From: Paludibacteraceae bacterium
GTDB taxonomy: Bacteria; Bacteroidota; Bacteroidia; Bacteroidales; Paludibacteraceae
Assembly: GCA_017546705.1 (NCBI GenBank)
Contig: JAFYSB010000063.1
Location: forward strand, 1 to 59,846
Direction of reading: 5' to 3'
Length of the DNA stretch: 59,846 nt
A program made the position numbers and the translations under genes. The notes beneath the pieces were generated by a model, which worked only from the letters and a program-made list of their open reading frames with translations, had not been told where the DNA came from and searched no databases. This document shows positions 1 to 59,846 of this stretch, piece by piece (position 1 is the first letter of the stretch; every line of letters starts with the position of its first letter).

Positions 1-1358
1 CCCGCAGCCAATGAAGTAGTAGGATTGCCTGCAGTATATTCTTCGCCATTAACCATCCATGTGACTTGGCATGCTGCGTTGCAAGCACCATAGAGCTTTA
101 CGGTGAGTGTTTCTGCACCTTGAGACGCTATTTGAAGAGTTGCAGTATGTTGCCCCTTTTCGGTAGGAACATAGGTGAGAATTACATTATTTTGGGTTAT
201 GCTGCTATTTGCCTCATTGATAGTGAGCGAGGAACATGATGTCTCAAACATATCAGCATCCTCGCCTGAGATAGTAAGGGTGACACTGGAGGTAAGATAC
301 ACACCCGTTACCTTGATACTAACGGAAGACTCCTCGTCCACCAACACACTTGGGAAGTTCACTGTGGTATTGCTTACGCTCAATACAGGGGTGTGTACCA
401 CATCTTCGCGGCTACCATCACTCTCGCCCAATACAAAATCAGCATCGTAGGCAGTCATAATATCATCAAGATAGAGTGTTTCTCCAGCCTTCTCACCCCA
501 AATATACTCCGCCAAGTAAGGATAGTCGATGAATGGATTGCGATTGCCCTGTGTTTGTTGAATACCGTTATTACGATCTATTTCCTTTTTTGAAACAGGA
601 TCTTGGCGGTGCCATTTCATAAGCAATGCCACACCATATTTGGTCAATCCAAAAGAGCCTGCGGCATAACTAGACGAGAAAATCTTGCCTCCATCACCAT
701 CTGTAAATGATTGGTGATCTCCAGCCCATCTAATCATAGCGCCGAAATAACCACGAGCAAAGTCACCTTTGTATTCGTCGCGAGGCTCAAACACTTTATT
801 AGCAGAACATGAAATAACAGTACTCTCATTGCCAGCAATAGTGTTTCCATTCGTGATAGTAATACTCTTAGAGCTACCTAACTTAGCACCATCAAATGTA
901 TAACTTGCACTTGACACCTCACCAAAAGCATAATTGCTACGCATACCATTCACCTTACCATCTGTAGGTACAAGATGGAAAATATCGCAACCAGGACCAC
1001 TCTCGGAACCGCCAAACCATGATTTAGGAATAGAGTGCTCGCGATTATAGCAATCACACTCATTACTATAACTACCACATTGGTTTGAACCCGCAGTCCA
1101 ACTACAGTCGCTATACATATCCCATATCTTACCATTATCACGAAGATCAGTAGTCTTGTAGGCTGTCCATAATCCGCTATAGCCCAAGGAAGAATATCCC
1201 ACTTTTGCCACCACATGTACGGCATCAAAGAGTGATTTGCCTGATTTGCCATTTATATCCTTATAATAGGTAGGCAAAGAGGTCGCTGGAGTAACAGATT
1301 TCGCGACTAGAGAAAGTGTGAAAATAGCACACAAAATAGATAATACAATTCGTTTCAT
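1..1358 (-). CDS. Secreted endonuclease I family nuclease (C-terminus cut off by window edge)
   Basis: The minus-strand frame stays open from an ATG at 1358 to the window edge, giving about 452 residues. The first 20 or so residues (MKRIVLSILCAIFTLSLVAK) form a signal peptide. The endonuclease I signature follows: NREHSIPKSWFGG, with the metal/catalytic histidine in the REH motif, then DIFHLVPTDGKVNGMRSNYAFGE, and later WHRQDPV and DRNNGIQQTQGNRNPF, all typical of the family (Vibrio Vvn, E. coli EndA). Such enzymes cut DNA and RNA non-specifically outside the cytoplasm. After about residue 330 there is a beta-rich, Ig-like extension, which continues beyond the window. Paired cysteines in the nuclease domain fit a secreted protein. 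The gene has its own promoter and lies after the terminator of rng. The family call is firm; the missing C-terminus could carry a secretion signal. Confidence 0.93.
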   Translation of the reverse strand, partial: MKRIVLSILCAIFTLSLVAKSVTPATSLPTYYKDINGKSGKSLFDAVHVVAKVGYSSLGYSGLWTAYKTTDLRDNGKIWDMYSDCSWTAGSNQCGSYSNECDCYNREHSIPKSWFGGSESGPGCDIFHLVPTDGKVNGMRSNYAFGEVSSASYTFDGAKLGSSKSITITNGNTIAGNESTVISCSANKVFEPRDEYKGDFARGYFGAMIRWAGDHQSFTDGDGGKIFSSSYAAGSFGLTKYGVALLMKWHRQDPVSKKEIDRNNGIQQTQGNRNPFIDYPYLAEYIWGEKAGETLYLDDIMTAYDADFVLGESDGSREDVVHTPVLSVSNTTVNFPSVLVDEESSVSIKVTGVYLTSSVTLTISGEDADMFETSCSSLTINEANSSITQNNVILTYVPTEKGQHTATLQIASQGAETLTVKLYGACNAACQVTWMVNGEEYTAGNPTTSLAA

Positions 1359-1394
1359 AATATTGTAATATAAAAGTTTTCCTGTTTTAGCCTG

Positions 1395-1425
1395 CAAAGT
1401 TACACTTTTTTTTGCAGACGAGCAA
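1395..1425 (-). promoter_or_regulatory. Promoter of the endonuclease I gene
   Basis: On the minus strand a TTGC box (1422-1425) lies 19 bases before TAACTTTG (1395-1402). This matches the Bacteroidota sigma-ABfr consensus. It sits 37 bases before the start codon. Confidence 0.75.
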
Positions 1426-1443
1426 GAGAAGAGGAGAAAAAAG

Positions 1444-1475
1444 AAAAAATCACCTAAAATTTTAGGTGATTTTTT
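1444..1475 (-). terminator. Terminator after rng
   Basis: Perfect inverted repeat ATCACCTAAAA/TTTTAGGTGAT (1449-1470), with A and T runs on both sides. It begins three bases after the rng stop codon and separates rng from the endonuclease promoter. It could work in both directions. Confidence 0.85.
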
Positions 1476-1478
1476 CTT

Positions 1479-3059
1479 TTACTTTTCTGCTTTCGAAGTT
1501 TCTTCATTGCTGTTCGTTAGTTCCAAGAGATTTCCTTTTTTATCGTAGAACTTTGTTTCCAGCATTCCCAAATTTTGATTTTCAATGGTATGGACTCCGT
1601 ATTTGAATCTCCATTTTGTTTTGAGACTTTTCCATCTCCCCTTTTCCACGTATGCATATACATAAGGGTGTAGATGCAGTCTGATTCCTCGGCCATACGA
1701 AGCCTTCATATTTTGGATTTGCTCTTCTACTTGTTCAGTAAATAACACCGAAGATTGAATTTTACCTTTTCCCATACAAGTAGGGCAAACTTCTGTGACA
1801 TTCACTTCCACCGCGGGGCGCACGCGTTGTCTAGTGATTTGCATCAATCCAAATTTAGAGAGCGGTAACACATTGTGTTTAGCTCTATCATGTTCCATCA
1901 GCTCACGCATATGTTCGTAGAGTGCTTGCTGATTGTCTTTATCGTCCATATCAATGAAATCAATCACAATGATTCCACCTATGTCTCGCAATCGGAGTTG
2001 ATGTACAATTTCATCTGCTGCGAGCATATTGAAATGAAATGCATTCTGCTCTTGATCTTCGAATAGTTTTTTGCTACCACTATTCACATCAATGGAAAAG
2101 AGTGCTTCGGTACGATCCATAACAAGGTATCCACCTTTTTTGAATCCAACGGTGCGACCAAGTCCAGTTTTCATTTGTCGAGTGATATCAAACTTATCGA
2201 AAATCGGCTGTTCACCGCTATAAAGTTTGACGATCTTCGAGGCTTCTGGAGCAATGAGGTCAAGGTATTGTTTAATCTCTTGATAAACCTCCTTGTCATT
2301 GACGTGAATGCTCTCAAAATTAGGTGAGAGTATATCACGTATGATACCAATGGTTCGCCCAAGCTCTTCGCTGATTAGTGCAACAGGTTCCTTCTTTTGC
2401 AATGTAGCAACGCAGTCTTCCCAACGTTGGATTAGTACTCGTAATTCGTTGTCAAGTTCAGCCACACGCTTGTCCTCTGCCACAGTGCGCACAATCACTC
2501 CAAATCCTTTTGGTTTGATGGATTGTACGAGTTGCTTGAGTCGTCCTTTCTCAGCTTGTCGGCTGATTTTGCTGCTTACCATCACCTTATCTATAAAAGG
2601 AATAAGCACGAAATTGCGCCCTGTGATGGATATTTCGGCAGAGAGTCTTGGTCCCTTGGAGTTGATGGGTTCCTTGGTAACTTGAACCAAAATGGTGTCC
2701 CCTACTTTTAGATAGTCAGCAATCTGTCCCTCTTTGCCACAAGCAGGCTGATGCTCAATCTTGTGTATTTCGGGTATCCTACGACGATCGGAGACTAATT
2801 TGGTAATGTACTTCTGCTGCGTGAGAAACTCTGTTCCTAAATCAAGGTAGTGCAGAAAAGCTTCTTTCTCATGTCCTACATCCACAAAAGCTGCATTGAG
2901 CGCTGGCATGATTTTCTTCACACGACCGTAGTAGATATTACCTACGGCAAAGGTATCAACCCCTCTTTTTTCGCGATTGACCTCCATAAGTCGGTCGTTC
3001 TCAGTAAGCGCAATAGCAATCTCTTGTGGGGTAACATCCACAATCAATTCGCTTTTCAT
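1479..3059 (-). CDS. rng: Ribonuclease G (RNase E/G family endoribonuclease)
   Basis: 526 residues, the normal length for RNase G without the long RNase E tail. Residues 38-150 form the S1-type RNA-binding region (VGNIYYGRVKKIMPALNAAF). The two magnesium-binding aspartates of the DNase I-like catalytic domain lie in SIDVNSG (Asp324) and IDFIDM (Asp367/370). The zinc-link motif CPTCMGKG follows at about 425-432. In other bacteria the enzyme matures 16S rRNA and starts mRNA decay by cutting single-stranded AU-rich sites. Upstream on the same strand are the HU gene and a tiny ribosome-associated protein, but a strong terminator separates them, so rng probably has its own weak promoter in 3060-3110, which I could not define. 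Confidence 0.96.
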   Translation of the reverse strand: MKSELIVDVTPQEIAIALTENDRLMEVNREKRGVDTFAVGNIYYGRVKKIMPALNAAFVDVGHEKEAFLHYLDLGTEFLTQQKYITKLVSDRRRIPEIHKIEHQPACGKEGQIADYLKVGDTILVQVTKEPINSKGPRLSAEISITGRNFVLIPFIDKVMVSSKISRQAEKGRLKQLVQSIKPKGFGVIVRTVAEDKRVAELDNELRVLIQRWEDCVATLQKKEPVALISEELGRTIGIIRDILSPNFESIHVNDKEVYQEIKQYLDLIAPEASKIVKLYSGEQPIFDKFDITRQMKTGLGRTVGFKKGGYLVMDRTEALFSIDVNSGSKKLFEDQEQNAFHFNMLAADEIVHQLRLRDIGGIIVIDFIDMDDKDNQQALYEHMRELMEHDRAKHNVLPLSKFGLMQITRQRVRPAVEVNVTEVCPTCMGKGKIQSSVLFTEQVEEQIQNMKASYGRGIRLHLHPYVYAYVEKGRWKSLKTKWRFKYGVHTIENQNLGMLETKFYDKKGNLLELTNSNEETSKAEK

Positions 3060-3100
3060 ATGTCAATAAAATTTAGTAGGGACTCACTTGCCCCCTTGTT

Positions 3101-3155
3101 AAAAAAAATGCTTCGTGGCAACCTATTTGCGCCCAAATAGGTATGAACCACAAAG
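3101..3155 (-). terminator. Terminator after the HU / small basic protein operon
   Basis: Long two-part stem (CTTTGTGG/CCACGAAG outside, ACCTATTTG/CAAATAGGT inside) at 3111-3155, followed in minus-strand reading by a run of eight T at 3101-3108. It ends the transcript before rng. Confidence 0.88.
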
Positions 3156-3175
3156 CGTTAGTGAAACATCAAAGC

Positions 3176-3265
3176 TTACTTATGCTTATGACGATTCTTG
3201 CGCAAACGTTTTTTACGTTTGTGGGTAGACATCTTATGTCTTTTGTGTTTCTTACCGTTTGGCAT
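3176..3265 (-). CDS. 29-residue very basic AURKAIP1/COX24-like ribosome-associated protein
   Basis: An ATG at 3265 opens a 30-codon frame ending in TAA at 3176. The product starts MPNGKKHKRHKMSTHKRKKR and is 59% Lys, Arg or His. Near-identical short proteins are widely conserved in Bacteroidota and carry the COX24/AURKAIP1 C-terminal motif, whose mitochondrial relative (mS38) sits on the small ribosomal subunit. A ribosomal role follows from that family and is not shown here. The gene starts 20 bases after the HU stop codon and ends just before a strong terminator, so both are probably read from the HU promoter. Its size makes it easy for gene finders to miss. Confidence 0.85.
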   Translation of the reverse strand: MPNGKKHKRHKMSTHKRKKRLRKNRHKHK

Positions 3266-3285
3266 AATTGTAATGTATTAATAGA

Positions 3286-3558
3286 TTATTTTAAAAGTTC
3301 TGCGAAGCTATCAGCTGGCTTGAAAGAAGGAATCTTGTGCTCTGGGACAAGGATAGATTCGTTCTTTGTAATGTTACGAGCTACTTTTGCAGCACGGGTC
3401 TTGGTACCGAAGCTACCGAAACCACGGAGGTATACTGCCTCACCATTTGCTACAGTTTTCTTGATGTTATTCATTGCAGCTTCAACTACGTTCATGATAG
3501 TAGTCTTATCATAACCAGTTTGAATTGCAATTTCATTAACGAGTTCTGCTTTTGTCAT
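3286..3558 (-). CDS. HU-family DNA-binding protein
   Basis: 90 residues, the standard HU length. The sequence begins MTKAELVNEIAIQTGYDKTT, has the HU core GEAVYLRGFGSFGTKTRAAKVARN and ends with a short SFAELLK helix. The beta-arm has a proline-containing tip (VPEHKIPSFKP) typical of HU/IHF proteins that bend DNA in the minor groove. It is a nucleoid protein acting as a dimer. A near-ideal promoter precedes it, as expected for an abundant protein, and the 29-residue basic protein gene follows in the same transcript. Confidence 0.95.
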   Translation of the reverse strand: MTKAELVNEIAIQTGYDKTTIMNVVEAAMNNIKKTVANGEAVYLRGFGSFGTKTRAAKVARNITKNESILVPEHKIPSFKPADSFAELLK

Positions 3559-3635
3559 AATAATTTTATATTTAATGAGTTATACTTTTCGAGTCTTAAA
3601 AATCAAAAAAACGCTCCGAAAACCGAAATCGGGTG

Positions 3636-3666
3636 CAAAGGTACTAATAATTTTTTGATTTACAAA
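3636..3666 (-). promoter_or_regulatory. Promoter of the HU operon
   Basis: Minus strand: TTTG (3663-3666), 19-base AT-rich spacer, TACCTTTG (3636-3643). This is an exact match to the Bacteroidota housekeeping consensus. The leader is about 70 bases. Confidence 0.85.
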
Positions 3667-3810
3667 AGAAAACGATAAGAAAAATGTATTTTTTTGTATT
3701 TTTTTGTTTAGTTTATATCTTTTGTCGTATTTTTCCCACCATATATAAATAAGGAGAGCTTGTATTTTTATTTATATGAGGGATAAGCAACCTCAACCAT
3801 CTAACTAATT

Positions 3811-4386
3811 TCAATCTATCTTATCCTTCTTAGGATGTTCTGCGAAATACTTCCAGAGCGGTGCAGCATGCAATGCCTGCACAAACTCGCCTGCTTGAAG
3901 CAACTCCATAACTTCTTCACGTTCAAATAGATGTACACGGATATCTTCGGTGCGCTCTTGATGTTGCTCGGTGAGTTTCTCCACTCCTGTAGCAAGAAAA
4001 GTATAACTAAGATTGGTATGATTGGTAGGATTGGGCGAAAGCGTCATAAATAGTTGCCACTCTCCTCCGCCAAAACCTGTTTCTTCGCTAAGTTCGCGTT
4101 GCGCAGCTTGCAGAGGAGTCTCGCCCTCATCAATCACACCAGCTACCAACTCGTAGTGTGTCTCTCCCAACGCATGGCGGTATTGATCTTCTATGACGAA
4201 TTGTCCATCTCGTGTGATAGCAATCACGTTGATCCAATTAGGAAAATGCATAACAAACCATGTGGGAATCTGCGCACCAGAAGGCAATTCCACCAACTCT
4301 TGACGGATATTCAACCAAGGACCACAATTCAGCAAAGGAGTGCTCTTGAGCACCTTCCATTTTCTATTTTCGAGTTTCTTAATCAT
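3811..4386 (-). CDS. NUDIX hydrolase, ADP-ribose pyrophosphatase type
   Basis: 191 residues with a complete Nudix box, GVIDEGETPLQAAQRELSEE followed by TGF, matching GX5EX7REUXEEXGU with all the metal-binding glutamates. The sequence before it (WINVIAITRDGQFVIEDQYRHALGETHYEL) resembles NudF-type ADP-ribose or nucleoside-diphosphate-sugar pyrophosphatases. The substrate cannot be read from sequence. The start codon lies one base after the stop codon of the MATE exporter gene (TAG-T-ATG), so the two are translated from one message and probably coupled. No separate promoter is visible. Confidence 0.9.
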   Translation of the reverse strand: MIKKLENRKWKVLKSTPLLNCGPWLNIRQELVELPSGAQIPTWFVMHFPNWINVIAITRDGQFVIEDQYRHALGETHYELVAGVIDEGETPLQAAQRELSEETGFGGGEWQLFMTLSPNPTNHTNLSYTFLATGVEKLTEQHQERTEDIRVHLFEREEVMELLQAGEFVQALHAAPLWKYFAEHPKKDKID

Positions 4387-4387
4387 A

Positions 4388-5719
4388 CTATTTTATATTA
4401 AAATGAGCGAGGGTATGTTTCCAGGCCAAGGTGAGGTATAGCACCCTTGCAGCAAGATGTGCGAAGTATGCGATATAGATCGATAGCACGTCAACGTATT
4501 GATATGTAATCAGATAGCCCATAACAAATGCCAATGCAGCATAGATCATGCCATTGCGAATCTGCTTGCCTGCCGTAGCACCCGCATAGACGCCATCCCA
4601 CATAAAAGCCAACGTGGAGACAATCGGCATGGCAATGAGCCATGCAGTATAATCTTCCAAACGCGAAAGCACGATGGTATCAGAGGTCATTGCGTGGTAG
4701 AACGGCTCTGACCATATGGCAAATAGTAGAGTAAAGAGCACCCCTACCCCAAGCGACCAAGCGAATAGCAAACGTACCACCCTACCTATATCCGAATTCC
4801 AATCTTTACTTTCCATTTCTCGACACCCAAATTCTTTTCCCACCAATGCTTCTCCCGCATAGGCAAAGCCATCTACGAAATAGGAGAATAGCATAAAGAG
4901 CTTCATCATGATAGTGCTAACAGCCAATTCCACATCACCATATTTAGATGCTAACGATGTAAAACCCACATATACTACCATAAAACATAGCGAACGGATA
5001 AAGAGATTGCCATTGAGCGAAAGTAATCGGCGCATACCTTGTCCATCCATCGCTAAGCGTAGCGGCGATAGTCCCTTCCAAAGATGACGATATTTAGCCA
5101 ATAGCAATATCAACGCTACTATCAACCCTGTAAATTGTGCAGTAACCGTACCCAGCGCTACTCCCAATGCCCCCATTGGGGTATAGATTGCCAACACATA
5201 GCTGACCACCATATTGACCACATTTACTACGATGTCGGTAATCATTGGACTTACAGTATCTTGCATACCTATAAACCAGCCTTTGAATGCCATGAGCGAC
5301 AAGGTAGCAGGCGCAGCCCATATACGAATAAAAAAGTACTCGCGTGCAAAGGTGGCTACCTCTGCAGAACAAGGCACCAACATGAGTACAATATTCACAA
5401 AGAGCCACTGAATCAACCAAATCAACGCAGCCCCAATCAATGCTATACCTACACTCTGACTTAATAATCGCGCACATTCTACCCTATCCTCACGCCCAAA
5501 AGCTTGCGCCGTCATACCGCTAGTGCCCACACGCAAAAAGCCGAAATTCCAATAAAGCAGATCGAATAGCATTGTACCGATTGCAATACCGCCAATCGCA
5601 GTAGCATTAGCGATATGTCCCACAATAGCCGTATCCACCAGTCCCACTAATGGGATGGTGATATTCGCCAAAATACTAGGAATAGCGAGGCGGAGTATCT
5701 GTGAGTTGAGTGATTTCAT
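4388..5719 (-). CDS. MATE-family efflux transporter (DinF-like)
   Basis: 443 residues with about 12 hydrophobic segments. The N-terminal half has the MATE signature PSILANITIPLVGLVDTAIVGH and a conserved GTSGMTAQAFG segment; the pattern fits the DinF branch. MATE proteins export cationic or lipophilic compounds with sodium or protons. The substrate is unknown. A clear promoter precedes it and the NUDIX gene follows one base downstream. Confidence 0.92.
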   Translation of the reverse strand: MKSLNSQILRLAIPSILANITIPLVGLVDTAIVGHIANATAIGGIAIGTMLFDLLYWNFGFLRVGTSGMTAQAFGREDRVECARLLSQSVGIALIGAALIWLIQWLFVNIVLMLVPCSAEVATFAREYFFIRIWAAPATLSLMAFKGWFIGMQDTVSPMITDIVVNVVNMVVSYVLAIYTPMGALGVALGTVTAQFTGLIVALILLLAKYRHLWKGLSPLRLAMDGQGMRRLLSLNGNLFIRSLCFMVVYVGFTSLASKYGDVELAVSTIMMKLFMLFSYFVDGFAYAGEALVGKEFGCREMESKDWNSDIGRVVRLLFAWSLGVGVLFTLLFAIWSEPFYHAMTSDTIVLSRLEDYTAWLIAMPIVSTLAFMWDGVYAGATAGKQIRNGMIYAALAFVMGYLITYQYVDVLSIYIAYFAHLAARVLYLTLAWKHTLAHFNIK

Positions 5720-5729
5720 TTGAGACTAC

Positions 5730-5761
5730 AAAGGTACACAAAAAAATGCACATACACAAAT
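5730..5761 (-). promoter_or_regulatory. Promoter of the MATE-NUDIX operon
   Basis: Minus strand: TTTG (5758-5761), 20-base spacer, TACCTTTG (5730-5737). The -33 box and spacer lie inside the terminator-like inverted repeat at 5741-5778. Confidence 0.8.
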
Positions 5762-5778
5762 GGCATGCGCATTTTTTA
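5741..5778 (-). terminator. Terminator-like hairpin after the acyl-CoA ligase, overlapping the MATE promoter
   Basis: Inverted repeat AAAAAATGC...GCATTTTTT with an inner CAT/ATG pair and a run of T in minus-strand reading. It can end transcription of the acyl-CoA ligase gene. Confidence 0.55.
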
Positions 5779-5797
5779 GATTTATTTTAATTTAAAA

Positions 5798-7450
5798 TTA
5801 ACTATATAGGAAGCGTTTGATGCTGCGTTTAGGAGTCTTCTCAAACTCTTTTTCAACCACCTCAATAGCAGTCACTTGGCTATATTGAGGAATTTGTTTG
5901 TTGAGTTCTTTGCGGTTCTCCTCCATCACGTCAAAGATATTTCTTCCTGCAAGCAGTTTCTTACCAGCATCGGAATTATCTGGGTAAACCAATGCTACTA
6001 ATTTTTGGTCGCGTTGTACTACCACAGACTCTAATACCAATGGCAAACTATTCAACTTATCTTCAATCTCCTCTGGGTAGATATTCTGTCCGCTTGGGCC
6101 AAGCAACATATTCTTGCTACGTCCGCGCAGGAAGAGATTACCATGCTTATCAATGATACCAAGGTCACCCGTACGCATCCATCCATCTTCTGTGAAGGTT
6201 TCTTTGGTAGCTTGCTCATTCTTATAATAGCCCATCATCACGTTTACGCCATGCACTTGCAACTCACCTTCTTTCTTTGCAGGATCTTCGCTATCAATAC
6301 GCAGTTCCATACCTATAATACCCTTTCCACAAGAGCGATAGAGGTATTTCTTCCAATTCTCATATGTAATCAGCGGAGCGCACTCGGTCATACCATAGCC
6401 CACGCAATATGGGAAGTGCATATCATGCATGCATTTCTCTACCTCTTCATTCAAAGCGGCACCACCAATAATCAAGAAACGCAAATTACCACCAAATGCT
6501 TGCAACAGGGTGTTGCTCACCTTCTTGTGTAATAAATTCTTGATACCAGGAGTATTCCAAAGCACCTTCATCACAGGTTTGTTGATGATAGGCAACACTT
6601 TGCCTTTGATGATTTTCTCAATGACCAAAGGTACAGTGAGAATCATGAACGGATGCACTTGTGCAAACGCTTTCATCAATGTGGTTGGAGTTGGGGCTTT
6701 GGTCAAGAAATACACCTCTGCGCCGTCGCACACTTGATAGAGGAATTCATACATCAAACCGAACATGTGTGCGATTGGCAACATTGAAAGTACCTTATCA
6801 CCTTCTTGATGAGGAATCTCTTTCACAGCAAAGTCAATGTTTCCGCTCAAGTTCTTGTGGCTCAACATCACACCCTTAGGATTACCCGTAGAACCAGATG
6901 TATAGTTAATCAACGCTAATTCATCAGCATTATCAGTAGGATAATTCAAATCCTGTGCAGTTACACCATTTGGCCACTCTTTCTTAAATGCCTCATCCAC
7001 AGCAGCATAGGTTTTCTCAACATCTTCTGTAGCAGCATGCTTCAGACTGAAATCATCCATGAATACCAAGGCTGTCAAACCTGGCATCTCTTTTGCATCA
7101 ATCTTACGGAGCACGTTTGGTCCACAATACAGCAATTTTGCCTCAGAGTGATTAACCAACGCATGTATGCCTTCACCTGTAAAATCAGGTAAGATGCTGA
7201 CAGCTACAGCCTTATAAGTCTCAATTGCTAAGAATATCAAACCCCAATTGGCGCAGTTACGACCGCAAAGCGCTATCTTATCTCCTTCCTTAATACCCAA
7301 TTCACGGAAAGTCACGTGCAAACGTGCAATCTCGTTTGCCAACTCACCATAGGTGTAGGATGTATCACCATCCAAGTCCTTCATTGCCAACGCATTCCAT
7401 TTGTTGGTCATGGTCTTCTGGAGATACTCCAGATAATGTTTCAATTCCAT
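5798..7450 (-). CDS. Long-chain acyl-CoA synthetase / AMP-dependent ligase
   Basis: 550 residues, standard for the ANL superfamily. Motif A3, YTSGSTGNPKGVMLSHKNL, is at about 183-201 and the A5 motif YGMTECAPLITY is in the middle. TGDLG and LRGRSKN mark the hinge, and the lysine loop PKRSIKRFLY is at the C-terminus. The enzyme activates a carboxylic acid with ATP and loads it on CoA; the fatty-acid class is likely from the overall type (FadD13/FAA-like). Its promoter contains a palindrome also found at the SDR promoter 0.8 kb away, so it is probably under the same TetR regulator. Confidence 0.93.
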   Translation of the reverse strand: MELKHYLEYLQKTMTNKWNALAMKDLDGDTSYTYGELANEIARLHVTFRELGIKEGDKIALCGRNCANWGLIFLAIETYKAVAVSILPDFTGEGIHALVNHSEAKLLYCGPNVLRKIDAKEMPGLTALVFMDDFSLKHAATEDVEKTYAAVDEAFKKEWPNGVTAQDLNYPTDNADELALINYTSGSTGNPKGVMLSHKNLSGNIDFAVKEIPHQEGDKVLSMLPIAHMFGLMYEFLYQVCDGAEVYFLTKAPTPTTLMKAFAQVHPFMILTVPLVIEKIIKGKVLPIINKPVMKVLWNTPGIKNLLHKKVSNTLLQAFGGNLRFLIIGGAALNEEVEKCMHDMHFPYCVGYGMTECAPLITYENWKKYLYRSCGKGIIGMELRIDSEDPAKKEGELQVHGVNVMMGYYKNEQATKETFTEDGWMRTGDLGIIDKHGNLFLRGRSKNMLLGPSGQNIYPEEIEDKLNSLPLVLESVVVQRDQKLVALVYPDNSDAGKKLLAGRNIFDVMEENRKELNKQIPQYSQVTAIEVVEKEFEKTPKRSIKRFLYS

Positions 7451-7491
7451 AATATATCTAATTTTATATTAGTTTTTTCCTAACACGTCTG

Positions 7492-7527
7492 CAAAGGTAC
7501 AACAAATTATTCGAACATGCGTTCGAA
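7492..7527 (-). promoter_or_regulatory. Promoter of the acyl-CoA ligase gene with TetR-type operator
   Basis: Minus-strand -7 box TACCTTTG (7492-7499). The -33 region is occupied by a perfect palindrome, TTCGAACATGCGTTCGAA (7510-7527), with arms TTCGAAC/GTTCGAA. The same arms occur at 8309-8324. Binding of a repressor here would block RNA polymerase. Confidence 0.7.
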
Positions 7528-7601
7528 ACTGCTATATTTTTGCAATATTCTCCGCAAAAGTAGTATTTTTTTTCGAAATATACAAGTATTTTTAAGAAAA
7601 C

Positions 7602-8198
7602 CTACACATTTTTCTTTATCAAGTCATACAAATAATTGTATTGTTGTGGGAAAATATCAAAGTTCATTGCTCCCGAACGTCCTGGATCCCAGCCATCTTT
7701 GATGTGCAAAAACATATGTGCTGTGATTTCGACTGGTACATCTCCGCGTATCGCGCCCGCGCGCAAACTATTTTTAATAACTTGTGTCCAAAGATTCAAC
7801 TCACGTTCGTACATCTTACGGGCTTTCTTATATAATTCTGGAAAACGTGTATATGCTGTGTACATCACCATTACCACATTGGAGGTATTGATATTTTTAT
7901 TTTCCACTTGATCACGAAACTCGCGCAACTGGTCCAAGTAGGACAACATTGCCTCAATCATCTCTGGGATAGTTGCAGTATCCTTTACTTTATCCAACGC
8001 ACGTTGTTTGGGCTTAATCAAAAACTCATCCACTACCTCTTGAAACAGTTCGTCTTTGTCCTTAAAATAATAGTACAACGTGCCTCGCCCCATATTCAAT
8101 GCTGATTGCAAGTCAGTAATAGACACATTTGCATACCCCTCTATCATATACAACTCAAGTGCCTTGAGCAGTATTTTTTCTCTACGATCTTCTACCAT
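7602..8198 (-). CDS. TetR/AcrR-family transcriptional regulator
   Basis: 198 residues, normal for TetR. The N-terminal helix-turn-helix is clear: REKILLKALELYMIEGY, then SITDLQSALNMGRGTLYYYF with the conserved GTLYYYFKDKDEL recognition helix. The C-terminal ligand domain is not diagnostic. The gene is divergent from the SDR/aldehyde dehydrogenase operon, and the gap between them holds an inverted pair of promoters plus the palindrome that recurs at the acyl-CoA ligase promoter. By analogy with FadR-type TetR proteins, it probably senses an acyl-CoA and represses all three enzyme genes. That link is inference from operator placement. Confidence 0.92.
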   Translation of the reverse strand: MVEDRREKILLKALELYMIEGYANVSITDLQSALNMGRGTLYYYFKDKDELFQEVVDEFLIKPKQRALDKVKDTATIPEMIEAMLSYLDQLREFRDQVENKNINTSNVVMVMYTAYTRFPELYKKARKMYERELNLWTQVIKNSLRAGAIRGDVPVEITAHMFLHIKDGWDPGRSGAMNFDIFPQQYNYLYDLIKKNV

Positions 8199-8261
8199 AA
8201 CATCTTCATTTTTACTGATTTATAATTATTATTCCAACTCCCAATTATTCCGAATCGGCTG

Positions 8262-8293
8262 CAAAGGTATAAAAAAAAATTCATACTCACAAC
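8262..8293 (-). promoter_or_regulatory. Promoter of the tetR gene
   Basis: Minus strand: TTG box at about 8290-8292, 20-base spacer, TACCTTTG (8262-8269). The -7 box and following bases (8250-8269) are an inverted copy of the SDR promoter at 8336-8355. Confidence 0.7.
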
Positions 8294-8308
8294 ACTTTTT
8301 AAGAAAAA

Positions 8309-8343
8309 TCGAACACATGTTCGAAAATAATGCACTACCTTTG
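8309..8343 (+). promoter_or_regulatory. Promoter of the SDR-aldehyde dehydrogenase operon with TetR-type operator
   Basis: TACCTTTG at 8336-8343. Just upstream, where the -33 box would be, is the palindrome TCGAACACATGTTCGA (8309-8324), with the same TCGAAC/GTTCGA arms and four-base centre as at 7511-7526. Confidence 0.7.
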
Positions 8344-8417
8344 CAGCCGATTTGGCACAATAATTGTAAGAATTATAAATCAATTTATAGAATGTCCTTA
8401 CTAAAAAAAAATCGATT

Positions 8418-9221
8418 ATGAAACTTCAAAACACAAATATTCTGATCACAGGAGGTGCATCAGGCATAGGAAAAATCATGGGGCGCCTTGCATTGGAGAA
8501 AGGTGCTAAGTCGCTAATCATATGGGACATCAACCCTGAGGCATTAGCCGCCACTAAATCGGAGTTCGCAACGCTTGGTACTGTTCATACTTACACCGTC
8601 AATATTGCTGATAGCGATGCAGTTATCGCCACATATCAACGCGTCAAGGAGGAGTGCGGTAGTGTAGATATCCTCATCAACTGTGCGGGCATCGTGCGTG
8701 GAAACAACACATTTGACCACCAAACAGTAGAAGATATCCGTCTCACGATGGAGGTAAATACCGTGGCACCTATGGTGCTAACCTTGCAAGTATTGCCCGA
8801 CATGCTCAGCCGCAATCGCGGACACATATGTAATATCGCCTCAGCGGGAGGTATGCTGGGCAACCCAAAGATGTCGGTCTATGGTGCTAGCAAGTGGGCT
8901 GTGATTGGATGGAGCGAGAGCATGCGTATTGAGCTGCAACAACGTAAATCCAATGTGCATGTCACTACGGTGGCACCTTATTTTATTAGTACGGGCATGT
9001 TCACAGGCGTGCGTTCGGTGTTCCCAATCCTCAAACCAGAACCAACTGCCAAGAAGATTATCCGCGCTATCGAACGCAACACCATCTTTGCAGGCATACC
9101 ATTTGGATATCATTTTATCCGTTTTTGGCAAGCTATTCTGCCATTACGCGTTTTTGACTGGCTCTTTGGCACAGTTTTTGGTATCTATCGTACAATGGAT
9201 CACTTCACAGGTCGTAAATAA
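8418..9221 (+). CDS. Short-chain dehydrogenase/reductase
   Basis: 267 residues. The NAD(P)-binding motif TGGASGIG is at 11-18, NCAG at 88-91, and the catalytic triad is Ser142, Tyr155 and Lys159 (YGASK). The acidic residue at the end of the second strand (IIWDIN) favours NAD over NADP. The hydrophobic C-terminal segment (FHFIRFWQAILPLRVFDWLF-like) resembles membrane-associated retinol/hydroxysteroid dehydrogenase-type SDRs, so the substrate may be a lipid alcohol or ketone. It is first in an operon with an aldehyde dehydrogenase 9 bases downstream. Together they could turn a fatty alcohol into an acid for the nearby acyl-CoA ligase. Confidence 0.9.
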   Translation: MKLQNTNILITGGASGIGKIMGRLALEKGAKSLIIWDINPEALAATKSEFATLGTVHTYTVNIADSDAVIATYQRVKEECGSVDILINCAGIVRGNNTFDHQTVEDIRLTMEVNTVAPMVLTLQVLPDMLSRNRGHICNIASAGGMLGNPKMSVYGASKWAVIGWSESMRIELQQRKSNVHVTTVAPYFISTGMFTGVRSVFPILKPEPTAKKIIRAIERNTIFAGIPFGYHFIRFWQAILPLRVFDWLFGTVFGIYRTMDHFTGRK

Positions 9222-9230
9222 CAAAAGTAT

Positions 9231-10625
9231 ATGCAAAACTATATTTCCACTACTCGCACCAAACAAAAGCAGTACTTCCATTCTGCTGCAACCCTTGCAT
9301 TGCCATTCCGCAAGCAGATGCTTCGCCAACTGCTGCATGCGATGAAGCAATATGAACAATCGCTCGCAGAAGCACTTTGGACGGACCTTCACAAGTCTTA
9401 CGAGGAGGCATACCTTACCGAATTAAGCATAGTCTATGGCGAGATACGCAACCATCTTCGCCACCTTTCGCATTGGGCACGACCAGAACGCAAGTCTTCG
9501 CCTTTGGCTATTATGCCTGCCAGTAGTCGCATTATCAAGGAGCCACTGGGCAACACGCTGATTATTGCACCATGGAACTACCCCGTGCAACTGCTACTCA
9601 ATCCATTGGTGGGAGCTATCTCAGCGGGATGTACAGCTATGCTCAAGCCCTCGCCATACGTGCCAAACGTATCTCGCGTACTTACCGAGATGATTCGTGC
9701 TACTTTCCCTGAGGAGTATATTGCTATTGTAGAAGGCAATCGCGAAGTCAATAAGATGCTGCTTGCAGAGCGTTGGGATTTGATTTTCTTCACAGGTAGC
9801 CCCTCGCTGGGCAAGATGGTGATGGAGGCAGCAGCTAAGCACCTTACCCCTGTAGTTTTGGAGTTGGGTGGCAAGAGCCCATGTATCATCGACAAGTCTG
9901 CCGACCTCAAGGTGGCTGCTAAACGTGTAGCTTGGGGCAAAGCCCTCAACGCAGGACAAACCTGCATTGCGCCAGATTACTTGATGATTCACGAAGAGGT
10001 AAAAGATAAATTTCTCAAACTACTTGTCAAAGAGTGGAAGCACCTACTCACTAAGGATCCACAAAAGGCAAAGCATTTTGTGCGTATCGTTAGCGACAAA
10101 GCCCTTGACCGCCTCATCAGTTATCTACCAGCCTCATCGCCAACCTATCCCCTTAAAGGGGAGTCGGAGGGGTCCATCTATTATGGAGGACATTACGATA
10201 AAGCAGAGCGTTACCTCTCTCCTACTATTCTGACCAATGTTAGCCCCGATGCCCCAGTGATGCAAGAGGAGATATTTGGTCCCATCTTCCCAGTGCTGAC
10301 GTTTAAGCAATTAGATGAAGTGATTACGTTTGTAAATGAGCGTGAGAAGCCATTGGCGTTATACTATTTTGGCAAAGAGGATAAGAAGATTCTCCGCCAC
10401 ACATCATCGGGTGGCACTTGTATTAATGATGTAATCATGCATATTGTGAACCATAAGGTGCCATTTGGTGGTGTTGGCAACTCGGGTATGGGTTCGTATC
10501 ATGGTCAGGAGAGTTTCTTGGCATTCTCCCACCGCCGTGCAGTCATCAAGACCCCAACATGGGTAGATATGCCTTTCCGCTATATGCCTTACAAATTATT
10601 CGAATTGGTTAAGAATCTGGTGTAA
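9231..10625 (+). CDS. Aldehyde dehydrogenase (ALDH3-like fatty aldehyde type)
   Basis: 464 residues. Motifs are PWNYP (114-118), the general-base glutamate in LELGGKSP (Glu211) and the nucleophile in GQTCIAPDY (Cys245). The lack of the long N-terminal part and the overall pattern match ALDH3-type enzymes, which oxidise medium- and long-chain aldehydes. An in-frame piece at about residues 306-314 (PLKGESEGS; DNA 10145-10175) is the translation of a GC-rich palindrome that recurs at 17606 and 52732. It falls in a surface stretch and should not destroy the enzyme. A stem-loop overlaps the stop codon. Confidence 0.92.
   Translation: MQNYISTTRTKQKQYFHSAATLALPFRKQMLRQLLHAMKQYEQSLAEALWTDLHKSYEEAYLTELSIVYGEIRNHLRHLSHWARPERKSSPLAIMPASSRIIKEPLGNTLIIAPWNYPVQLLLNPLVGAISAGCTAMLKPSPYVPNVSRVLTEMIRATFPEEYIAIVEGNREVNKMLLAERWDLIFFTGSPSLGKMVMEAAAKHLTPVVLELGGKSPCIIDKSADLKVAAKRVAWGKALNAGQTCIAPDYLMIHEEVKDKFLKLLVKEWKHLLTKDPQKAKHFVRIVSDKALDRLISYLPASSPTYPLKGESEGSIYYGGHYDKAERYLSPTILTNVSPDAPVMQEEIFGPIFPVLTFKQLDEVITFVNEREKPLALYYFGKEDKKILRHTSSGGTCINDVIMHIVNHKVPFGGVGNSGMGSYHGQESFLAFSHRRAVIKTPTWVDMPFRYMPYKLFELVKNLV
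10145..10175 (+). repeat. GC-rich palindromic element inside the aldehyde dehydrogenase gene
   Basis: In minus-strand reading: GACCCCTCC, GACT, then CCCCTTTAAGGGG. The same order of blocks appears at 17606-17633 and 52732-52762. It is read in frame as about ten residues. Confidence 0.65.
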
Positions 10626-10646
10626 TCATTGATTTCACCAGATTCT
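10612..10646 (+). terminator. Stem-loop overlapping the aldehyde dehydrogenase stop codon
   Basis: Perfect 11-bp stem AGAATCTGGTG/CACCAGATTCT spanning the TAA. There is no T run after it, so it may protect the 3' end rather than act as a full intrinsic terminator. Confidence 0.45.
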
Positions 10647-10696
10647 CACATCTACATACTACATAATCAGAAAATAATCATTTTATTGACCTGCTA

Positions 10697-10727
10697 TTGC
10701 ATATTTATAAATTTTTCCGTACCTTTG
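10697..10727 (+). promoter_or_regulatory. Promoter of the TraB/GumN-like gene
   Basis: TTGC (10697-10700), 19-base AT-rich spacer, TACCTTTG (10720-10727); start codon 20 bases downstream. Confidence 0.8.
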
Positions 10728-10746
10728 CGCTCAATTTGTACAAATA

Positions 10747-11628
10747 ATGCAATTATATCGTGTCATATTGATCTTTCTTGGTAGTTGGTGGCTATCTATC
10801 TGTTGGGGTAATGCTCAAGTGCTTTACCGTATATCGGGTAACTCGGCAGCTGCACCTTCCTATATTTTGGCAACTAATCGCATGGTGGATATGCAGTTTA
10901 TTGACACCATCCCCAATGCCTTCAAATGCTATGCTGAATGCAACAAAGTGATTACCGAATTTGCTATGCAGGACTATGAAGCCATTGCAGCATTGCGACA
11001 AGCTGCCCTCCTACCCGATTCGGTACAACTGCGCAGCTTTTATAGCGATGAGCAATATCGGGAGATAGACGAGGCTCTTCGCATTAATTTAGGTATGGGA
11101 TTAGATAAACTGGGCAGGATGAAGCCTTCGTATCTTGCAGAGATGTATCGCAACGAATTGATGAAAGCATGGCTTAAGTACGATGAGGAGCGATCGATGG
11201 AGACTTTCTTTGAGAAAGTGGCAGCACAAAATGAGGTTCCTGTTTATGGATTAGACGACATAGGCGAAACGATGTATATGCTCTTTGACCGTGAGCCATT
11301 TCATTGGCAATGCGAGGAGCTGCTGAAAGTGGTGGAGTATCCCGAACATGAAGTACGTTTTGAGCGAGAGTTGGTTGCCATGTATAAATATGGTCGTTTG
11401 GCAGATATGGCGTATTTTGTCAAAGGACCTGATAACCAAACATCACTATCCTACTCGGATTATCAAGTATATGCCAAACGCAATAAGCAATGGGTGAAAC
11501 GATTAACACCCTACCTCCGTGAAGGTAAGGCATTTATCACGCTCAATGCTATTTATTTAGGTGGCGAAGATGGTTTGCTGGCTCAACTCCGAACGGCAGG
11601 CTATCGCGTAAAAGCGGTGAATAGATAA
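10747..11628 (+). CDS. TraB/GumN-family secreted protein lacking the usual histidine motifs
   Basis: 293 residues with an N-terminal signal peptide (MQLYRVILIFLGSWWLSICW, cleavage near NAQ). The order of elements fits TraB/GumN: LYRISGNSAAAPSYILATNRM at the N-terminus, a helical middle (PVYGLDDIGETMYML), and TLNAIYLGGEDGLLAQLRTAGYRV at the C-terminus. Family members usually have GTIH early and GAxHLxG late. Here these read LATN and LNAIYLGG, so both histidines are gone. TraB-type proteins resemble Tiki metalloproteases, so this copy may be inactive or structural. Its own promoter and terminator make it a single-gene unit. Function is not known. Confidence 0.8.
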   Translation: MQLYRVILIFLGSWWLSICWGNAQVLYRISGNSAAAPSYILATNRMVDMQFIDTIPNAFKCYAECNKVITEFAMQDYEAIAALRQAALLPDSVQLRSFYSDEQYREIDEALRINLGMGLDKLGRMKPSYLAEMYRNELMKAWLKYDEERSMETFFEKVAAQNEVPVYGLDDIGETMYMLFDREPFHWQCEELLKVVEYPEHEVRFERELVAMYKYGRLADMAYFVKGPDNQTSLSYSDYQVYAKRNKQWVKRLTPYLREGKAFITLNAIYLGGEDGLLAQLRTAGYRVKAVNR

Positions 11629-11657
11629 AAAAAGGAACCAGTGATGGTTCCTTTTTT
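11627..11657 (+). terminator. Terminator after the TraB/GumN-like gene
   Basis: GGAACCA-GTGA-TGGTTCC stem (11635-11652) flanked by an A run and a run of six T. It starts at the stop codon of the gene and is a textbook intrinsic terminator. Confidence 0.88.
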
Positions 11658-11665
11658 ATGTTGTG

Positions 11666-11717
11666 TCGCGCTTGCGCGAGGTAATGTCACTTTGTGAGGT
11701 GATGCGCCCTTTGGGCG
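11666..11717. repeat. Array of three mini-hairpins
   Basis: TCGCG-CTTG-CGCGA (11666-11679), TCAC-TTT-GTGA (11687-11697) and CGCCC-TTT-GGGCG (11705-11717), separated by two 7-base spacers GGTAATG and GGTGATG. The stems differ but the spacers repeat. It lies between two converging genes. Confidence 0.7.
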
Positions 11718-11726
11718 AGTGGTACC

Positions 11727-12932
11727 TTAAACGAGTTTTGCCAATGCCTCTTTCATGCGGCGCATGGCTTCGATGATAAGATCCTCGCTGGTAGCATAGG
11801 AGAAGCGAATGCAGTTGTCTTCACCAAAAGCACTACCCGATACACATGCCACGTGTGCCTCTTGCAAGAGGTAAGTGACCAACTCGTCAGCGTTGTGGAT
11901 GGTTTGTCCGTTGTATTGCTTACCAAAGAAGGCTGTCACATCTGGGAAGAGATAGAACGCACCTTGTGGCTCAAGTACCTTCATGCCAGGGATATCCTTT
12001 GCTAAACCTACAATCAAGTCGCGACGGCGGTGGAAGGCTTGACGCATCTCTTCTACGCAATCTTGTGAGCCAGTGTATGCAGCCTCTGCTGCTTTTTGCG
12101 CGATGGTAGTGGCACAGCTGATGACTTGTCCTTGCAAGCGTTTTACCGCAGTAATCAAGTCTTTGTCGTGGCTTGCTAACCAACCAATACGATAGCCCGT
12201 CATGGCGTATGCTTTGCTCACACCATTGATAATGATGAGGCGGTCTTCCAACTCTGGGAACTGTGCCAAAGTCTCGTGCTTGCCTGTATAGAGGATGTGT
12301 TGGTAGATCTCATCTGCAAGTACTACCACTTGTGGGTGGCGCTTCAGCACTTCCACTAAAGCCTTCAAATTCTCCAACGTATAGACAGAGCCCGTAGGGT
12401 TATTAGGCGAGCAGAGCATGAGGAGCTTGGTATTAGGAGTGATGGTAGCCTCGAGTTGCTCAGCAGTAAGGCAGAAATTGTTGTCCATCGTAGTTTTGAC
12501 CAATACACTCTTACCTTGCGCAATCTTCACCATCTCCACGTAGCTCACCCAACATGGTGTAGGCATAATGACCTCATCGCCAGGACCAATCAATGCTTCG
12601 ATAGCATTGCAGATAGCTTGCTTAGCTCCTACAGACACTACAATCTCGTTGGCATTATACGGACGCACATGATAAGGAGCCAAGTCCTTGTTGATGGTTT
12701 CAGCTATTGCTTGACGCAGAGCAGGGAAACCTGGTGTAGGTCCATAGTGTGAGATATCATTGTTGATAGCATCGATGGCCGCTTGTTTGACATGTGCTGG
12801 GGCTGGGAAATCAGGCTCTCCCAATGAAAGACCAATCACATCTACTCCTTCTGCACGGAGTTGTTGGCACAGCGCAGCTACTTGCAAAGTTGCTGATTCT
12901 TCAAGTGCTGCAATACGTTGTGAAATAAGCAT
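11727..12932 (-). CDS. PLP-dependent aminotransferase, aspartate type (class I/II)
   Basis: 401 residues, standard for fold-type I aspartate aminotransferases of the Ib branch. Residues seen: SPNNPTG with the PLP-contacting Asn (177/178), Asp207 in LADEIYQH, the Schiff-base lysine in VSKAYAMTGYR (Lys240) with Arg248, and the C-terminal substrate arginine in NCIRFSYA. It should transfer amino groups between aspartate (or prephenate) and 2-oxoglutarate. It is transcribed alone from a strong promoter that overlaps a small palindrome. Confidence 0.94.
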   Translation of the reverse strand: MLISQRIAALEESATLQVAALCQQLRAEGVDVIGLSLGEPDFPAPAHVKQAAIDAINNDISHYGPTPGFPALRQAIAETINKDLAPYHVRPYNANEIVVSVGAKQAICNAIEALIGPGDEVIMPTPCWVSYVEMVKIAQGKSVLVKTTMDNNFCLTAEQLEATITPNTKLLMLCSPNNPTGSVYTLENLKALVEVLKRHPQVVVLADEIYQHILYTGKHETLAQFPELEDRLIIINGVSKAYAMTGYRIGWLASHDKDLITAVKRLQGQVISCATTIAQKAAEAAYTGSQDCVEEMRQAFHRRRDLIVGLAKDIPGMKVLEPQGAFYLFPDVTAFFGKQYNGQTIHNADELVTYLLQEAHVACVSGSAFGEDNCIRFSYATSEDLIIEAMRRMKEALAKLV

Positions 12933-12944
12933 ATATGTTAATTA

Positions 12945-12979
12945 AGAATTATGAATTATGAATTTTGAATTATGAATTC
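12945..12979. repeat. AT-rich AATTATGAATT-type repeat
   Basis: Tandem variants of AATTATG / AATTTTG between the aminotransferase start codon and its promoter. Similar tracts lie at 21105-21135, 55550-55580 and 56005-56036. Confidence 0.7.
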
Positions 12980-12990
12980 TATTTTGCGTA

Positions 12991-13022
12991 CAAAGGTAGT
13001 AAAAATTTGCGAGATACGCAAA
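12991..13022 (-). promoter_or_regulatory. Promoter of the aminotransferase gene, with palindrome
   Basis: Minus strand: TTTG (13019-13022), 20-base spacer, TACCTTTG (12991-12998). The spacer and -33 box form TTTGCG-AGATA-CGCAAA (13006-13022), a possible operator. Confidence 0.75.
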
Positions 13023-13087
13023 TTTTAGTTGAAAGTTTATAGTTTTTAGTTTATGGTGTAACGTGTAAAGTGTAGAGGCAAGTAATA

Positions 13088-13123
13088 AAAATGGGCACCC
13101 TCTTACGAGGAAGCCCATTTTTT
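13088..13123 (-). terminator. Terminator after the large secreted protein gene
   Basis: AATGGGC/GCCCATT stem with a second inner pairing (CCTC/GAGG) and a T run in minus-strand reading. Confidence 0.75.
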
Positions 13124-13133
13124 ATACTCGTTA

Positions 13134-13171
13134 GTCTAACTTCTAACAGCGAAGCGGTCTAACGTCTAACT
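13134..13171. repeat. CTAAC-spaced mini-hairpin repeat
   Basis: CTAACTTCTAAC, then AGCGAAGCGGT (13148-13158), then CTAACGTCTAAC. The AGCGAAGCG core matches hairpins at 22261-22273 and 51446-51456. Confidence 0.55.
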
Positions 13172-13173
13172 TC

Positions 13174-16100
13174 TTATTTTACCACTTGACCTTGAGCGTT
13201 GTATTGAACGCCGTTCTTGATGATAACGAGTTGGCCATTGATGATAGCCTTAACTGCTTTACCCTCAACAGCGATGTTCTCAAGAGCAGTAGCAGGACTT
13301 TGTTTCCAGATAGCATAGAGAGTACCAGCCCAACCTGCAGGAATTACGGTGTAAGCTTCACCTATACCCTCTGCATTATCATACCAACCAACGAAGGTGT
13401 AACCCTCTTTCACTGGAGTTGGCAATACATAGTCCTCAGTTACTGGCTCAGTTGGCAATACCACGCCGTACTCTGCCTCATAAGCAGCACCCCATACCTC
13501 TGGCTTTCCAGCCTCGGTGAAGTCGATACCTGTAGCACCGTATTGACCAGCGTTAGCATTGAAGAATGCGTGAACAGCCCAACGCCAGCCGCTCTCGTTA
13601 GCAGCAGCCATATCGGTGCTCAATGTTACACCAGCAGCAGTTGCTACTGACAATACGTAGTCACCCAACCATTTGTACTCAGATGCCTCATCGGTCATAA
13701 TCTTTTGCATGTATGCGCTAGCAAAAGTAGAAACTTTGTCGATAGCTTGATCAGCACGATTCAAACCATAGTAAGTGTTGTAGTATGGCTTGAATGCTTC
13801 CCAGAGTTCAGCGTTAGTAGGAACAACTACTGCAGGGAACTCACCACCGTTCAATACGTATTCGATAACCTCTGGCTCTACAACTGGCAATTTACCAGAA
13901 ATAGTGAGGTCGAACTTAGCACCCATGAAGCTGGTGAACTCACCAGTCAATGTGATTACGCCGTCAACTACAGAAGTCTCAACATAGTTAGCAAATGCTA
14001 CAGCCTCTGGAGTTTCAAGCAAACAGATTTGTGGACCTTCGTGTACGCCAGGACCAGTATAGCCTGCAAGTTCAGCATAGTAGCCACCTTCTTCAGTTGC
14101 AACATTAAATGTGAGGGTACCTAACTCCTCGTTAATTGCCACGATTGCGTCGGTGAGTACGAGTACAGTAGCAGGAGCAGAATACATAGTGAGGGCGAAC
14201 TCAAGATACATTGTACCACCTTCCTCTTCGTCTGTCACAGAAGCGCGAACAGTACCAGTATAGATAGCACCCTTCTCTACATCAGTAGTTTGAGTCATAA
14301 CACCTTCGATAACGGTCAACTCAAGGCCACCATAGGTTAGATATGCAGTTTCAGTATTAACTACATAGTCGCCATCTGCATCAGCATAGTCATTGAGGAA
14401 GAGCGTTACATCAGCATCCTCCATATCGTTACGACCATTAAGTTGCAAATACTTCTTGTCTCCTACTTCCATTACCTCTGTAGTCAAGTTAGCTATCTCG
14501 AGTTCCATTTCTATCCACTCGATCACTGGCTCAGCAACCTTAAAGTTAGCTACGAGGTTGCGGTCTGCGAGCACTTCGAAAGTATATTCAGCATCATCAG
14601 AAACCTCTACCTCGTTTTCTGTCCAGTTAACAAACTCGTAACCTTCGTTAGCAACAGCCTCAACGGTGATCTTGTCAGTCTCCTCGAACTCGCCGCCACC
14701 AGTTACAGTACCAGCCTCAGCAGGGTTAGCAGAAACGGTGATAGTGTGGTTAACTACTGGAGCAGGAATGATGGTATAAGTACCACCAGCTACAGTTTCT
14801 GGAGTGGTTCCGTAAAGAACTAAATTACCAATTACCTCAACATAATCGCCAACTTTTACCGACTTATCAGCCGCAACAACAGGTGTTGCACGGAACGCCT
14901 CGAATACTTTGCCACCATTCTTGGTATCTGCCATCCAGAAAGAGGTGTTATTATATTGATCAGACCATGCAGACGCAATATTAGTTACATAACCACGAAT
15001 AACATACTTATCAGCAGATTCAGTTGATGTACAAGCATCAGCCGCTTCTTCGCAAGTAAGAACTTGGAGCTTTTTGAATGTTTTGCTTACAACCTCACTT
15101 GCATTTTCGCCGTAGTATGCAACTGCTTTAACAGTAGTAGTAGCGGTCAACTCAAATGGAGCGGTATACTCGGTACTTGCATTAGTAGGATCTGTACCAT
15201 CGAGAGTATAATAAACTTTCAAACCATCTTCAGCAACGATGGTAACTTCTGTAGATTCCACAAACTCTGCATTACCAGAAATTATAGGAGATGTAACTGC
15301 ATCATTTGCAACTACTTTCTTATACAATGATAATGCACCACCTGTACTGGTTCCGTAACAAGCAAAACCATAACCCGCATTATAACGAAGATTTTTATTT
15401 ACAGATGCGTCATTATTCTTTTTATTGACAAACTCAAATGTACCATCAGTCATTGTAGCTGTCCACAAAGCAGCATCACCTACATTGTCAACTAATGCAG
15501 CTTGATTCTTGGTACCATTACCAGCTGCGTACTTGGCTGTAGCTGCATTATAGAGGGTCCAATAATCACCATTTTTTGAGATATGCCATACATCATCCGC
15601 AGATGGATCATAAATAACATCTGCTTCTGGGATATATTCAGTATATGATAAGCGATTAGATACAACCTGTGCTTTCATACCATTGTTGGCATAAAAAACC
15701 ACATAATCACCTTCCACTAGATTACCTGTATGTAATTCATATGGTACTGCATTCTCCAACGAATTTTTCACGGTAAGTTTATACGAAGCAGCTGTCGCAG
15801 CATAGTGCGTTTCATTTCCTGCAAATGATGCAGTGATATTTGTTGTTCCAGGAGCAACAAGTGTAATTGTTCCATCAGCAGCGATAGTCGCAGCAGCCAC
15901 ATTAGAACTAGAATATGTAACACCCTCTAAATCAACAGGATCTGTTGTTAAAGTTGGGAAAGTGTTTTCTGCACCAATTGTTGCTGCATATGCGTCAGCA
16001 GACCACGTAAGAGAAGTTGTTTCTTTTGATGTACTTCCTGTAGCGGAATAGGTTACCGATATTTCGGAAAAGCCCATTGTTGCAGAAATACTAAAAACGA

Positions 16101-16512
16101 CTTCATTAGTATTGCCAGTCCACGTCATAGAAGCGCCACCACTTGGAATTTCAAGATTACCCTCATTAGCCGTGATTCCTGTAATTGTTTTACCACCTTT
16201 TTTGGCAGTAATATTAGAAATAGCATTACCCTCTTGAACTGCGATAGTAAGGGTGTATCCGTTATACAAACGCCAATCACCTGTTTTAACATAACCGTTT
16301 GTAGAGGTACCATTTTTTGCTGTTAACGTAACAGCATCGATTGTTCCAGTCAATGTTAATGCATTCTTTGAAGGATTAAAGGTGCCATTATAACTGGTTC
16401 CAAAGACGGCATTCCAATCAGTACCAAATTTGACAGTACTATCAGCTGCCCACGCATTCGTCACACAGAGTGTGAGGAACATCGCCATTAAAAAGAAAGA
16501 TAATTTCTTCAT
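13174..16512 (-). CDS. Large secreted multidomain surface protein (Ig-like, OB-fold and InlB-type repeats)
   Basis: 1112 residues with a signal peptide (MKKLSFFLMAMFLTLCVTNA, cut near AWA). Domains in order: a beta-sandwich (about 25-155), a BIG2-like Ig domain with the SSSNVAAATIAADGTITLVA pattern (about 160-250), a beta-trefoil-like segment (about 255-400), a chitobiase C-terminal-type module (YYTLDGTDPTNAST, about 410-480), and an OB-fold segment (VIRGYVTNI, about 485-585). An InlB/Flg_new repeat (GYEFVNWTENE) follows, then two beta-rich domains, and a second InlB-type repeat (KEGYTFVGWYDNAEG). The last 40 residues (AIINGQLVIIKNGVQYNAQG) resemble short C-terminal signals of Bacteroidales surface proteins. 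No enzyme motif is visible, so an adhesive or glycan-contacting role is only a guess. Confidence 0.85.
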   Translation of the reverse strand: MKKLSFFLMAMFLTLCVTNAWAADSTVKFGTDWNAVFGTSYNGTFNPSKNALTLTGTIDAVTLTAKNGTSTNGYVKTGDWRLYNGYTLTIAVQEGNAISNITAKKGGKTITGITANEGNLEIPSGGASMTWTGNTNEVVFSISATMGFSEISVTYSATGSTSKETTSLTWSADAYAATIGAENTFPTLTTDPVDLEGVTYSSSNVAAATIAADGTITLVAPGTTNITASFAGNETHYAATAASYKLTVKNSLENAVPYELHTGNLVEGDYVVFYANNGMKAQVVSNRLSYTEYIPEADVIYDPSADDVWHISKNGDYWTLYNAATAKYAAGNGTKNQAALVDNVGDAALWTATMTDGTFEFVNKKNNDASVNKNLRYNAGYGFACYGTSTGGALSLYKKVVANDAVTSPIISGNAEFVESTEVTIVAEDGLKVYYTLDGTDPTNASTEYTAPFELTATTTVKAVAYYGENASEVVSKTFKKLQVLTCEEAADACTSTESADKYVIRGYVTNIASAWSDQYNNTSFWMADTKNGGKVFEAFRATPVVAADKSVKVGDYVEVIGNLVLYGTTPETVAGGTYTIIPAPVVNHTITVSANPAEAGTVTGGGEFEETDKITVEAVANEGYEFVNWTENEVEVSDDAEYTFEVLADRNLVANFKVAEPVIEWIEMELEIANLTTEVMEVGDKKYLQLNGRNDMEDADVTLFLNDYADADGDYVVNTETAYLTYGGLELTVIEGVMTQTTDVEKGAIYTGTVRASVTDEEEGGTMYLEFALTMYSAPATVLVLTDAIVAINEELGTLTFNVATEEGGYYAELAGYTGPGVHEGPQICLLETPEAVAFANYVETSVVDGVITLTGEFTSFMGAKFDLTISGKLPVVEPEVIEYVLNGGEFPAVVVPTNAELWEAFKPYYNTYYGLNRADQAIDKVSTFASAYMQKIMTDEASEYKWLGDYVLSVATAAGVTLSTDMAAANESGWRWAVHAFFNANAGQYGATGIDFTEAGKPEVWGAAYEAEYGVVLPTEPVTEDYVLPTPVKEGYTFVGWYDNAEGIGEAYTVIPAGWAGTLYAIWKQSPATALENIAVEGKAVKAIINGQLVIIKNGVQYNAQGQVVK

Positions 16513-16563
16513 AATTTTTTGATTTTTTTGTTAATAAATAAAGTTAATTAATATAAATTGTTG

Positions 16564-17103
16564 TTAATTTGTTTTTTGTTCTTGTATTTGAGTTTGCGCT
16601 TCAATTTCTCTCACCGTGCGCTCTACCACCTCTTCTAATTGATAGGTGGCAACCCCAAGGGGTTTGCAAATGAGTTCTATATGATGTCCCCAAGGTACAA
16701 AAGCAAATTTATCAGGCATCACCATTTCGTCAGCAGGCTGCTGACGATTTTGGTTTTCCATTTCGCCAACAGGTTGTTGGCGATTTGTAATCTGCTCATA
16801 ATAAAAGGAATACCATTGTCTCATATACTTGATGTTTGTATATGAGAAACCTGTCTGCTTTGGAAAAGCCTCCTTTAAATCAGCACTGAGTTGTTGCAAA
16901 ATATTACTTCCCCACTTGCTTTCTGCTTTGAGCGCAACAATATCTCTACCCAATGACCAATAGAACTCCAACATGCCATGATTGACATGTACGGCAGCTT
17001 TCGCTTGGCTCTGGCGATAGCGTTGCTTGAGTTCTGACAACCATTGGACGTAGTCAGAATCAGCCAACATGCTTGTTCTATTTATAAACTGGGGTGTGGG
17101 CAT
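16564..17103 (-). pseudogene. DUF1016 (YhcG-like) protein with the nuclease core deleted
   Basis: 179 residues against roughly 330-380 for the family. Residues 16-110 match the DUF1016 N-terminal domain (WLSELKQRYRQSQAKAAVHV, GRDIV, KYMRQWY). After PWGHHIEL, which normally leads into the PDDEXK nuclease domain, the sequence jumps to KPLGVATYQLEEVVE, which resembles the extreme C-terminus of full-length homologues. The frame is kept. The protein thus appears to be an internal deletion that removed the catalytic core. A stretch rich in NRQQP repeats just before the junction is encoded by two 21-bp palindromes. The remaining N-terminal domain could still bind partners, so it may not be inert. 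A promoter lies about 215 bases upstream, with a hairpin in the leader. Confidence 0.75.
16727..16783. repeat. Two 21-bp palindromes inside the DUF1016 gene
   Basis: 16727-16747: arms TCGTCAGCA/TGCTGACGA around GGC. 16763-16783: arms TCGCCAACA/TGTTGGCGA around GGT. Both have perfect 9-bp arms. Their starts are 36 bases apart, so both keep the same reading frame. Confidence 0.85.
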
Positions 17104-17164
17104 TTTATTACTTATTGCTGTTTAACTTCGTTTCACTATACCATCTTATATATACCGTTTGATG

Positions 17165-17311
17165 AATAAAAAAATGAAATGATAGATTTTATTTTATCTA
17201 CCATTTCACCTATACTACTCCGCCATTACACCTGTGAAGTGTAAAAATAATCGGCGATATTTGCAAACATTTGCTTCATCAAAAGAGTGTCTTAACCGTT
17301 TTCTTCGAATC
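17165..17311 (-). ncRNA. Candidate small RNA or attenuated leader upstream of the DUF1016 gene
   Basis: A good minus-strand promoter (17318-17349) would start RNA near 17311. About 105 bases later comes a 12-bp stem with one wobble (17176-17187 with 17196-17207) followed by ATTTTTTTATT, a proper intrinsic terminator. The stretch between them has two smaller hairpins (GCAAA/TTTGC and ACAC/GTGT) and tiny frames of 17 and 22 codons. It could be a free RNA of about 145 bases or a leader that limits expression of the DUF1016 gene. No known RNA family is recognised. Confidence 0.45.
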
Positions 17312-17317
17312 GGACTG

Positions 17318-17349
17318 CAAAGATACAAAATTATTTACAATCCGCCAAA
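17318..17349 (-). promoter_or_regulatory. Promoter upstream of the candidate small RNA / DUF1016 gene
   Basis: Minus strand: TTTG (17346-17349), 20-base spacer, TATCTTTG (17318-17325). Confidence 0.7.
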
Positions 17350-17428
17350 CAAAATCGCAAAATTAAACATTTTTTTGTTTAAAGTACGGAAAATACTCGC
17401 GGGCGGTAGCGTGATAGTTTGAAGAATG

Positions 17429-17534
17429 TTCGGTGTTCTCTGCTTATTAACAGGTATATCTTACGTATATCTTACGTATATGTTACGTATATCCTACGTA
17501 TATGGTACGTAATTAACAAGGGAAAGACACAGGG
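17429..17534. repeat. Dispersed element with phased TACGTA palindromes, copy 1
   Basis: Begins with TTCGGTGTTCTCTGCTTATTAAC, then five ACGTA(TAT/ATT) units starting at 17463, 17474, 17485, 17496 and 17507, an exact 11-base period, and ends in GGAAAGACA. Copy 2 at 47572-47673 is nearly the same, with over 50 identical bases in the repeat block. No protein is encoded. Confidence 0.85.
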
Positions 17535-17733
17535 TTCTTCGACAAATTAGTTGAAAAAGATGGAAGCTCCTACGCGCAAAGCGCGAGAAATCTAAATAAA
17601 TCTTTGACCCTCCCAACCTCCCTGAAGGGAGGCTTACACAGTACTCCGTAATAAATTACCACCGCTCCTCGCTATGCTCGTGCGCTGAATCTTAAGTTAA
17701 TGCAACAGTTTTCAACTAAATTGTCGAAGATCC
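17533..17733. mobile_element. MITE-like element with 25-bp terminal inverted repeats
   Basis: Left end 17533-17557 (GGTTCTTCGACAAATTAG...) and right end 17709-17733 are inverted copies matching at about 23 of 25 positions. The 201-bp body has no gene but contains a CGCGC-AAA-GCGCG hairpin (17573-17585) and a copy of the GC-rich palindromic element (17606-17633). No clear target duplication is seen, although AAAGAC occurs near both ends. It abuts the TACGTA element. Confidence 0.5.
17606..17633. repeat. GC-rich palindromic element, intergenic copy
   Basis: GACCCTCCCAA followed by CCTCCCTGAAGGGAGG. The same block order occurs inside the aldehyde dehydrogenase and ABC-F genes. Confidence 0.65.
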
Positions 17734-17823
17734 AAAGACCAGTGTAGGGTGTAGGGGGTGGAGTGTAGGGTGTGGAAAGAAAAAAAAGAAGAGAGACTCG
17801 TTAGAGTCTCTCTTGTTGGTTAG

Positions 17824-17898
17824 TCGGGATGGCGAGATTCGAACTCACGACCTCCTGCTCCCAAAGCAGGCATTCTAACCGGGCTGAACTACATCCCG
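17824..17898 (-). tRNA. tRNA-Pro (anticodon UGG)
   Basis: Read on the minus strand, a full cloverleaf: acceptor CGGGATG/CATCCCG, D arm with AGCCCGGTT, anticodon stem CCTGC/GCAGG around the loop TTTGGGA (anticodon TGG), and T arm GTGAGTTCGAATCTC. The discriminator base is A and CCA is not encoded. The anticodon reads CCA and, by wobble, other proline codons. Confidence 0.95.
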
Positions 17899-17989
17899 CA
17901 CACTTCCTTTTCGAAAGCGGGTGCAAAGGTACTGCTTTTTTTTGATATGACCAAATATTTTGAAAAAAAAATGCAAAAAATCTTCATTT

Positions 17990-18022
17990 TCTTTCATATT
18001 TCACCTTTTTTTTGTACCTTTG
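17990..18022 (+). promoter_or_regulatory. Promoter of the small membrane protein-porE operon
   Basis: TACCTTTG at 18015-18022 after an AT-rich spacer; the -33 box is weak. The start codon is 27 bases downstream. Confidence 0.65.
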
Positions 18023-18048
18023 CACGTTAATTAGCGCAATTCATTGGT

Positions 18049-18249
18049 ATGAAAATAATCCTAATCACCATTTTGGCCATCGGAATAGCAGTATTATTGT
18101 TATCCGTTGGGGTACTCCTGCGTAAAGATGGACAGTTTCGCAGCGAACACATATCTAATAACGCGCGCATGCGCGAGGACGGTATTCATTGCGCTACCTC
18201 GCAAGATCGAGAAGCAAGAAAGAAACAAAAATTAAAGATTAACGATTAG
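18049..18249 (+). CDS. Small single-span membrane protein upstream of porE
   Basis: 66 residues. Residues 1-24 are one hydrophobic segment (MKIILITILAIGIAVLLLSV). The rest is polar and carries a conserved-looking pattern: FRSEHISNN, then REDGIHCATSQDREARKKQK. Proteins with this layout (a short hydrophobic start and a cysteine in a C-SQDREAR motif) are common in Bacteroidota and usually annotated only as membrane or secreted protein. It lies 2 bases before porE and shares its promoter, so a role near the type IX secretion machinery is possible. No function is established. Confidence 0.82.
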   Translation: MKIILITILAIGIAVLLLSVGVLLRKDGQFRSEHISNNARMREDGIHCATSQDREARKKQKLKIND

Positions 18250-18251
18250 AA

Positions 18252-20297
18252 ATGAAAACAACACGCATCATATTGATTTCGTGCCTCGTGCTAGTGTGTT
18301 TGACTTCGTGTAGCCTGTCTGCACGCATCAAGCGCGCTGACAAACGATTTGCCATTGGCGAATACTACGAGGCTGGTGAGCAATATCGTCAGCTGTACCG
18401 CAATGTATCCTCTAAAGACAAGCCATTGAAAGCATACGTTGCCTTCCAACAAGGCGAATGTAACCGTATTTTGAACAACACAAAGGCCTCTACTGCCTAC
18501 AAGAATGCGATTCGCTATATGTATTTTCATACGGATTCCATAGTCTATCTTCGCTATGCCCAAACCTTGCATTATCAAGGAAAATACAAAGAGGCAATCA
18601 AACAATATGATATTTACTTGCACTCTTACCCTGACAATTATGTAGCACAGGCAGGTAAATACTCCTGTATGCAAATGGAGGAATGGAAGAAACAGAAGAG
18701 TCGCTATGAAGTTAATCCCGTCAAGGCATTTAATGCCAAGCGCTCGAGCAATATGGCACCCGCATTGCTGAATGCTGATGGTGATGCGATTGTCTTCACG
18801 TCCAACCGCAGTGAGAACAAGGAGAAGAAAGGCAAAAACAAAGTGCGCGTATCCTCTGTGACGGGTGCAGCATCGTTCAATCTGTACTCAGCTCGCAAGA
18901 ATGCGGCTGGTCAATGGGAAGACATTGCCCTATGCGAGGGACTATATAGCGACGAACCAAGCGAGGAAGAAGAATCCAGTATTGGCAGCAAACAAAGTAG
19001 TCCAGCCGAATTGGGCGTATGCTGTTTCTCGCCCGATGGTCGTACTATGTATTTCACCTATTCTAAGCCAGTCAATGGACAGGACTTGGGTGCTAAAATC
19101 TATAGTTCGCAACGCGCAAGTGGCGAATGGAGCGAGGCGCAAGAAGTGAAGTTGTTTAGCGATAGTAGCATCACAGTAGGACACCCTACAATCAATGCCA
19201 CTGGCGACACGATGTACTTTGTCAGCGATGCTCCTGGCGGTTTTGGTGGAAAAGATATTTATATGGCCATTTCCGACGGAAGTACTTGGGGCGAAATCAG
19301 CAATCTCGGTCCGAAGATCAATACCAGTGACGATGAATTATACCCATATATTCGACAAGATGGTAAGTTGTATTTCTCCTCGAAGGGTCATCCTGGCTAC
19401 GGTGGATTGGATATATTCTACGCGACACCAGTAGATACCACCTGGGAAATCTACAATATGGGAGCACCGTTCAACTCGCAAAACGATGATTTTGGTATCT
19501 GCTTCATCGGGCAAACAGAAGATGGGTACTTCTCCTCCAACCGCAAACAAAAGAAAGGCTATGACCTGATTTATAGTTTTGTGCTGCCAAAGATGGAGAT
19601 ATTGGTAGAAGGAATAGTTAGCGATGACCAAGGCGAAGCGCTGGCAGAGGGTGTGATTCGATTAGTAGGCGATGATGGCACAAATATCAAGACGCAGATT
19701 CGTCGCGATGGCACCTACAAGCTCAAACTAAATAAAAACGTGCGCTATTTGATGTTGGCGACTTCGAGAGGTTATCTGAACCAACAACAACAATTTGCGA
19801 CGACGGGACTAGAAGACAGTCATACTTACCAACAAAACTTTATGTTGAGTTCGGTAGCCAAGCCTGTGAAGATGGGTAATATATTCTTTAAGTTCGGCAG
19901 CTGGGAACTGACCCCGAACTCGGAAGATGGACTGAATGCACTGATTAAATTGCTGAACGACAATCCAAATATCACCATCGAAATGGCCGCCCACACCGAT
20001 ATGGTGGGCAATAATACGGGCAACCAAGAGTTGTCGCTCCGCCGTGCCCAATCGGTGGTGGATTACCTCATCAAGCATGGCATTGAAAGCGAACGCCTGA
20101 CCCCTGTAGGCTATGGAGAAGAGAAACCTGTGGTAGTGGATGATGCGCTGAGAAAGCAACACACATTCCTGCCAAAAGGACAAGTACTGGACGAGGCGTA
20201 TATCTCTACCCTACCCGCTGATCAACAGGAGATTTGCAATTCGCTGAACCGTCGTACCGAGTTCCGTGTATTGAAAACCACGTATAATCTGTATTAA
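18252..20297 (+). CDS. porE: PorE-like type IX secretion lipoprotein (TPR, beta-propeller, CRD, OmpA)
   Basis: 681 residues, close to P. gingivalis PorE. The signal peptide ends in a lipobox (CLTSC, lipidated Cys20). Then come TPR-like helices (about 25-150), a PD40/WD40-like propeller (about 165-440, with repeats such as GDTMYFVSDAPGGFGGKDIY and DGKLYFSSKGHPGYGGLDIF), a carboxypeptidase-regulatory-type fold (about 450-530) and a C-terminal OmpA domain with peptidoglycan-binding residues (AAHTDMVGNNTGNQELSLRR). PorE anchors the type IX secretion system to the cell wall. The four-domain order identifies it well, although related PD40-OmpA proteins exist. No other secretion genes are in the window. 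Confidence 0.85.
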   Translation: MKTTRIILISCLVLVCLTSCSLSARIKRADKRFAIGEYYEAGEQYRQLYRNVSSKDKPLKAYVAFQQGECNRILNNTKASTAYKNAIRYMYFHTDSIVYLRYAQTLHYQGKYKEAIKQYDIYLHSYPDNYVAQAGKYSCMQMEEWKKQKSRYEVNPVKAFNAKRSSNMAPALLNADGDAIVFTSNRSENKEKKGKNKVRVSSVTGAASFNLYSARKNAAGQWEDIALCEGLYSDEPSEEEESSIGSKQSSPAELGVCCFSPDGRTMYFTYSKPVNGQDLGAKIYSSQRASGEWSEAQEVKLFSDSSITVGHPTINATGDTMYFVSDAPGGFGGKDIYMAISDGSTWGEISNLGPKINTSDDELYPYIRQDGKLYFSSKGHPGYGGLDIFYATPVDTTWEIYNMGAPFNSQNDDFGICFIGQTEDGYFSSNRKQKKGYDLIYSFVLPKMEILVEGIVSDDQGEALAEGVIRLVGDDGTNIKTQIRRDGTYKLKLNKNVRYLMLATSRGYLNQQQQFATTGLEDSHTYQQNFMLSSVAKPVKMGNIFFKFGSWELTPNSEDGLNALIKLLNDNPNITIEMAAHTDMVGNNTGNQELSLRRAQSVVDYLIKHGIESERLTPVGYGEEKPVVVDDALRKQHTFLPKGQVLDEAYISTLPADQQEICNSLNRRTEFRVLKTTYNLY

Positions 20298-20306
20298 TCG
20301 TAAATT

Positions 20307-21101
20307 ATGAAACAATATCTTGATCTCTGCCAACGCGTTCTCAACGAAGGAACTGAGAAACACGACCGCACAGGCACGGGCACCATCTCGGTCTTCGGTC
20401 ATCAAATGCGTTTTAATCTTGAGGAGGGATTTCCTCTCTTGACAACCAAGAAACTCCACCTCAAGTCTATTATCTATGAGCTCCTATGGTTTCTCAAGGG
20501 GGATACCAACGTAAAATATCTTCAAGACCATGGAGTGCGCATATGGAACGAATGGGCAGACGAGCATGGTGAGCTTGGCCCGGTGTATGGTCATCAATGG
20601 CGCTCATGGCCTGATTATCAAGGTGGTCATATTGACCAGATTGCTCAATTGGTGGAGCAAATAAAGAAGAATCCTGACTCACGCCGTCATATCGTAAGTG
20701 CATGGAACGTGGCCGAAGTCAACAACATGGCCCTGCCACCATGCCACACGTTGTTCCAATTCTATGTAGCAGACGGTCGCCTGTCATTGCAACTCTACCA
20801 ACGCTCGGCGGATATATTTTTAGGCGTGCCATTTAATATCGCGTCCTATGCCCTACTCCTGATGATGATGGCGCAAGTAACTGGCTTGAAGGTGGGCGAC
20901 TTCGTGCACACGTTTGGCGATGCGCATATCTATCTCAATCATATTGAGCAAGTGAAGTTGCAGCTCAGTCGCGATACACGCACACTGCCCAAGATGATTA
21001 TCAATCCAGAGGTGAAGGACTTGTTTGACTTTAAGTTTGAGGACTTTCAACTGGTTGACTACGATCCACATCCACATATCCCAGGTGTCGTGGCCGTATA
21101 A
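20307..21101 (+). CDS. thyA: Thymidylate synthase
   Basis: 264 residues, identical in length to E. coli ThyA. The nucleophile is Cys146 in [11 protein letters not shown]. The phosphate-binding arginines are in DRTGTGT (Arg21) and DSRRHIV, and the folate-binding C-terminus ends PGVVAV. It methylates dUMP to dTMP using methylene-tetrahydrofolate and yields dihydrofolate, which the next gene product reduces. It lies 9 bases after porE and about 38 bases before folA. An AATTTAGAATTTTGAATT-type repeat fills the gap to folA. Confidence 0.98.
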
Positions 21102-21139
21102 ATAATTAAGAATTTAGAATTTTGAATTAAATTGAGAAT

Positions 21140-21628
21140 ATGCTGAATCTAATCGTAGCAATAGCAGAAAACAATGCTATCGGCAAGGCAGGCGACTTGC
21201 TTTGCCATTTGCCTAGTGACTTAAAATACTTCAAAGAGAAAACACAAGGTTGCACCGTTATTATGGGCGAGCGCACATTCTTCTCACTGCCCAAGCACCC
21301 GCTGCCTAATCGCCGCAACATCGTGCTTTCTGACCGCGAAGACTTCACCTTTGAGAACACCGAGGTGGTACACTCTATCCCAGAGGCACAAGCAGCAGTA
21401 GCTGCTGATGAACAGGCATTTATCATTGGCGGTGGTATGGTCTATCGCCAATTCTTGCCACTTGTGGACAAACTCTATATCACCCATATTCACCACTCGT
21501 GGGAGGATGCAGATACCTTTTTCCCAGAGATAGACCCTGCCATTTGGCAATGCGTGAGCGAAGAGCGCCACGACGCGGATGAGAAGAATCCTTATCCATA
21601 TACATTTGCTGTATATACAAAAAGATAG
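21140..21628 (+). CDS. folA: Dihydrofolate reductase
   Basis: 162 residues. The N-terminus MLNLIVAIAENNAIGKAGDLLCHLPSDLKYFK has the expected Met20-loop type sequence, with the catalytic acid Asp27 replaced at the same place by the LPSDLKYFK aspartate. MGERTFFSLPKHPLPNRRNIVLS is the NADPH-phosphate binding region, and IIGGGMVY holds the conserved Gly-Gly. It recycles dihydrofolate made by ThyA, and the tandem thyA-folA order is common. Confidence 0.97.
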   Translation: MLNLIVAIAENNAIGKAGDLLCHLPSDLKYFKEKTQGCTVIMGERTFFSLPKHPLPNRRNIVLSDREDFTFENTEVVHSIPEAQAAVAADEQAFIIGGGMVYRQFLPLVDKLYITHIHHSWEDADTFFPEIDPAIWQCVSEERHDADEKNPYPYTFAVYTKR

Positions 21629-21730
21629 GTAAGAAAATACTATTTATCTACATTAAAGACGATTAGTGGCACAATTTTTGTACATAAAAATGCAAAACAC
21701 AACACTAAATAATATTAAAACACACGAATT

Positions 21731-22252
21731 ATGATTGCAAAACGCTTAGAAGAGGCTATTAACGCCCAAATCAATGCCGAGATGTGGTCGGCGTATTTAT
21801 ATTTGAGTATGTCAGCATACTGCCAAGATGCAGGTTTCCCAGGTATAGCAAACTGGTTTGCTATCCAATTCAAAGAAGAGCAAGATCATGCGATGATTTT
21901 GCTGAATTACCTGCAAAGTCGTGGCGGACGCGTATTGCTCGCTCCTATCGCTGAAGTAGAGACAGAATGGGCTTCGCCACTCGCTGCATTCCAACATACA
22001 TTGGAGCACGAAGGTAAAGTGACTGCTATGATCAATAACCTAATGGCACTCGCCGTAGAAGAGAAAGACTTTGCCCTTCAAAGCCGTCTTAATTGGTTTG
22101 TTGATGAGCAAGTAGAAGAAGAGGAAAATGCAACTGATTTGGTGAACAAGTTCCGAATGGTAGGCGATAATGGCTATGGACTCTACCAACTTGACCAAGA
22201 ATTAGCAGCACGTGTTTATACACAAGCTAGTCCATTGGCAAATGCAGAGTAG
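21731..22252 (+). CDS. ftnA: Ferritin, non-haem bacterial type
   Basis: 173 residues. The ferroxidase ligands align with E. coli FtnA: Glu17, Glu50, His53, Glu94 and Gln127. It forms a 24-subunit shell that oxidises and stores iron. It is separated from folA by 102 bases of AT-rich DNA without a clear promoter match. A mini-hairpin repeat follows directly after its stop codon. Confidence 0.97.
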   Translation: MIAKRLEEAINAQINAEMWSAYLYLSMSAYCQDAGFPGIANWFAIQFKEEQDHAMILLNYLQSRGGRVLLAPIAEVETEWASPLAAFQHTLEHEGKVTAMINNLMALAVEEKDFALQSRLNWFVDEQVEEEENATDLVNKFRMVGDNGYGLYQLDQELAARVYTQASPLANAE

Positions 22253-22300
22253 TGTTTAGTGAACGCTTCGCTACTGTTTAGAGTTTAAAGTTTAAAGGCA
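22253..22300. repeat. TTTAGAG-spaced mini-hairpin repeat
   Basis: GTGTTTAGTG, then AACG-CTT-CGCT, then ACTGTTTAGAGTTTAAAG. The same hairpin and spacer are read in frame in the ABC-F gene (51437-51487). Confidence 0.6.
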
Positions 22301-22305
22301 AGGAT

Positions 22306-23079
22306 ATGAAAAAGATTTTTATTTCGCTGTTAGCATTGGGATGCTTGGTAGCTTGTACGCCAAAGAAAACGGCATACGAACAATACATCGAATTGTACAA
22401 TGATTTGGAAGCACAGTTGGAAACCGTAGAAGACCGTGCCGTGAAAGACTCACTCATTGATGGCTTTATCACAGACGGTTACACACTCATCATGGAGAAT
22501 GTAGAGGACCTCACCAGCGACTCTATCGTTTTGTCACACTTCTATATGCTCACCCCTGAGCAGAAAGCCAAGCTCATTGCAGCCATTCCAGTAGAGCGTT
22601 GGGAGAAGCCTCTCCTCAAGCTCGTGTACAAGGAATACCGAATTGAGTTGCTCACCTCAGCGGGCAATCCATACATTGACATCGTATCGCTGAAGGCAGA
22701 CGGCACCCCGTTGGCACTGAGTGAGTTGGTAGGAAAAACCGACTATGTATTGGTGGACTTTTGGGCTTCGTGGTGTGGTCCATGCCGCAGATTGATGCCT
22801 GTATTAAAGGAGTTGTATGAGTCCTATCACCCATCTGGCAAGTTGGAGATTTTGGGCGTGAGTTGCGACCGCGATGAGGCAGAATGGCTCAAAGCTATCG
22901 AAGAAGATGAGTTGCCATGGTTGCATATCCGCGATCAACGCACAGAACCATATAACCCATGCGACTTGTACGGCATATCAGCTATCCCAACGACTATACT
23001 CATTAACAAAGAGGGCGTAATCGTAGGACGTAATCTTAACGAAGCTGAAATAGAAGGTATATTGGCAGGAGTACAATAA
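22306..23079 (+). CDS. Thioredoxin-like lipoprotein (TlpA/ResA type)
   Basis: 257 residues. The lipobox LVAC places the lipidated cysteine at 17. Residues 20-120 form a helical N-terminal domain seen in Bacteroidota DUF4369-type proteins. The thioredoxin fold starts at about 130, with the redox motif WCGPC (Cys157, Cys160), the cis-proline in SAIPTTILI and the AhpC/TSA-like LVDFWASW. It most likely faces the periplasm and reduces or isomerises disulfides. It is probably transcribed with ftnA or from a promoter I could not see. A bidirectional terminator follows. Confidence 0.9.
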   Translation: MKKIFISLLALGCLVACTPKKTAYEQYIELYNDLEAQLETVEDRAVKDSLIDGFITDGYTLIMENVEDLTSDSIVLSHFYMLTPEQKAKLIAAIPVERWEKPLLKLVYKEYRIELLTSAGNPYIDIVSLKADGTPLALSELVGKTDYVLVDFWASWCGPCRRLMPVLKELYESYHPSGKLEILGVSCDRDEAEWLKAIEEDELPWLHIRDQRTEPYNPCDLYGISAIPTTILINKEGVIVGRNLNEAEIEGILAGVQ

Positions 23080-23098
23080 TCTTGTTACTTCATAACAT

Positions 23099-23130
23099 AA
23101 AAAGAGGATTGCAATTGCAATCCTCTTTTT
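23099..23130. terminator. Bidirectional terminator between the thioredoxin gene and ftsY
   Basis: Perfect palindrome: A run, GAGGATTGC-AATT-GCAATCCTC, T run. It serves the two converging genes. Confidence 0.92.
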
Positions 23131-23138
23131 ATGCTATA

Positions 23139-24101
23139 TTAGTCGTTTTTCACTCCCAACAGAGATTTCACAAACTCTTCGCGATTGAACACTTGCAGGT
23201 CAGTCATCTGTTCTCCCAAACCTATATAACGAACAGGTATCTTGAATTGATCACTAATACCAATCACGACTCCCCCCTTGGCCGTTCCATCTAACTTAGT
23301 GATAGCCAATGAACTGACTTGTGTAGCCTTGGTAAATTGTTTGGCCTGCTCAAAAGCATTTTGCCCCGTACTGCCATCCAACACAAGCATCACATCATGT
23401 GGAGCATCAGGTACTACTTTTTGCATTACATTCTTAATCTTGGTCAATTCGTTCATCAGGTTAATCTTATTATGCAAACGCCCTGCAGTGTCAATCAATA
23501 CTACATCAGCATCATTTGCTTTAGCACTCGAAATGGTATCAAATGCTACGCTGGCAGGGTCAGAACCTTGCTGCTGTTTCACCACAGGCACCCCTACTCG
23601 CTCGCCCCATATACAAAGTTGCTCCACAGCTGCCGCACGGAAGGTGTCTGCTGCACCTAGATACACCTTCTTTCCAGCCTGTTTGTATTGGTAAGCCAAT
23701 TTACCAATGGTAGTGGTTTTGCCAACACCATTCACACCTACCACCATAATTACATATGGTTTGCATGGCAATGGCTCAGTAAAATCTATTACCTGTGTAC
23801 TATTGTTTTCTGCTAACAACGACGCCACTTCGTCCACCAAAATGGCATTGAGTTCAGCTGTACCAAGATACTTATCGCGCTTCACACGTTCCTGAATACG
23901 TTCGATAATACGCAACGTGGTTTCAACTCCTACGTCAGACGTAATCAGAGCTTCTTCCAAATTATCCAACACATCATCGTCCACAGTAGATTTTCCCGCA
24001 ATAGCATGACTAATCTTGCTGAGAACAGATACCTTGGTTTTCTCTAAGCCCTTATCTAAAGTCTCTTTCTTTTCTTTTCCAAATAATCCAAAAAACGCCA
24101 T
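23139..24101 (-). CDS. ftsY: Signal recognition particle receptor FtsY
   Basis: 320 residues, the short Bacteroidota form without a long acidic N-terminal domain. The N-domain helix bundle (about 20-105) is followed by the GTPase: GVNGVGKTTTIGKLA (P loop), DTFRAAAVEQL, LIDTAGRLHNK and TKLDGTAKGG. It docks ribosome-SRP complexes at the membrane. It begins only 12 bases after the last gene of the polysaccharide locus on the same strand and has no visible promoter of its own. Confidence 0.97.
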   Translation of the reverse strand: MAFFGLFGKEKKETLDKGLEKTKVSVLSKISHAIAGKSTVDDDVLDNLEEALITSDVGVETTLRIIERIQERVKRDKYLGTAELNAILVDEVASLLAENNSTQVIDFTEPLPCKPYVIMVVGVNGVGKTTTIGKLAYQYKQAGKKVYLGAADTFRAAAVEQLCIWGERVGVPVVKQQQGSDPASVAFDTISSAKANDADVVLIDTAGRLHNKINLMNELTKIKNVMQKVVPDAPHDVMLVLDGSTGQNAFEQAKQFTKATQVSSLAITKLDGTAKGGVVIGISDQFKIPVRYIGLGEQMTDLQVFNREEFVKSLLGVKND

Positions 24102-24113
24102 ATAATTTTATTT

Positions 24114-26090
24114 TTATGCATCCAACTCTTCATATACTGAATTCTTACTCTTGAATTCTGGTACAATTTGCTTCATTAACTTCACCGTTGGGAATACTTT
24201 ACCAGTCTTTGCTAATTGAATCAACGCTTCTATTTGCTCTGCAACTTCCTGATAATCATACTCTCGTACTTTCGCAACAAGAATTTTCTTATGCTTTGTT
24301 GGAATCGTTGTTTCTTTTTGATTCAACAATTCTTCATACAACTTTTCACCAGGACGCAATCCCGTATAAGTGATTTCGATGTCCTTACCAGGTTCAAAAC
24401 CTGCTAATCGAATCATATTCTTTGCCAAATCCGCGATCTTAACTGGTTGCCCCATATCAAAGCAGAATATTTCACCACCATTACCCAACGTTGCAGCTTC
24501 CAACACCAAGCAACTTGCCTCGGGTATCGTCATGAAATAGCGAATAATATCTGGATGAGTAACTGTGACAGGTCCACCAGCAGCAATTTGTTTCTTGAAA
24601 TAAGGTACTACCGATCCATTACTACCCAAAACATTGCCAAAGCGAGTTGTGATGAATTTAGTACAATTCGCATTTTCTTTTGCTGCTTTTAGGAATAATG
24701 ATTGTACATATATCTCCGCAATACGCTTTGAAGCACCCATCACATTTGTAGGATTGACGGCTTTATCTGTTGACACCATCACGAAACGTTTGGCATTGAA
24801 TTTAATCGCCATATCTGCTACATTCTTAGAGCCTTGCACGTTAGCGAGTATCGCTTGTGCAGGGAAATCCTCCATCAATGGCACATGCTTATATGCTGCT
24901 GCATGGAACACTACATGAGGATGATACTCCTCGAAAACCTCCTCTACCATATCCACATTTCTCACATCCGCAATTACTGGTACAAATTGCTGATTAGGAA
25001 ACTCTTTGCGCAAATCAACAGTCAAATCATGCAGAGGCGACTCTGCCATTTCAAAGAGCACTATCGTTTGTGGTTTGAATGCTGCCACTTGACGTACAAT
25101 TTCGCTACCAATGCTGCCAGCAGCACCAGTAACCATCACTGTTTGCCCCTCCAAGATTGTCCCCACATTTTCTGTATCCATCTCAATCACAGGACGTTCT
25201 AACAAATCTTCTACCTTAATGGATTCTATGCGACCTACTATAGTATTAATATTATCATTATTTTCCCCTATTGAGAAATCAGTAAAATAAGGAGTCGTTA
25301 ATATCCTTATATTATTATCAATAAATGGTTTCAAATCCACCAGCGGATTGATTTGCTTCATCTTTAAAGGCGATACAATAATATGTCGGATATGATGTTT
25401 TTTGAGGGTGTACATTAATTGTTCATTCAGAGGATAGACAATCAATCCCAACAAGTCATGCTGAATATCATCATACTTATCTGCAATAAAACCCACAGGA
25501 CGATATTGACTTTCTAGGTTAGATTGCAACATTTTTGCAATGGATAGTCCTGCTGATTTTGTACCATAGATCAGTACTTTATCTACCCCCTTGGATCTAT
25601 GAGAAATGTATTCAAAAACAGTTTTGATAATTACTCGCCATCCAAACAACAAAGTAATTGCTACAAATACATATATCACTAATACCGTAGTAAAAAAAGG
25701 AGGATTGATGTAATTTGTTACATATTTGACAATTAAATTGGCTAAAAACAAAAATAGACCATTTGCCACTACCGCAGCGGTGACCTTTAATGTATCAACA
25801 AAAGTAGAATAACGTAAAATACCAGAGTAGGTATGAAAAGCCCAGAAGAAAACTCCTTGTAATACGAGTACAAATATAGCCTGTCCCCATATTGGCATAC
25901 GAGCAGCCAAATCATACGTTAATATTTGACTACCAATCATATAGCTTACAACAAATGCAATCAATACGATTAACAAATCCAATAACAGCACTCCCCAACG
26001 AGGAAGATAACCGATATTAATCCAATGTGAAAACATGTCTGATTTGGATATATCTTTCATTCGTTTCATAATCTTTAGCATTTTAATCAA
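24114..26090 (-). CDS. Membrane-bound UDP-GlcNAc 4,6-dehydratase (PglF/WbpM/CapD type)
   Basis: 658 residues, normal for the long membrane form. Four to five hydrophobic segments lie within the first 155 residues. A Rossmann-like domain follows (KVLIYGTKSAGLSIAK), then the extended-SDR catalytic domain starting at VTGAAGSIGSEIVRQ. The active site reads STDKAVNPTNVMGASKR, with methionine in the place of the usual tyrosine, as in PglF and FlaA1. It removes water from UDP-GlcNAc to give the 4-keto-6-deoxy sugar. With the aminotransferase just upstream and the PglD-like acyltransferase it makes a UDP-2,4-diamino-2,4,6-trideoxyhexose route likely. It is last in the polysaccharide locus. Confidence 0.93.
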   Translation of the reverse strand: MIKMLKIMKRMKDISKSDMFSHWINIGYLPRWGVLLLDLLIVLIAFVVSYMIGSQILTYDLAARMPIWGQAIFVLVLQGVFFWAFHTYSGILRYSTFVDTLKVTAAVVANGLFLFLANLIVKYVTNYINPPFFTTVLVIYVFVAITLLFGWRVIIKTVFEYISHRSKGVDKVLIYGTKSAGLSIAKMLQSNLESQYRPVGFIADKYDDIQHDLLGLIVYPLNEQLMYTLKKHHIRHIIVSPLKMKQINPLVDLKPFIDNNIRILTTPYFTDFSIGENNDNINTIVGRIESIKVEDLLERPVIEMDTENVGTILEGQTVMVTGAAGSIGSEIVRQVAAFKPQTIVLFEMAESPLHDLTVDLRKEFPNQQFVPVIADVRNVDMVEEVFEEYHPHVVFHAAAYKHVPLMEDFPAQAILANVQGSKNVADMAIKFNAKRFVMVSTDKAVNPTNVMGASKRIAEIYVQSLFLKAAKENANCTKFITTRFGNVLGSNGSVVPYFKKQIAAGGPVTVTHPDIIRYFMTIPEASCLVLEAATLGNGGEIFCFDMGQPVKIADLAKNMIRLAGFEPGKDIEITYTGLRPGEKLYEELLNQKETTIPTKHKKILVAKVREYDYQEVAEQIEALIQLAKTGKVFPTVKLMKQIVPEFKSKNSVYEELDA

Positions 26091-26110
26091 GCAGTATCAG
26101 TACTCAAAAG

Positions 26111-27385
26111 TTACTGAATAATTGCCGATTTGATAGTTTCTACAATATAACGCACATCGTCATCTGTTACATATGGACCAGCTGGCAAGCACATTCCAAC
26201 TTTAAAGACCTCTTCACTAACACCATTCACATATGCAGGAGCATTTTTGTAAACAGGTTGTTTGTGCATTGGTTTCCATACAGGGCGTGCCTCAATCTTT
26301 GCATCCAGCATATACACACGCAATGCCTCCACATTATCGTTTGGTTGGCAATCGGTCACTGCACTATCTACCGCATGAATAACTCCGGCTGCACCACCCA
26401 CAGCGCTCTTAATTACCTCCTTGTAGGCATTCTCTTGACCTTTGATACGCAAAGTAGGTTCTAACTCAATGGTACAGAGCCAATAGTTGGAGTCGTAATC
26501 AGCAGAAGGGGATTTATGTAGAGTAATTCCCTCTATATCAGCCAATAACTCTTCATACAATGCTTGTACATGCTTGTGATGATCGATATGCGCTTGTGCC
26601 ACTGTCATTTGTCCGCGACCTATACCAGCGCATATGTTCGACATACGATAGTTGTATCCTACTTCCTCGTGTTGGTAATATGGATATGCTTCGCGTGCTT
26701 GAGTAGCATACCACATAACTTTATTTTTTGATTCTGCATCAGCGCAAACTAATGCCCCACCACCAGAGGTGGTGATCATCTTGTTTCCATTAAAAGAAAG
26801 TACACCGAACTTACCAAAGGTACCTAACATTTGTCCTTTGAACTTAGAGCCAAAGCCTTCAGCAGCATCCTCTATTACGGGAATGTCATATTTCTCTGCA
26901 ACAGCCATGATACGCTCACAATCATATGGCATACCATAGAGAGCTACAGGGATAATGGCTTTAGGCTTTTTTCCTGTTTTTTCAATACGATCCAAGATGG
27001 CTTTCTCCAATAATTCAGGGTCCATATTCCATGTATCGCGCTCAGAATCAATGAACACTGGCGTTGCTCCCAAATAAGTTATCGGATGAGAAGAAGCGCA
27101 GAATGTGAAGGATTGTACACACACTTCATCTCCTGGCTTCACGCCACAAGCAATCAACGCCAAATGTACAGCAGCAGTACCAGCAGAAAGAGCTACTACT
27201 TCTTTTTCTCTACCTTGTTGGTCTTTGCCAACAAATTGTTTGAGGTTATCTTCAAAAGCATTTACGTTTGGTCCCAATGGCACAACCCAATTGGTATCGA
27301 ATGCCTCTTTGATATATTTCTGCTCCAATCCTTCGTCTGACATATGTGCCAAACAGAGGTAAATCATGTTTCGTTCGTTACTCAT
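26111..27385 (-). CDS. DegT/PglE-type sugar aminotransferase
   Basis: 424 residues, PLP-dependent DegT/DnrJ/EryC1 family. The cofactor-binding stretch is ALSAGTAAVHLAL, the aspartate is in PVIEDAAEGFG, and the Schiff-base lysine is in SFNGNKMITTSGGGALV. The family puts an amino group on a 4-keto sugar nucleotide using glutamate. Placed directly before the 4,6-dehydratase gene, its substrate is most likely UDP-4-keto-6-deoxy-GlcNAc, giving a 4-amino sugar. Confidence 0.93.
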   Translation of the reverse strand: MSNERNMIYLCLAHMSDEGLEQKYIKEAFDTNWVVPLGPNVNAFEDNLKQFVGKDQQGREKEVVALSAGTAAVHLALIACGVKPGDEVCVQSFTFCASSHPITYLGATPVFIDSERDTWNMDPELLEKAILDRIEKTGKKPKAIIPVALYGMPYDCERIMAVAEKYDIPVIEDAAEGFGSKFKGQMLGTFGKFGVLSFNGNKMITTSGGGALVCADAESKNKVMWYATQAREAYPYYQHEEVGYNYRMSNICAGIGRGQMTVAQAHIDHHKHVQALYEELLADIEGITLHKSPSADYDSNYWLCTIELEPTLRIKGQENAYKEVIKSAVGGAAGVIHAVDSAVTDCQPNDNVEALRVYMLDAKIEARPVWKPMHKQPVYKNAPAYVNGVSEEVFKVGMCLPAGPYVTDDDVRYIVETIKSAIIQ

Positions 27386-27428
27386 AATATATTATAGTCT
27401 TTCAACTTTGGTTTTCAAGTCACTATTT

Positions 27429-28067
27429 TTAATTTGTTCCATCAAAGGTTGGCGCTGTAGCTTGACCTTCGGTAGAAATATCTTTACGATGTAGTACGTT
27501 ATTGATAGTCATAAAGATAATCTTTACATCTAATGCAAAAGATAGATGGTCAACATACCAAACGTCATATTCAAACTTCTTGGTATGTGTAATGGTGTTG
27601 CGTCCATTGACTTGTGCCCATCCTGTTATTCCAGGGCGTACCTCGTGACGGCGCATTTGTGTAGGTGTGTAGAGTGGCAAATATTTTACCAATAATGGAC
27701 GTGGTCCGATCAAAGCCATGTCACCCTTGAGGACATTGAATAACTGTGGCAATTCATCTAATGAAGTTGAACGAACAATGCGACCAACTTTGGTAAGTCG
27801 TTGAGCATCAGGCAGGAGCTTACCTTCCGCATCACGTTCATCTGTCATCGTTTTGAACTTGATGACGCGGAAAATTTTGGCATCTTTACCAGGACGCTCT
27901 TGCGTAAAGAAAGCACCAGCACCTTTGTTAGCAAAGTGTAGCCAAATAGTCACAACCAGCAGTATCGGACTTAAACATAGTAATGCGATGAGTGCGATAG
28001 TGAAATCTATTAATCGTTTGAAGAATTGTTTATACATATTATTAAACATGCCTAATGATAGCATCAT
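27429..28067 (-). CDS. Phosphoglycosyl transferase that starts the repeat unit (PglC/WcaJ family)
   Basis: 212 residues, the short monotopic form like PglC. One N-terminal membrane helix (FTIALIALLCLSPILLVVTIWL) is followed by FFTQERPGKDAKIFRVIKFKTM, with KFKTM characteristic, then the catalytic Asp-Glu pair in STSLDELPQLFNVLKGDMALIGPRP. It moves a sugar phosphate from UDP-sugar to undecaprenyl phosphate. PglC homologues accept UDP-diacetamido-bacillosamine, which fits the neighbouring dehydratase and aminotransferase. The frame overlaps the upstream glycosyltransferase by 26 bases; a later start such as Met7 would shrink this. Confidence 0.93.
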   Translation of the reverse strand: MMLSLGMFNNMYKQFFKRLIDFTIALIALLCLSPILLVVTIWLHFANKGAGAFFTQERPGKDAKIFRVIKFKTMTDERDAEGKLLPDAQRLTKVGRIVRSTSLDELPQLFNVLKGDMALIGPRPLLVKYLPLYTPTQMRRHEVRPGITGWAQVNGRNTITHTKKFEYDVWYVDHLSFALDVKIIFMTINNVLHRKDISTEGQATAPTFDGTN

Positions 28068-29256
28068 AAGTGTGTTGAATTGTATAATTATTTAGGTAGA
28101 ATTGATATCCTTGTTTCCCCATTGCATCTAAATCATTGTTGATAATCTTTTCTAGTGCTTTGTTAAGCTCTGCAACAGAGTTGCTAGGACACCAGAAGCC
28201 AAAACCATTAGCTTCTGCAATATACCCTAAATCACAATTTTTGTCAGTCGCAGCGATTATTGGCTTTCGTTGTGTTAAGTATGACAATAAGCGGCTTGGA
28301 TAATTAGGAATAGTAAACCGATAATCTAAGAAGATTAATCCAACATCACATGCACTAGCAAGTTGGTTATACTCTTCTTTTGGTAAACTGGCAAATAGAG
28401 ATACGGAACTAGGGTTGGCTTGCTGTGTCCATGTTTTTATTTTATTATATTCTGTTCCGTTGCCAATAATGACAAAATGGCATTTGGGGTGATTAGCATT
28501 TGCTTTTAAACATTCAATTAAGAATGGTATTCCTTGTGGTTTGCCAAGATTACCTCCGTATATTAAGATGATTTTATCTGTTGGTAAACCGTATTGCTGT
28601 AGAATATCATTTCTATTATACTCACAAAGAGGAATTAGGTCGCAACTATTAGGTGCTATCTCAACCTTGTTGTGAGGTATCTGTGGATTGTGTTCCAATA
28701 CATATTTTGTATTAGCGGGACTCATACAACCGATATGGTCGGATATGCGATATAATTCTTTTTCCTTTTTTCTAAAAAATGAATATAGTAATCCTTTGAT
28801 TCCTTTTTTTGTGAGCATCCCTAAATCAAGTGCATTTTGAGGAAATATATCTTTCAACAATAAGTATGTTACTGCAGTTGGATATTTCTGTTTAAGATGC
28901 TTGATAACATTTGTAAATGTAATAGGTGGTGTGGAATACAATATTAAATCAAAATGAGTGTTGTTCCAATACTTCTTGATTGCATTTATAAATTGATATT
29001 CCAATAGGATTTGTCCGACACCTTGCTCTATGGCGTTTGTCTTGGTTACATTTAAAGTCTTTATCCCCAAGATATGTACATTATCATTGTCGATGATATG
29101 TGTGTCTAATTTGGTTCTCCGTTGTAATGGTGTCGCAATGTGAACATTATGCCCTTGATTTGTGAATTTACGCATAAGATCAGTGTAGATACCATAGTTA
29201 TTGATATCTAACATTTGTGCCATAGTGAGAAAAAGGACATTCATATTAGATTTCAA
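28042..29256 (-). CDS. Glycosyltransferase family 4 (WbuB-like)
   Basis: 404 residues with a GT-B layout. The N-terminal half starts NVLFLTMAQMLDINNYGIYTDLMR, and the C-terminal donor domain has IILIYGGNLGKPQGIPFLIEC, VIIGNGTEYNKI and CDVGLIFLDYRFTIPNYPSRLLSYL. The order resembles WbuB-type enzymes that use UDP-FucNAc or related amino sugars, but the donor cannot be set. The start at Met1 or Met4 is uncertain; the first codons overlap the KAS III gene by 11 bases. Confidence 0.87.
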   Translation of the reverse strand: MKSNMNVLFLTMAQMLDINNYGIYTDLMRKFTNQGHNVHIATPLQRRTKLDTHIIDNDNVHILGIKTLNVTKTNAIEQGVGQILLEYQFINAIKKYWNNTHFDLILYSTPPITFTNVIKHLKQKYPTAVTYLLLKDIFPQNALDLGMLTKKGIKGLLYSFFRKKEKELYRISDHIGCMSPANTKYVLEHNPQIPHNKVEIAPNSCDLIPLCEYNRNDILQQYGLPTDKIILIYGGNLGKPQGIPFLIECLKANANHPKCHFVIIGNGTEYNKIKTWTQQANPSSVSLFASLPKEEYNQLASACDVGLIFLDYRFTIPNYPSRLLSYLTQRKPIIAATDKNCDLGYIAEANGFGFWCPSNSVAELNKALEKIINNDLDAMGKQGYQFYLNNYTIQHTYDAIIRHV

Positions 29257-30310
29257 TTAGTTCAGGAATAACAACATTATTAGCAGTAATAAGCATGGTT
29301 CCCCAGCTGAGGCCAAGACCGAAAGAAGAGCAAAGCATCTTCACGGGTTTGTTGCCTTGCATAGCATTAGCCGTGCGAGTGACCATGAGCGATGGGATAC
29401 TTGCACCTCCAAGATTTCCGAATTCTTCTAGATCGTAAGGTACTTTTTCGATAGGTAATTTAAGTTTCTTAACTACACGATCAACAATTAGTTTATTTGC
29501 TTGATGAATCAAGAAATAGTCTATGTCTGTATTTACATCAATCTGATAATCATCTATCATTTGTTGGATAGATTTTGGTGGACGAGAGATGGCGAATGTC
29601 AAGACAGACATACCATCAATTAACGTGTCTTTTGGTGCTCGAATGATACCATTGCCAAAATCTTCTTTAATGAATGAGTCGGGCGTAATACGATGACGGA
29701 AACCGCCATGAGGGGTCATTAGCGACTTGTGTCCACTACCCAGTGTTTGGAAATCGATTATAATATCTTCTGCAGATGTGTCGTACTCTAAAGCAATAGC
29801 TGTACCACAATCACCGAAGAGTGGAACACGACTTTTATCTTGTTGCGATCCCATACGTAAGGCGGTATCTCCTACAAGTAATAATGCACGATGAATATTA
29901 CCAGATGAGAGCATATTTCCTGCTACATTGATAGCATACAAGGTGCCACAACACCCCATAGGCAAATCGATGCAGAAACAATTAGTGGATAATCCCAAAC
30001 GGTCTTGCAAAAGACAAGAGGTAGGAGGAGTTGGATAGTAGTCACCTGTAACTGATTCAAAGACAAGCATATCAATGCTGTCTTTTTCCCACCCCATGTC
30101 TGTTAATAACTTCTCTGCTGCAGTTTGACACATGTCCGATGCGCATAAAGTTTCTGGACCTATGCGGCGTTCTTTGATTCCAACGGTATTGTCAAAGACA
30201 GTTGCTTCCTCTGGAGTAAAAAGGGGAATGTCAGCAGTCTTAACAATGTTTTTAGGCATACAAGCACTAACACCGGCCAAGCGTACGTTTTTAATTGTCC
30301 AACGTGCCAT
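29246..30310 (-). CDS. KAS III-like 3-oxoacyl-ACP synthase in the polysaccharide locus
   Basis: 354 residues with the thiolase fold of FabH. All three catalytic residues are present: Cys120 in DLPMGCCGTLYA, His269 in FLIHQANK and Asn299 in EFGNLGGASIP. It should join an acyl primer to malonyl-ACP, or transfer an acyl group as some FabH-like enzymes do. FabH for general lipid synthesis normally sits with plsX or fabD. Here it is between a glycosyltransferase and a dedicated carrier protein, so it most likely serves the sugar-modifying acyl module. Confidence 0.92.
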   Translation of the reverse strand: MARWTIKNVRLAGVSACMPKNIVKTADIPLFTPEEATVFDNTVGIKERRIGPETLCASDMCQTAAEKLLTDMGWEKDSIDMLVFESVTGDYYPTPPTSCLLQDRLGLSTNCFCIDLPMGCCGTLYAINVAGNMLSSGNIHRALLLVGDTALRMGSQQDKSRVPLFGDCGTAIALEYDTSAEDIIIDFQTLGSGHKSLMTPHGGFRHRITPDSFIKEDFGNGIIRAPKDTLIDGMSVLTFAISRPPKSIQQMIDDYQIDVNTDIDYFLIHQANKLIVDRVVKKLKLPIEKVPYDLEEFGNLGGASIPSLMVTRTANAMQGNKPVKMLCSSFGLGLSWGTMLITANNVVIPELIEI

Positions 30311-30326
30311 ATTTAGGATTACATTA

Positions 30327-30566
30327 TTAAAGTTCTATTCCGTTTTTTGTAAGAATCTCTTTACCTGCATTGTAGTTTGTACAAGCCATGATATCCTCAG
30401 GATCTAGCATGAGATCAAAGGTTTCTTCGAGTAAGGAGATAATGTTGAGTTGGTGAACAGAATCCCATTCGCTTACAGTTTCTTTGCTGAAGTTGTCTCC
30501 TAATTGATCAGCTGTCGCACCGAATACCTCGGTAAAAATGGCATTGTATTTCTCTAAGTTTGTCAT
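30327..30566 (-). CDS. Acyl carrier protein (first of two in the locus)
   Basis: 79 residues, acidic, four-helix carrier protein pattern. The phosphopantetheine site is Ser36 in EWDSVHQLNII. Helix II (NIISLLEETFDLML) and the DPEDIMACTNY segment are typical. It lies 3 bases downstream of the AMP-ligase gene and 16 bases upstream of the KAS III-like gene, so it is the likely partner of both. Confidence 0.9.
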   Translation of the reverse strand: MTNLEKYNAIFTEVFGATADQLGDNFSKETVSEWDSVHQLNIISLLEETFDLMLDPEDIMACTNYNAGKEILTKNGIEL

Positions 30567-30569
30567 ATT

Positions 30570-31982
30570 TTAATTAATTGATAATTTACTATAAAGTTTT
30601 TTTCCTGCTTCGTTTTTAGGTATTTCGTTGATGACACGAATCTGGAATGAAGTGGCAACGATATGCGTTTTTTGTACGAGTGTATCTTTTACTTCATTTT
30701 GTTTATCAGCATTGGTGATATAAACAATCATTTTTTCATCCGTACCTACACATGCACATTCTATCCCACAATCGGTTTGTACGATTTGTTCACATTCATC
30801 CAATCCGACGCGCATACCAAAAAGTTTGAGAAATCGTCCCATGCGACCAACGATATAGTAGCATCCATCTTCGTCAAAATATGCTAGGTCACCCGTACGA
30901 ATAAATCCATTGCGTTCATCGCCCAAAGCGAGATCGGATTGTTGGCGAGCATAGCCCATGGTTACGTTTTTGCCACAATAGCACATTTCACCTTCTGTGT
31001 GGGGAGTAGTGATAGGATTGCCATCGGTGTCAATGAGCGATAATTCTCCATTAGGAACAGCAATACCGATACTGCCCACTTTGTCTAGTGCCCATTTAGC
31101 TGGGAGATACGCCATGCGAGCTGTACATTCGGACTGACCGTAGGTGGCTATCCAACGTTTGCCATTGTCGCGACAATACTCTGCAAACTTGATATTGAGA
31201 TCGGTAGGCATTTTTCCTCCACCTTGTGTAAGTAGCTCCAAATGAGGGAGGTCCATACGGAAGAAACGCATAAGATTGAGAATCTGGAAACTATATGGAA
31301 CACCAGTAAAGGATGTAGCTCGTTGTTCTTTGAGGAACTTCCAGAAGTTAGGGTCTGTCATGCTAAGCCCTGTGATGAGGATAGTCGCACCTACTCGTAA
31401 GTGACTGAATACCATGGATAATCCCATGGTGTAGTAAAGTGGGAGCACCATTAGTGGGCGATCCGTTTCTTTTAACTCAAAGAAGGTGGAGATGTTGAGT
31501 CCAGCTGCTTCGATATTGTCGTATTTGTGACGAACGAGTTTTGGACTACCTGTACTACCAGATGTGGGAAGAAGATGGGAAAGTTCTTCGTGCAGTGGGC
31601 AGATGCCTTCTGATACTTTAGTTAGCTGATAACCAAATTGTTGATCAACTAATATTCCTTCTTTTTGGAAAGATGCTGGTGCGCAGATATAGGTAGGTTG
31701 ATAGGTGTCGAGCAGTTGCTGAAGAAGTGCCTCTTCCGTCTTAACATTGAGGATAAGTGGCACTAATTGGCGACTGCTGAGCATACCCATTGTCCATGCA
31801 ATGCCACCGATATTATTCTCTACGAGAAGAAAACATAGTGCGCGTTGTGGAACGAGATAGGTAATATGCTGAGATAGTTGAGTTATTTCAGCATATTTAA
31901 GTGTTGCACCATTGGAGTCTATAGCTGCAATTCGTTGTTGGTCAATATGTTGTAAGTTTAGAATCATTATATAGAAGCGCAA
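30570..31982 (-). CDS. AMP-dependent acyl ligase
   Basis: 470 residues, a shorter ANL-family member. The ATP loop is PTSGSTGSPKLVRH (about 142-155), ATYGQSECTARMAYL is the A5 region, RTGDLAYFDEDGCYYIVGR the hinge, and KNEAGKKLY the catalytic lysine. It activates a carboxylic acid and passes it to CoA or a carrier protein. The adjoining carrier protein gene suggests loading onto ACP. The first residues before MILNLQHIDQQ may not be used; a start there would reduce the 16-base overlap with the upstream SDR gene. Confidence 0.9.
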   Translation of the reverse strand: MRFYIMILNLQHIDQQRIAAIDSNGATLKYAEITQLSQHITYLVPQRALCFLLVENNIGGIAWTMGMLSSRQLVPLILNVKTEEALLQQLLDTYQPTYICAPASFQKEGILVDQQFGYQLTKVSEGICPLHEELSHLLPTSGSTGSPKLVRHKYDNIEAAGLNISTFFELKETDRPLMVLPLYYTMGLSMVFSHLRVGATILITGLSMTDPNFWKFLKEQRATSFTGVPYSFQILNLMRFFRMDLPHLELLTQGGGKMPTDLNIKFAEYCRDNGKRWIATYGQSECTARMAYLPAKWALDKVGSIGIAVPNGELSLIDTDGNPITTPHTEGEMCYCGKNVTMGYARQQSDLALGDERNGFIRTGDLAYFDEDGCYYIVGRMGRFLKLFGMRVGLDECEQIVQTDCGIECACVGTDEKMIVYITNADKQNEVKDTLVQKTHIVATSFQIRVINEIPKNEAGKKLYSKLSIN

Positions 31983-32695
31983 CCATCTACGCCGAGTATT
32001 TGTCCTGAAATATAGTTAGATCGGTCAGAAGCAAGGAAAGCGCACGCGTGTGCGATATCTTGTGGTGTGCCGAGACGACCTAAAGCAATTCGTTGGATGC
32101 GTTGGTCAATCTTGCTACCGTCAGACTCGTAAAGTTCTGCAAATCTTTCGGTTTGCACGATACCAGGAGCAACTGCATTCACGCGGATACCTTGTGATGC
32201 AAGTTCTTTGGCAGCCGATTTGGTCATAGAGATGATAGCACCCTTGGTTGCGGAGTAAGCGACTTGTCCTGGTGAACCGAGAACGGCAGTTACGGAAGCG
32301 ATATTGACGATACTTCCTTCTCCGTTTCGCGCCATGAGGCGACTTACGAGTTGGATAAGCTCGAGCACTGCAATAACATTAACGAGAAACATGCGCTCTG
32401 TTTCTTCACGCATAATCATGCCAATCTTGCGGTTGTAAACGATACCAGCATTGTTGACGAGGCAATTGATACGTCCTTCTGTTTTGAAAATCTGCATCAA
32501 GTTGGTTTTGACGCTAGCAGCGTCCGTGATGTCCATGATGACAGGGTGTATATGCTCGTTGTTCGTGGTAAACTCTTGTCTATCACAAGCATACACAATG
32601 GCACCATCATTGGCAAATTGCTCGGCGATTTGCTTGCCGATACCTTGCGCAGCACCTGTGATGATGCAGACTTTGTTTGTGAGTAGTTGGTTCAT
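31967..32695 (-). CDS. SDR reductase, FabG-like (second of two)
   Basis: 242 residues. The cofactor site is TGAAQGIGKQIA, NNAGIV is present, and the catalytic Ser-Tyr-Lys is in NIASVTAVLGSPGQVAYSATKGAI. The C-terminal SNYISGQILGVDGC is the FabG-type ending. It probably reduces a 3-oxoacyl-ACP to 3-hydroxyacyl-ACP or oxidises the reverse. Which stereoisomer it makes cannot be told from sequence. Confidence 0.9.
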   Translation of the reverse strand: MNQLLTNKVCIITGAAQGIGKQIAEQFANDGAIVYACDRQEFTTNNEHIHPVIMDITDAASVKTNLMQIFKTEGRINCLVNNAGIVYNRKIGMIMREETERMFLVNVIAVLELIQLVSRLMARNGEGSIVNIASVTAVLGSPGQVAYSATKGAIISMTKSAAKELASQGIRVNAVAPGIVQTERFAELYESDGSKIDQRIQRIALGRLGTPQDIAHACAFLASDRSNYISGQILGVDGCASI

Positions 32696-32697
32696 AA

Positions 32698-33444
32698 TCA
32701 GGATAATGTAAGACCGCCGTCTAATTTGATTTCAGTACCAGTAGTCCACGCTGATGCATCCGATAATAAATAAATGGTTGCATATGCAACTTCTTCTGGT
32801 TTGCCGTATCTTTTGAGAGGGTATTGTTCTAAGTTCGCTTTCTTTTGCTCCTCAGTGATAGGTATGTTGCAGAGTGCTTCTGTTTCAATTATAGCAGGAT
32901 TTACGCTGTTGAAACGAATTTGTTTTCCTGCTAATTCCAATGCAGCTGTACGCATAAATGCATCTAGTCCATTTTTTGTAATAGCATATAGAGCATTGGC
33001 CGTTGATACACGATATACACCAGCTGCGGATGATATAAAGACTACAGAAGCCCCTTTTGTAAGTTTTTTCTTTTTGATCAAATGTTTTGTTAGCAATATT
33101 GGTGCATGTAAATTAACTCGCTCAATCTCGTCTATTTTTTCCTTTGTTATGGCTTGAATAGGTGTTAATCCTAGTACACCAGCACTATGTACGCAGCCAT
33201 CTAATTCTGGGAGTAGATTGACTAATGTGATGATGTCTTCCTCGTTAGAAATGTCGGAAGCTATATACTGATGCTGTCCTTGTTTTAAAAGAGCTAATGT
33301 TTCTTGTAATCTTTCTATATTACGTCCAGTTAAAATTACATTAGCTCCCATATTACTAGACTCTATAGCAATTGAGCGCCCTATTCCAGAAGAGGCACCT
33401 GTTACTAAAATTGTTTTTCCTATGAGTGAAAAAGGATTGTGCAT
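32698..33444 (-). CDS. SDR reductase (first of two)
   Basis: 248 residues. TGASSGIGRSIA at the N-terminus, HSAGVLG, and the active site FISSAAGVYRVSTANALYAITKNGL. It ends with TTGTEIKLDGGLTLS. It is clearly different from the next SDR, so the two are not a recent duplication and may act at two steps or with two stereochemistries. Its stop codon lies 2 bases before the next gene and its start overlaps the end of the second carrier protein gene by one base. Confidence 0.9.
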   Translation of the reverse strand: MHNPFSLIGKTILVTGASSGIGRSIAIESSNMGANVILTGRNIERLQETLALLKQGQHQYIASDISNEEDIITLVNLLPELDGCVHSAGVLGLTPIQAITKEKIDEIERVNLHAPILLTKHLIKKKKLTKGASVVFISSAAGVYRVSTANALYAITKNGLDAFMRTAALELAGKQIRFNSVNPAIIETEALCNIPITEEQKKANLEQYPLKRYGKPEEVAYATIYLLSDASAWTTGTEIKLDGGLTLS

Positions 33445-33671
33445 TATTGCTTGCTAACAACTAGGTCAAATAATTCTTGAATGGTATTCGTTTTGCGCAT
33501 TTCTTCTGGTGGAAGAACAATGCCATACTCTTCATCTACCATAGTGATAACTAATAGAGCAACCAACGATGTCCATCCTTCTACTTGGCGAAAGTTGGTT
33601 TCAGGTGTCAATTCTACATTTAGTTCATCAAATTGATCTGTTACATTTTGAATAAAAAGTTGAATATCCAT
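33444..33671 (-). CDS. Acyl carrier protein with GWTSL active site (second in the locus)
   Basis: 75 residues, acidic. The modification site reads EGWTSLVALL: Ser35 is kept but the usual aspartate before it is threonine. Helices at both ends and the EEYGIVLPPEEMRK segment fit a carrier protein. Asp-to-Thr changes at this position occur in stand-alone carrier proteins of sugar or lipid modification loci. It is cotranscribed with both SDR genes. Confidence 0.85.
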   Translation of the reverse strand: MDIQLFIQNVTDQFDELNVELTPETNFRQVEGWTSLVALLVITMVDEEYGIVLPPEEMRKTNTIQELFDLVVSKQ

Positions 33672-33692
33672 AATTAGTTTAATTATAATGTG

Positions 33693-34322
33693 TTATAATA
33701 GTTTTTTTGCTGGGTTGCCTAGTACAGTAGTACCTTCTTTAACGCGACGAATAACAAAACTGCATGCAGCTACGCGCGAGTGACTTTCTATTGTGACATT
33801 GTGGCTAATCATTGCAGAAGTGTGAATATCAGCTTCGTCTTGTACAATAGTACCACCAACCAATGTAACATGGGTGTCAATTCTATTCCAGTCTCCTATT
33901 TGTGAATCATGTCCGATGACTGTGTAGGATTGGATCATATTGTATTTACCAATCTTAGCATCCGCTCCAATGGATGTGAACGCGCCAACAATTGTTCCTT
34001 CTCCAATTTTAACATTCGTTCCGATTCGAGCAGTATGGTGAATCATAGTCAGGAATTTTCCTCCTTTTGAGATGATCTCTTCCATACATTTGCGCCTAGA
34101 TTGCCCACCAATAGAACATACGAAAATATCTTCAGAATCCGGATTGTAGCCAGTGATTGGTGCAATAATAGGAGGGTAATTGTCAAAGTTTTCTAAAGCA
34201 GATATGTTATCATCAATGAAACCGCGTATATCATATTCTGTCCCATATCCATTGCTTTCTCGTGCTATGTCGTATATGGTACGTCCCATACCGCCTGCCC
34301 CTATGATAATTAAATGTTTCAT
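33693..34322 (-). CDS. PglD/NeuD-like sugar N- or O-acyltransferase
   Basis: 209 residues from the ATG at 34322. The frame is open further up to an ATG at 34361, but that ATG lies within the promoter, so it cannot be in the message. Residues 1-80 are the Rossmann-like UDP-sugar domain (MKHLIIIGAGGMGRTIYDIA). The rest is a left-handed beta-helix with hexapeptide repeats and the catalytic-type histidine in YTVIGHDSQIGD, as His125 in PglD. The end RRVKEGTTVLGNPAKKLL is typical. PglD acetylates the 4-amino group of UDP-bacillosamine. Here the neighbouring carrier proteins suggest that the donor may be an acyl-ACP. Confidence 0.9.
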   Translation of the reverse strand: MKHLIIIGAGGMGRTIYDIARESNGYGTEYDIRGFIDDNISALENFDNYPPIIAPITGYNPDSEDIFVCSIGGQSRRKCMEEIISKGGKFLTMIHHTARIGTNVKIGEGTIVGAFTSIGADAKIGKYNMIQSYTVIGHDSQIGDWNRIDTHVTLVGGTIVQDEADIHTSAMISHNVTIESHSRVAACSFVIRRVKEGTTVLGNPAKKLL

Positions 34323-34358
34323 GTAAGTTTGATAATAAATATTGATATTAAAAGCGTG

Positions 34359-34389
34359 CAAAGTTACAACTTTTTTTTGGATTACGCAA
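34359..34389 (-). promoter_or_regulatory. Internal promoter of the acyl module
   Basis: Minus strand: TTGC (34386-34389), 19-base spacer with eight A/T, TAACTTTG (34359-34366). It allows the acyltransferase-to-dehydratase half to be transcribed apart from the first half. Confidence 0.78.
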
Positions 34390-34402
34390 TACCAAATAAG
34401 AT

Positions 34403-35497
34403 TTATTGGATAGAATCTAACAAGAATTGTTGTGATTTTTGCCTAATGCTATGTAATATTGTATTCGTTTTGTCGTAATTAATATCTTGGAGTTCTAATG
34501 GTATATCTTGGTAATGTTCTAAAATGCCAAGTTGCTGTAGTAAGGTCTTTACTCGATCTGCATTCTTTTGGAGCCCAATAGTAATGAATTGTTTTTCAAA
34601 AATGAGAGAGAATGCTGTTCCGTGGAAGGATGTTGCTATAATAAACTCTGCGTCACGAATAGCATGCATAAATTCGATAGGGGAGGCATATGATATATGA
34701 TTCTTCCGTGGTAATGTATGAATAATCGAATCCATAATCAAGAGTTCGCAATTCATTGTTTGTGCTTTCTTAACTGCAAATGTTAAAGCCTCTTTGGAAG
34801 GCATTAGTTCATAGAATAATACATATTTTTTTTGATGGTATCTTTGAGGTGGAATAAGCTTATTCCATTGTTGCTTGGAAAGTAATAGTGTTGGATCTAG
34901 GACAACTTGAGCCGTATATCCAATATTTTCAACCAACTGTTTCAATGAGTTTTCACGTACTAAAATTGTGCTGAATTTTTGTAGATATGTACGCATCAGT
35001 TCTTCATCTTTTGCTGTTAGTGCAATGATACCCATACTTGCTGCATAACTGATACATCGAGTAGAATGAGGAATGTTGGCACAAAAATACATAGGGTCAA
35101 TGCCAACATGTTTACCTTCGTATTCATGTGTTCTCCAGATTTGGTCACTACCCACAATAACACAATCATACTGTTCTTGTATTATATTGTCGTTGCTTGA
35201 ATACTGAATTAAATGATTGATTCCAAGGTGAACATTTCTAAATTCATTGATTTTTTTCATACGAATGGCACGACGAATCAAAGTCAAACTATCAGATACA
35301 AAATTCAAAATTTTAAAATATAAACTTTTCCCACGAATAGGTTTGATCAATGTATATTGTGATTTATGACTATCAGGCCAATAGTCAATAAATTCTACAA
35401 TATGCCCTTGGTTTTGTAGAAATGTTCGCAGGGCATATGCTTGTAGCATAGCTCCGTAGTTATGTGCTCGATGATATGTTAAAATGCCTATTTTCAT
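34403..35497 (-). CDS. Polysaccharide pyruvyl transferase family protein
   Basis: 364 residues from the ATG at 35497 (MKIGILTYHRAHNYGAMLQA), which matches the family start; an upstream ATG at 35554 would overlap the polymerase gene. The GT-B-like family signature includes GSDQIWRTHEYEG, SYAASMGI and the ATSFHGTAFSLIF motif with its catalytic-type histidine. Members add pyruvate ketals to sugars or act as glycosyltransferases. It is the last gene before the internal promoter. Confidence 0.88.
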   Translation of the reverse strand: MKIGILTYHRAHNYGAMLQAYALRTFLQNQGHIVEFIDYWPDSHKSQYTLIKPIRGKSLYFKILNFVSDSLTLIRRAIRMKKINEFRNVHLGINHLIQYSSNDNIIQEQYDCVIVGSDQIWRTHEYEGKHVGIDPMYFCANIPHSTRCISYAASMGIIALTAKDEELMRTYLQKFSTILVRENSLKQLVENIGYTAQVVLDPTLLLSKQQWNKLIPPQRYHQKKYVLFYELMPSKEALTFAVKKAQTMNCELLIMDSIIHTLPRKNHISYASPIEFMHAIRDAEFIIATSFHGTAFSLIFEKQFITIGLQKNADRVKTLLQQLGILEHYQDIPLELQDINYDKTNTILHSIRQKSQQFLLDSIQ

Positions 35498-35504
35498 ACT
35501 TAAA

Positions 35505-36707
35505 TTATTCTTCTGTAAGTAATAATTGCTTTTTATCGTACTCGTTCCAACCAATTAAAAAACCTATTGTGATCATAGATAAAGTACATGTATGGCTAAG
35601 TATGATAATTGAAATCATACTCAATATCAAAAAGATTGTTAAAAACATAGCCAAACAAGGTGCTAGTTTAGATTTTTGACGTATAGCATGTATTGTATAG
35701 GTAGCAACTGAAAAGACGAAGGATACATATATGAATAAGTTGAATAGACCGTAGTTGTATAAAATCTCCAAAAAGTCATTATGCGCAGAAAGATTTTCCC
35801 AACTATACACGGTCGTTGCTAAATGTCCATTACCAAATATCCATAATATTACATCTTGAGTCTTTAAACGATAATACAAACTTTCCCAAATATACAATCG
35901 TCCAGATCCCGTATCATCATCTGAATCCATAAAACGTTCAATAATATCGTCTCCTATATATTGAATAAGAAAGTATAAAAAAACGGCCACAACAATTAGA
36001 TATATATAGAGGATAATAGATGATTTAAGAGAATTCTTCGAAACTACTCTTGAGACATAGAGATATACAAAGATTCCTATTGCTAGAGCAAGAAATCCTC
36101 CTCGTTTTACCGAACTAATGATTATTATTGAAATTATAATTATACTAATAATACGAAGCCACCGTTTATCACTAGCAAGAATTAATGGCAACAAGTAGAG
36201 AGCATAATACGCGACTCCGAAGTGACCTCGCTCTCCTAACACGTTATGGGTTTTATATATAGAAATATATGATAGCGCGCATGCTAGAATTGTAAATGCA
36301 ATGAGATAAATTGTGGAATTCTCTTTTCCATACTTATATCCATAAGAATAGCATCCCATTATGGTAAAACAAGGGGTCACAAATAGCAATAGATTAGATG
36401 CCAATTGCAAGATATTACCTACATGCGTTATGCATAATGATACGCAGGTTGTAATTGCAAAAAGAATAAAAGATTTTATGGTGCGTGTCTTTAATTCTCC
36501 TTTTATTTTATCTTTAAGATACCAAGTTGCGCAAATACTCCATACCGCACAGTATAAAAATCTAAAATAGTGGGCATATTTAGTTTTTTCCTCCATAGAG
36601 TTATCATCATTAATGATCATATACATAGTCACTAATACATTAACGAATAATGCAAATAGTAAATATGTCTTACGAAACTGCTTGACAGTAGTGATTCCGT
36701 GTTCCAT
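35505..36707 (-). CDS. O-antigen/capsule polymerase (Wzy-like)
   Basis: 400 residues with about ten hydrophobic segments and a large loop between about 230 and 320 (GDDIIERFMDSDDDTGSGRLYIWESLYYRL, FGNGHL). SGRLYIWE and the HNDFLEILYNYG motif are shared with Wzy polymerases and WaaL ligases. Polymerase is preferred because the gene sits next to the flippase in a full repeat-unit locus. It has low GC content compared with the flanking sugar-nucleotide genes, as usual for the variable centre of such loci. Confidence 0.85.
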   Translation of the reverse strand: MEHGITTVKQFRKTYLLFALFVNVLVTMYMIINDDNSMEEKTKYAHYFRFLYCAVWSICATWYLKDKIKGELKTRTIKSFILFAITTCVSLCITHVGNILQLASNLLLFVTPCFTIMGCYSYGYKYGKENSTIYLIAFTILACALSYISIYKTHNVLGERGHFGVAYYALYLLPLILASDKRWLRIISIIIISIIIISSVKRGGFLALAIGIFVYLYVSRVVSKNSLKSSIILYIYLIVVAVFLYFLIQYIGDDIIERFMDSDDDTGSGRLYIWESLYYRLKTQDVILWIFGNGHLATTVYSWENLSAHNDFLEILYNYGLFNLFIYVSFVFSVATYTIHAIRQKSKLAPCLAMFLTIFLILSMISIIILSHTCTLSMITIGFLIGWNEYDKKQLLLTEE

Positions 36708-36722
36708 TTTTAATTTGGGTTA

Positions 36723-38078
36723 TTATTTTGATAAAGTTTGAATACGTTTTAATGGAAGTATCAATAAGTCTTTCCAACCAATAATTATACAAATGATTTG
36801 CATTCGTAAGATAGTATGATATCTTGGAATAAAAACATGTGACAAAAATCCAGTACAAAATGCGGTTATTACACTAGTAATGGCCGCCCCTTTAACTCCC
36901 CAGAGTGGGATTAACAATAAATTTAAACCAATAGATGTAATACATCCTATAATATTTCTTATTGCTACTAATTGTTGTTTCTTTTCAATAACAATCATTG
37001 CTCCTGTTGTTTGTGCAAAGGCATATCCAATGACTTTAAAGACCATGATTTGGAGTAATGCCACTGATGAAATATATTGGGGTCCAAAAGTATATTTAAC
37101 CAATGGAGAAGCAATCATGCTAATGATAACACATCCTACAACTGTACCCCATACGGTGAGATTCATAAATGCTTGAGCTTTTTTGGTATATTCATTTATT
37201 TTGTTTTCGTACAATTTGACCAAAATTGGTGTAATTGTCTGAGATAAGATGGTAGGGACAAATATGCATAATTCTGTAAACTTACCGGCTACAGAATAGA
37301 ATCCCACAGACTGCTTGTCAATCATGTTTCCAAGCATTACTTGATCTATTTTTTGATAGATAATTATTGCCGCTCCGCTAAGTAATAAAGGGAATGATTG
37401 CTTAATGAGATAAATCGCCGTTGCTTTGTCAAACTCCCATAATGAAACAAGTCCAATCTTTTTTCTATATGATGTAATATAACCGCCTGCTAATAGAATT
37501 GTATCAAATAAAGTTGCACAAATAAATCCCCAAAGAGGTGCATGTACCAATAACAAAATAATCTTGATTGCCGCTCCGATAATGGTGCGTAAAATTTCTG
37601 TCTTGACGATATATTCGTTCCAAACAATGGCTGTGAAATGATTTCGAATGACACTGAAAGTGTTCATCACAATGGATAGTGAATATATGTAAATCATCCA
37701 TCGTGTGAAAGTATCAGCTTCTGATAGTTCGGTTATCAAGATGATAACTCCAATAGTAAGTATTGCAAAAGCGAGTTTCAGCCCAAAAGCAGTACCTATA
37801 AATTTATCCTTATTTTCTGGTCTTCGAACTTCTTCTCTAATCTCAATACTATCTAGTCCAAAAGTTGCAAATACTTGGAATAGCATTACATAACTAAAAA
37901 CATAGTTCATTAATCCATATTGTTGTGGTCCTAAGTATCTAGCAACAAGTATGCCCACCAAGAGACCACCCAACAATGTGGTAATTTTCCCAACAACAGC
38001 CCAAATAAGATTCTTAATAACCTTCTTTTTTGCTGGTGACAGGTTGAATTTATCTATGATTTTATCTATAAGATTCAT
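36723..38078 (-). CDS. Flippase for lipid-linked repeat units (Wzx, MOP family)
   Basis: 451 residues with about 12 hydrophobic helices. The start (NLIWAVVGKITTLLGGLLVGILVARYLGPQQYGLMNYV) is the classic polysaccharide-transporter N-terminus, and YQKIDQVMLGNMID is another family mark. It moves undecaprenyl-linked repeat units to the periplasmic side. AT-rich like its neighbour. Confidence 0.92.
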   Translation of the reverse strand: MNLIDKIIDKFNLSPAKKKVIKNLIWAVVGKITTLLGGLLVGILVARYLGPQQYGLMNYVFSYVMLFQVFATFGLDSIEIREEVRRPENKDKFIGTAFGLKLAFAILTIGVIILITELSEADTFTRWMIYIYSLSIVMNTFSVIRNHFTAIVWNEYIVKTEILRTIIGAAIKIILLLVHAPLWGFICATLFDTILLAGGYITSYRKKIGLVSLWEFDKATAIYLIKQSFPLLLSGAAIIIYQKIDQVMLGNMIDKQSVGFYSVAGKFTELCIFVPTILSQTITPILVKLYENKINEYTKKAQAFMNLTVWGTVVGCVIISMIASPLVKYTFGPQYISSVALLQIMVFKVIGYAFAQTTGAMIVIEKKQQLVAIRNIIGCITSIGLNLLLIPLWGVKGAAITSVITAFCTGFLSHVFIPRYHTILRMQIICIIIGWKDLLILPLKRIQTLSK

Positions 38079-38109
38079 TAGTATAATTATCGGTTATTGT
38101 CTTGAATAT

Positions 38110-39087
38110 TTATTTTTTAATGAATGCTACTGCACGGAGAGATATTTTATAACCAAGTCTCACAGGCATGGTTCTTAGAAAATTTATATAAAGTCTATGC
38201 TTGAAGTCTAATTGCCTAGTAGAGATCGAAGTTAATAAGTTTGTGAAATTTTCATCTTGGAAGATATTTTCTATTACTTCAATAGCCTTATCCTCTAATA
38301 ATCCATTCCTAATATACTTATTATATGTAAATGATAGTACCATTTTAAGAGCCGTTAATTGAAATGAAATATTTTCTTTCCAAGGATGTTGCACTCTAAC
38401 GAAATGTTCTAAAATTTTTAGTACCGTCAAATCTGCCATATAATTAGGTTGATGTGTAGCACTCGATGAACGCATGACATAATTATAAAAGCCTTCATGG
38501 CATACAGCTATCGAGTTGGCATGATTGAAAAAATCAACAGTGAAAGTATAGACTTCTCCTGATTTGATCGCGGGATCAAAATAGATTTGATGATTTTGTA
38601 TGATAGAATTTCTATAAATAATTTGGGGGGCAGTGGGGAATACATTACACGTCTTGTATAATTGTTCAATGGTATATACTCCCTCAGCAACCTGGATTGG
38701 CTGTAGTGTAGATGGTTTGCCTTCTTGTATAATTATACACGGAGCAATCAACATGTCTGCGCTCTTTATATGCTTCTTTATAATAGAAATTGTGTTTGGA
38801 TGTAGAAAATCATCTCCATCTAAACACAAAATATATTCACCAGTAGCTTGTTCTAATGCTGCATTTCTAGCAGCAGATACTCCTTGGTTCGATTGATCTA
38901 TCACTATTGCTTGCGGATGGTGTTGGACAAAAGTTTTAATCATAGATAGTGTAGAATCAGTAGAACCATCATTTACGAATATATATTCACATTCCTCATC
39001 ACAATTTAATTGTGATAAACTGTCCAAAGTACAAGGCAAATAGCCTTCTACATTATAACAAGGAATGATAATGGACAAAAATGGCAT
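38110..39087 (-). CDS. Glycosyltransferase family 2
   Basis: 325 residues. MPFLSIIIPCYNVEGYLPCTLDSL opens the GT-A domain, VNDGSTDSTL holds the nucleotide aspartate, and YILCLDGDDFLHPNT carries the metal-binding DxD (DGDD). The donor and acceptor sugars are unknown. A 31-base gap separates it from the flippase gene. Confidence 0.92.
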   Translation of the reverse strand: MPFLSIIIPCYNVEGYLPCTLDSLSQLNCDEECEYIFVNDGSTDSTLSMIKTFVQHHPQAIVIDQSNQGVSAARNAALEQATGEYILCLDGDDFLHPNTISIIKKHIKSADMLIAPCIIIQEGKPSTLQPIQVAEGVYTIEQLYKTCNVFPTAPQIIYRNSIIQNHQIYFDPAIKSGEVYTFTVDFFNHANSIAVCHEGFYNYVMRSSSATHQPNYMADLTVLKILEHFVRVQHPWKENISFQLTALKMVLSFTYNKYIRNGLLEDKAIEVIENIFQDENFTNLLTSISTRQLDFKHRLYINFLRTMPVRLGYKISLRAVAFIKK

Positions 39088-39092
39088 GATAA

Positions 39093-40295
39093 TTAGTGTT
39101 TAGTTATCAAGGTTCTAAAAAACTCTTCAATACGTTGTGCTTGAATAGTGTTGTTCTTATTTTTTAAAACAAACTCCTGAGCTTTTAAACCAGTTTGTTT
39201 TAATTCTTCATTAGGTAATGATAATATTTCATTGAGTTTGTGAGCATATCCCTCAATAGTTTCTTCGTCAAATGCGTATAAATATTTAAAATATTCATCT
39301 GGAATGCCAGACAACTTGGTTGTCAATACCGGTGTTCCCGATAGCATATATTCGGATGTCTTAGAAGGAAATGAGTACTTGACAAATTCTTGATTAGAAT
39401 ATCTAGGATTGACCAACAACGTTGCTTCTTGTTCTGCAATAATAATTTCTTCGTTTGTTACAACTCCTTTGTATTGAATTCGGGAATCAATTTGTTGAAA
39501 TTCGAGTAAATTCTCTACAAATTTTCCGCCACCATAGACGTGTAACTCAATATCTTGTTGAGAAAGGGAAATGAAGGCTCTCACAAGAGTATCAAAACCA
39601 TATTCAGCTTCTATAGCTCCAGCATACATAATAACACGAGGGCTTACTTTCTGGGTGAGAGTTTTAGGAATAAATGTATGATCAACAGACCCCTCCATAA
39701 CAATGTATGGTTTTTGATTAGGATTGTATGTCATATTCATATATTTGGTGAGAAATATGAATCCGTCATATTTTTTTAGTCCGTTTTCTTGGCTACGTAC
39801 ACGCATCTTAAAAAACATTTTCCACCACCATTTCTTCGTGTCTTGAGATATTGTAGCAGGTGGTATCAACATATCTGTTAAAAGCATAGTTTTAGGTGTA
39901 CGCATTAATTGGGCGGCGACAACGCTTCCCATACTACAACTACTGGCAAAAATATCGCACAATATAATCTTGTCTCCCTCTGTGCGTATACACCATACTA
40001 AAGTGTAGAAGAAGGAATAAACGAATTGCAGAATTTGTTGAATTATAGGTATTTGGATATATGGTAGACAATGGTAATGAATATTATTCTCTATTTCAGT
40101 ACTACTTTTAGCTATTTTTTTGGTAGATGTTATGATATTTGTCAATGCAGAAACCTGCGAGTGATTTTGTATAAATCCATCTAAAATCAAACGAGAAAAT
40201 TTGATAATTTGAAAGCCAGGATTTTTTCCGGTTTTCTTCATGATCATATTAGCGGTTCTACTTGGGCAAACTTTCCCGACAAAAAGAATATGCAT
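39093..40295 (-). CDS. Glycosyltransferase family 4
   Basis: 400 residues, GT-B fold. The C-terminal half has VIMYAGAIEAEYGFDTLVRAF, LHVYGGGKFVENL, YKGVVTNEEIIIAEQEATLLVNPR and the donor-site EXFSFPSKTSEYMLSGTPVL pattern with the glutamate in KTSEYM. Its N-terminal half is little conserved. Substrates are not predictable. Confidence 0.88.
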   Translation of the reverse strand: MHILFVGKVCPSRTANMIMKKTGKNPGFQIIKFSRLILDGFIQNHSQVSALTNIITSTKKIAKSSTEIENNIHYHCLPYIQIPIIQQILQFVYSFFYTLVWCIRTEGDKIILCDIFASSCSMGSVVAAQLMRTPKTMLLTDMLIPPATISQDTKKWWWKMFFKMRVRSQENGLKKYDGFIFLTKYMNMTYNPNQKPYIVMEGSVDHTFIPKTLTQKVSPRVIMYAGAIEAEYGFDTLVRAFISLSQQDIELHVYGGGKFVENLLEFQQIDSRIQYKGVVTNEEIIIAEQEATLLVNPRYSNQEFVKYSFPSKTSEYMLSGTPVLTTKLSGIPDEYFKYLYAFDEETIEGYAHKLNEILSLPNEELKQTGLKAQEFVLKNKNNTIQAQRIEEFFRTLITKH

Positions 40296-40315
40296 ATACT
40301 ATTTTCTAATCTGAA

Positions 40316-41527
40316 TTATTGTACAAGTTGCTTGTAAATTTCAATGTATTTTTTGGCCATGATTTCTTTGGCGTACACTTGGTGAGCTTGATGAGAAATT
40401 TCTATTTTATCAATGCTGCGCGCTAGAAAATCCTTAATAGCTCCAGCTAAAGCCAATGTATTACCATATGGAACAAATTGGCTATAATCAGGTAAGGAAA
40501 TTTGTTCCGGTGCTCCAGCTTCAAAACCAACTATTGGGGTTCCACAACAGAGACTTTCTGCACACACCATAGAGAATGTTTCTTTCTTACTCGTAAGAAC
40601 AGTAAGATCTGCCATAGAATAGAGTGATGCTAGGTAATTGCTATCTGTGATTCCTCCCAATAACTTTACATTGTTAGGAACCTCTGGCATAGCACCTAAT
40701 ATGGGACCCGCTACTATAAAAATATACTCGGGCATTAATTTAGCTAACTCAATGATATAACGTCCCCCCTTGATGTGATGTGCCGCATCAGTGAAGTTGG
40801 GAGTAACGTGGAAAACCACTTTTTGATCTTCTGCTATTCCTAACTTATTTCGTAAGTCGTTTTCGTGGAATGTGAAAACATTTGTGTCTAATCCATTATA
40901 TACAACAATATGTCTGTGATGCTGTAGTATAGGGGATTGGATAGCTCTGTCTTTTAGCCATGGAGAAACAGATACCACGATGAGATCTTTCTCAAATCCT
41001 TCAAATGCTTTTTTCATTCTTTTCCATGAATAGGAAGTAGAATCTAAAAACAACGTTCTAGTTTCAGCTTTGAGACGTGGACATTTGCCGCATCCAGTCT
41101 TCCATTTTTCACAATCATATGCGTGTCCACAATTTGCTGTGTACATGAACTCGGCGTGAAGGGTTAAAACCGTTTTGGTTTGTTTCTCTTTTAGGTATTG
41201 AATAGTGTTGTATATGTTTATGAAAGAGTTGTTTATGCATTGCAAATGCACAACATCTGGTTTCTCTGTTTCAATCACTTGTTTGAGACGACGAGTTGAT
41301 AATATATGTCCACCATACATTACACCTGAAATACGTGCCCATGCTCTATTCAATCGACTTAGTTTTTCGGAGCAAACTTTTTGTATTCCAGGTGAATAAA
41401 TATTCTCTCCTCTACCATAACATACAATGGATTGATGGCCTTCTTGTTGAAGTACCACATGGATGTCATGAGTGATTTTTCCCGTACTCCACAATGGATA
41501 AACACTATTTACCTGTAGTACTTTCAT
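40316..41527 (-). CDS. Glycosyltransferase family 4
   Basis: 403 residues, GT-B fold. The N-terminal domain has DVVHLQCINNSFINIYN, followed by a four-cysteine stretch NCGHAYDCEKWKTGCGKCPRL that may bind metal. The donor domain has ADLTVLTSKKETFSMVCAESLCCGTPIVGFEAGAPEQI, an EX7E motif as in family 4. The same cysteine pattern is seen in WcaA/WbaZ-like capsule enzymes. It begins 3 bases after the epimerase gene. Confidence 0.9.
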   Translation of the reverse strand: MKVLQVNSVYPLWSTGKITHDIHVVLQQEGHQSIVCYGRGENIYSPGIQKVCSEKLSRLNRAWARISGVMYGGHILSTRRLKQVIETEKPDVVHLQCINNSFINIYNTIQYLKEKQTKTVLTLHAEFMYTANCGHAYDCEKWKTGCGKCPRLKAETRTLFLDSTSYSWKRMKKAFEGFEKDLIVVSVSPWLKDRAIQSPILQHHRHIVVYNGLDTNVFTFHENDLRNKLGIAEDQKVVFHVTPNFTDAAHHIKGGRYIIELAKLMPEYIFIVAGPILGAMPEVPNNVKLLGGITDSNYLASLYSMADLTVLTSKKETFSMVCAESLCCGTPIVGFEAGAPEQISLPDYSQFVPYGNTLALAGAIKDFLARSIDKIEISHQAHQVYAKEIMAKKYIEIYKQLVQ

Positions 41528-41530
41528 GCA

Positions 41531-42712
41531 TTATTTTCTCCATACCATCTTATTTATAATACCTGTATAAGATTGGATGATTTTTACTACTTTAGTACTT
41601 ACGTTCTCGTCTGTATAGTTAGGTACTGGGGTTCCATAATCTCCATTTTGTACAAGTTCTACTGCAGTATCTACAGCCTGCAACAAACTGTGCTCATCAA
41701 TACCTGCAATGATGAATCCTGCCTTATCTAAAGATTCTGGACGCTCTGTACTTGTTCGAATACAAATAGCAGGGAATGGATGTCCTACACTTGTGAAGAA
41801 ACTACTTTCCTCAGGCAATGTTCCAGAATCAGACACTACTGCAAAGGCATTCATTTGCAAACAGTTGTAGTCATGGAATCCCAATGGCTCATGCTGTATA
41901 ACTCGCTTGTCCAATTCAAATCCACTTGCCTCTAAACGCTTGCGAGAACGTGGATGGCAACTATACAGAATAGGTAAATTGTACTTCTCTGCCATCTTAT
42001 TAATAGCGTTAAATAAAGAGGTGAAGTTCTTCTCTGTATCGATATTCTCTTCACGGTGCGCAGAGAGCAAGATGTATTTACCTTTCTCTAAGCCCAAACG
42101 TTGGTGAATATCACTAGCCTCTATCTCTGCTAAATTCTCATGAAGTACCTCAGCCATTGGAGAACCGGTCACATAGGTGCGCTCTTTTGGCAAACCGCAA
42201 TCAGCCAAATAACGACGTGCATGCTCTGAATAAGCCAAATTGACATCAGAGATAATATCCACAATACGACGATTAGTTTCCTCTGGAAGACATTCATCTT
42301 TGCAACGATTACCTGCCTCCATATGGAAAATGGGGATATGTAAACGCTTCGCTCCTATCACGCTCAAACATGAATTTGTATCACCAAGCACTAATACAGC
42401 ATCTGGTTTAATCTCTGCCATCAACTTGTAAGACGCTGCGATGATATTGCCCATAGTGGAGCCCAGATCATCTCCTACGGCATCCATATAAACCTCAGGA
42501 TCAGCTAATTTGAGATCACGGAAGAAGATGCCATTGAGCGTATAATCATAGTTTTGACCTGTATGCGCTAGAATGGTGTCAAAATATTTGCGACATTTGT
42601 TGATTACTGCTGCCAATCGAATAATTTCAGGACGTGTACCTACAATAATCAACAGTTTGAGCTTGCCATTATTTGCAAAAGAAACATTGCTATAATCTGT
42701 TCTTAATTCCAT
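41531..42712 (-). CDS. capG: UDP-sugar 2-epimerase of the FucNAc pathway (CapG/FnlC)
   Basis: 393 residues, WecB family of non-hydrolysing 2-epimerases. LLIIVGTRPEIIRLAAVI, HTGQNYDYTLNGIFF and HMEAGNRCKDECLPEETNRRIVD are the family motifs. In the CapE-CapF-CapG route the enzyme inverts C2 of UDP-N-acetyl-6-deoxy-talosamine to give UDP-N-acetyl-L-fucosamine. The order of capE, capF and this gene makes that assignment more likely than the UDP-ManNAc-forming WecB activity. Confidence 0.92.
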   Translation of the reverse strand: MELRTDYSNVSFANNGKLKLLIIVGTRPEIIRLAAVINKCRKYFDTILAHTGQNYDYTLNGIFFRDLKLADPEVYMDAVGDDLGSTMGNIIAASYKLMAEIKPDAVLVLGDTNSCLSVIGAKRLHIPIFHMEAGNRCKDECLPEETNRRIVDIISDVNLAYSEHARRYLADCGLPKERTYVTGSPMAEVLHENLAEIEASDIHQRLGLEKGKYILLSAHREENIDTEKNFTSLFNAINKMAEKYNLPILYSCHPRSRKRLEASGFELDKRVIQHEPLGFHDYNCLQMNAFAVVSDSGTLPEESSFFTSVGHPFPAICIRTSTERPESLDKAGFIIAGIDEHSLLQAVDTAVELVQNGDYGTPVPNYTDENVSTKVVKIIQSYTGIINKMVWRK

Positions 42713-42723
42713 ATTCGTTATTT

Positions 42724-43923
42724 TTATACTGGTAAAAAGAATGTATCTGGTTTATTTGGATCAAAAATCTCGTTGCAGTACATAACTGTAACCAAGTCAT
42801 GCGTGTCAGAAAGATTGATGATGTTATGTGTGTAGCCTGGAAGCATATGAATACATTGGATATTCTCTCCAGTTACCTCGAACTCAATAATTTCGTCAGA
42901 ATCTATTCTGCGTTGTTGAATCAATCCGTGACCACTAACCACAATAAAGAACTCCCATTTGGTGTTATGCCAATGTTGTCCTTTAGTAATACCTGGTTTA
43001 GAAATGTTGATACTTACTTGACCGCAATTCAATGTATGAACCAATTCTGTAAATGAACCACGTTGGTCTATATTCATTTTCAATGGGAACGCCACTTTCT
43101 CTTTTGGCAAGTAACTCAAATAAGTCGAATAGAGTTTCTTTGCCAATGAATTGGCAGGTATCTCAGGGATGTTCAAAGTCTTAGGTTGCTCTGCAAAAGC
43201 ATAAATCATATCCACGATTTCACCCAAAGTGGTTTTGTGGGTAATCGGGCAGCAGCAATATTTACCATCCATTTGTGGTACAGTTTCTACACCATCAAAT
43301 TCACAACGATGTTCTTGACCTACTAGCGCACCCATCATCTCATCCACCAAGTCGTCGATATAAAGTAATTCCATTTCCACACTACGGTCATTCACTTGGA
43401 TAGGTAGATCGTTGGCAATATTGTTGCAGAAAGTTGCAATAGCAGAATTGTAGTTTGGACGACACCATTTACCAAATAGATTTGGGAAACGATATACCAA
43501 TACCTTCGCACCTGTCTCATGAGCATATTCAAACATCAATTCCTCTCCCGCTTTCTTGCTTTTGCCGTATTCACTATTGCCAAAGCGTCCTGCCAAAGTA
43601 GCTTGGATAGAACTAGAAATCATCACAGGGCAAGTATTGTGATGTTTCTTTAACATATCCAACAGTGTGGATGCAAAACCAAAGTTGCCTTGCATGAACT
43701 CCTCTTGATTTTGTGGGCGGTTTACACCAGCAAGATTGAACACAAAATCGCAGGATTGGCAATAGGTGTCCAATTGATCAAATGTAAAATCAATGTCATA
43801 CTCAAAAACTTCAGAGATAGTCAACTCTCCGTAGCTCTTATTCTTACCTTCGCGTATATTGTGTAGTTGTGCACAAAGGTTTTTTCCTACAAAGCCTTTT
43901 GCACCTGTTACGAGAATCTTCAT
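42724..43923 (-). CDS. capF: Bifunctional epimerase/reductase CapF (FnlB), SDR plus cupin
   Basis: 399 residues. The N-terminal SDR domain (VTGAKGFVGKNLCAQL; active site SEYGKSKKAGEEL) is followed after about residue 280 by a cupin domain (KGQHWHNTKWEFFIVVSGHGLIQQR with metal-binding histidines). This two-domain form is specific to CapF/WbjC/FnlB, which epimerises C3 and reduces C4 of the CapE product. Confidence 0.94.
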   Translation of the reverse strand: MKILVTGAKGFVGKNLCAQLHNIREGKNKSYGELTISEVFEYDIDFTFDQLDTYCQSCDFVFNLAGVNRPQNQEEFMQGNFGFASTLLDMLKKHHNTCPVMISSSIQATLAGRFGNSEYGKSKKAGEELMFEYAHETGAKVLVYRFPNLFGKWCRPNYNSAIATFCNNIANDLPIQVNDRSVEMELLYIDDLVDEMMGALVGQEHRCEFDGVETVPQMDGKYCCCPITHKTTLGEIVDMIYAFAEQPKTLNIPEIPANSLAKKLYSTYLSYLPKEKVAFPLKMNIDQRGSFTELVHTLNCGQVSINISKPGITKGQHWHNTKWEFFIVVSGHGLIQQRRIDSDEIIEFEVTGENIQCIHMLPGYTHNIINLSDTHDLVTVMYCNEIFDPNKPDTFFLPV

Positions 43924-43925
43924 GA

Positions 43926-44975
43926 TTATTTAGCGATATTAACGATACCTTTCAATTCGTTTTGAATATACTCCAATGAAGCTATCTTTTCTTTAGTTTC
44001 TTCTACCGTCAAACGACGAGTGTTGTCTGAGTTGAACTCGCTCAGAGTAACTCGTTTCTCATCACCTTCGGTGAAGAATTTGTCGTAGTTCAATGTGCGA
44101 TTATCAGCTGGGACACGGTAGAAATCTCCCATGTCAATAGCTTTAGCGCATTCTTCGTTGGTTAGCAATGTTTCGTACATTTTTTCACCATGACGAATAC
44201 CAATAACCTTGATATCCTCTTTTTTACCTCCAAATAACTCGCATACAGCCTCTGCTTGTGTTTGAATGGTACATGCTGGTGCTTTCTGTACTAAAATATC
44301 TCCATTCTCACCATGCTCAAAGGCAAATAATACGAGATCTACAGCTTCCTCTAACGACATGATAAAACGAGTCATCTTTGGCTCGGTCAGTGTAATAGGA
44401 TTACCATGGCGAATTTGGTCGATCCACAATGGAATTACACTACCGCGTGAACACATCACATTGCCATATCGGGTGCAACAGATTTTTGTATTACGAGAAT
44501 AACGACTCTTTGCTACTGCAATTTTTTCTTCCATTGCCTTGCTAGTTCCCATTGCATTAATTGGATAAGCCGCTTTGTCTGTAGATAAGCAAATAACACT
44601 CTCTACCCCCGCTTCAATCGCAGCTGTCAATACGTTGTCTGTACCGATAATATTGGTCTTAACAGCCTCCATTGGGAAGAATTCACAACTAGGGACTTGT
44701 TTTAGCGCTGCGGCATGGAAAATATAGTCAGTACCAGGCATAGCAGAACGGCAACTCTCTAATGATCTCACATCACCAATATAAAATTTTATCTTATGAG
44801 CAACATCTGGGAATTTAGCTTGATACTCATGACGCATATCATCTTGTTTTTTCTCGTCGCGAGAGAAAATGCGAATCTCTGCAATATCAGTACGTAAAAA
44901 ACGACTCAAAACAGCGTTACCAAATGAACCAGTACCGCCTGTAATCATTAATGTTTTACCAGCAAAAATAGACAT
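43926..44975 (-). CDS. capE: UDP-GlcNAc 5-inverting 4,6-dehydratase CapE (FnlA)
   Basis: 349 residues, soluble SDR of the FlaA1/CapE type. ITGGTGSFGNAVLSRFL binds the cofactor, and the active site reads LSTDKAAYPINAMGTSKAMEEK, with methionine replacing tyrosine. The first committed enzyme of UDP-L-FucNAc synthesis. The next two genes encode the following enzymes in order, with gaps of 2 and 11 bases. Confidence 0.93.
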   Translation of the reverse strand: MSIFAGKTLMITGGTGSFGNAVLSRFLRTDIAEIRIFSRDEKKQDDMRHEYQAKFPDVAHKIKFYIGDVRSLESCRSAMPGTDYIFHAAALKQVPSCEFFPMEAVKTNIIGTDNVLTAAIEAGVESVICLSTDKAAYPINAMGTSKAMEEKIAVAKSRYSRNTKICCTRYGNVMCSRGSVIPLWIDQIRHGNPITLTEPKMTRFIMSLEEAVDLVLFAFEHGENGDILVQKAPACTIQTQAEAVCELFGGKKEDIKVIGIRHGEKMYETLLTNEECAKAIDMGDFYRVPADNRTLNYDKFFTEGDEKRVTLSEFNSDNTRRLTVEETKEKIASLEYIQNELKGIVNIAK

Positions 44976-44990
44976 ATCAAAAATATTTTT

Positions 44991-45884
44991 TTATTGTTTT
45001 ACATTCATTCTTTCCAAACATACTTTTAGTGATGTTGTCCAATAGGGCACTTTTACACTGAAAGTTTCTTTGATTTTTGTTTTATCTAATACAGAGTAAG
45101 ATGGACGCTTGACTGGTGATGGGAATTCATCGCTATGGCATGGTTGGATGTCGCAATCCGTATTGCCTGCGTACTCTGCGATCATCTTAGTAAAGTCAAA
45201 CCAACTGCAAACACCTTCGTTGCTATAATGGTACACGCCATCGTTTCCATCAAACTTGCGATTGCTAACAATCTCATAAATTGCAGCCGCCAAGTCATAC
45301 GCGTAAGTAGGTGTTCCTACTTGATCAAACACAACTTTTAGCTGTGGCTTGGTTGCCGTCAAATTGAGCATTGTCTTTACGAAGTTTTTACCAAACTCGC
45401 TATACAACCAAGCGGTACGGATGATTATATGATAGCAGCCTGATGCTAGAATATTTTGTTCGCCCTGCAATTTGGTTTTGCCATACACTCCCGTCGGAGT
45501 GCCCTTTTGATCTTCCTTGCAGGGGGTGTTGTATGGATCACCACCAAACACATAATCGGTGGACACATGGACCAATAATCCATCTACTTCTTTCATCGCA
45601 ACAGCCAAATTCTCAACGGCTTTCGCATTTAGCAGTTCGCAAAACACCTCGTCGGTCTCTGCCTTATCCACATTGGTATAAGCCGCACAGTTGATGATGC
45701 ACTTTACATCATTCTCTTGCACCATCTTGCGCACAGCATCCAATGACGTAATATCCAGCAGAGTGGTTTCTACCCCTTCTACTTCCACCACGTCGGTATA
45801 TATGTAGGCGTCGTGACTATCTTTAGCCACTATACGAATCTCGTTGCCGAGTTGTCCGTTTGCGCCTGTTACTAATATATTCAT
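44991..45884 (-). CDS. rfbD: dTDP-4-dehydrorhamnose reductase
   Basis: 297 residues. VTGANGQLGNEIRIVA is the RmlD N-terminus, VHVSTDYVFGG and VYGKTKLQGEQ give the catalytic Thr/Ser, Tyr and Lys. It performs the last step to dTDP-L-rhamnose. The usual dehydratase gene rmlB is not in this locus. Confidence 0.95.
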   Translation of the reverse strand: MNILVTGANGQLGNEIRIVAKDSHDAYIYTDVVEVEGVETTLLDITSLDAVRKMVQENDVKCIINCAAYTNVDKAETDEVFCELLNAKAVENLAVAMKEVDGLLVHVSTDYVFGGDPYNTPCKEDQKGTPTGVYGKTKLQGEQNILASGCYHIIIRTAWLYSEFGKNFVKTMLNLTATKPQLKVVFDQVGTPTYAYDLAAAIYEIVSNRKFDGNDGVYHYSNEGVCSWFDFTKMIAEYAGNTDCDIQPCHSDEFPSPVKRPSYSVLDKTKIKETFSVKVPYWTTSLKVCLERMNVKQ

Positions 45885-45890
45885 ATTTTT

Positions 45891-46481
45891 TTACTCCTGA
45901 TTCTTGGTTCCTTGTTCTTGATTCCAAACAAATGGCGAATCAAACTCTGCCAACTTTGGATGTTTTGTATCCTTCTCGCTGAGCAATGCCTCTTCCATTG
46001 TCAATCCCCAATCAATACCAAGCGATTCATCCAAAATCGAAATACCACCATCTACTTCTGGATGATAGAAGTTGTCACATTTATACTGGAATACCGCACT
46101 CTCACTTAGCACAGCGAAACCATGCGCAAACCCTTGAGGAATAAAGAATTGGCGATGATTTTCCTCTGTTAGCAACACCGCTACGTGTTGTCCGTAGGTA
46201 GGACTGCCCTTGCGGATATCTACCGCCACATCAATCACTTTGCCTTTCACACAACGTACCAATTTGCTTTGTGCATATGGTGGGCGTTGGAAATGCAAAC
46301 CACGCATTACGCCATATTTCGACATACTCTCGTTGTCTTGCACAAAGTGTATATCACCCACTTTCTCTTGGAACTCTCTCTCCGAAAAGCTCTCAAAGAA
46401 ATATCCACGAGCATCGCCAAACACCTTTGGCTCAATGATATACACGCCTTCTATCGCTGTCTTTATAACTTCCATAATCAA
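45891..46481 (-). CDS. rfbC: dTDP-4-dehydrorhamnose 3,5-epimerase
   Basis: 196 residues, a cupin. [36 protein letters not shown] with the catalytic histidine, and [16 protein letters not shown] are RmlC signatures. The start is either the first Met or Met3 ([12 protein letters not shown]), which fits homologues better. A few bases overlap rfbA. A short Gln/Glu-rich tail ([10 protein letters not shown]) encoded by a repeat-like stretch extends the C-terminus. Confidence 0.95.
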
Positions 46482-47383
46482 TCCAAATTCGCCTTACCCG
46501 TTTCTTTTACTTCGTCAATCACTTTCAACAGATACTGACCATATTGGTTCTTCAACATTGGCTGTGCCAACTCACGCATACGCTCTTCTGTGATCCATCC
46601 TTGACGGTATGCAATACCCTCCAAGCATGCCACTTTCAAGCCTTGACGCTTCTCCAAAACCTCAATATAGGTACTCGCTTCCGACAACGAGTCATGCGTA
46701 CCTGTATCCAACCATGCAAAGCCTCTACCTAAGGTCTGCACCTTCAACTCGCCATCCTTCAAAAACTCCTGATTCACAGTCGTAATCTCATACTCACCAC
46801 GAGCAGATGGTTTGATATTTGCTGCCACATCTACCACTTTATTTGGATAGAAATACAATCCCACTACTGCATAATTGCTCTTTGGATCTTGTGGCTTCTC
46901 TTCGATGCTCAAGCAGTTGCCCTCCTTATCAAACTCTGCCACACCATAACGCTCCGGATCGCTTACCCAGTAGCCAAACACAGTCGCTTTCTTATCTTCT
47001 TCAGCAGCACGAACTGCCTCTTTCAGCATACCCGTAAAGCCCGAACCATGGAAGATATTATCGCCCAACACCAAGCAAGCGCTATCATCACCTATGAACT
47101 CCTTACCAATCGTGAATGCTTGTGCCAAACCGTCTGGCGAAGGTTGCTCAGCATAAGTGAAGTTCACTCCGTAGTCACTACCATCACCCAACAAACGCTT
47201 AAAACCTGGTAAATCGTATGGCGTTGAGATAATCAAAATATCACGAATACCTGCCAACATCAGCACGCTGATAGGGTAATAAACCATTGGTTTGTCATAA
47301 ATAGGCATCAATTGTTTACTAATTCCTTTGGTGATAGGGTACAAACGTGTTCCCGAACCTCCTGCTAATACAATTCCTTTCAT
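46478..47383 (-). CDS. rfbA: Glucose-1-phosphate thymidylyltransferase
   Basis: 301 residues, standard RmlA length. The nucleotide-binding start is [20 protein letters not shown], followed by [38 protein letters not shown] and LDTGTHDSL. It makes dTDP-glucose from dTTP and glucose-1-phosphate and opens the polysaccharide operon, directly after the main promoter. Confidence 0.96.
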
Positions 47384-47433
47384 AAAATTAAAATTTTATA
47401 CGTTCCGCCATTAAGGTAACTTCAAAAAGTTTG

Positions 47434-47465
47434 CAAAGGTACAACTTTTTTTTAACTTATGCAAA
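47434..47465 (-). promoter_or_regulatory. Main promoter of the polysaccharide locus
   Basis: Minus strand: TTTG (47462-47465), 20-base spacer with eight A/T, TACCTTTG (47434-47441). The leader to rfbA is about 45 bases. I see no inverted repeats of the kind that flank invertible capsule promoters, and no UpxY-type antiterminator gene. Confidence 0.82.
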
Positions 47466-47571
47466 TTTTTAAGGGAAATAAAAACAATTTACATAGTCAG
47501 CATCATAAAGCATTCCGCCTATCGGACAATGGTGTCCCAAAGACTATGAAGAGAAAACCATAGGGCACATA

Positions 47572-47673
47572 TTCGGTTTTCTCTGCTTATTAACTCGGTT
47601 ATCCTACGTATATCTTACGTATATGTTACGTATATCCTACGTATATGGTACGTAATTGAAAGCGGAAAGACAG
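47572..47673. repeat. Dispersed element with phased TACGTA palindromes, copy 2
   Basis: Starts with TTCGGTTTTCTCTGCTTATTAAC. ACGTA units start at 47606, 47617, 47628, 47639 and 47650, an exact 11-base period. It ends GGAAAGACAGG. The order of the base that varies between units (C, G, C, G) is the same as in copy 1 at 17429. Confidence 0.85.
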
Positions 47674-47782
47674 GATTTTCAAAAGAAAAAAAATTAGGTT
47701 GTATTATGGTTGTATGGTGGTTGTATTGTACAGTACACTTAGAAGAATTTTGCTACCAAAAGTAAACTTTTGCATAAAATTC

Positions 47783-47813
47783 TTGCAAATATGCATTATT
47801 TGTTGTACCTTTG
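47783..47813 (+). promoter_or_regulatory. Promoter of the prmA-mnmE operon
   Basis: TTGC (47783-47786), 19-base spacer, TACCTTTG (47806-47813). Just upstream, AGAATTTT/AAAATTCT with an inner CAAAAG/CTTTTG pair (about 47752-47783) can fold into a hairpin. Confidence 0.8.
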
Positions 47814-47834
47814 CAAGAAATTTTGTCTTGAAAT

Positions 47835-48611
47835 ATGCAGTATTCCGTTGTACATTTGATATATTCCTTTTCGGAAGAATGGCAACAAGACTTGTTTGAA
47901 CAAGACTTGTGCGATTTGGGTTTTGAGGTATTTGATGGGGGAAATGCCTACATTCAAACTAACATCTTAAACGCCAATAGAGCCCCATTAGAGGAGCTAA
48001 TAGCAGGCACTGAAGGAGTCGAAATGCTTGGTATTGAGGAATGTGAAGACATCAACTGGAATGCTACATGGGAAGCTGAGCATGAGATTCAGGAACTGCC
48101 ATTAGGCGTGCGAATCACACCTCATTGTGCTTTTGGTGCAGGGCATCATGAGACCACCAGCATGATGATTGAGGCATTGATAGAAGCACATGAACAGGGA
48201 TATTTCACACAAGAACGCCATGTATTAGATATGGGTTGCGGCACGGGTGTGCTGGGCATTATGGCAAAGAAATGCGGCGCGACCTCTGTAGTGGCAGTAG
48301 ATATTGATGACAAGAGCGTAGCGAATAGCATAGAAAATGCCCAATCTAACAACGTGGTTTTGGATGTGCAATTAGGCAGTACCCCACCCGATGGTGCATT
48401 TGACTTGATATTGGCGAACATACACCGCAATATATTGGTAGAGCAGATGCCTGCATATGCCAAGATACTGAACGATGGTGGCGAAGTATGGTTGAGCGGA
48501 TTCTATGAGAACGATATTGTACACTTAATAGAAAAGGCAGAATCGGTTGGACTACAATATGTTATCACCAAAAAACGAGGCGAATGGAGATGGATAAAAC
48601 TAAAGAAATGA
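47835..48611 (+). CDS. prmA: Ribosomal protein L11 methyltransferase
   Basis: 258 residues, shorter at the N-terminus than E. coli PrmA, as in other Bacteroidota. The SAM-binding motif is VLDMGCGTGVLGIMA, with VVAVDIDDKSVANSIENA next, and the PrmA-specific LILANIHRNIL in place of the NPPY-like motif. RITPHCAFGAGHHETT is another PrmA mark. It trimethylates L11 on the large subunit. Confidence 0.95.
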   Translation: MQYSVVHLIYSFSEEWQQDLFEQDLCDLGFEVFDGGNAYIQTNILNANRAPLEELIAGTEGVEMLGIEECEDINWNATWEAEHEIQELPLGVRITPHCAFGAGHHETTSMMIEALIEAHEQGYFTQERHVLDMGCGTGVLGIMAKKCGATSVVAVDIDDKSVANSIENAQSNNVVLDVQLGSTPPDGAFDLILANIHRNILVEQMPAYAKILNDGGEVWLSGFYENDIVHLIEKAESVGLQYVITKKRGEWRWIKLKK

Positions 48612-49969
48612 ATACTATTTGTGCCATATCAACACCCTACGGCAGTGGAGGAATAGCCGTCATCCGCGTGAGCGGAGAGGATGCCATTGCGATTGTGGAC
48701 ACCTTGTTTCGTGGGCGAAAATCGCTTGCGGAAGCCTCAGCGTACACCGTGCATTACGGGGAGATTGTGAAAGGTGAAAACGGAAAGGTGAAAGGGGAGA
48801 AATTTGAGATACTCGACCAAGTGCTTGCAAGTGTCTTTCGTGCGCCTCATTCGTTCACTGGCGAAGACGTAGTTGAGATAGCATGCCACGGTAGTATGTA
48901 CATTCAACAAACACTGCTGCAATGGCTCATTGATGCAGGTTGCCAGATGGCCAAAGCGGGTGAGTTTACTCAACGAGCCTTCCTCAATGGCAAGATGGAT
49001 CTGACCGAAGCGGAAGCTGTTGCCGACTTGATTGCAGCCCAAACCAAGGCAGAGAAAGACTTGGCACTCAGTCAGTTGCGTGGAGGTATATCCCACTCAC
49101 TGGCTGCTTTGCGCGAGCGATTGCTCACCTTCACATCGCTTATTGAGTTGGAACTTGATTTTGCGGATCACGAAGAACTGGAGTTCGCTGACCGTCAGCA
49201 ACTCTACGACCTCGCACAAGAGATTGACAGCACTATCCAAGGGCTCGTCAATTCCTTCAAAACAGGTAATGCCATCAAGCAGGGTATTCCTGTGGCAATC
49301 ATAGGTGCCCCTAATGTCGGTAAATCCACATTGCTCAATGCTCTCTTGGGTGAAGAACGCGCCATTGTGAGCGATATTCAAGGTACTACTCGCGATACGG
49401 TGGAAGATACCCTAATCTTGGACGGTATGCTCTTCCGATTCATTGACACAGCAGGCATGCGCCAAACGGAAGATACGATAGAGAACCTCGGTATCGAACG
49501 TAGTCGTCAAGCTGCCCAACGAGCATCTGTAATCATCCATCTACAAGACCCTACACAAGACACAAGTGACACACTGGCTTCGCTATCTGACATACAAGAA
49601 AAGAAGATTATTCACGTCTTTAACAAGGCTGATATCCTGCCTTCATTCACTCCGCCTGAAAATGCTATTTATATCTCGGCGAAGAATGGCGAAGTGGGTG
49701 GTATAAAAGAGCATCTTATATTATTCGCAAAGGAGCAATTCGACACAAGAAATGCTGTAACTATCAGCAATACACGCCATTACGAAGCGCTCACTCGGGC
49801 ATTAAGTGCCATACGCCGTGTGCAAGACGGATTGGATGTCCAACTCAGTGGAGAGTTCCTCAGCATGGACCTTCAAGACTGCCTTTCTGCCCTCGGAGAG
49901 ATCACAGGACAGATTACTTCACAAGAAGTTTTGAACAATATTTTTGGTAAATTCTGTATCGGAAAATGA
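48608..49969 (+). CDS. mnmE: tRNA uridine-5-carboxymethylaminomethyl GTPase MnmE
   Basis: 453 residues from the ATG at 48608, which overlaps the prmA stop as ATGA and gives the family N-terminus MNTICAISTPYGSGGIAVIR. An in-frame ATG at 48584 would add eight residues inside prmA. GTPase motifs: GAPNVGKSTLLN, GTTRDTVEDT, DTAGMR and NKAD. The protein ends FGKFCIGK, with the catalytic C-terminal cysteine motif. With MnmG it modifies U34 in several tRNAs. Confidence 0.97.
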   Translation: MNTICAISTPYGSGGIAVIRVSGEDAIAIVDTLFRGRKSLAEASAYTVHYGEIVKGENGKVKGEKFEILDQVLASVFRAPHSFTGEDVVEIACHGSMYIQQTLLQWLIDAGCQMAKAGEFTQRAFLNGKMDLTEAEAVADLIAAQTKAEKDLALSQLRGGISHSLAALRERLLTFTSLIELELDFADHEELEFADRQQLYDLAQEIDSTIQGLVNSFKTGNAIKQGIPVAIIGAPNVGKSTLLNALLGEERAIVSDIQGTTRDTVEDTLILDGMLFRFIDTAGMRQTEDTIENLGIERSRQAAQRASVIIHLQDPTQDTSDTLASLSDIQEKKIIHVFNKADILPSFTPPENAIYISAKNGEVGGIKEHLILFAKEQFDTRNAVTISNTRHYEALTRALSAIRRVQDGLDVQLSGEFLSMDLQDCLSALGEITGQITSQEVLNNIFGKFCIGK

Positions 49970-50196
49970 GAACGAAAATTAACATACTTTTAGGTGCATT
50001 GATTGCCCTATTGAGTGGTTGTAAAAGTCAGCAACCAGTCATCCAACCAAACGAAAATATCAGGGTGTTGTATGGACCACCTTCTGTGTTCTACGAGCAG
50101 ATAAAAGACAGCACTGAGAACAAAGACCAACCTACTCCACCCAACACATTTCAACACAACAAGGTAGAACTTCCCGATAATAGTAAATCATTATGA
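49966..50196 (+). CDS. Small lipoprotein
   Basis: 76 residues. A signal peptide with lipobox LLSGC (Cys19) is followed by a polar, low-complexity mature part containing RVLYGPPSVF. Short lipoproteins with a VLYGPP motif are common in Bacteroidota and have no assigned role. It overlaps the mnmE stop (ATGA) and the yicC start by four bases, so it is a genuine member of this operon. Confidence 0.8.
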   Translation: MRTKINILLGALIALLSGCKSQQPVIQPNENIRVLYGPPSVFYEQIKDSTENKDQPTPPNTFQHNKVELPDNSKSL

Positions 50197-51089
50197 TATA
50201 TTCCATGACAGGCTACGGCAAAGCCGAGAGCCAAATTGCAAACAAGAAACTCATTGTTGAGATACGCAGTCTCAACTCTAAGTCTATGGACCTCAATGTG
50301 CGTATTGCGCCACAATTACGCAGCAAAGAGTTGGAGATTCGCACACTAATTAGTCAGCGCTTAGAACGTGGTAAAGTGGACTTGAGCATCTACTATCAAG
50401 ACGCAGCTCAAGGCGATACAACAACTGCGTTTGCACCTATCAATCGTGATGCCTTTATATATTATTATAAGGAGTTGAGTGCATTACAACACGAATTGGG
50501 TATCCCATCCCAAGACCTTGTGGCTACTATCATGCGTATGCCTGACGTGACCAAGCTACAAGATCAGAGCGACATCACCGACGAAGAATGGGCTATCGTG
50601 TTGCAAACCATTGAGGCTGCTGTTGCCCAATTCAATGCTTTCCGCGAGCAAGAGGGAGCATCGCTCTATCGTATGTTCTGCGAGAAACTGGATGCCATTG
50701 GGGCATTGCTAAGTGATGTAGAGCCATACGAGCAAGGGCGCGTAGAGAAGATTAAATCACGCATCGAAGCTAATCTGGAGCAACTCAGTGCTGCTACTCA
50801 ACAAGCCATTGACCGTAATCGTCTGGAGCAAGAGATGATCTTCTATCTTGAGAAGCTGGACATCACCGAGGAGAAAGTGCGCCTCACTAACCACCTGAAG
50901 TATTTCCGCGAGACGATGGATAATGAGGGGTCAGGTGTGGGCAAGAAACTCGGATTCATTGCTCAAGAGATGGGACGTGAAATCAACACCCTGGGCAGCA
51001 AGAGCAATCAGAGTGAGATGCAAATCATCGTAGTGAAAATGAAAGATATCCTTGAGCAAATCAAGGAACAAGTGCTTAATGTGCTGTAA
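50193..51089 (+). CDS. yicC: YicC/YloC family endoribonuclease
   Basis: 298 residues. The start MIYSMTGYGKAES and EIRSLNSKSMDLNVRIAP are YicC signatures, and the C-terminal DUF1732 part reads FIAQEMGREINTLGSKSN followed by VVKMKDILEQIKEQVLNVL. E. coli YicC binds small RNAs and helps degrade RyhB with PNPase. In many Bacteroidota guanylate kinase follows, but here an ABC-F gene does after a short AGTTGAC repeat (51090-51135). Confidence 0.94.
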   Translation: MIYSMTGYGKAESQIANKKLIVEIRSLNSKSMDLNVRIAPQLRSKELEIRTLISQRLERGKVDLSIYYQDAAQGDTTTAFAPINRDAFIYYYKELSALQHELGIPSQDLVATIMRMPDVTKLQDQSDITDEEWAIVLQTIEAAVAQFNAFREQEGASLYRMFCEKLDAIGALLSDVEPYEQGRVEKIKSRIEANLEQLSAATQQAIDRNRLEQEMIFYLEKLDITEEKVRLTNHLKYFRETMDNEGSGVGKKLGFIAQEMGREINTLGSKSNQSEMQIIVVKMKDILEQIKEQVLNVL

Positions 51090-51154
51090 CAGTTAACAGT
51101 TGACCGTTAATAGTTGATAGTTGACAAGGCTTACACCATCTAATCCGAAATAAT

Positions 51155-53044
51155 ATGGTTTCCGTTGAACATCTTAGCATAGAATTCTCATCGCGTCCAA
51201 TATTGGATGATATCACCTTCCTCATCAATCCGCGTGATCGTGTTGCACTTGTAGGGAAGAATGGTGCAGGCAAGACTACTCTACTCCGTCTGTTGGCTGG
51301 TGTGGAGACTCCCACCGCAGGACGTATCAGCAAAATGGGCGACTTGACCATCGGCTACCTGCCACAGGTGATGATGCACGTGGATGGCAAGACATTGAGG
51401 GAGGATGTGATGTCGGTTATCGCTCCTCGGAGCGATAGTTTAGAGAACGCTTCGCTACAGGACGGCGCAAGCGCCTACAGTTTAGAGACTGGGATATCAG
51501 GCGAGGAGGCACGGTTTATTGCTGAGATGGATCGTACTATCATTGGTTTGGGCTTTGAGCGCAAGGACTTTGACCGCCCTTGTTCGGAGTTCTCGGGCGG
51601 ATGGCGCATGCGTATTGAGTTGGCAAAGATACTGCTTCAACACCCTGATTTGCTGCTACTTGACGAGCCGACCAACCACCTTGACATTGAGTCTATCCAA
51701 TGGTTGGAGGAGTTTCTCAAGACCAATGGCAGTGCGCTTGTATTGGTGAGCCACGACCGCGCATTCTTAGATAATGTGACTACGCGCACCATAGAGATTA
51801 CTCTTGGGCGCATATACGATTATAACGTGCCTTACACCCAGTTTAAGGTACTACGCCAAGAGCGCCATGAGCAACAAGTGCGTGCGTATCAGAATCAGCA
51901 GAAGATGATTCAAGAGACCGAAGAGTTTATTGAGCGTTTTCGCTACAAAGCCACCAAAGCTGTGCAAGTGCAGTCGCGTATCAAGCAATTGGAGAAGCTG
52001 GAGCGTCTGGAAGTGGATATGGAGGATAACTCGCGACTGAGTTTGCGTTTTCCTCCTGCACCACGTAGTGGTGATTTTCCTGTGATAGCAGATGATGTGC
52101 GCAAAGATTTTGGTGAGCACATGGTATTCCAACATGCTACATTCACTATCCGCCGTGGCGAAAAAGTGGCGTTTGTAGGCAAGAACGGTGAGGGTAAGAC
52201 TACCCTCGTGCGCTGTATCATGGGCCAATTGGACCACTTCGGCACACTCAAGATAGGGCATAATGTCAAGATTGGCTATTTCGCACAAAACCAAGCTGCT
52301 TTGTTGGATGGCGAATTGACTGTATTTCAAACGATTGACCATGTAGCTGTGGGAGATATCCGTACACAGATTCGCAATATCTTAGGCGCGTTTATGTTCG
52401 GTGGCGAAGCATCGGAGAAGAAGGTGAAAGTGCTTTCAGGTGGCGAACGTAGTCGTTTGGCGATGATTCGTTTGCTGTTGGAGCCCTGCAACCTATTGAT
52501 TCTCGACGAGCCGACCAATCACCTGGATATGCAGTCGAAGGATGTGCTGAAAGCAGCGTTGAAGGAGTTTAACGGCACTGTGATCTGCGTGAGCCACGAC
52601 CGTGATTTCTTAGACGGACTGGTGGATAAGGTGTATGAGTTTGGCGGTGGCAAAGTGAAAGAACACTTGGGAGGAATCTATGATTTCTTGCGCAGCAAAA
52701 GGATTGACTCGTTGCAGGAACTGGAGAAAAAGACCCCTCCTAATCTCCCCTGTAAGGGAAGGAATAATGTTCACGATCAAAACTCCGCTCTCGAGGGGAG
52801 GTCAGGTGGCTCTGCTGATTATGCTGCACAAAAAGCCGCCGCAGCAGCACGCCGCAAGAAGGAGAAGCAGATTGCAGACATAGAGGCAGCTATTGCTAAA
52901 TTAGAGCAAGAGCAACAAGACATCGAGGCACTTCTAGCCGATGTAGCACACCAAACATCGGAGAATTTCCAACGCTACGACCATATCAAGCGTGAGATGG
53001 AGCAACGTCTCTACGAGTGGGAGATACTCAGTGAAGAAGAATAA
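51155..53044 (+). CDS. ABC-F family ATPase with two in-frame repeat insertions
   Basis: 629 residues, two ATPase domains and no membrane part. Domain 1: GKNGAGKTTLL, SEFSGGWRMRIEL, LLLLDEPTNHLD. Domain 2: GKNGEGKTTLV, VLSGGERSRLAM, LLILDEPTNHLDM. The linker has the tRNA-contacting coil FRYKATKAVQVQSRIKQLEK. ABC-F proteins act on the ribosome. Two stretches look inserted: about residues 89-111 (RSDSLENASLQDGASAYS), which is the translation of a mini-hairpin array (51419-51487), and about 528-552 (PPNLPCKGRNN), which is a GC-rich palindromic element (52732-52810). Both fall in surface or linker parts, so the enzyme can still fold. The C-terminus is a coiled coil. Confidence 0.93.
   Translation: MVSVEHLSIEFSSRPILDDITFLINPRDRVALVGKNGAGKTTLLRLLAGVETPTAGRISKMGDLTIGYLPQVMMHVDGKTLREDVMSVIAPRSDSLENASLQDGASAYSLETGISGEEARFIAEMDRTIIGLGFERKDFDRPCSEFSGGWRMRIELAKILLQHPDLLLLDEPTNHLDIESIQWLEEFLKTNGSALVLVSHDRAFLDNVTTRTIEITLGRIYDYNVPYTQFKVLRQERHEQQVRAYQNQQKMIQETEEFIERFRYKATKAVQVQSRIKQLEKLERLEVDMEDNSRLSLRFPPAPRSGDFPVIADDVRKDFGEHMVFQHATFTIRRGEKVAFVGKNGEGKTTLVRCIMGQLDHFGTLKIGHNVKIGYFAQNQAALLDGELTVFQTIDHVAVGDIRTQIRNILGAFMFGGEASEKKVKVLSGGERSRLAMIRLLLEPCNLLILDEPTNHLDMQSKDVLKAALKEFNGTVICVSHDRDFLDGLVDKVYEFGGGKVKEHLGGIYDFLRSKRIDSLQELEKKTPPNLPCKGRNNVHDQNSALEGRSGGSADYAAQKAAAAARRKKEKQIADIEAAIAKLEQEQQDIEALLADVAHQTSENFQRYDHIKREMEQRLYEWEILSEEE
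51419..51487. repeat. Mini-hairpin array inside the ABC-F gene
   Basis: Three hairpins: ATCGCTCC-TC-GGAGCGAT (51419-51436), AACG-CTT-CGCT (51446-51456), GGCG-CAAG-CGCC (51464-51475), separated by AGTTTAGAG, ACAGGAC and TACAGTTTAGAG. In reverse reading, about 28 bases match 57449-57478 almost exactly. Confidence 0.75.
52732..52810. repeat. GC-rich palindromic element inside the ABC-F gene
   Basis: GACCCCTCC-TAAT-CTCCCCTGTAAGGGAAGG, then a spacer, then CTCGAGGGGAGGTCAGGTGG, which is a partly inverted copy of the start. The frame stays open through it. It is related to 10145-10175 and 17606-17633. Confidence 0.7.
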
Positions 53045-53066
53045 CCATAAAAAATATAACACAGAT

Positions 53067-54284
53067 ATGAAAAAATTGATCTTATCTTTTGCGTTGGGCG
53101 CGATTAGCTTAAGCATGACAGCCCAAACCGACTCTACCAAGGTGGCCAGCGATAGCATCGAAGGTTTTCGCTTTACCACCGTAGATAGCATTGCTATCAC
53201 GCCAGTCAAAGACCAAAACCGCAGCGGAACATGTTGGAGTTACTCCACCATCGGTTTCCTGGAGAGTGAGTTGCTACGTATGGGCAAAGGCGAATACGAC
53301 CTTAGCGAGATGTTCGTTGTTCACCATACGATGCTTGATCGTGCGGAGTATGTAGTGCGCATGTACGGCACCGCACAGTTTGCTCCTGGAGGCTCGGCTT
53401 ATGATGTGATCTACTGCTTGAAGAACTATGGTATGGTACCACAAGAAGCCATGCCAGGTATCCAATATGGTAGTACACCTGCGGACACGTTGCCTGTTCA
53501 CACCGAGTTGGACGCGGTGGCTGGTGGCGTAGTGGATGCTGTAGCCAACAGCGGACTGAAAAAGCTCACTCCAGTATGGAAGAAAGCCCTCACTGCAGTG
53601 TATGACACCTATCTGGGCGAGTGTCCTGCTACATTCACCTACAATGGTAAGGAATATACTCCTAAAAGCTTTGCAGAGGAGTTAGGTTTGAATGCCGACG
53701 ATTATGTAAGCATCACGAGTTATACCCACCATCCGTACTACACCACCTTCGCATTGGAGGTGCCAGACAACTGGCGTATGGATCAGATGTACAACGTGCC
53801 ACTTGATGAGATGATGGCCATCATCGACAATGCATTAGCAGAAGGCTACACCTTGGCATGGGGTGCAGACGTGAGCGAGATGTGCTTCACCCGCAAGGGA
53901 TTGGGCGTAGTTCCTGAGGAGGAGAAAGCAGCAGACTTGACTGGCAGCGATGCTGCACGTTGGTTGGGCTTGTCTGCTACAGACAAGCGTGATGAATTGA
54001 CCAAGAAACCTCTCCCTGAGAAGACCATCACCCAAGAGATGCGCCAAGCTGCATACGATAGCTGGGAGAACACCGACGACCACGGTATGCAAATCTTCGG
54101 TACTGCCAAAGACCAAAACGGCAAACGCTACTACATGGTCAAGAACTCTTGGGGCACCAAGAAAAGCGAATACAAAGGTATATGGTACGTATCGGAGGCG
54201 TATATGCAATACAAGACCAACGATGTGTTGGTGCACAAGAACGCCATTCCTAAAGACATTCGCAAGAAATTGAGAATCAAATAA
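53067..54284 (+). CDS. C1-family peptidase (bleomycin hydrolase/PepC type) with signal peptide
   Basis: 405 residues from the ATG at 53067, which gives a signal peptide (MKKLILSFALGAISLSMTAQ). Upstream in-frame codons belong to the end of the ABC-F gene. The catalytic cysteine is in DQNRSGTCWSYSTIGFLESEL, the histidine in NTDDHGMQIFGTA and the asparagine in YYMVKNSWGTK. The order and the long insert between Cys and His match the C1B aminopeptidase group. The signal peptide implies a periplasmic or secreted enzyme. It ends at a strong terminator. Confidence 0.93.
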   Translation: MKKLILSFALGAISLSMTAQTDSTKVASDSIEGFRFTTVDSIAITPVKDQNRSGTCWSYSTIGFLESELLRMGKGEYDLSEMFVVHHTMLDRAEYVVRMYGTAQFAPGGSAYDVIYCLKNYGMVPQEAMPGIQYGSTPADTLPVHTELDAVAGGVVDAVANSGLKKLTPVWKKALTAVYDTYLGECPATFTYNGKEYTPKSFAEELGLNADDYVSITSYTHHPYYTTFALEVPDNWRMDQMYNVPLDEMMAIIDNALAEGYTLAWGADVSEMCFTRKGLGVVPEEEKAADLTGSDAARWLGLSATDKRDELTKKPLPEKTITQEMRQAAYDSWENTDDHGMQIFGTAKDQNGKRYYMVKNSWGTKKSEYKGIWYVSEAYMQYKTNDVLVHKNAIPKDIRKKLRIK

Positions 54285-54285
54285 A

Positions 54286-54317
54286 ATAAAAATCGCCTTT
54301 CGGGGCGATTTTTTTTG
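54286..54317 (+). terminator. Terminator after the C1 peptidase gene
   Basis: AAAATCGCC-TTTCG-GGGCGATTTT stem (54290-54311) with eight T after it. Confidence 0.9.
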
Positions 54318-54394
54318 TACACTAATACTAAACTATATTAAAAGAGTATTACAAAAAACATCATTGAATTATCATTCCATCACCCCTCGGATGT

Positions 54395-54430
54395 GAAAAA
54401 CAAAAGAGACACCCCGCAAGGAGTGTCTCT
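54395..54430 (-). terminator. Terminator of the scaffold/GGGtGRT operon
   Basis: Minus strand: AGAGACACTCC-TTGC-GGGGTGTCTCT followed by TTTTGTTTTTC. Confidence 0.85.
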
Positions 54431-54452
54431 TCAATTATATAGCAATAAATAA

Positions 54453-54511
54453 TTACTTGCTCAATGCCAACGCTACGTTCACAGCGCAAGCTACTGTAAC
54501 CTTTAGCACGG
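54453..54511 (-). pseudogene. Second copy of the C-terminal end of the GGGtGRT gene
   Basis: In minus-strand reading this stretch encodes VLKVTVACAVNVALALSK and a stop. The last 14 residues equal the end of the GGGtGRT protein, but the DNA differs at several third codon positions. It lies between the stop of the intact gene and the shared terminator, joined by a hairpin-prone GGGTCGAGCCTC/GAGGGTCAACCC segment (54510-54537). It is either a partial duplication or the old 3' end displaced by an insertion. Confidence 0.75.
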
Positions 54512-54537
54512 GTTGACCCTCTTGCGAGGCTCGACCC

Positions 54538-55548
54538 TTACTTGCTTAACGCAAGTGCTACGTTTACAGCGCAAGCTACGGTGCAACCTACCATTGGGTT
54601 ATTACCGATACCGAGGAAACCCATCATCTCAACGTGAGCAGGTACAGAAGAAGAACCTGCGAATTGAGCGTCAGAGTGCATACGGCCCAATGTATCAGTC
54701 ATACCATAAGAAGCAGGACCTGCAGCCATGTTATCTGGGTGCAAAGTACGACCTGTACCACCACCTGAAGCTACAGAGAAGTATGGCTTGCCAGCCAATA
54801 CGCGCTCTTTCTTATAGGTACCAGCAACTGGGTGTTGGAAACGAGTTGGGTTGGTAGAGTTACCTGTGATAGATACATCTACGTTCTCGTGCCAGAGGAT
54901 AGCCACACCTTCGCGTACATCGTCAGCACCATAGCAGTTCACCTTAGCGCGTGGACCGTTGCTATATGCTTTGGTCTTCACGATATTCAACTCGCCAGTA
55001 GCGTAGTCAAATTGTGTTTGTACATATGTGAAACCATTGATACGGCTGATGATCATAGCAGCGTCTTTGCCAAGACCGTTGAGGATAATGCGCAAAGGTT
55101 TTTGGCGCACTTTGTTAGCCATCTCAGCAATCTTGATAGCACCCTCAGCAGCAGCGAAAGACTCGTGACCTGCCAAGAATGCGAAGCACTCGGTCTCCTC
55201 GCGGAGAAGACGAGCTGCCAAGTTACCGTGACCAAGACCTACCAAACGGTCGTCAGCTACAGAACCAGGGATACAGAATGCTTGCAAACCGATACCGATA
55301 GCCTCAGCAGCGTCAGCAGCGTTGGTGCAACCTTTCTTGATAGCGATAGCGGTACCTACCACGTAAGCCCACTTAGCGTTCTCGAAGCAAATCATTTGGG
55401 TCTCCTCGCAAGTCATGTAAGGATCCAAACCGTATTGCTCGCAAATTTGATTAGCCTCCTCGATAGAAGCAATACCATGTGCGTTAAGCGCAGCGAGAAC
55501 TTGTGCCTCGCGGCGATCTTGAGATTCAAATTGAACAGTTCTTAACAT
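54538..55548 (-). CDS. GGGtGRT family protein of unknown function
   Basis: 336 residues. The motif that names the family is seen as SVASGGGTGRTLHPDN in the C-terminal third. Other features are several cysteines (CEQYGLDPYMTCEETQMICF near the N-terminus, ETECFAF, VNCYGADD, MVGCTVACA) and glycine-rich stretches such as IIGLGKD-like ILNGLGKDAAMI. No enzyme class is recognised. The family is conserved in Bacteroidota and Firmicutes next to an IscU/NifU-like scaffold gene, and that holds here with one gene in between. A cluster-binding or cluster-dependent protein is a fair guess. The gene is in an operon read from 56860. Confidence 0.93.
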   Translation of the reverse strand: MLRTVQFESQDRREAQVLAALNAHGIASIEEANQICEQYGLDPYMTCEETQMICFENAKWAYVVGTAIAIKKGCTNAADAAEAIGIGLQAFCIPGSVADDRLVGLGHGNLAARLLREETECFAFLAGHESFAAAEGAIKIAEMANKVRQKPLRIILNGLGKDAAMIISRINGFTYVQTQFDYATGELNIVKTKAYSNGPRAKVNCYGADDVREGVAILWHENVDVSITGNSTNPTRFQHPVAGTYKKERVLAGKPYFSVASGGGTGRTLHPDNMAAGPASYGMTDTLGRMHSDAQFAGSSSVPAHVEMMGFLGIGNNPMVGCTVACAVNVALALSK

Positions 55549-55549
55549 A

Positions 55550-55580
55550 ATTTTGAATTTTGAATTTTGAATTTTGAATT
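55550..55580. repeat. Tandem AATTTTG repeat on one side of the four-helix-bundle gene
   Basis: Four units of (A)ATTTTGA. Related tracts flank the other side of the gene at 56005-56036. Confidence 0.75.
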
Positions 55581-55959
55581 ATTTCTTCGTGTTCTCTTGC
55601 GTGGTTTTAATAATGGAGGTTAGCAGTTTTAGCAATTCCTCGCAATCGGCATAAACACTTTCGAACATCTCGTCGGTAATAAATCCCGTTTCGTGCAAGA
55701 GTTCCAACCAATAACTCGTTTCGTCCGCTTCTTTGAGCGCAATATATAATTTCGTGATAAAATCGGGTGTACTTTGCGCACGGCGAGACTCTCTCACATT
55801 TGCGCCAATACTTGTACCGCTTCTTAGGATCTGCTTTGACATTACGTACTCTCTCAAGAGAGGATCGTCGTTCTTATACAAATATTTATATAGGTTAACG
55901 ACACGTATGGCAAAAGCTTTACTTTTATCTAAAATTATATTATCCGTTTTGATTGGCAA
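55579..55959 (-). CDS. Four-helix-bundle protein (S23/IVS-encoded type)
   Basis: 126 residues, helical. NIILDKSKAFAIRVVNLYKYL, LRSGTSIGANVRESRRAQS and SYWLELLHETGFI match the family first found encoded by intervening sequences in 23S rRNA genes. There is no ATG; a TTG at 55959 is the only reasonable start, since an in-frame stop lies four codons before it. The role is unknown. It splits a scaffold/GGGtGRT pair that is usually adjacent and has AT-rich repeats on both sides, so it is probably a mobile cassette. Confidence 0.88.
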   Translation of the reverse strand: MPIKTDNIILDKSKAFAIRVVNLYKYLYKNDDPLLREYVMSKQILRSGTSIGANVRESRRAQSTPDFITKLYIALKEADETSYWLELLHETGFITDEMFESVYADCEELLKLLTSIIKTTQENTKK

Positions 55960-56004
55960 AGTATAATTCTAATTCAAAAAATGTGTTAATAATTTCCTTG
56001 GATT

Positions 56005-56036
56005 AATTCTTAATTCTTAATTCAAAATTAAAAATT
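56005..56036. repeat. AATTCTTAATTC repeat on the other side of the four-helix-bundle gene
   Basis: Tandem TTAATTC units followed by AAAATTAAAAATT, ending at the stop codon of the scaffold gene. Confidence 0.7.
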
Positions 56037-56736
56037 ACTCATGTCTTGGATCAATAAATTTAACTGCGCCTTGCTCCTCGGTAGTACGGCCATAAGTACC
56101 GGTAACCTTCTTCAAAGCCTCCTCTGCTGGAACGCCTTTCTTGATAGCATCCATGAATTTGCCCATGTGAACGAACTCATAGCCGCAAGTCTCGTTGTCA
56201 GCATCCAAGTATTGCTTGGTGATGTAACCCTCGGTCAATTGGAGGTAACGTGAACCCTTAGCCTTGGTAGCGAACAAAGTACCAGTTTGGCTAACGAGAC
56301 CCTTACCCAAGTCCTCAAGACCAGCGCCGATTGGCAAACCGCCCTCAGAGAAAGCAGATTGAGTACGTCCGTAAACGATTTGGAGGAAGAGCTCGCGCAT
56401 AGCAGTGTTGATAGCGTCGCATACGAGGTCAGTGTTAAGAGCCTCGAGAATAGTCTTACCTACGAGGATCTCGCTTGCCATAGCAGCAGAGTGAGTCATA
56501 CCTGAGCAACCGATAGTCTCGATAAGAGCCTCTTCGATGATACCGTTCTTAACGTTCAAACTGAGTTTGCATGCACCTTGTTGTGGAGCACACCAACCAA
56601 TACCGTGAGTCATACCAGAGATGTCAGCGATCTCTTTAGCTTTCACCCACTTACCCTCTTCTGGGATTGGAGCTGGACCGTGATTAGGTCCTTTAGCTAC
56701 TTGGCACATTTCCTGTACCTCTTTGCTGTAAATCAT
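56035..56736 (-). CDS. IscU/NifU-like iron-sulfur cluster scaffold paired with GGGtGRT
   Basis: 233 residues, longer than IscU (about 128). The IscU-like core has GIGWCAPQQGACKLSLNV, then ETIGCSGMTHSAAMASEILVGKTILEAL (compare GCGSAIASSS in IscU) and LVCDAINTAMRE, giving three cysteines in the expected order plus extras (Cys in NETCGYEF). The C-terminal 90 residues are specific to this subfamily. IscU-type scaffolds build 2Fe-2S clusters and hand them on. No cysteine desulfurase or other isc/suf gene is near, so this one may serve its partner protein only. Confidence 0.92.
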   Translation of the reverse strand: MIYSKEVQEMCQVAKGPNHGPAPIPEEGKWVKAKEIADISGMTHGIGWCAPQQGACKLSLNVKNGIIEEALIETIGCSGMTHSAAMASEILVGKTILEALNTDLVCDAINTAMRELFLQIVYGRTQSAFSEGGLPIGAGLEDLGKGLVSQTGTLFATKAKGSRYLQLTEGYITKQYLDADNETCGYEFVHMGKFMDAIKKGVPAEEALKKVTGTYGRTTEEQGAVKFIDPRHE

Positions 56737-56859
56737 AATTCTTGTTAGTTTATTAGTTAAATTGTTTCAAAGTTTCAGGGTTTCATTGAAATAGCGCAAC
56801 GCATGTGGAATATTGAAACTCTTTTACCCTAAAAAACGGAGTTTACGCAATTTCGGGTG

Positions 56860-56891
56860 CAAAAGTACAAAAAAGTTTGGATATATGCAAA
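56860..56891 (-). promoter_or_regulatory. Promoter of the scaffold/GGGtGRT operon
   Basis: Minus strand: TTTG (56888-56891), 20-base spacer, TACTTTTG (56860-56867). The leader is about 115 bases. Confidence 0.78.
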
Positions 56892-57280
56892 TAAAATTGA
56901 ATATTTTGCTAAATCAGTTTGTTTTCATATCATTCTTCGCCTGTACGCCTTACACTTTTACGCTATGCGCATGCGCACGATTTTTAAGATTTTTATTCTT
57001 CGTACCGCCCCTTTCTTCCTCGGGCTAAAGACCAAGGAAGAACCAAAGAAGGAATAATCGTTCGAGCCCCTTGGGCGAGATAAGAACCAAGGATGAACCT
57101 AAGAACTCCCAACCACCAAAAAAGTACTTTTGTTAAGATTGCCGTCTCTTTTCCCTCTCTTATACCTTGCCTCAGCTCACCGACCGACAACCGAGAGAAC
57201 TCCGAGAGAAGAGCGAGAGAAGAGCGAAGCGTTATCGTGCCCTTGCGGCTAAGAACTCCGCACCTTTCTTAAGATTGACT

Positions 57281-57358
57281 TCCTAAAAAAGTTGTCCGCA
57301 TCCCGAAAAAGGTTGACTAAAATCCTAAAACAGTTGACTCATTTCCTAAAAATGTTTC
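57281..57358. repeat. Four degenerate TCCTAAAA..GTTGACT repeats, period about 21 bases
   Basis: Units start at 57281, 57301, 57323 and 57344: TCCTAAAAAAGTTG, TCCCGAAAAAGGTTGACT, TCCTAAAACAGTTGACT, TCCTAAAAATGTTTCC. Spacing is 20, 22 and 21 bases, close to two helical turns. Confidence 0.7.
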
Positions 57359-57448
57359 CTTGCTTTGTTTATTAGCCAGCGGGGCCTCGATAACGCTCGC
57401 CTGCGGCGTTATGGGGTGCTTGACGAATGGATACAGCATGCCTTTAAA

Positions 57449-57498
57449 CTCTAAACTGTAGGCGCCTTGCGCCGTCCTCTAAACTGCGACTTAGTCGC
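57449..57498. repeat. CTCTAAACT-spaced mini-hairpin array
   Basis: CTCTAAACTGTA, GGCGC-CTT-GCGCC (57461-57473), GTCCTCTAAACT, GCGAC-TTA-GTCGC (57486-57498). The first part is an inverted near-copy of the insertion in the ABC-F gene. Confidence 0.75.
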
Positions 57499-57546
57499 CG
57501 CCTTTACACCCTACACCAGAAAAATTGCTCCTAAATGCGATTTTTC

Positions 57547-57577
57547 TTGTATATCTCAAAAAAAATCCGTAACTTTG
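57547..57577 (+). promoter_or_regulatory. Promoter of the rhuM gene
   Basis: TTGT (57547-57550), 19-base A-rich spacer, TAACTTTG (57570-57577); ATG 40 bases downstream. Confidence 0.75.
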
Positions 57578-57616
57578 CAGGCTAAAGGGTGTCTTTAACT
57601 AAAATCCTAATTGATA

Positions 57617-58636
57617 ATGAGCAAGACAATACAAATCCGTAATAGTACAACAGACTTTTTGGTGTTTACCAAGCAGAATGCAGAGGATACCATCCAAGTA
57701 CGTGTGCATGATGAGAATGTATGGCTATCACAAAAGGCGATGGCGCAGCTCTTTGATTGCTCAGTAGATAATATTGCCCTGCATTTGAAGAATATCTTTG
57801 CTTCGGGCGAATTGGATGAAAATGCAACATCCGAGGAATCCTCGGTAGTTCAAAAAGAGGGTTCTCGCCAAGTGAATAGGCAACAGCGCTTCTATAATCT
57901 GGATGCTATTATTTCCGTCGGGTATAGAGTCAATTCAATTCGTGCTACGCAGTTCCGCCAATGGGCGACTAATGTGCTCAAGACTTTTGCTGTTCAAGGG
58001 TATGTATTGGATAAACAGCGTTTGGAGAACGGGCAAATCTTTGACGAGGCATATTTCGACCATTTGATAGATGAGATTCGTGAGATTCGTGCCAGCGAAC
58101 GCAAGTTCTATCAGAAGATAACGGATATTTATGCTACTGCGGTGGATTACAATAGAGATGCATTGATTACGAAACAGTTCTTTGCAACGGTTCAGAATAA
58201 GTTGCACTTTGCTATTCATGGTAATACGGCTGCTGAGGTGATTATGCAGCGTGCCAATGCGGAGAAGGAGCACATGGGGTTGACATCATGGAAGAACGCG
58301 CCTAATGGCAAGATTGTCCGTGCGGATGTGAGTGTAGCTAAGAATTATTTATCTTTGGTTGAATTAGACGACCTTAATCAGATTGTTACGATGTATTTGG
58401 ATTATGCAGAGCGTCAGGCTAAGAAGCAGATACCTATGACGATGGAAGATTGGGCAAAGAAGTTGGATGCCTTTTTACAGTTTAATGATGAGGCGGTATT
58501 GCAAGACAGGGGTAGGATAAGCGCAGAGGTGGCGAAAGCATTTGCTGAAAGTGAGTTTGAAAAATATCGTGTTGTTCAAGACCGTTTATATCAATCCGAC
58601 TTTGATCAACTCTTTCTGTTAGAATCCGAGAACTAA
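57617..58636 (+). CDS. RhuM family protein
   Basis: 339 residues from the ATG at 57617; a TTG two codons earlier is also in frame but less likely. The N-terminal half has the family pattern VWLSQKAMAQLFDCSVDNIALHLKNIF, which looks like a DNA-binding helix-turn-helix, then RQVNRQQRFYNLDAIISVGYRVNS and RATQFRQWATNVLKTF. The C-terminal half is helical and polar (ERKFYQKITDIYATAVDYN, HGNTAAEVIMQRANAEKEHMGL). RhuM was named from a Salmonella pathogenicity island, and homologues are scattered in bacterial accessory regions, often beside restriction or toxin genes. The biochemical role is unknown. It lies in a repeat-rich zone. Confidence 0.92.
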   Translation: MSKTIQIRNSTTDFLVFTKQNAEDTIQVRVHDENVWLSQKAMAQLFDCSVDNIALHLKNIFASGELDENATSEESSVVQKEGSRQVNRQQRFYNLDAIISVGYRVNSIRATQFRQWATNVLKTFAVQGYVLDKQRLENGQIFDEAYFDHLIDEIREIRASERKFYQKITDIYATAVDYNRDALITKQFFATVQNKLHFAIHGNTAAEVIMQRANAEKEHMGLTSWKNAPNGKIVRADVSVAKNYLSLVELDDLNQIVTMYLDYAERQAKKQIPMTMEDWAKKLDAFLQFNDEAVLQDRGRISAEVAKAFAESEFEKYRVVQDRLYQSDFDQLFLLESEN

Positions 58637-58659
58637 TCCGCGAGTTACTCCGTGGCGCG

Positions 58660-58737
58660 ATGACTGACCAAATCAACGACCGCGAGATTTTTATGAAAGG
58701 AATTGATTACTCGTATTACTACGAGCAAGAAGAATAA
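58660..58737 (+). CDS. 25-residue open frame after rhuM, possible gene remnant
   Basis: ATG at 58660 to TAA at 58735-58737 (MTDQINDREIFMKGIDYSYY...). The same frame is open further back to 58606, giving RIRELIRELLRGA before the ATG and overlapping the rhuM end in another frame. It reads like the C-terminal end of a longer helical protein, so it may be a leftover of a displaced gene. I do not recognise the parent. Confidence 0.35.
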   Translation: MTDQINDREIFMKGIDYSYYYEQEE

Positions 58738-58798
58738 CTAAAATATCCTGTCGCTCTGCGACATAAAACAGAAGGATAGACCTAATATAGCGCCCCCT

Positions 58799-58831
58799 GC
58801 CATTTATGCAAATCGCATAAATGGCATTTTT
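58799..58831 (+). terminator. Terminator after rhuM
   Basis: Perfect 11-bp stem GCCATTTATGC-AAATC-GCATAAATGGC followed by ATTTTTATTT. Confidence 0.92.
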
Positions 58832-58972
58832 ATTTGCTCAATTCAAGATACTAGCAAAATCAAAAATCCGCCTTAAAAAATACTAAATAACATCCTTCTC
58901 ACCAAAAGCATTCTTCTAACGAAGCTATTTTTAGCTTTGCTATCAAAAAGAATAAAAATATTCCGCAAAATA

Positions 58973-59004
58973 TTTGCACATATCAAAAAATAACAATACC
59001 TTTG
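58973..59004 (+). promoter_or_regulatory. Promoter of the structured tail transcript
   Basis: TTTG (58973-58976), 20-base spacer, TACCTTTG (58997-59004). It is an exact consensus match with no ordinary gene behind it. Confidence 0.8.
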
Positions 59005-59318
59005 CGGCGTCTTCGAAGACTAAGATAGTATTTATTAAAGATAGTGATGCTAAACCTTATTGATGAACTCTTATTCTATTACGAGAATCTATTTTGAGAG
59101 TTAGTTTATATTAATTTGCTACTAATTATACTGATTTAGCCAATAAACAAACGAGTAGCGTTGATTCTTTTATTGGTAATATTATTGACTGCAGTAACAA
59201 ATGTTAGCTGCTTCTGTAATGCAAGTAGACGTTCGTGTATCGCTTCACTTGGCATCTAGTTACAGATTAGTGTTATTGTAATAGCGAAAATGTTAAACAT
59301 AATAAATAGATTTAAGTT

Positions 59319-59423
59319 ATGAAAAAATCTATTAAAATAGCCATCTTTACAATTGGTCTGGTGCAACTTTTCGAGATGGTTTATAAACTCCTATTTCTTG
59401 TATTGGAATTTTACAAACTTTAA
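59319..59423 (+). CDS. 34-residue hydrophobic peptide, candidate small membrane protein
   Basis: MKKSIKIAIFTIGLVQLFEM followed by VYKLLFLVLEFYKL: two lysines near the start, a hydrophobic stretch long enough to cross a membrane, and a lysine near the end. A 10-codon frame (59290-59322, MLNIINRFKL) ends in TGA overlapping this ATG (ATGA), which would couple the two. The shape resembles type I toxin peptides and other single-span small proteins, but no homologue is recognised and chance cannot be excluded. Confidence 0.4.
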   Translation: MKKSIKIAIFTIGLVQLFEMVYKLLFLVLEFYKL

Positions 59424-59484
59424 GAAGGAGATCCTCTTAGTAATATTTCAGTGAGAGCATATTGTTCATAATCAACTGAAATAT

Positions 59485-59574
59485 ATGTACGGGAATATAA
59501 CATTTTATGGTGGAATTCCTAAATATTATTTAGATGCTTTTTATAGTAGATATTATGTTACTTATTTATTATAA
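59485..59574 (+). CDS. 29-residue tyrosine-rich open frame
   Basis: MYGNITFYGGIPKYYLDAFY followed by SRYYVTYLL and a stop. Eight of 29 residues are tyrosine. The ATG comes directly after the closing base of a perfect 10-bp stem (59443-59484). It may be only an open stretch within an RNA gene. Confidence 0.25.
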   Translation: MYGNITFYGGIPKYYLDAFYSRYYVTYLL

Positions 59575-59695
59575 CCAGTTTATCCTCTCTAACAGCAATA
59601 ACATAGCTAATATTCAAAGAGAAAGGATACTTGGTTACTAGAGGCAATGTTTCAAACGAAGCATTGTCTCTTCTCTATAATAACCTGTTTTTTTC

Positions 59696-59846
59696 TTACC
59701 CAACTCCAGGGCAACCGCATCAAAATTTGTAATTTTGCACAAGTTGTAGCATATATGTGCTATCTAACGATGCATAAAACAATCTTTTCTTTATGCTTTT
59801 CTTGTCATTATAATTTCTAACGATTTGTAACGCCATTTTTCGTATC
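59696..59846. other. Gene-free end of the window
   Basis: AT-rich DNA. TAATTTTG at 59730-59737 fits a -7 box but no matching -33 box is clear. No open frame or stable hairpin that I would support. Confidence 0.5.

What the first reader, a model, noticed from the sequence alone, without database searches (positions are those of the whole stretch)
29246..34389. Self-contained acyl-making module inside a capsule locus, possibly for 3-hydroxyacyl decoration of an amino sugar
Seen: from one internal promoter, a PglD/NeuD-like acyltransferase, a carrier protein, two SDRs, an AMP ligase, a second carrier protein and a KAS III-like enzyme with an intact Cys-His-Asn triad. Known: PglD-type enzymes acylate the 4-amino group of UDP-sugars, FabH-type enzymes make 3-oxoacyl-ACP, FabG-type SDRs reduce them, and 3-hydroxybutyryl groups occur on amino sugars of many O-antigens. 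Inference: the module makes a hydroxyacyl-ACP (C4 or longer) as donor for the 4-amino sugar made by the dehydratase and aminotransferase at the end of the locus. The ligase would load a scavenged acid or recycle a released one.
Basis: partly seen in the sequence, partly recalled or inferred. Interest (0 to 1): 0.72.

Follow-up and report, generated by a model that had tools for sequence, protein, structure and literature searches.

The report
Capsule-sugar acyl-chain building cassette
A gut bacterium's surface-polysaccharide gene cluster carries its own small assembly line that most likely builds a short hydroxylated acid on carrier proteins and attaches it to an amino sugar; the idea has known relatives, but I found no account of the ligase-primed, two-carrier version seen here and in related gut bacteria.

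Summary
Between 29246 and 34389 (minus strand) lie seven open genes: PglD-type acyltransferase, carrier protein, two SDRs, AMP ligase, second carrier, KAS III, preceded by a Bacteroidales-type promoter match. Catalytic residues are kept in the relatives aligned (25 to 121 rows each). The same order recurs in 31 of 54 non-redundant relative loci across several Bacteroidales families. The locus makes the same three sugars as the Flavobacterium psychrophilum O-polysaccharide, whose Qui2NAc4N carries 3,5-dihydroxyhexanoyl; P. syringae vioS/vioR/acp/vioB is a second precedent. New here: (i) close relatives of the acyltransferase are carrier-cassette-linked (6 of 6), distant ones mostly not (5 of 24); (ii) ligase, second carrier and the NAD-type SDR form a separable loading unit (one locus has them with the acyltransferase but no KAS III, first carrier or other SDR); (iii) the ligase pocket is nearly invariant, polar and lacks the amino-acid Asp, so it probably primes KAS III with a small oxygenated acid; (iv) the cassette often has its own promoter. 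The acid and final acyl group remain unknown. New variant of a known kind.

The parts
34359..34389 (-). Bacteroidales-type promoter match TTG-N20-TAACTTTG heading the cassette
   Evidence: consensus recalled; same motif upstream of AT in 18 of 38 relatives versus 3 of 452 for other genes
33693..34322 (-). AT: PglD/NeuD/VioB-type left-handed beta-helix N-acyltransferase (ORF can also start at TTG 34361)
   Evidence: PglD_N and Hexapep over cut-off; TIGR03570 158.1 bits, cut-off 160.8; best solved relative VioB 7txp, 3e-23; His138 in 25 of 25 aligned rows
33444..33671 (-). ACP1: acyl carrier protein (WTSL)
   Evidence: PF00550 27.7 bits over cut-off; Ser in 85 of 85 rows
32698..33444 (-). SDR-A: FabG-like reductase, NADP(H)-type (Arg41 after beta-2)
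   Evidence: Ser/Tyr/Lys 87 of 87, Arg 74 of 87 (one of 88 rows left out as too distant)
31967..32695 (-). SDR-B: FabG-like SDR, NAD(H)-type (Asp38 after beta-2); goes with ligase and ACP2
   Evidence: Asp38 and Ser/Tyr/Lys 50 of 50 (4 of 54 rows left out as too distant); present with ligase, ACP2 and AT but without KAS III in L135
30570..31982 (-). LIG: AMP-forming acid ligase (TTG start; first ATG at 31967)
   Evidence: PF00501 127.3 bits; TGD, Arg380 and Lys461 in 59 of 59, Arg289 in 56 of 59
30327..30566 (-). ACP2: second carrier protein (WDSV), no Pfam/NCBIfam hit
   Evidence: W and S in 61 of 61, D in 60 of 61 rows
29246..30310 (-). KAS III-like condensing enzyme, Cys120-His269-Asn299; only KAS III found in this 90% complete genome
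28042..29256 (-). WcaI-like glycosyltransferase, overlapping the end of KAS III
27429..28067 (-). PglC-type initiating sugar-phosphate transferase
   Evidence: PF02397 209.6 bits; >=60% identical homologue in 42 of 54 relative loci
26111..27385 (-). PglE/LegC-type aminotransferase (4-amino sugar)
   Evidence: TIGR04181 335 bits, cut-off 420
24114..26090 (-). PglF/WbpM-type UDP-GlcNAc 4,6-dehydratase
   Evidence: PF02719 389.8 bits
41531..44975 (-). fnlA-fnlB-fnlC type genes (UDP-L-FucNAc; gene names inferred from the Pfam set)
44991..47383 (-). rmlD, rmlC, rmlA (dTDP-L-rhamnose; no rmlB seen in the locus, not sought elsewhere)

Best explanation
The unit makes a short 3-hydroxyacyl group on carrier proteins and AT transfers it to the 4-amino group of UDP-2-acetamido-4-amino-2,4,6-trideoxyglucose before the PglC-like transferase loads that sugar on the lipid carrier as first sugar of the repeat. 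Proposed steps: LIG adenylates a small, oxygen-rich acid and loads ACP2; SDR-B (NAD type) sets its oxidation state; KAS III condenses it with malonyl-ACP (malonyl from FabD); SDR-A (NADP type) reduces the 3-keto group; AT hands the 3-hydroxyacyl group to the sugar. Shown: gene content, intact catalytic residues, conserved order, close AT relatives tied to carrier cassettes, separability of LIG/ACP2/SDR-B (one locus). Inferred: order of reactions, which ACP carries what, identity of acid and product (C4-C6, possibly a dihydroxyacyl).
For: Open genes and kept motifs. Same order in 31 of 54 non-redundant loci holding LIG and a close KAS III; five more are cut by contig ends. In a draw of 295 genomes of the order with AT as query, the 6 fetched AT relatives at >=36% identity (window included) all had an ACP, KAS III or LIG within 1.5 kb, and 5 of the 24 under 36% did (p = 0.0008, or 0.002 without the window; the 36% line was drawn after seeing the table). 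AT tree: 33 of 35 rows from loci with LIG and one KAS fall in one supported clade; 6 changes against 27.1 shuffled. Where an extra KAS is present AT is divergent (<40%) in 5 of 7, against 3 of 36 without (p = 0.001). L135 has AT-SDRB-LIG-ACP2 without KAS III, ACP1, SDR-A; L117 (Flavobacterium paronense) and others have ACP, KAS, SDR and AT without LIG. Same three sugars as the F. psychrophilum polysaccharide with 3,5-dihydroxyhexanoyl. Only one match in the genome spans the whole PglD/NeuD model.
Against: No product, substrate or expression data. L074 and L091 keep the window-type AT with an extra KAS; on the KAS III tree only 3 of 4 independent pairs support AT following KAS count (p = 0.25). 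Among LIG-less two-KAS loci AT does not cluster at all (10 changes, 9.6 when shuffled), and the other AT clade holds LIG-less loci with one to four KAS, L041 and L108 with one. The window's AT clade also holds L035 (one KAS, only a distant ligase-like ORF) and L103 (two KAS, no LIG), so the group may be ordinary 3-hydroxybutyryl. Of 13 loci with an extra KAS, 6 show no PglD-like AT. L135 is one locus in an 86% complete genome; a KAS elsewhere could serve it. The locus has four glycosyltransferases and a pyruvyltransferase besides the first transferase, so its repeat is probably not the F. psychrophilum trisaccharide. KAS III and AT fall below curated family cut-offs. Loci were fetched through KAS III, which favours cassette-linked AT; one search is free of that.
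Confidence: 0.65

Rival explanations
1. The product is a plain known group (3-hydroxybutyryl, or 3,5-dihydroxyhexanoyl as in F. psychrophilum) primed from acetyl-CoA or 3-hydroxybutyryl; the ligase only salvages the free acid.
For: Same three sugars as the F. psychrophilum repeat; vioS/vioR/acp are ascribed to 3-hydroxybutyryl; A. baumannii capsules carry QuiNAc4N with 3-hydroxybutanoyl; L103 (no LIG) and L035 (only a distant ligase-like ORF) share the AT clade.
Against: LIG, ACP2 and SDR-B are kept together in one order in 31 of 54 loci with a nearly fixed pocket, more than a salvage accessory would seem to need; no Trp at the KAS III column that matches the CoA-stacking Trp of E. coli FabH, among the 120 of 121 rows shown (role recalled).
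Confidence: 0.2
2. LIG loads malonate (malonyl-ACP2 synthetase), supplying the extender, and KAS III condenses it with acetyl-CoA to give 3-hydroxybutyryl.
For: Malonyl-CoA synthetases are among its solved relatives; a pocket Arg could bind the second carboxylate.
Against: FabD is present in the genome; L135 keeps LIG, ACP2, SDR-B and AT with no KAS III nearby to use malonyl; the Arg seems to sit at another position than the MatB arginines (recalled, not tested).
Confidence: 0.07
3. AT is an ordinary acetyl-CoA PglD and the carrier genes serve some other acylation (O-acylation, lipid or small molecule).
For: AT scores 158.1 bits with the NeuD/PglB/VioB acetyltransferase model, just under its cut-off; some loci with the ligase cassette have other aminotransferases or a GNAT (L094) in place of a PglD-like AT.
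Against: AT relatives at >=36% identity are cassette-linked in 6 of 6; AT lies next to ACP1 behind one promoter match.
Confidence: 0.06
4. The KAS III is the cell's fatty-acid initiation enzyme that happens to lie in the capsule locus.
For: It is the only KAS III found in this genome.
Against: 24 of 61 genomes of the genus (drawn at 90% completeness or more) have no PF08545 match at all, so the genus seems to do without; the gene moves with the cassette; TIGR00747 score 159.7 is far below cut-off 292.1.
Confidence: 0.02

Closest known systems
Flavobacterium psychrophilum O-polysaccharide R1 genes wfpC-wfpG (PMC6519341: abstract, passages and Discussion read)
   Same: PglD-type acyltransferase, ACP, 3-ketoacyl synthase and reductase with pglE/pglF, fnl and rml genes in one cluster; PglC-type first transferase; product on Qui2NAc4N known to be 3,5-dihydroxyhexanoyl
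   Different: Two synthases, one reductase, one ACP and no ligase named there; here one KAS III, two SDRs, two carriers and an AMP ligase, more glycosyltransferases and a pyruvyltransferase. The wfp functions are predictions in that paper. F. psychrophilum's own sequence was not compared here
Pseudomonas syringae viosamine island vioS, vioR, acp, vioB (PMC3927599: passages read)
   Same: KAS III, ketoacyl-ACP reductase, ACP and VioB-type transferase are ascribed to a 4-N-(3-hydroxybutyryl) amino sugar; deletion of vioR removes that sugar from the glycan
   Different: dTDP sugar, flagellin glycan, one carrier, no ligase, one reductase; no vioS or acp mutant in the passages read
Acinetobacter baumannii capsule module qhbCB/gdr, QuiNAc4N with 3-hydroxybutanoyl (PMC9676051: passages read)
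   Same: Same sugar; acetyl (qhbAB) or 3-hydroxybutanoyl (qhbCB) goes with the gene variant
   Different: No carrier, KAS or ligase genes named for that module in the passages read
Keto-acid loading modules with A and KR domains (cereulide, valinomycin synthetases; recalled)
   Same: Adenylating enzyme without the amino-acid Asp, reductase and carrier acting together on a loaded acid
   Different: Here separate proteins, no condensation domain, followed by a KAS III; the acid is unknown
Vibrio cholerae O1 tetronate genes (recalled, not checked: one search listed two papers that I did not read)
   Same: Carrier- and ligase-type genes thought to serve acylation of an amino sugar
   Different: No KAS III recalled; different acid

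Membership tests
ACP-dependent N-acyl sugar cassettes (wfp / vio type) | PglD/VioB-type acyltransferase in a locus with 4-amino-sugar genes | tested here: met
ACP-dependent N-acyl sugar cassettes (wfp / vio type) | Dedicated ACP with phosphopantetheine Ser | tested here: met
   Ser in 85 of 85 ACP1 and 61 of 61 ACP2 rows
ACP-dependent N-acyl sugar cassettes (wfp / vio type) | KAS III with Cys-His-Asn and a ketoacyl reductase | tested here: met
   121 of 121 KAS III rows; SDR Ser/Tyr/Lys 87 of 87 and 50 of 50
ACP-dependent N-acyl sugar cassettes (wfp / vio type) | No ligase and no second carrier; two synthases in wfp | tested here: not met
   LIG and ACP2 present, one KAS III: hence a variant, not a wfp or vio system
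ACP-dependent N-acyl sugar cassettes (wfp / vio type) | 3-hydroxyacyl amide on the amino sugar | not testable with these tools
   needs NMR/MS
NeuD/PglB/VioB acetyltransferase (TIGR03570) | Curated model score | tested here: not met
   158.1 bits against 160.8, just below; PglD_N of Pfam is met
NeuD/PglB/VioB acetyltransferase (TIGR03570) | Conserved beta-helix His | tested here: met
   His138 in 25 of 25 rows; equivalence to PglD His125 recalled
Housekeeping FabH (TIGR00747) | Curated model score | tested here: not met
   159.7 bits against 292.1
Amino-acid adenylation domain (NRPS/DltA type) | Asp that binds the alpha-amino group | tested here: not met
   Thr185 aligns with the Asp of LgrA module 1; Thr in 52, Ser in 3, Asp in 2 and Ile in 1 of 58 rows with a residue there
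AMP-forming ligase (ANL) superfamily | P-loop, TGD, Arg and catalytic Lys | tested here: met

The most novel reading that the evidence does not exclude
LIG, SDR-B and ACP2 are a free-standing loading unit (an adenylating enzyme, a ketoreductase and a carrier acting in trans, like a keto-acid module of a peptide synthetase taken apart) that primes a KAS III with an oxygenated acid, so that gut Bacteroidales write a so far unseen dihydroxyacyl amide into their capsules; adding KAS genes and exchanging the acyltransferase changes the group, giving a mobile, combinatorial acyl code on the first capsule sugar.
Probability: 0.27. Interest if true: 0.65.

Novelty: new variant of a known kind. Interest (0 to 1): 0.5.

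Why it matters
Capsules shape how gut Bacteroidales meet phages, antibodies and host lectins, and acyl groups on sugars can be strong epitopes (in F. psychrophilum the R-group genes change LPS antigenicity). If right, this links a gene cassette found in Bacteroides cellulosilyticus, B. fluxus, Butyricimonas, Xylanibacter and uncultured rumen and gut species to a testable chemical group, and may let N-acyl groups be read in part from gene content. It would also show type-II polyketide-like chemistry primed by a ligase at work on a surface sugar.

Tried and rejected
Sigma-70 scan of the region: 21 sites against 25.7 in shuffles, uninformative for Bacteroidales. The KAS III as a housekeeping FabH was considered and rejected. 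A fatty or aromatic acid for the ligase was thought less likely because many pocket positions are Tyr/Thr/Ser/Gln/Arg; this rests on sequence alignment only. Guessing the exact acid from solved ligases failed: the nearest (oxalate, succinylbenzoate, malonate, luciferin, 4-coumarate ligases and peptide-synthetase domains) span many substrates. Relatives of the ligase next to transketolase, LuxE and LuxC genes (L138-L141) did not reveal the acid. Papers on Campylobacter FabH2/Cj1307/Cj1308 and on tetronate were listed, not read. Searches whose listed rows, judged by title and start of abstract, held no account of this ligase-containing cassette: 2 of 2 papers listed; 2 of 2; 15 of 81; 10 of 48; PMC open-licence papers only. 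A first Fisher test used 6 of 24; the right count is 5 of 24 and was redone. Rows dropped: 8 duplicate loci (L055, L061, L062, L064, L066, L067, L100, L120); from the AT tree also L150 (fused), L144 and L162 (duplicates), L068 and L104 (cut short) and L032 (111 bits), and L136 was not put in; one search left out 13 of 56 loci with no AT seen.


Full report
What is there. The window is contig C70 of a 2.1 Mb draft genome, 90% complete; the nearest named relatives by KAS III are uncultured rumen and faecal Bacteroidales, several titled Paludibacteraceae. From 47383 down to 24114 the minus strand holds one polysaccharide locus: rmlA, rmlC, rmlD, three fnl-type genes for UDP-L-FucNAc, three glycosyltransferases, Wzx-, Wzy- and pyruvyltransferase-like genes, the seven genes of the finding, a WcaI-like glycosyltransferase, a PglC-type first transferase, a PglE/LegC-type aminotransferase and a PglF-type dehydratase. 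The seven genes are open and packed, some overlapping.

Is each part sound? AT has PglD_N and hexapeptide repeats, its best solved relative is VioB, and its beta-helix His138 is in 25 of 25 aligned rows. ACP1 and ACP2 keep the carrier Ser in 85 of 85 and 61 of 61 rows; ACP2 is not recognised by Pfam or NCBIfam. KAS III has Cys120, His269 and Asn299 in 121 of 121 rows. Both SDRs keep Ser, Tyr and Lys (87 of 87 and 50 of 50, one and four distant rows left out); SDR-B has Asp after the second strand in 50 of 50 (NAD type) and SDR-A Arg in 74 of 87 (NADP type) (meaning of these residues recalled). LIG keeps the P-loop, TGD, Arg380 and Lys461. Rows include the window.

Promoter. A TTG-N20-TAACTTTG match at 34359-34389 lies just before AT (Bacteroides consensus recalled). 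On the locus strand the other two matches are at 47434-47464, before rmlA, and at 37085-37114, inside the Wzx-like gene; the window has 27 such matches in all and no shuffle control was run. Among relatives with LIG the motif is within 130 bases upstream of AT in 18 of 38, and upstream of the other eight gene kinds in 3 of 452; those other genes are mostly packed, so part of the contrast is gap against coding sequence. The cassette, with the first-sugar genes behind it, is probably its own transcription unit in many loci.

Spread. A scan with an 18-sequence KAS III alignment gave 78 named loci, the best of 349, among them Bacteroides fluxus, B. timonensis, B. stercorirosoris, B. cellulosilyticus, Butyricimonas, Xylanibacter, Muribaculaceae and, further off, Flavobacterium. 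With 20 loci from unnamed relatives and 8 duplicates removed, 54 loci hold LIG and a close KAS III (>=55% identity): 31 have AT-ACP1-SDRA-SDRB-LIG-ACP2-KAS3 (in L089 and L090 with a distant AT), 3 the same without an AT directly in front, 4 have KAS III before LIG, 9 have an extra KAS between ACP1 and SDR-A, and 7 are other, of which 5 are cut near a contig end. A PglC-like transferase (>=60%) or PglE-like aminotransferase (>=50%) is in 43 of 54. LIG is rare: 8 of 393 genomes of the order, own genome included, at E <= 1e-50, with at most four candidates scored per genome.

Does AT belong to the carrier genes? In a separate draw of 295 genomes with AT as query, 34 matches were listed and 30 loci fetched. 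The 6 at >=36% identity, the window included, all have ACP, KAS III or LIG within 1.5 kb; of 24 under 36%, 5 do, and 4 more have only an SDR-A-like gene (p = 0.0008; 0.002 without the window; the 36% line was drawn after seeing the table). On a quick tree of 84 ATs, the 35 rows with LIG and one KAS need 6 changes against 27.1 when shuffled; 33 of them lie in one supported clade with the window. That clade also holds L143 (the AT of L135), two rows with LIG and two KAS (L074, L091), L103 (two KAS, no LIG) and L035 (one KAS and a distant ligase-like ORF). Three ATs from loci with LIG and two KAS (L038, L058, L088) lie in another supported clade with LIG-less loci of one to four KAS, Flavobacterium paronense L117 among them. 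LIG-less two-KAS rows do not cluster (10 changes, 9.6 shuffled). In counts, 3 of 36 loci without and 5 of 7 with an extra KAS have a divergent AT (p = 0.001), but on the KAS III tree only 3 of 4 independent pairs agree (p = 0.25); 13 of 56 loci had no AT to count, 6 of them with an extra KAS. So AT is tied to carrier cassettes; that it reads chain length is only suggested.

What does the ligase part do? Conversely, L117 and other loci have ACP, KAS and SDR with AT but no LIG. The two halves thus seem separable, and SDR-B goes with LIG. The LIG pocket columns hardly vary in the close class (Tyr184, Thr185, Met186, Ser189, Thr226, Gln253, Arg289); Thr replaces the amino-acid Asp of peptide synthetases (alignment to LgrA), and Arg289 lies at a specificity position (GrsA numbering recalled). 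I read this as one fixed, small, oxygen-rich acid, loaded on ACP2 and adjusted by SDR-B. Which acid is not known. The KAS III column that matches the CoA-stacking Trp of E. coli FabH (recalled, matched by eye) has no Trp among the 120 of 121 rows shown, which fits a carrier-bound rather than CoA-bound starter but does not prove it.

Supply. The genome has FabD and one phosphopantetheinyl transferase, so malonyl-ACP and holo-carriers can be made. The cassette KAS III is the only one found, and 24 of 61 genomes of the genus have none. Only one match in the genome spans the whole PglD/NeuD model.

Against what is known. F. psychrophilum O-polysaccharide is built of L-Rha, L-FucNAc and D-Qui2NAc4NR with R = 3,5-dihydroxyhexanoyl; its authors ascribe R to two 3-ketoacyl-ACP synthases, an ACP, a reductase and a PglD homologue, as a prediction. 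The locus here makes the same three sugars, but has four further glycosyltransferases and a pyruvyltransferase, so the repeat is probably larger. In P. syringae, KAS III (vioS), reductase (vioR), ACP and VioB are ascribed to 3-hydroxybutyryl-viosamine, and deletion of vioR removes that sugar. In A. baumannii capsules, QuiNAc4N carries acetyl or 3-hydroxybutanoyl by gene variant. None of these is said there to have the ligase and second carrier. Four literature searches listed no paper on such a cassette, but two of them listed only the top of longer lists (15 of 81, 10 of 48), and the library holds open-licence papers only.

Verdict. It is a new variant of a known kind: an ACP-borne acylation cassette with an added ligase-driven loading unit. 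The chemistry of the acid and the final group must come from experiment.

Noticed in passing
genome G000 and 60 genus relatives: Many genomes of this genus have no KAS III (PF08545) match at all: 24 of 61. How they start fatty-acid synthesis, or whether they take up fatty acids, is open.
   Followed up: partly
L138:5957-10204, L139:6074-11355, L140:7402-12079, L141:3-5359: Relatives of the ligase (about 39-46%) with, in different mixtures, an SDR, an ACP, a split transketolase (Pfam-tested in L138 only; L139 and L141 by the look of the sequence), LuxE (L139) and LuxC (L140, L141): possibly a pathway that reduces an activated acid and adds a two-carbon ketol.
   Followed up: partly
L092:4593-15634: A longer set with two ligases, two KAS III and several carriers and SDRs in one run, like a small dispersed polyketide line.
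   Followed up: no
L091 and L093: Butyricimonas loci with an extra KAS, reductase and a second ACP1-type carrier; L093 also has an acyl transferase domain protein (PF00698), suggesting a bigger chain-building line.
   Followed up: no
L089, L090, L094, L101: The same ligase cassette in loci with other aminotransferases (25-33% to the PglE type), with a divergent PglD-like enzyme (L089, L090) or a GNAT (L094), so the acyl group may go to other amino sugars.
   Followed up: partly
window 57611-58636 and 16564-17103: RhuM-family and DUF1016_N genes elsewhere in the window, outside the locus.
   Followed up: no
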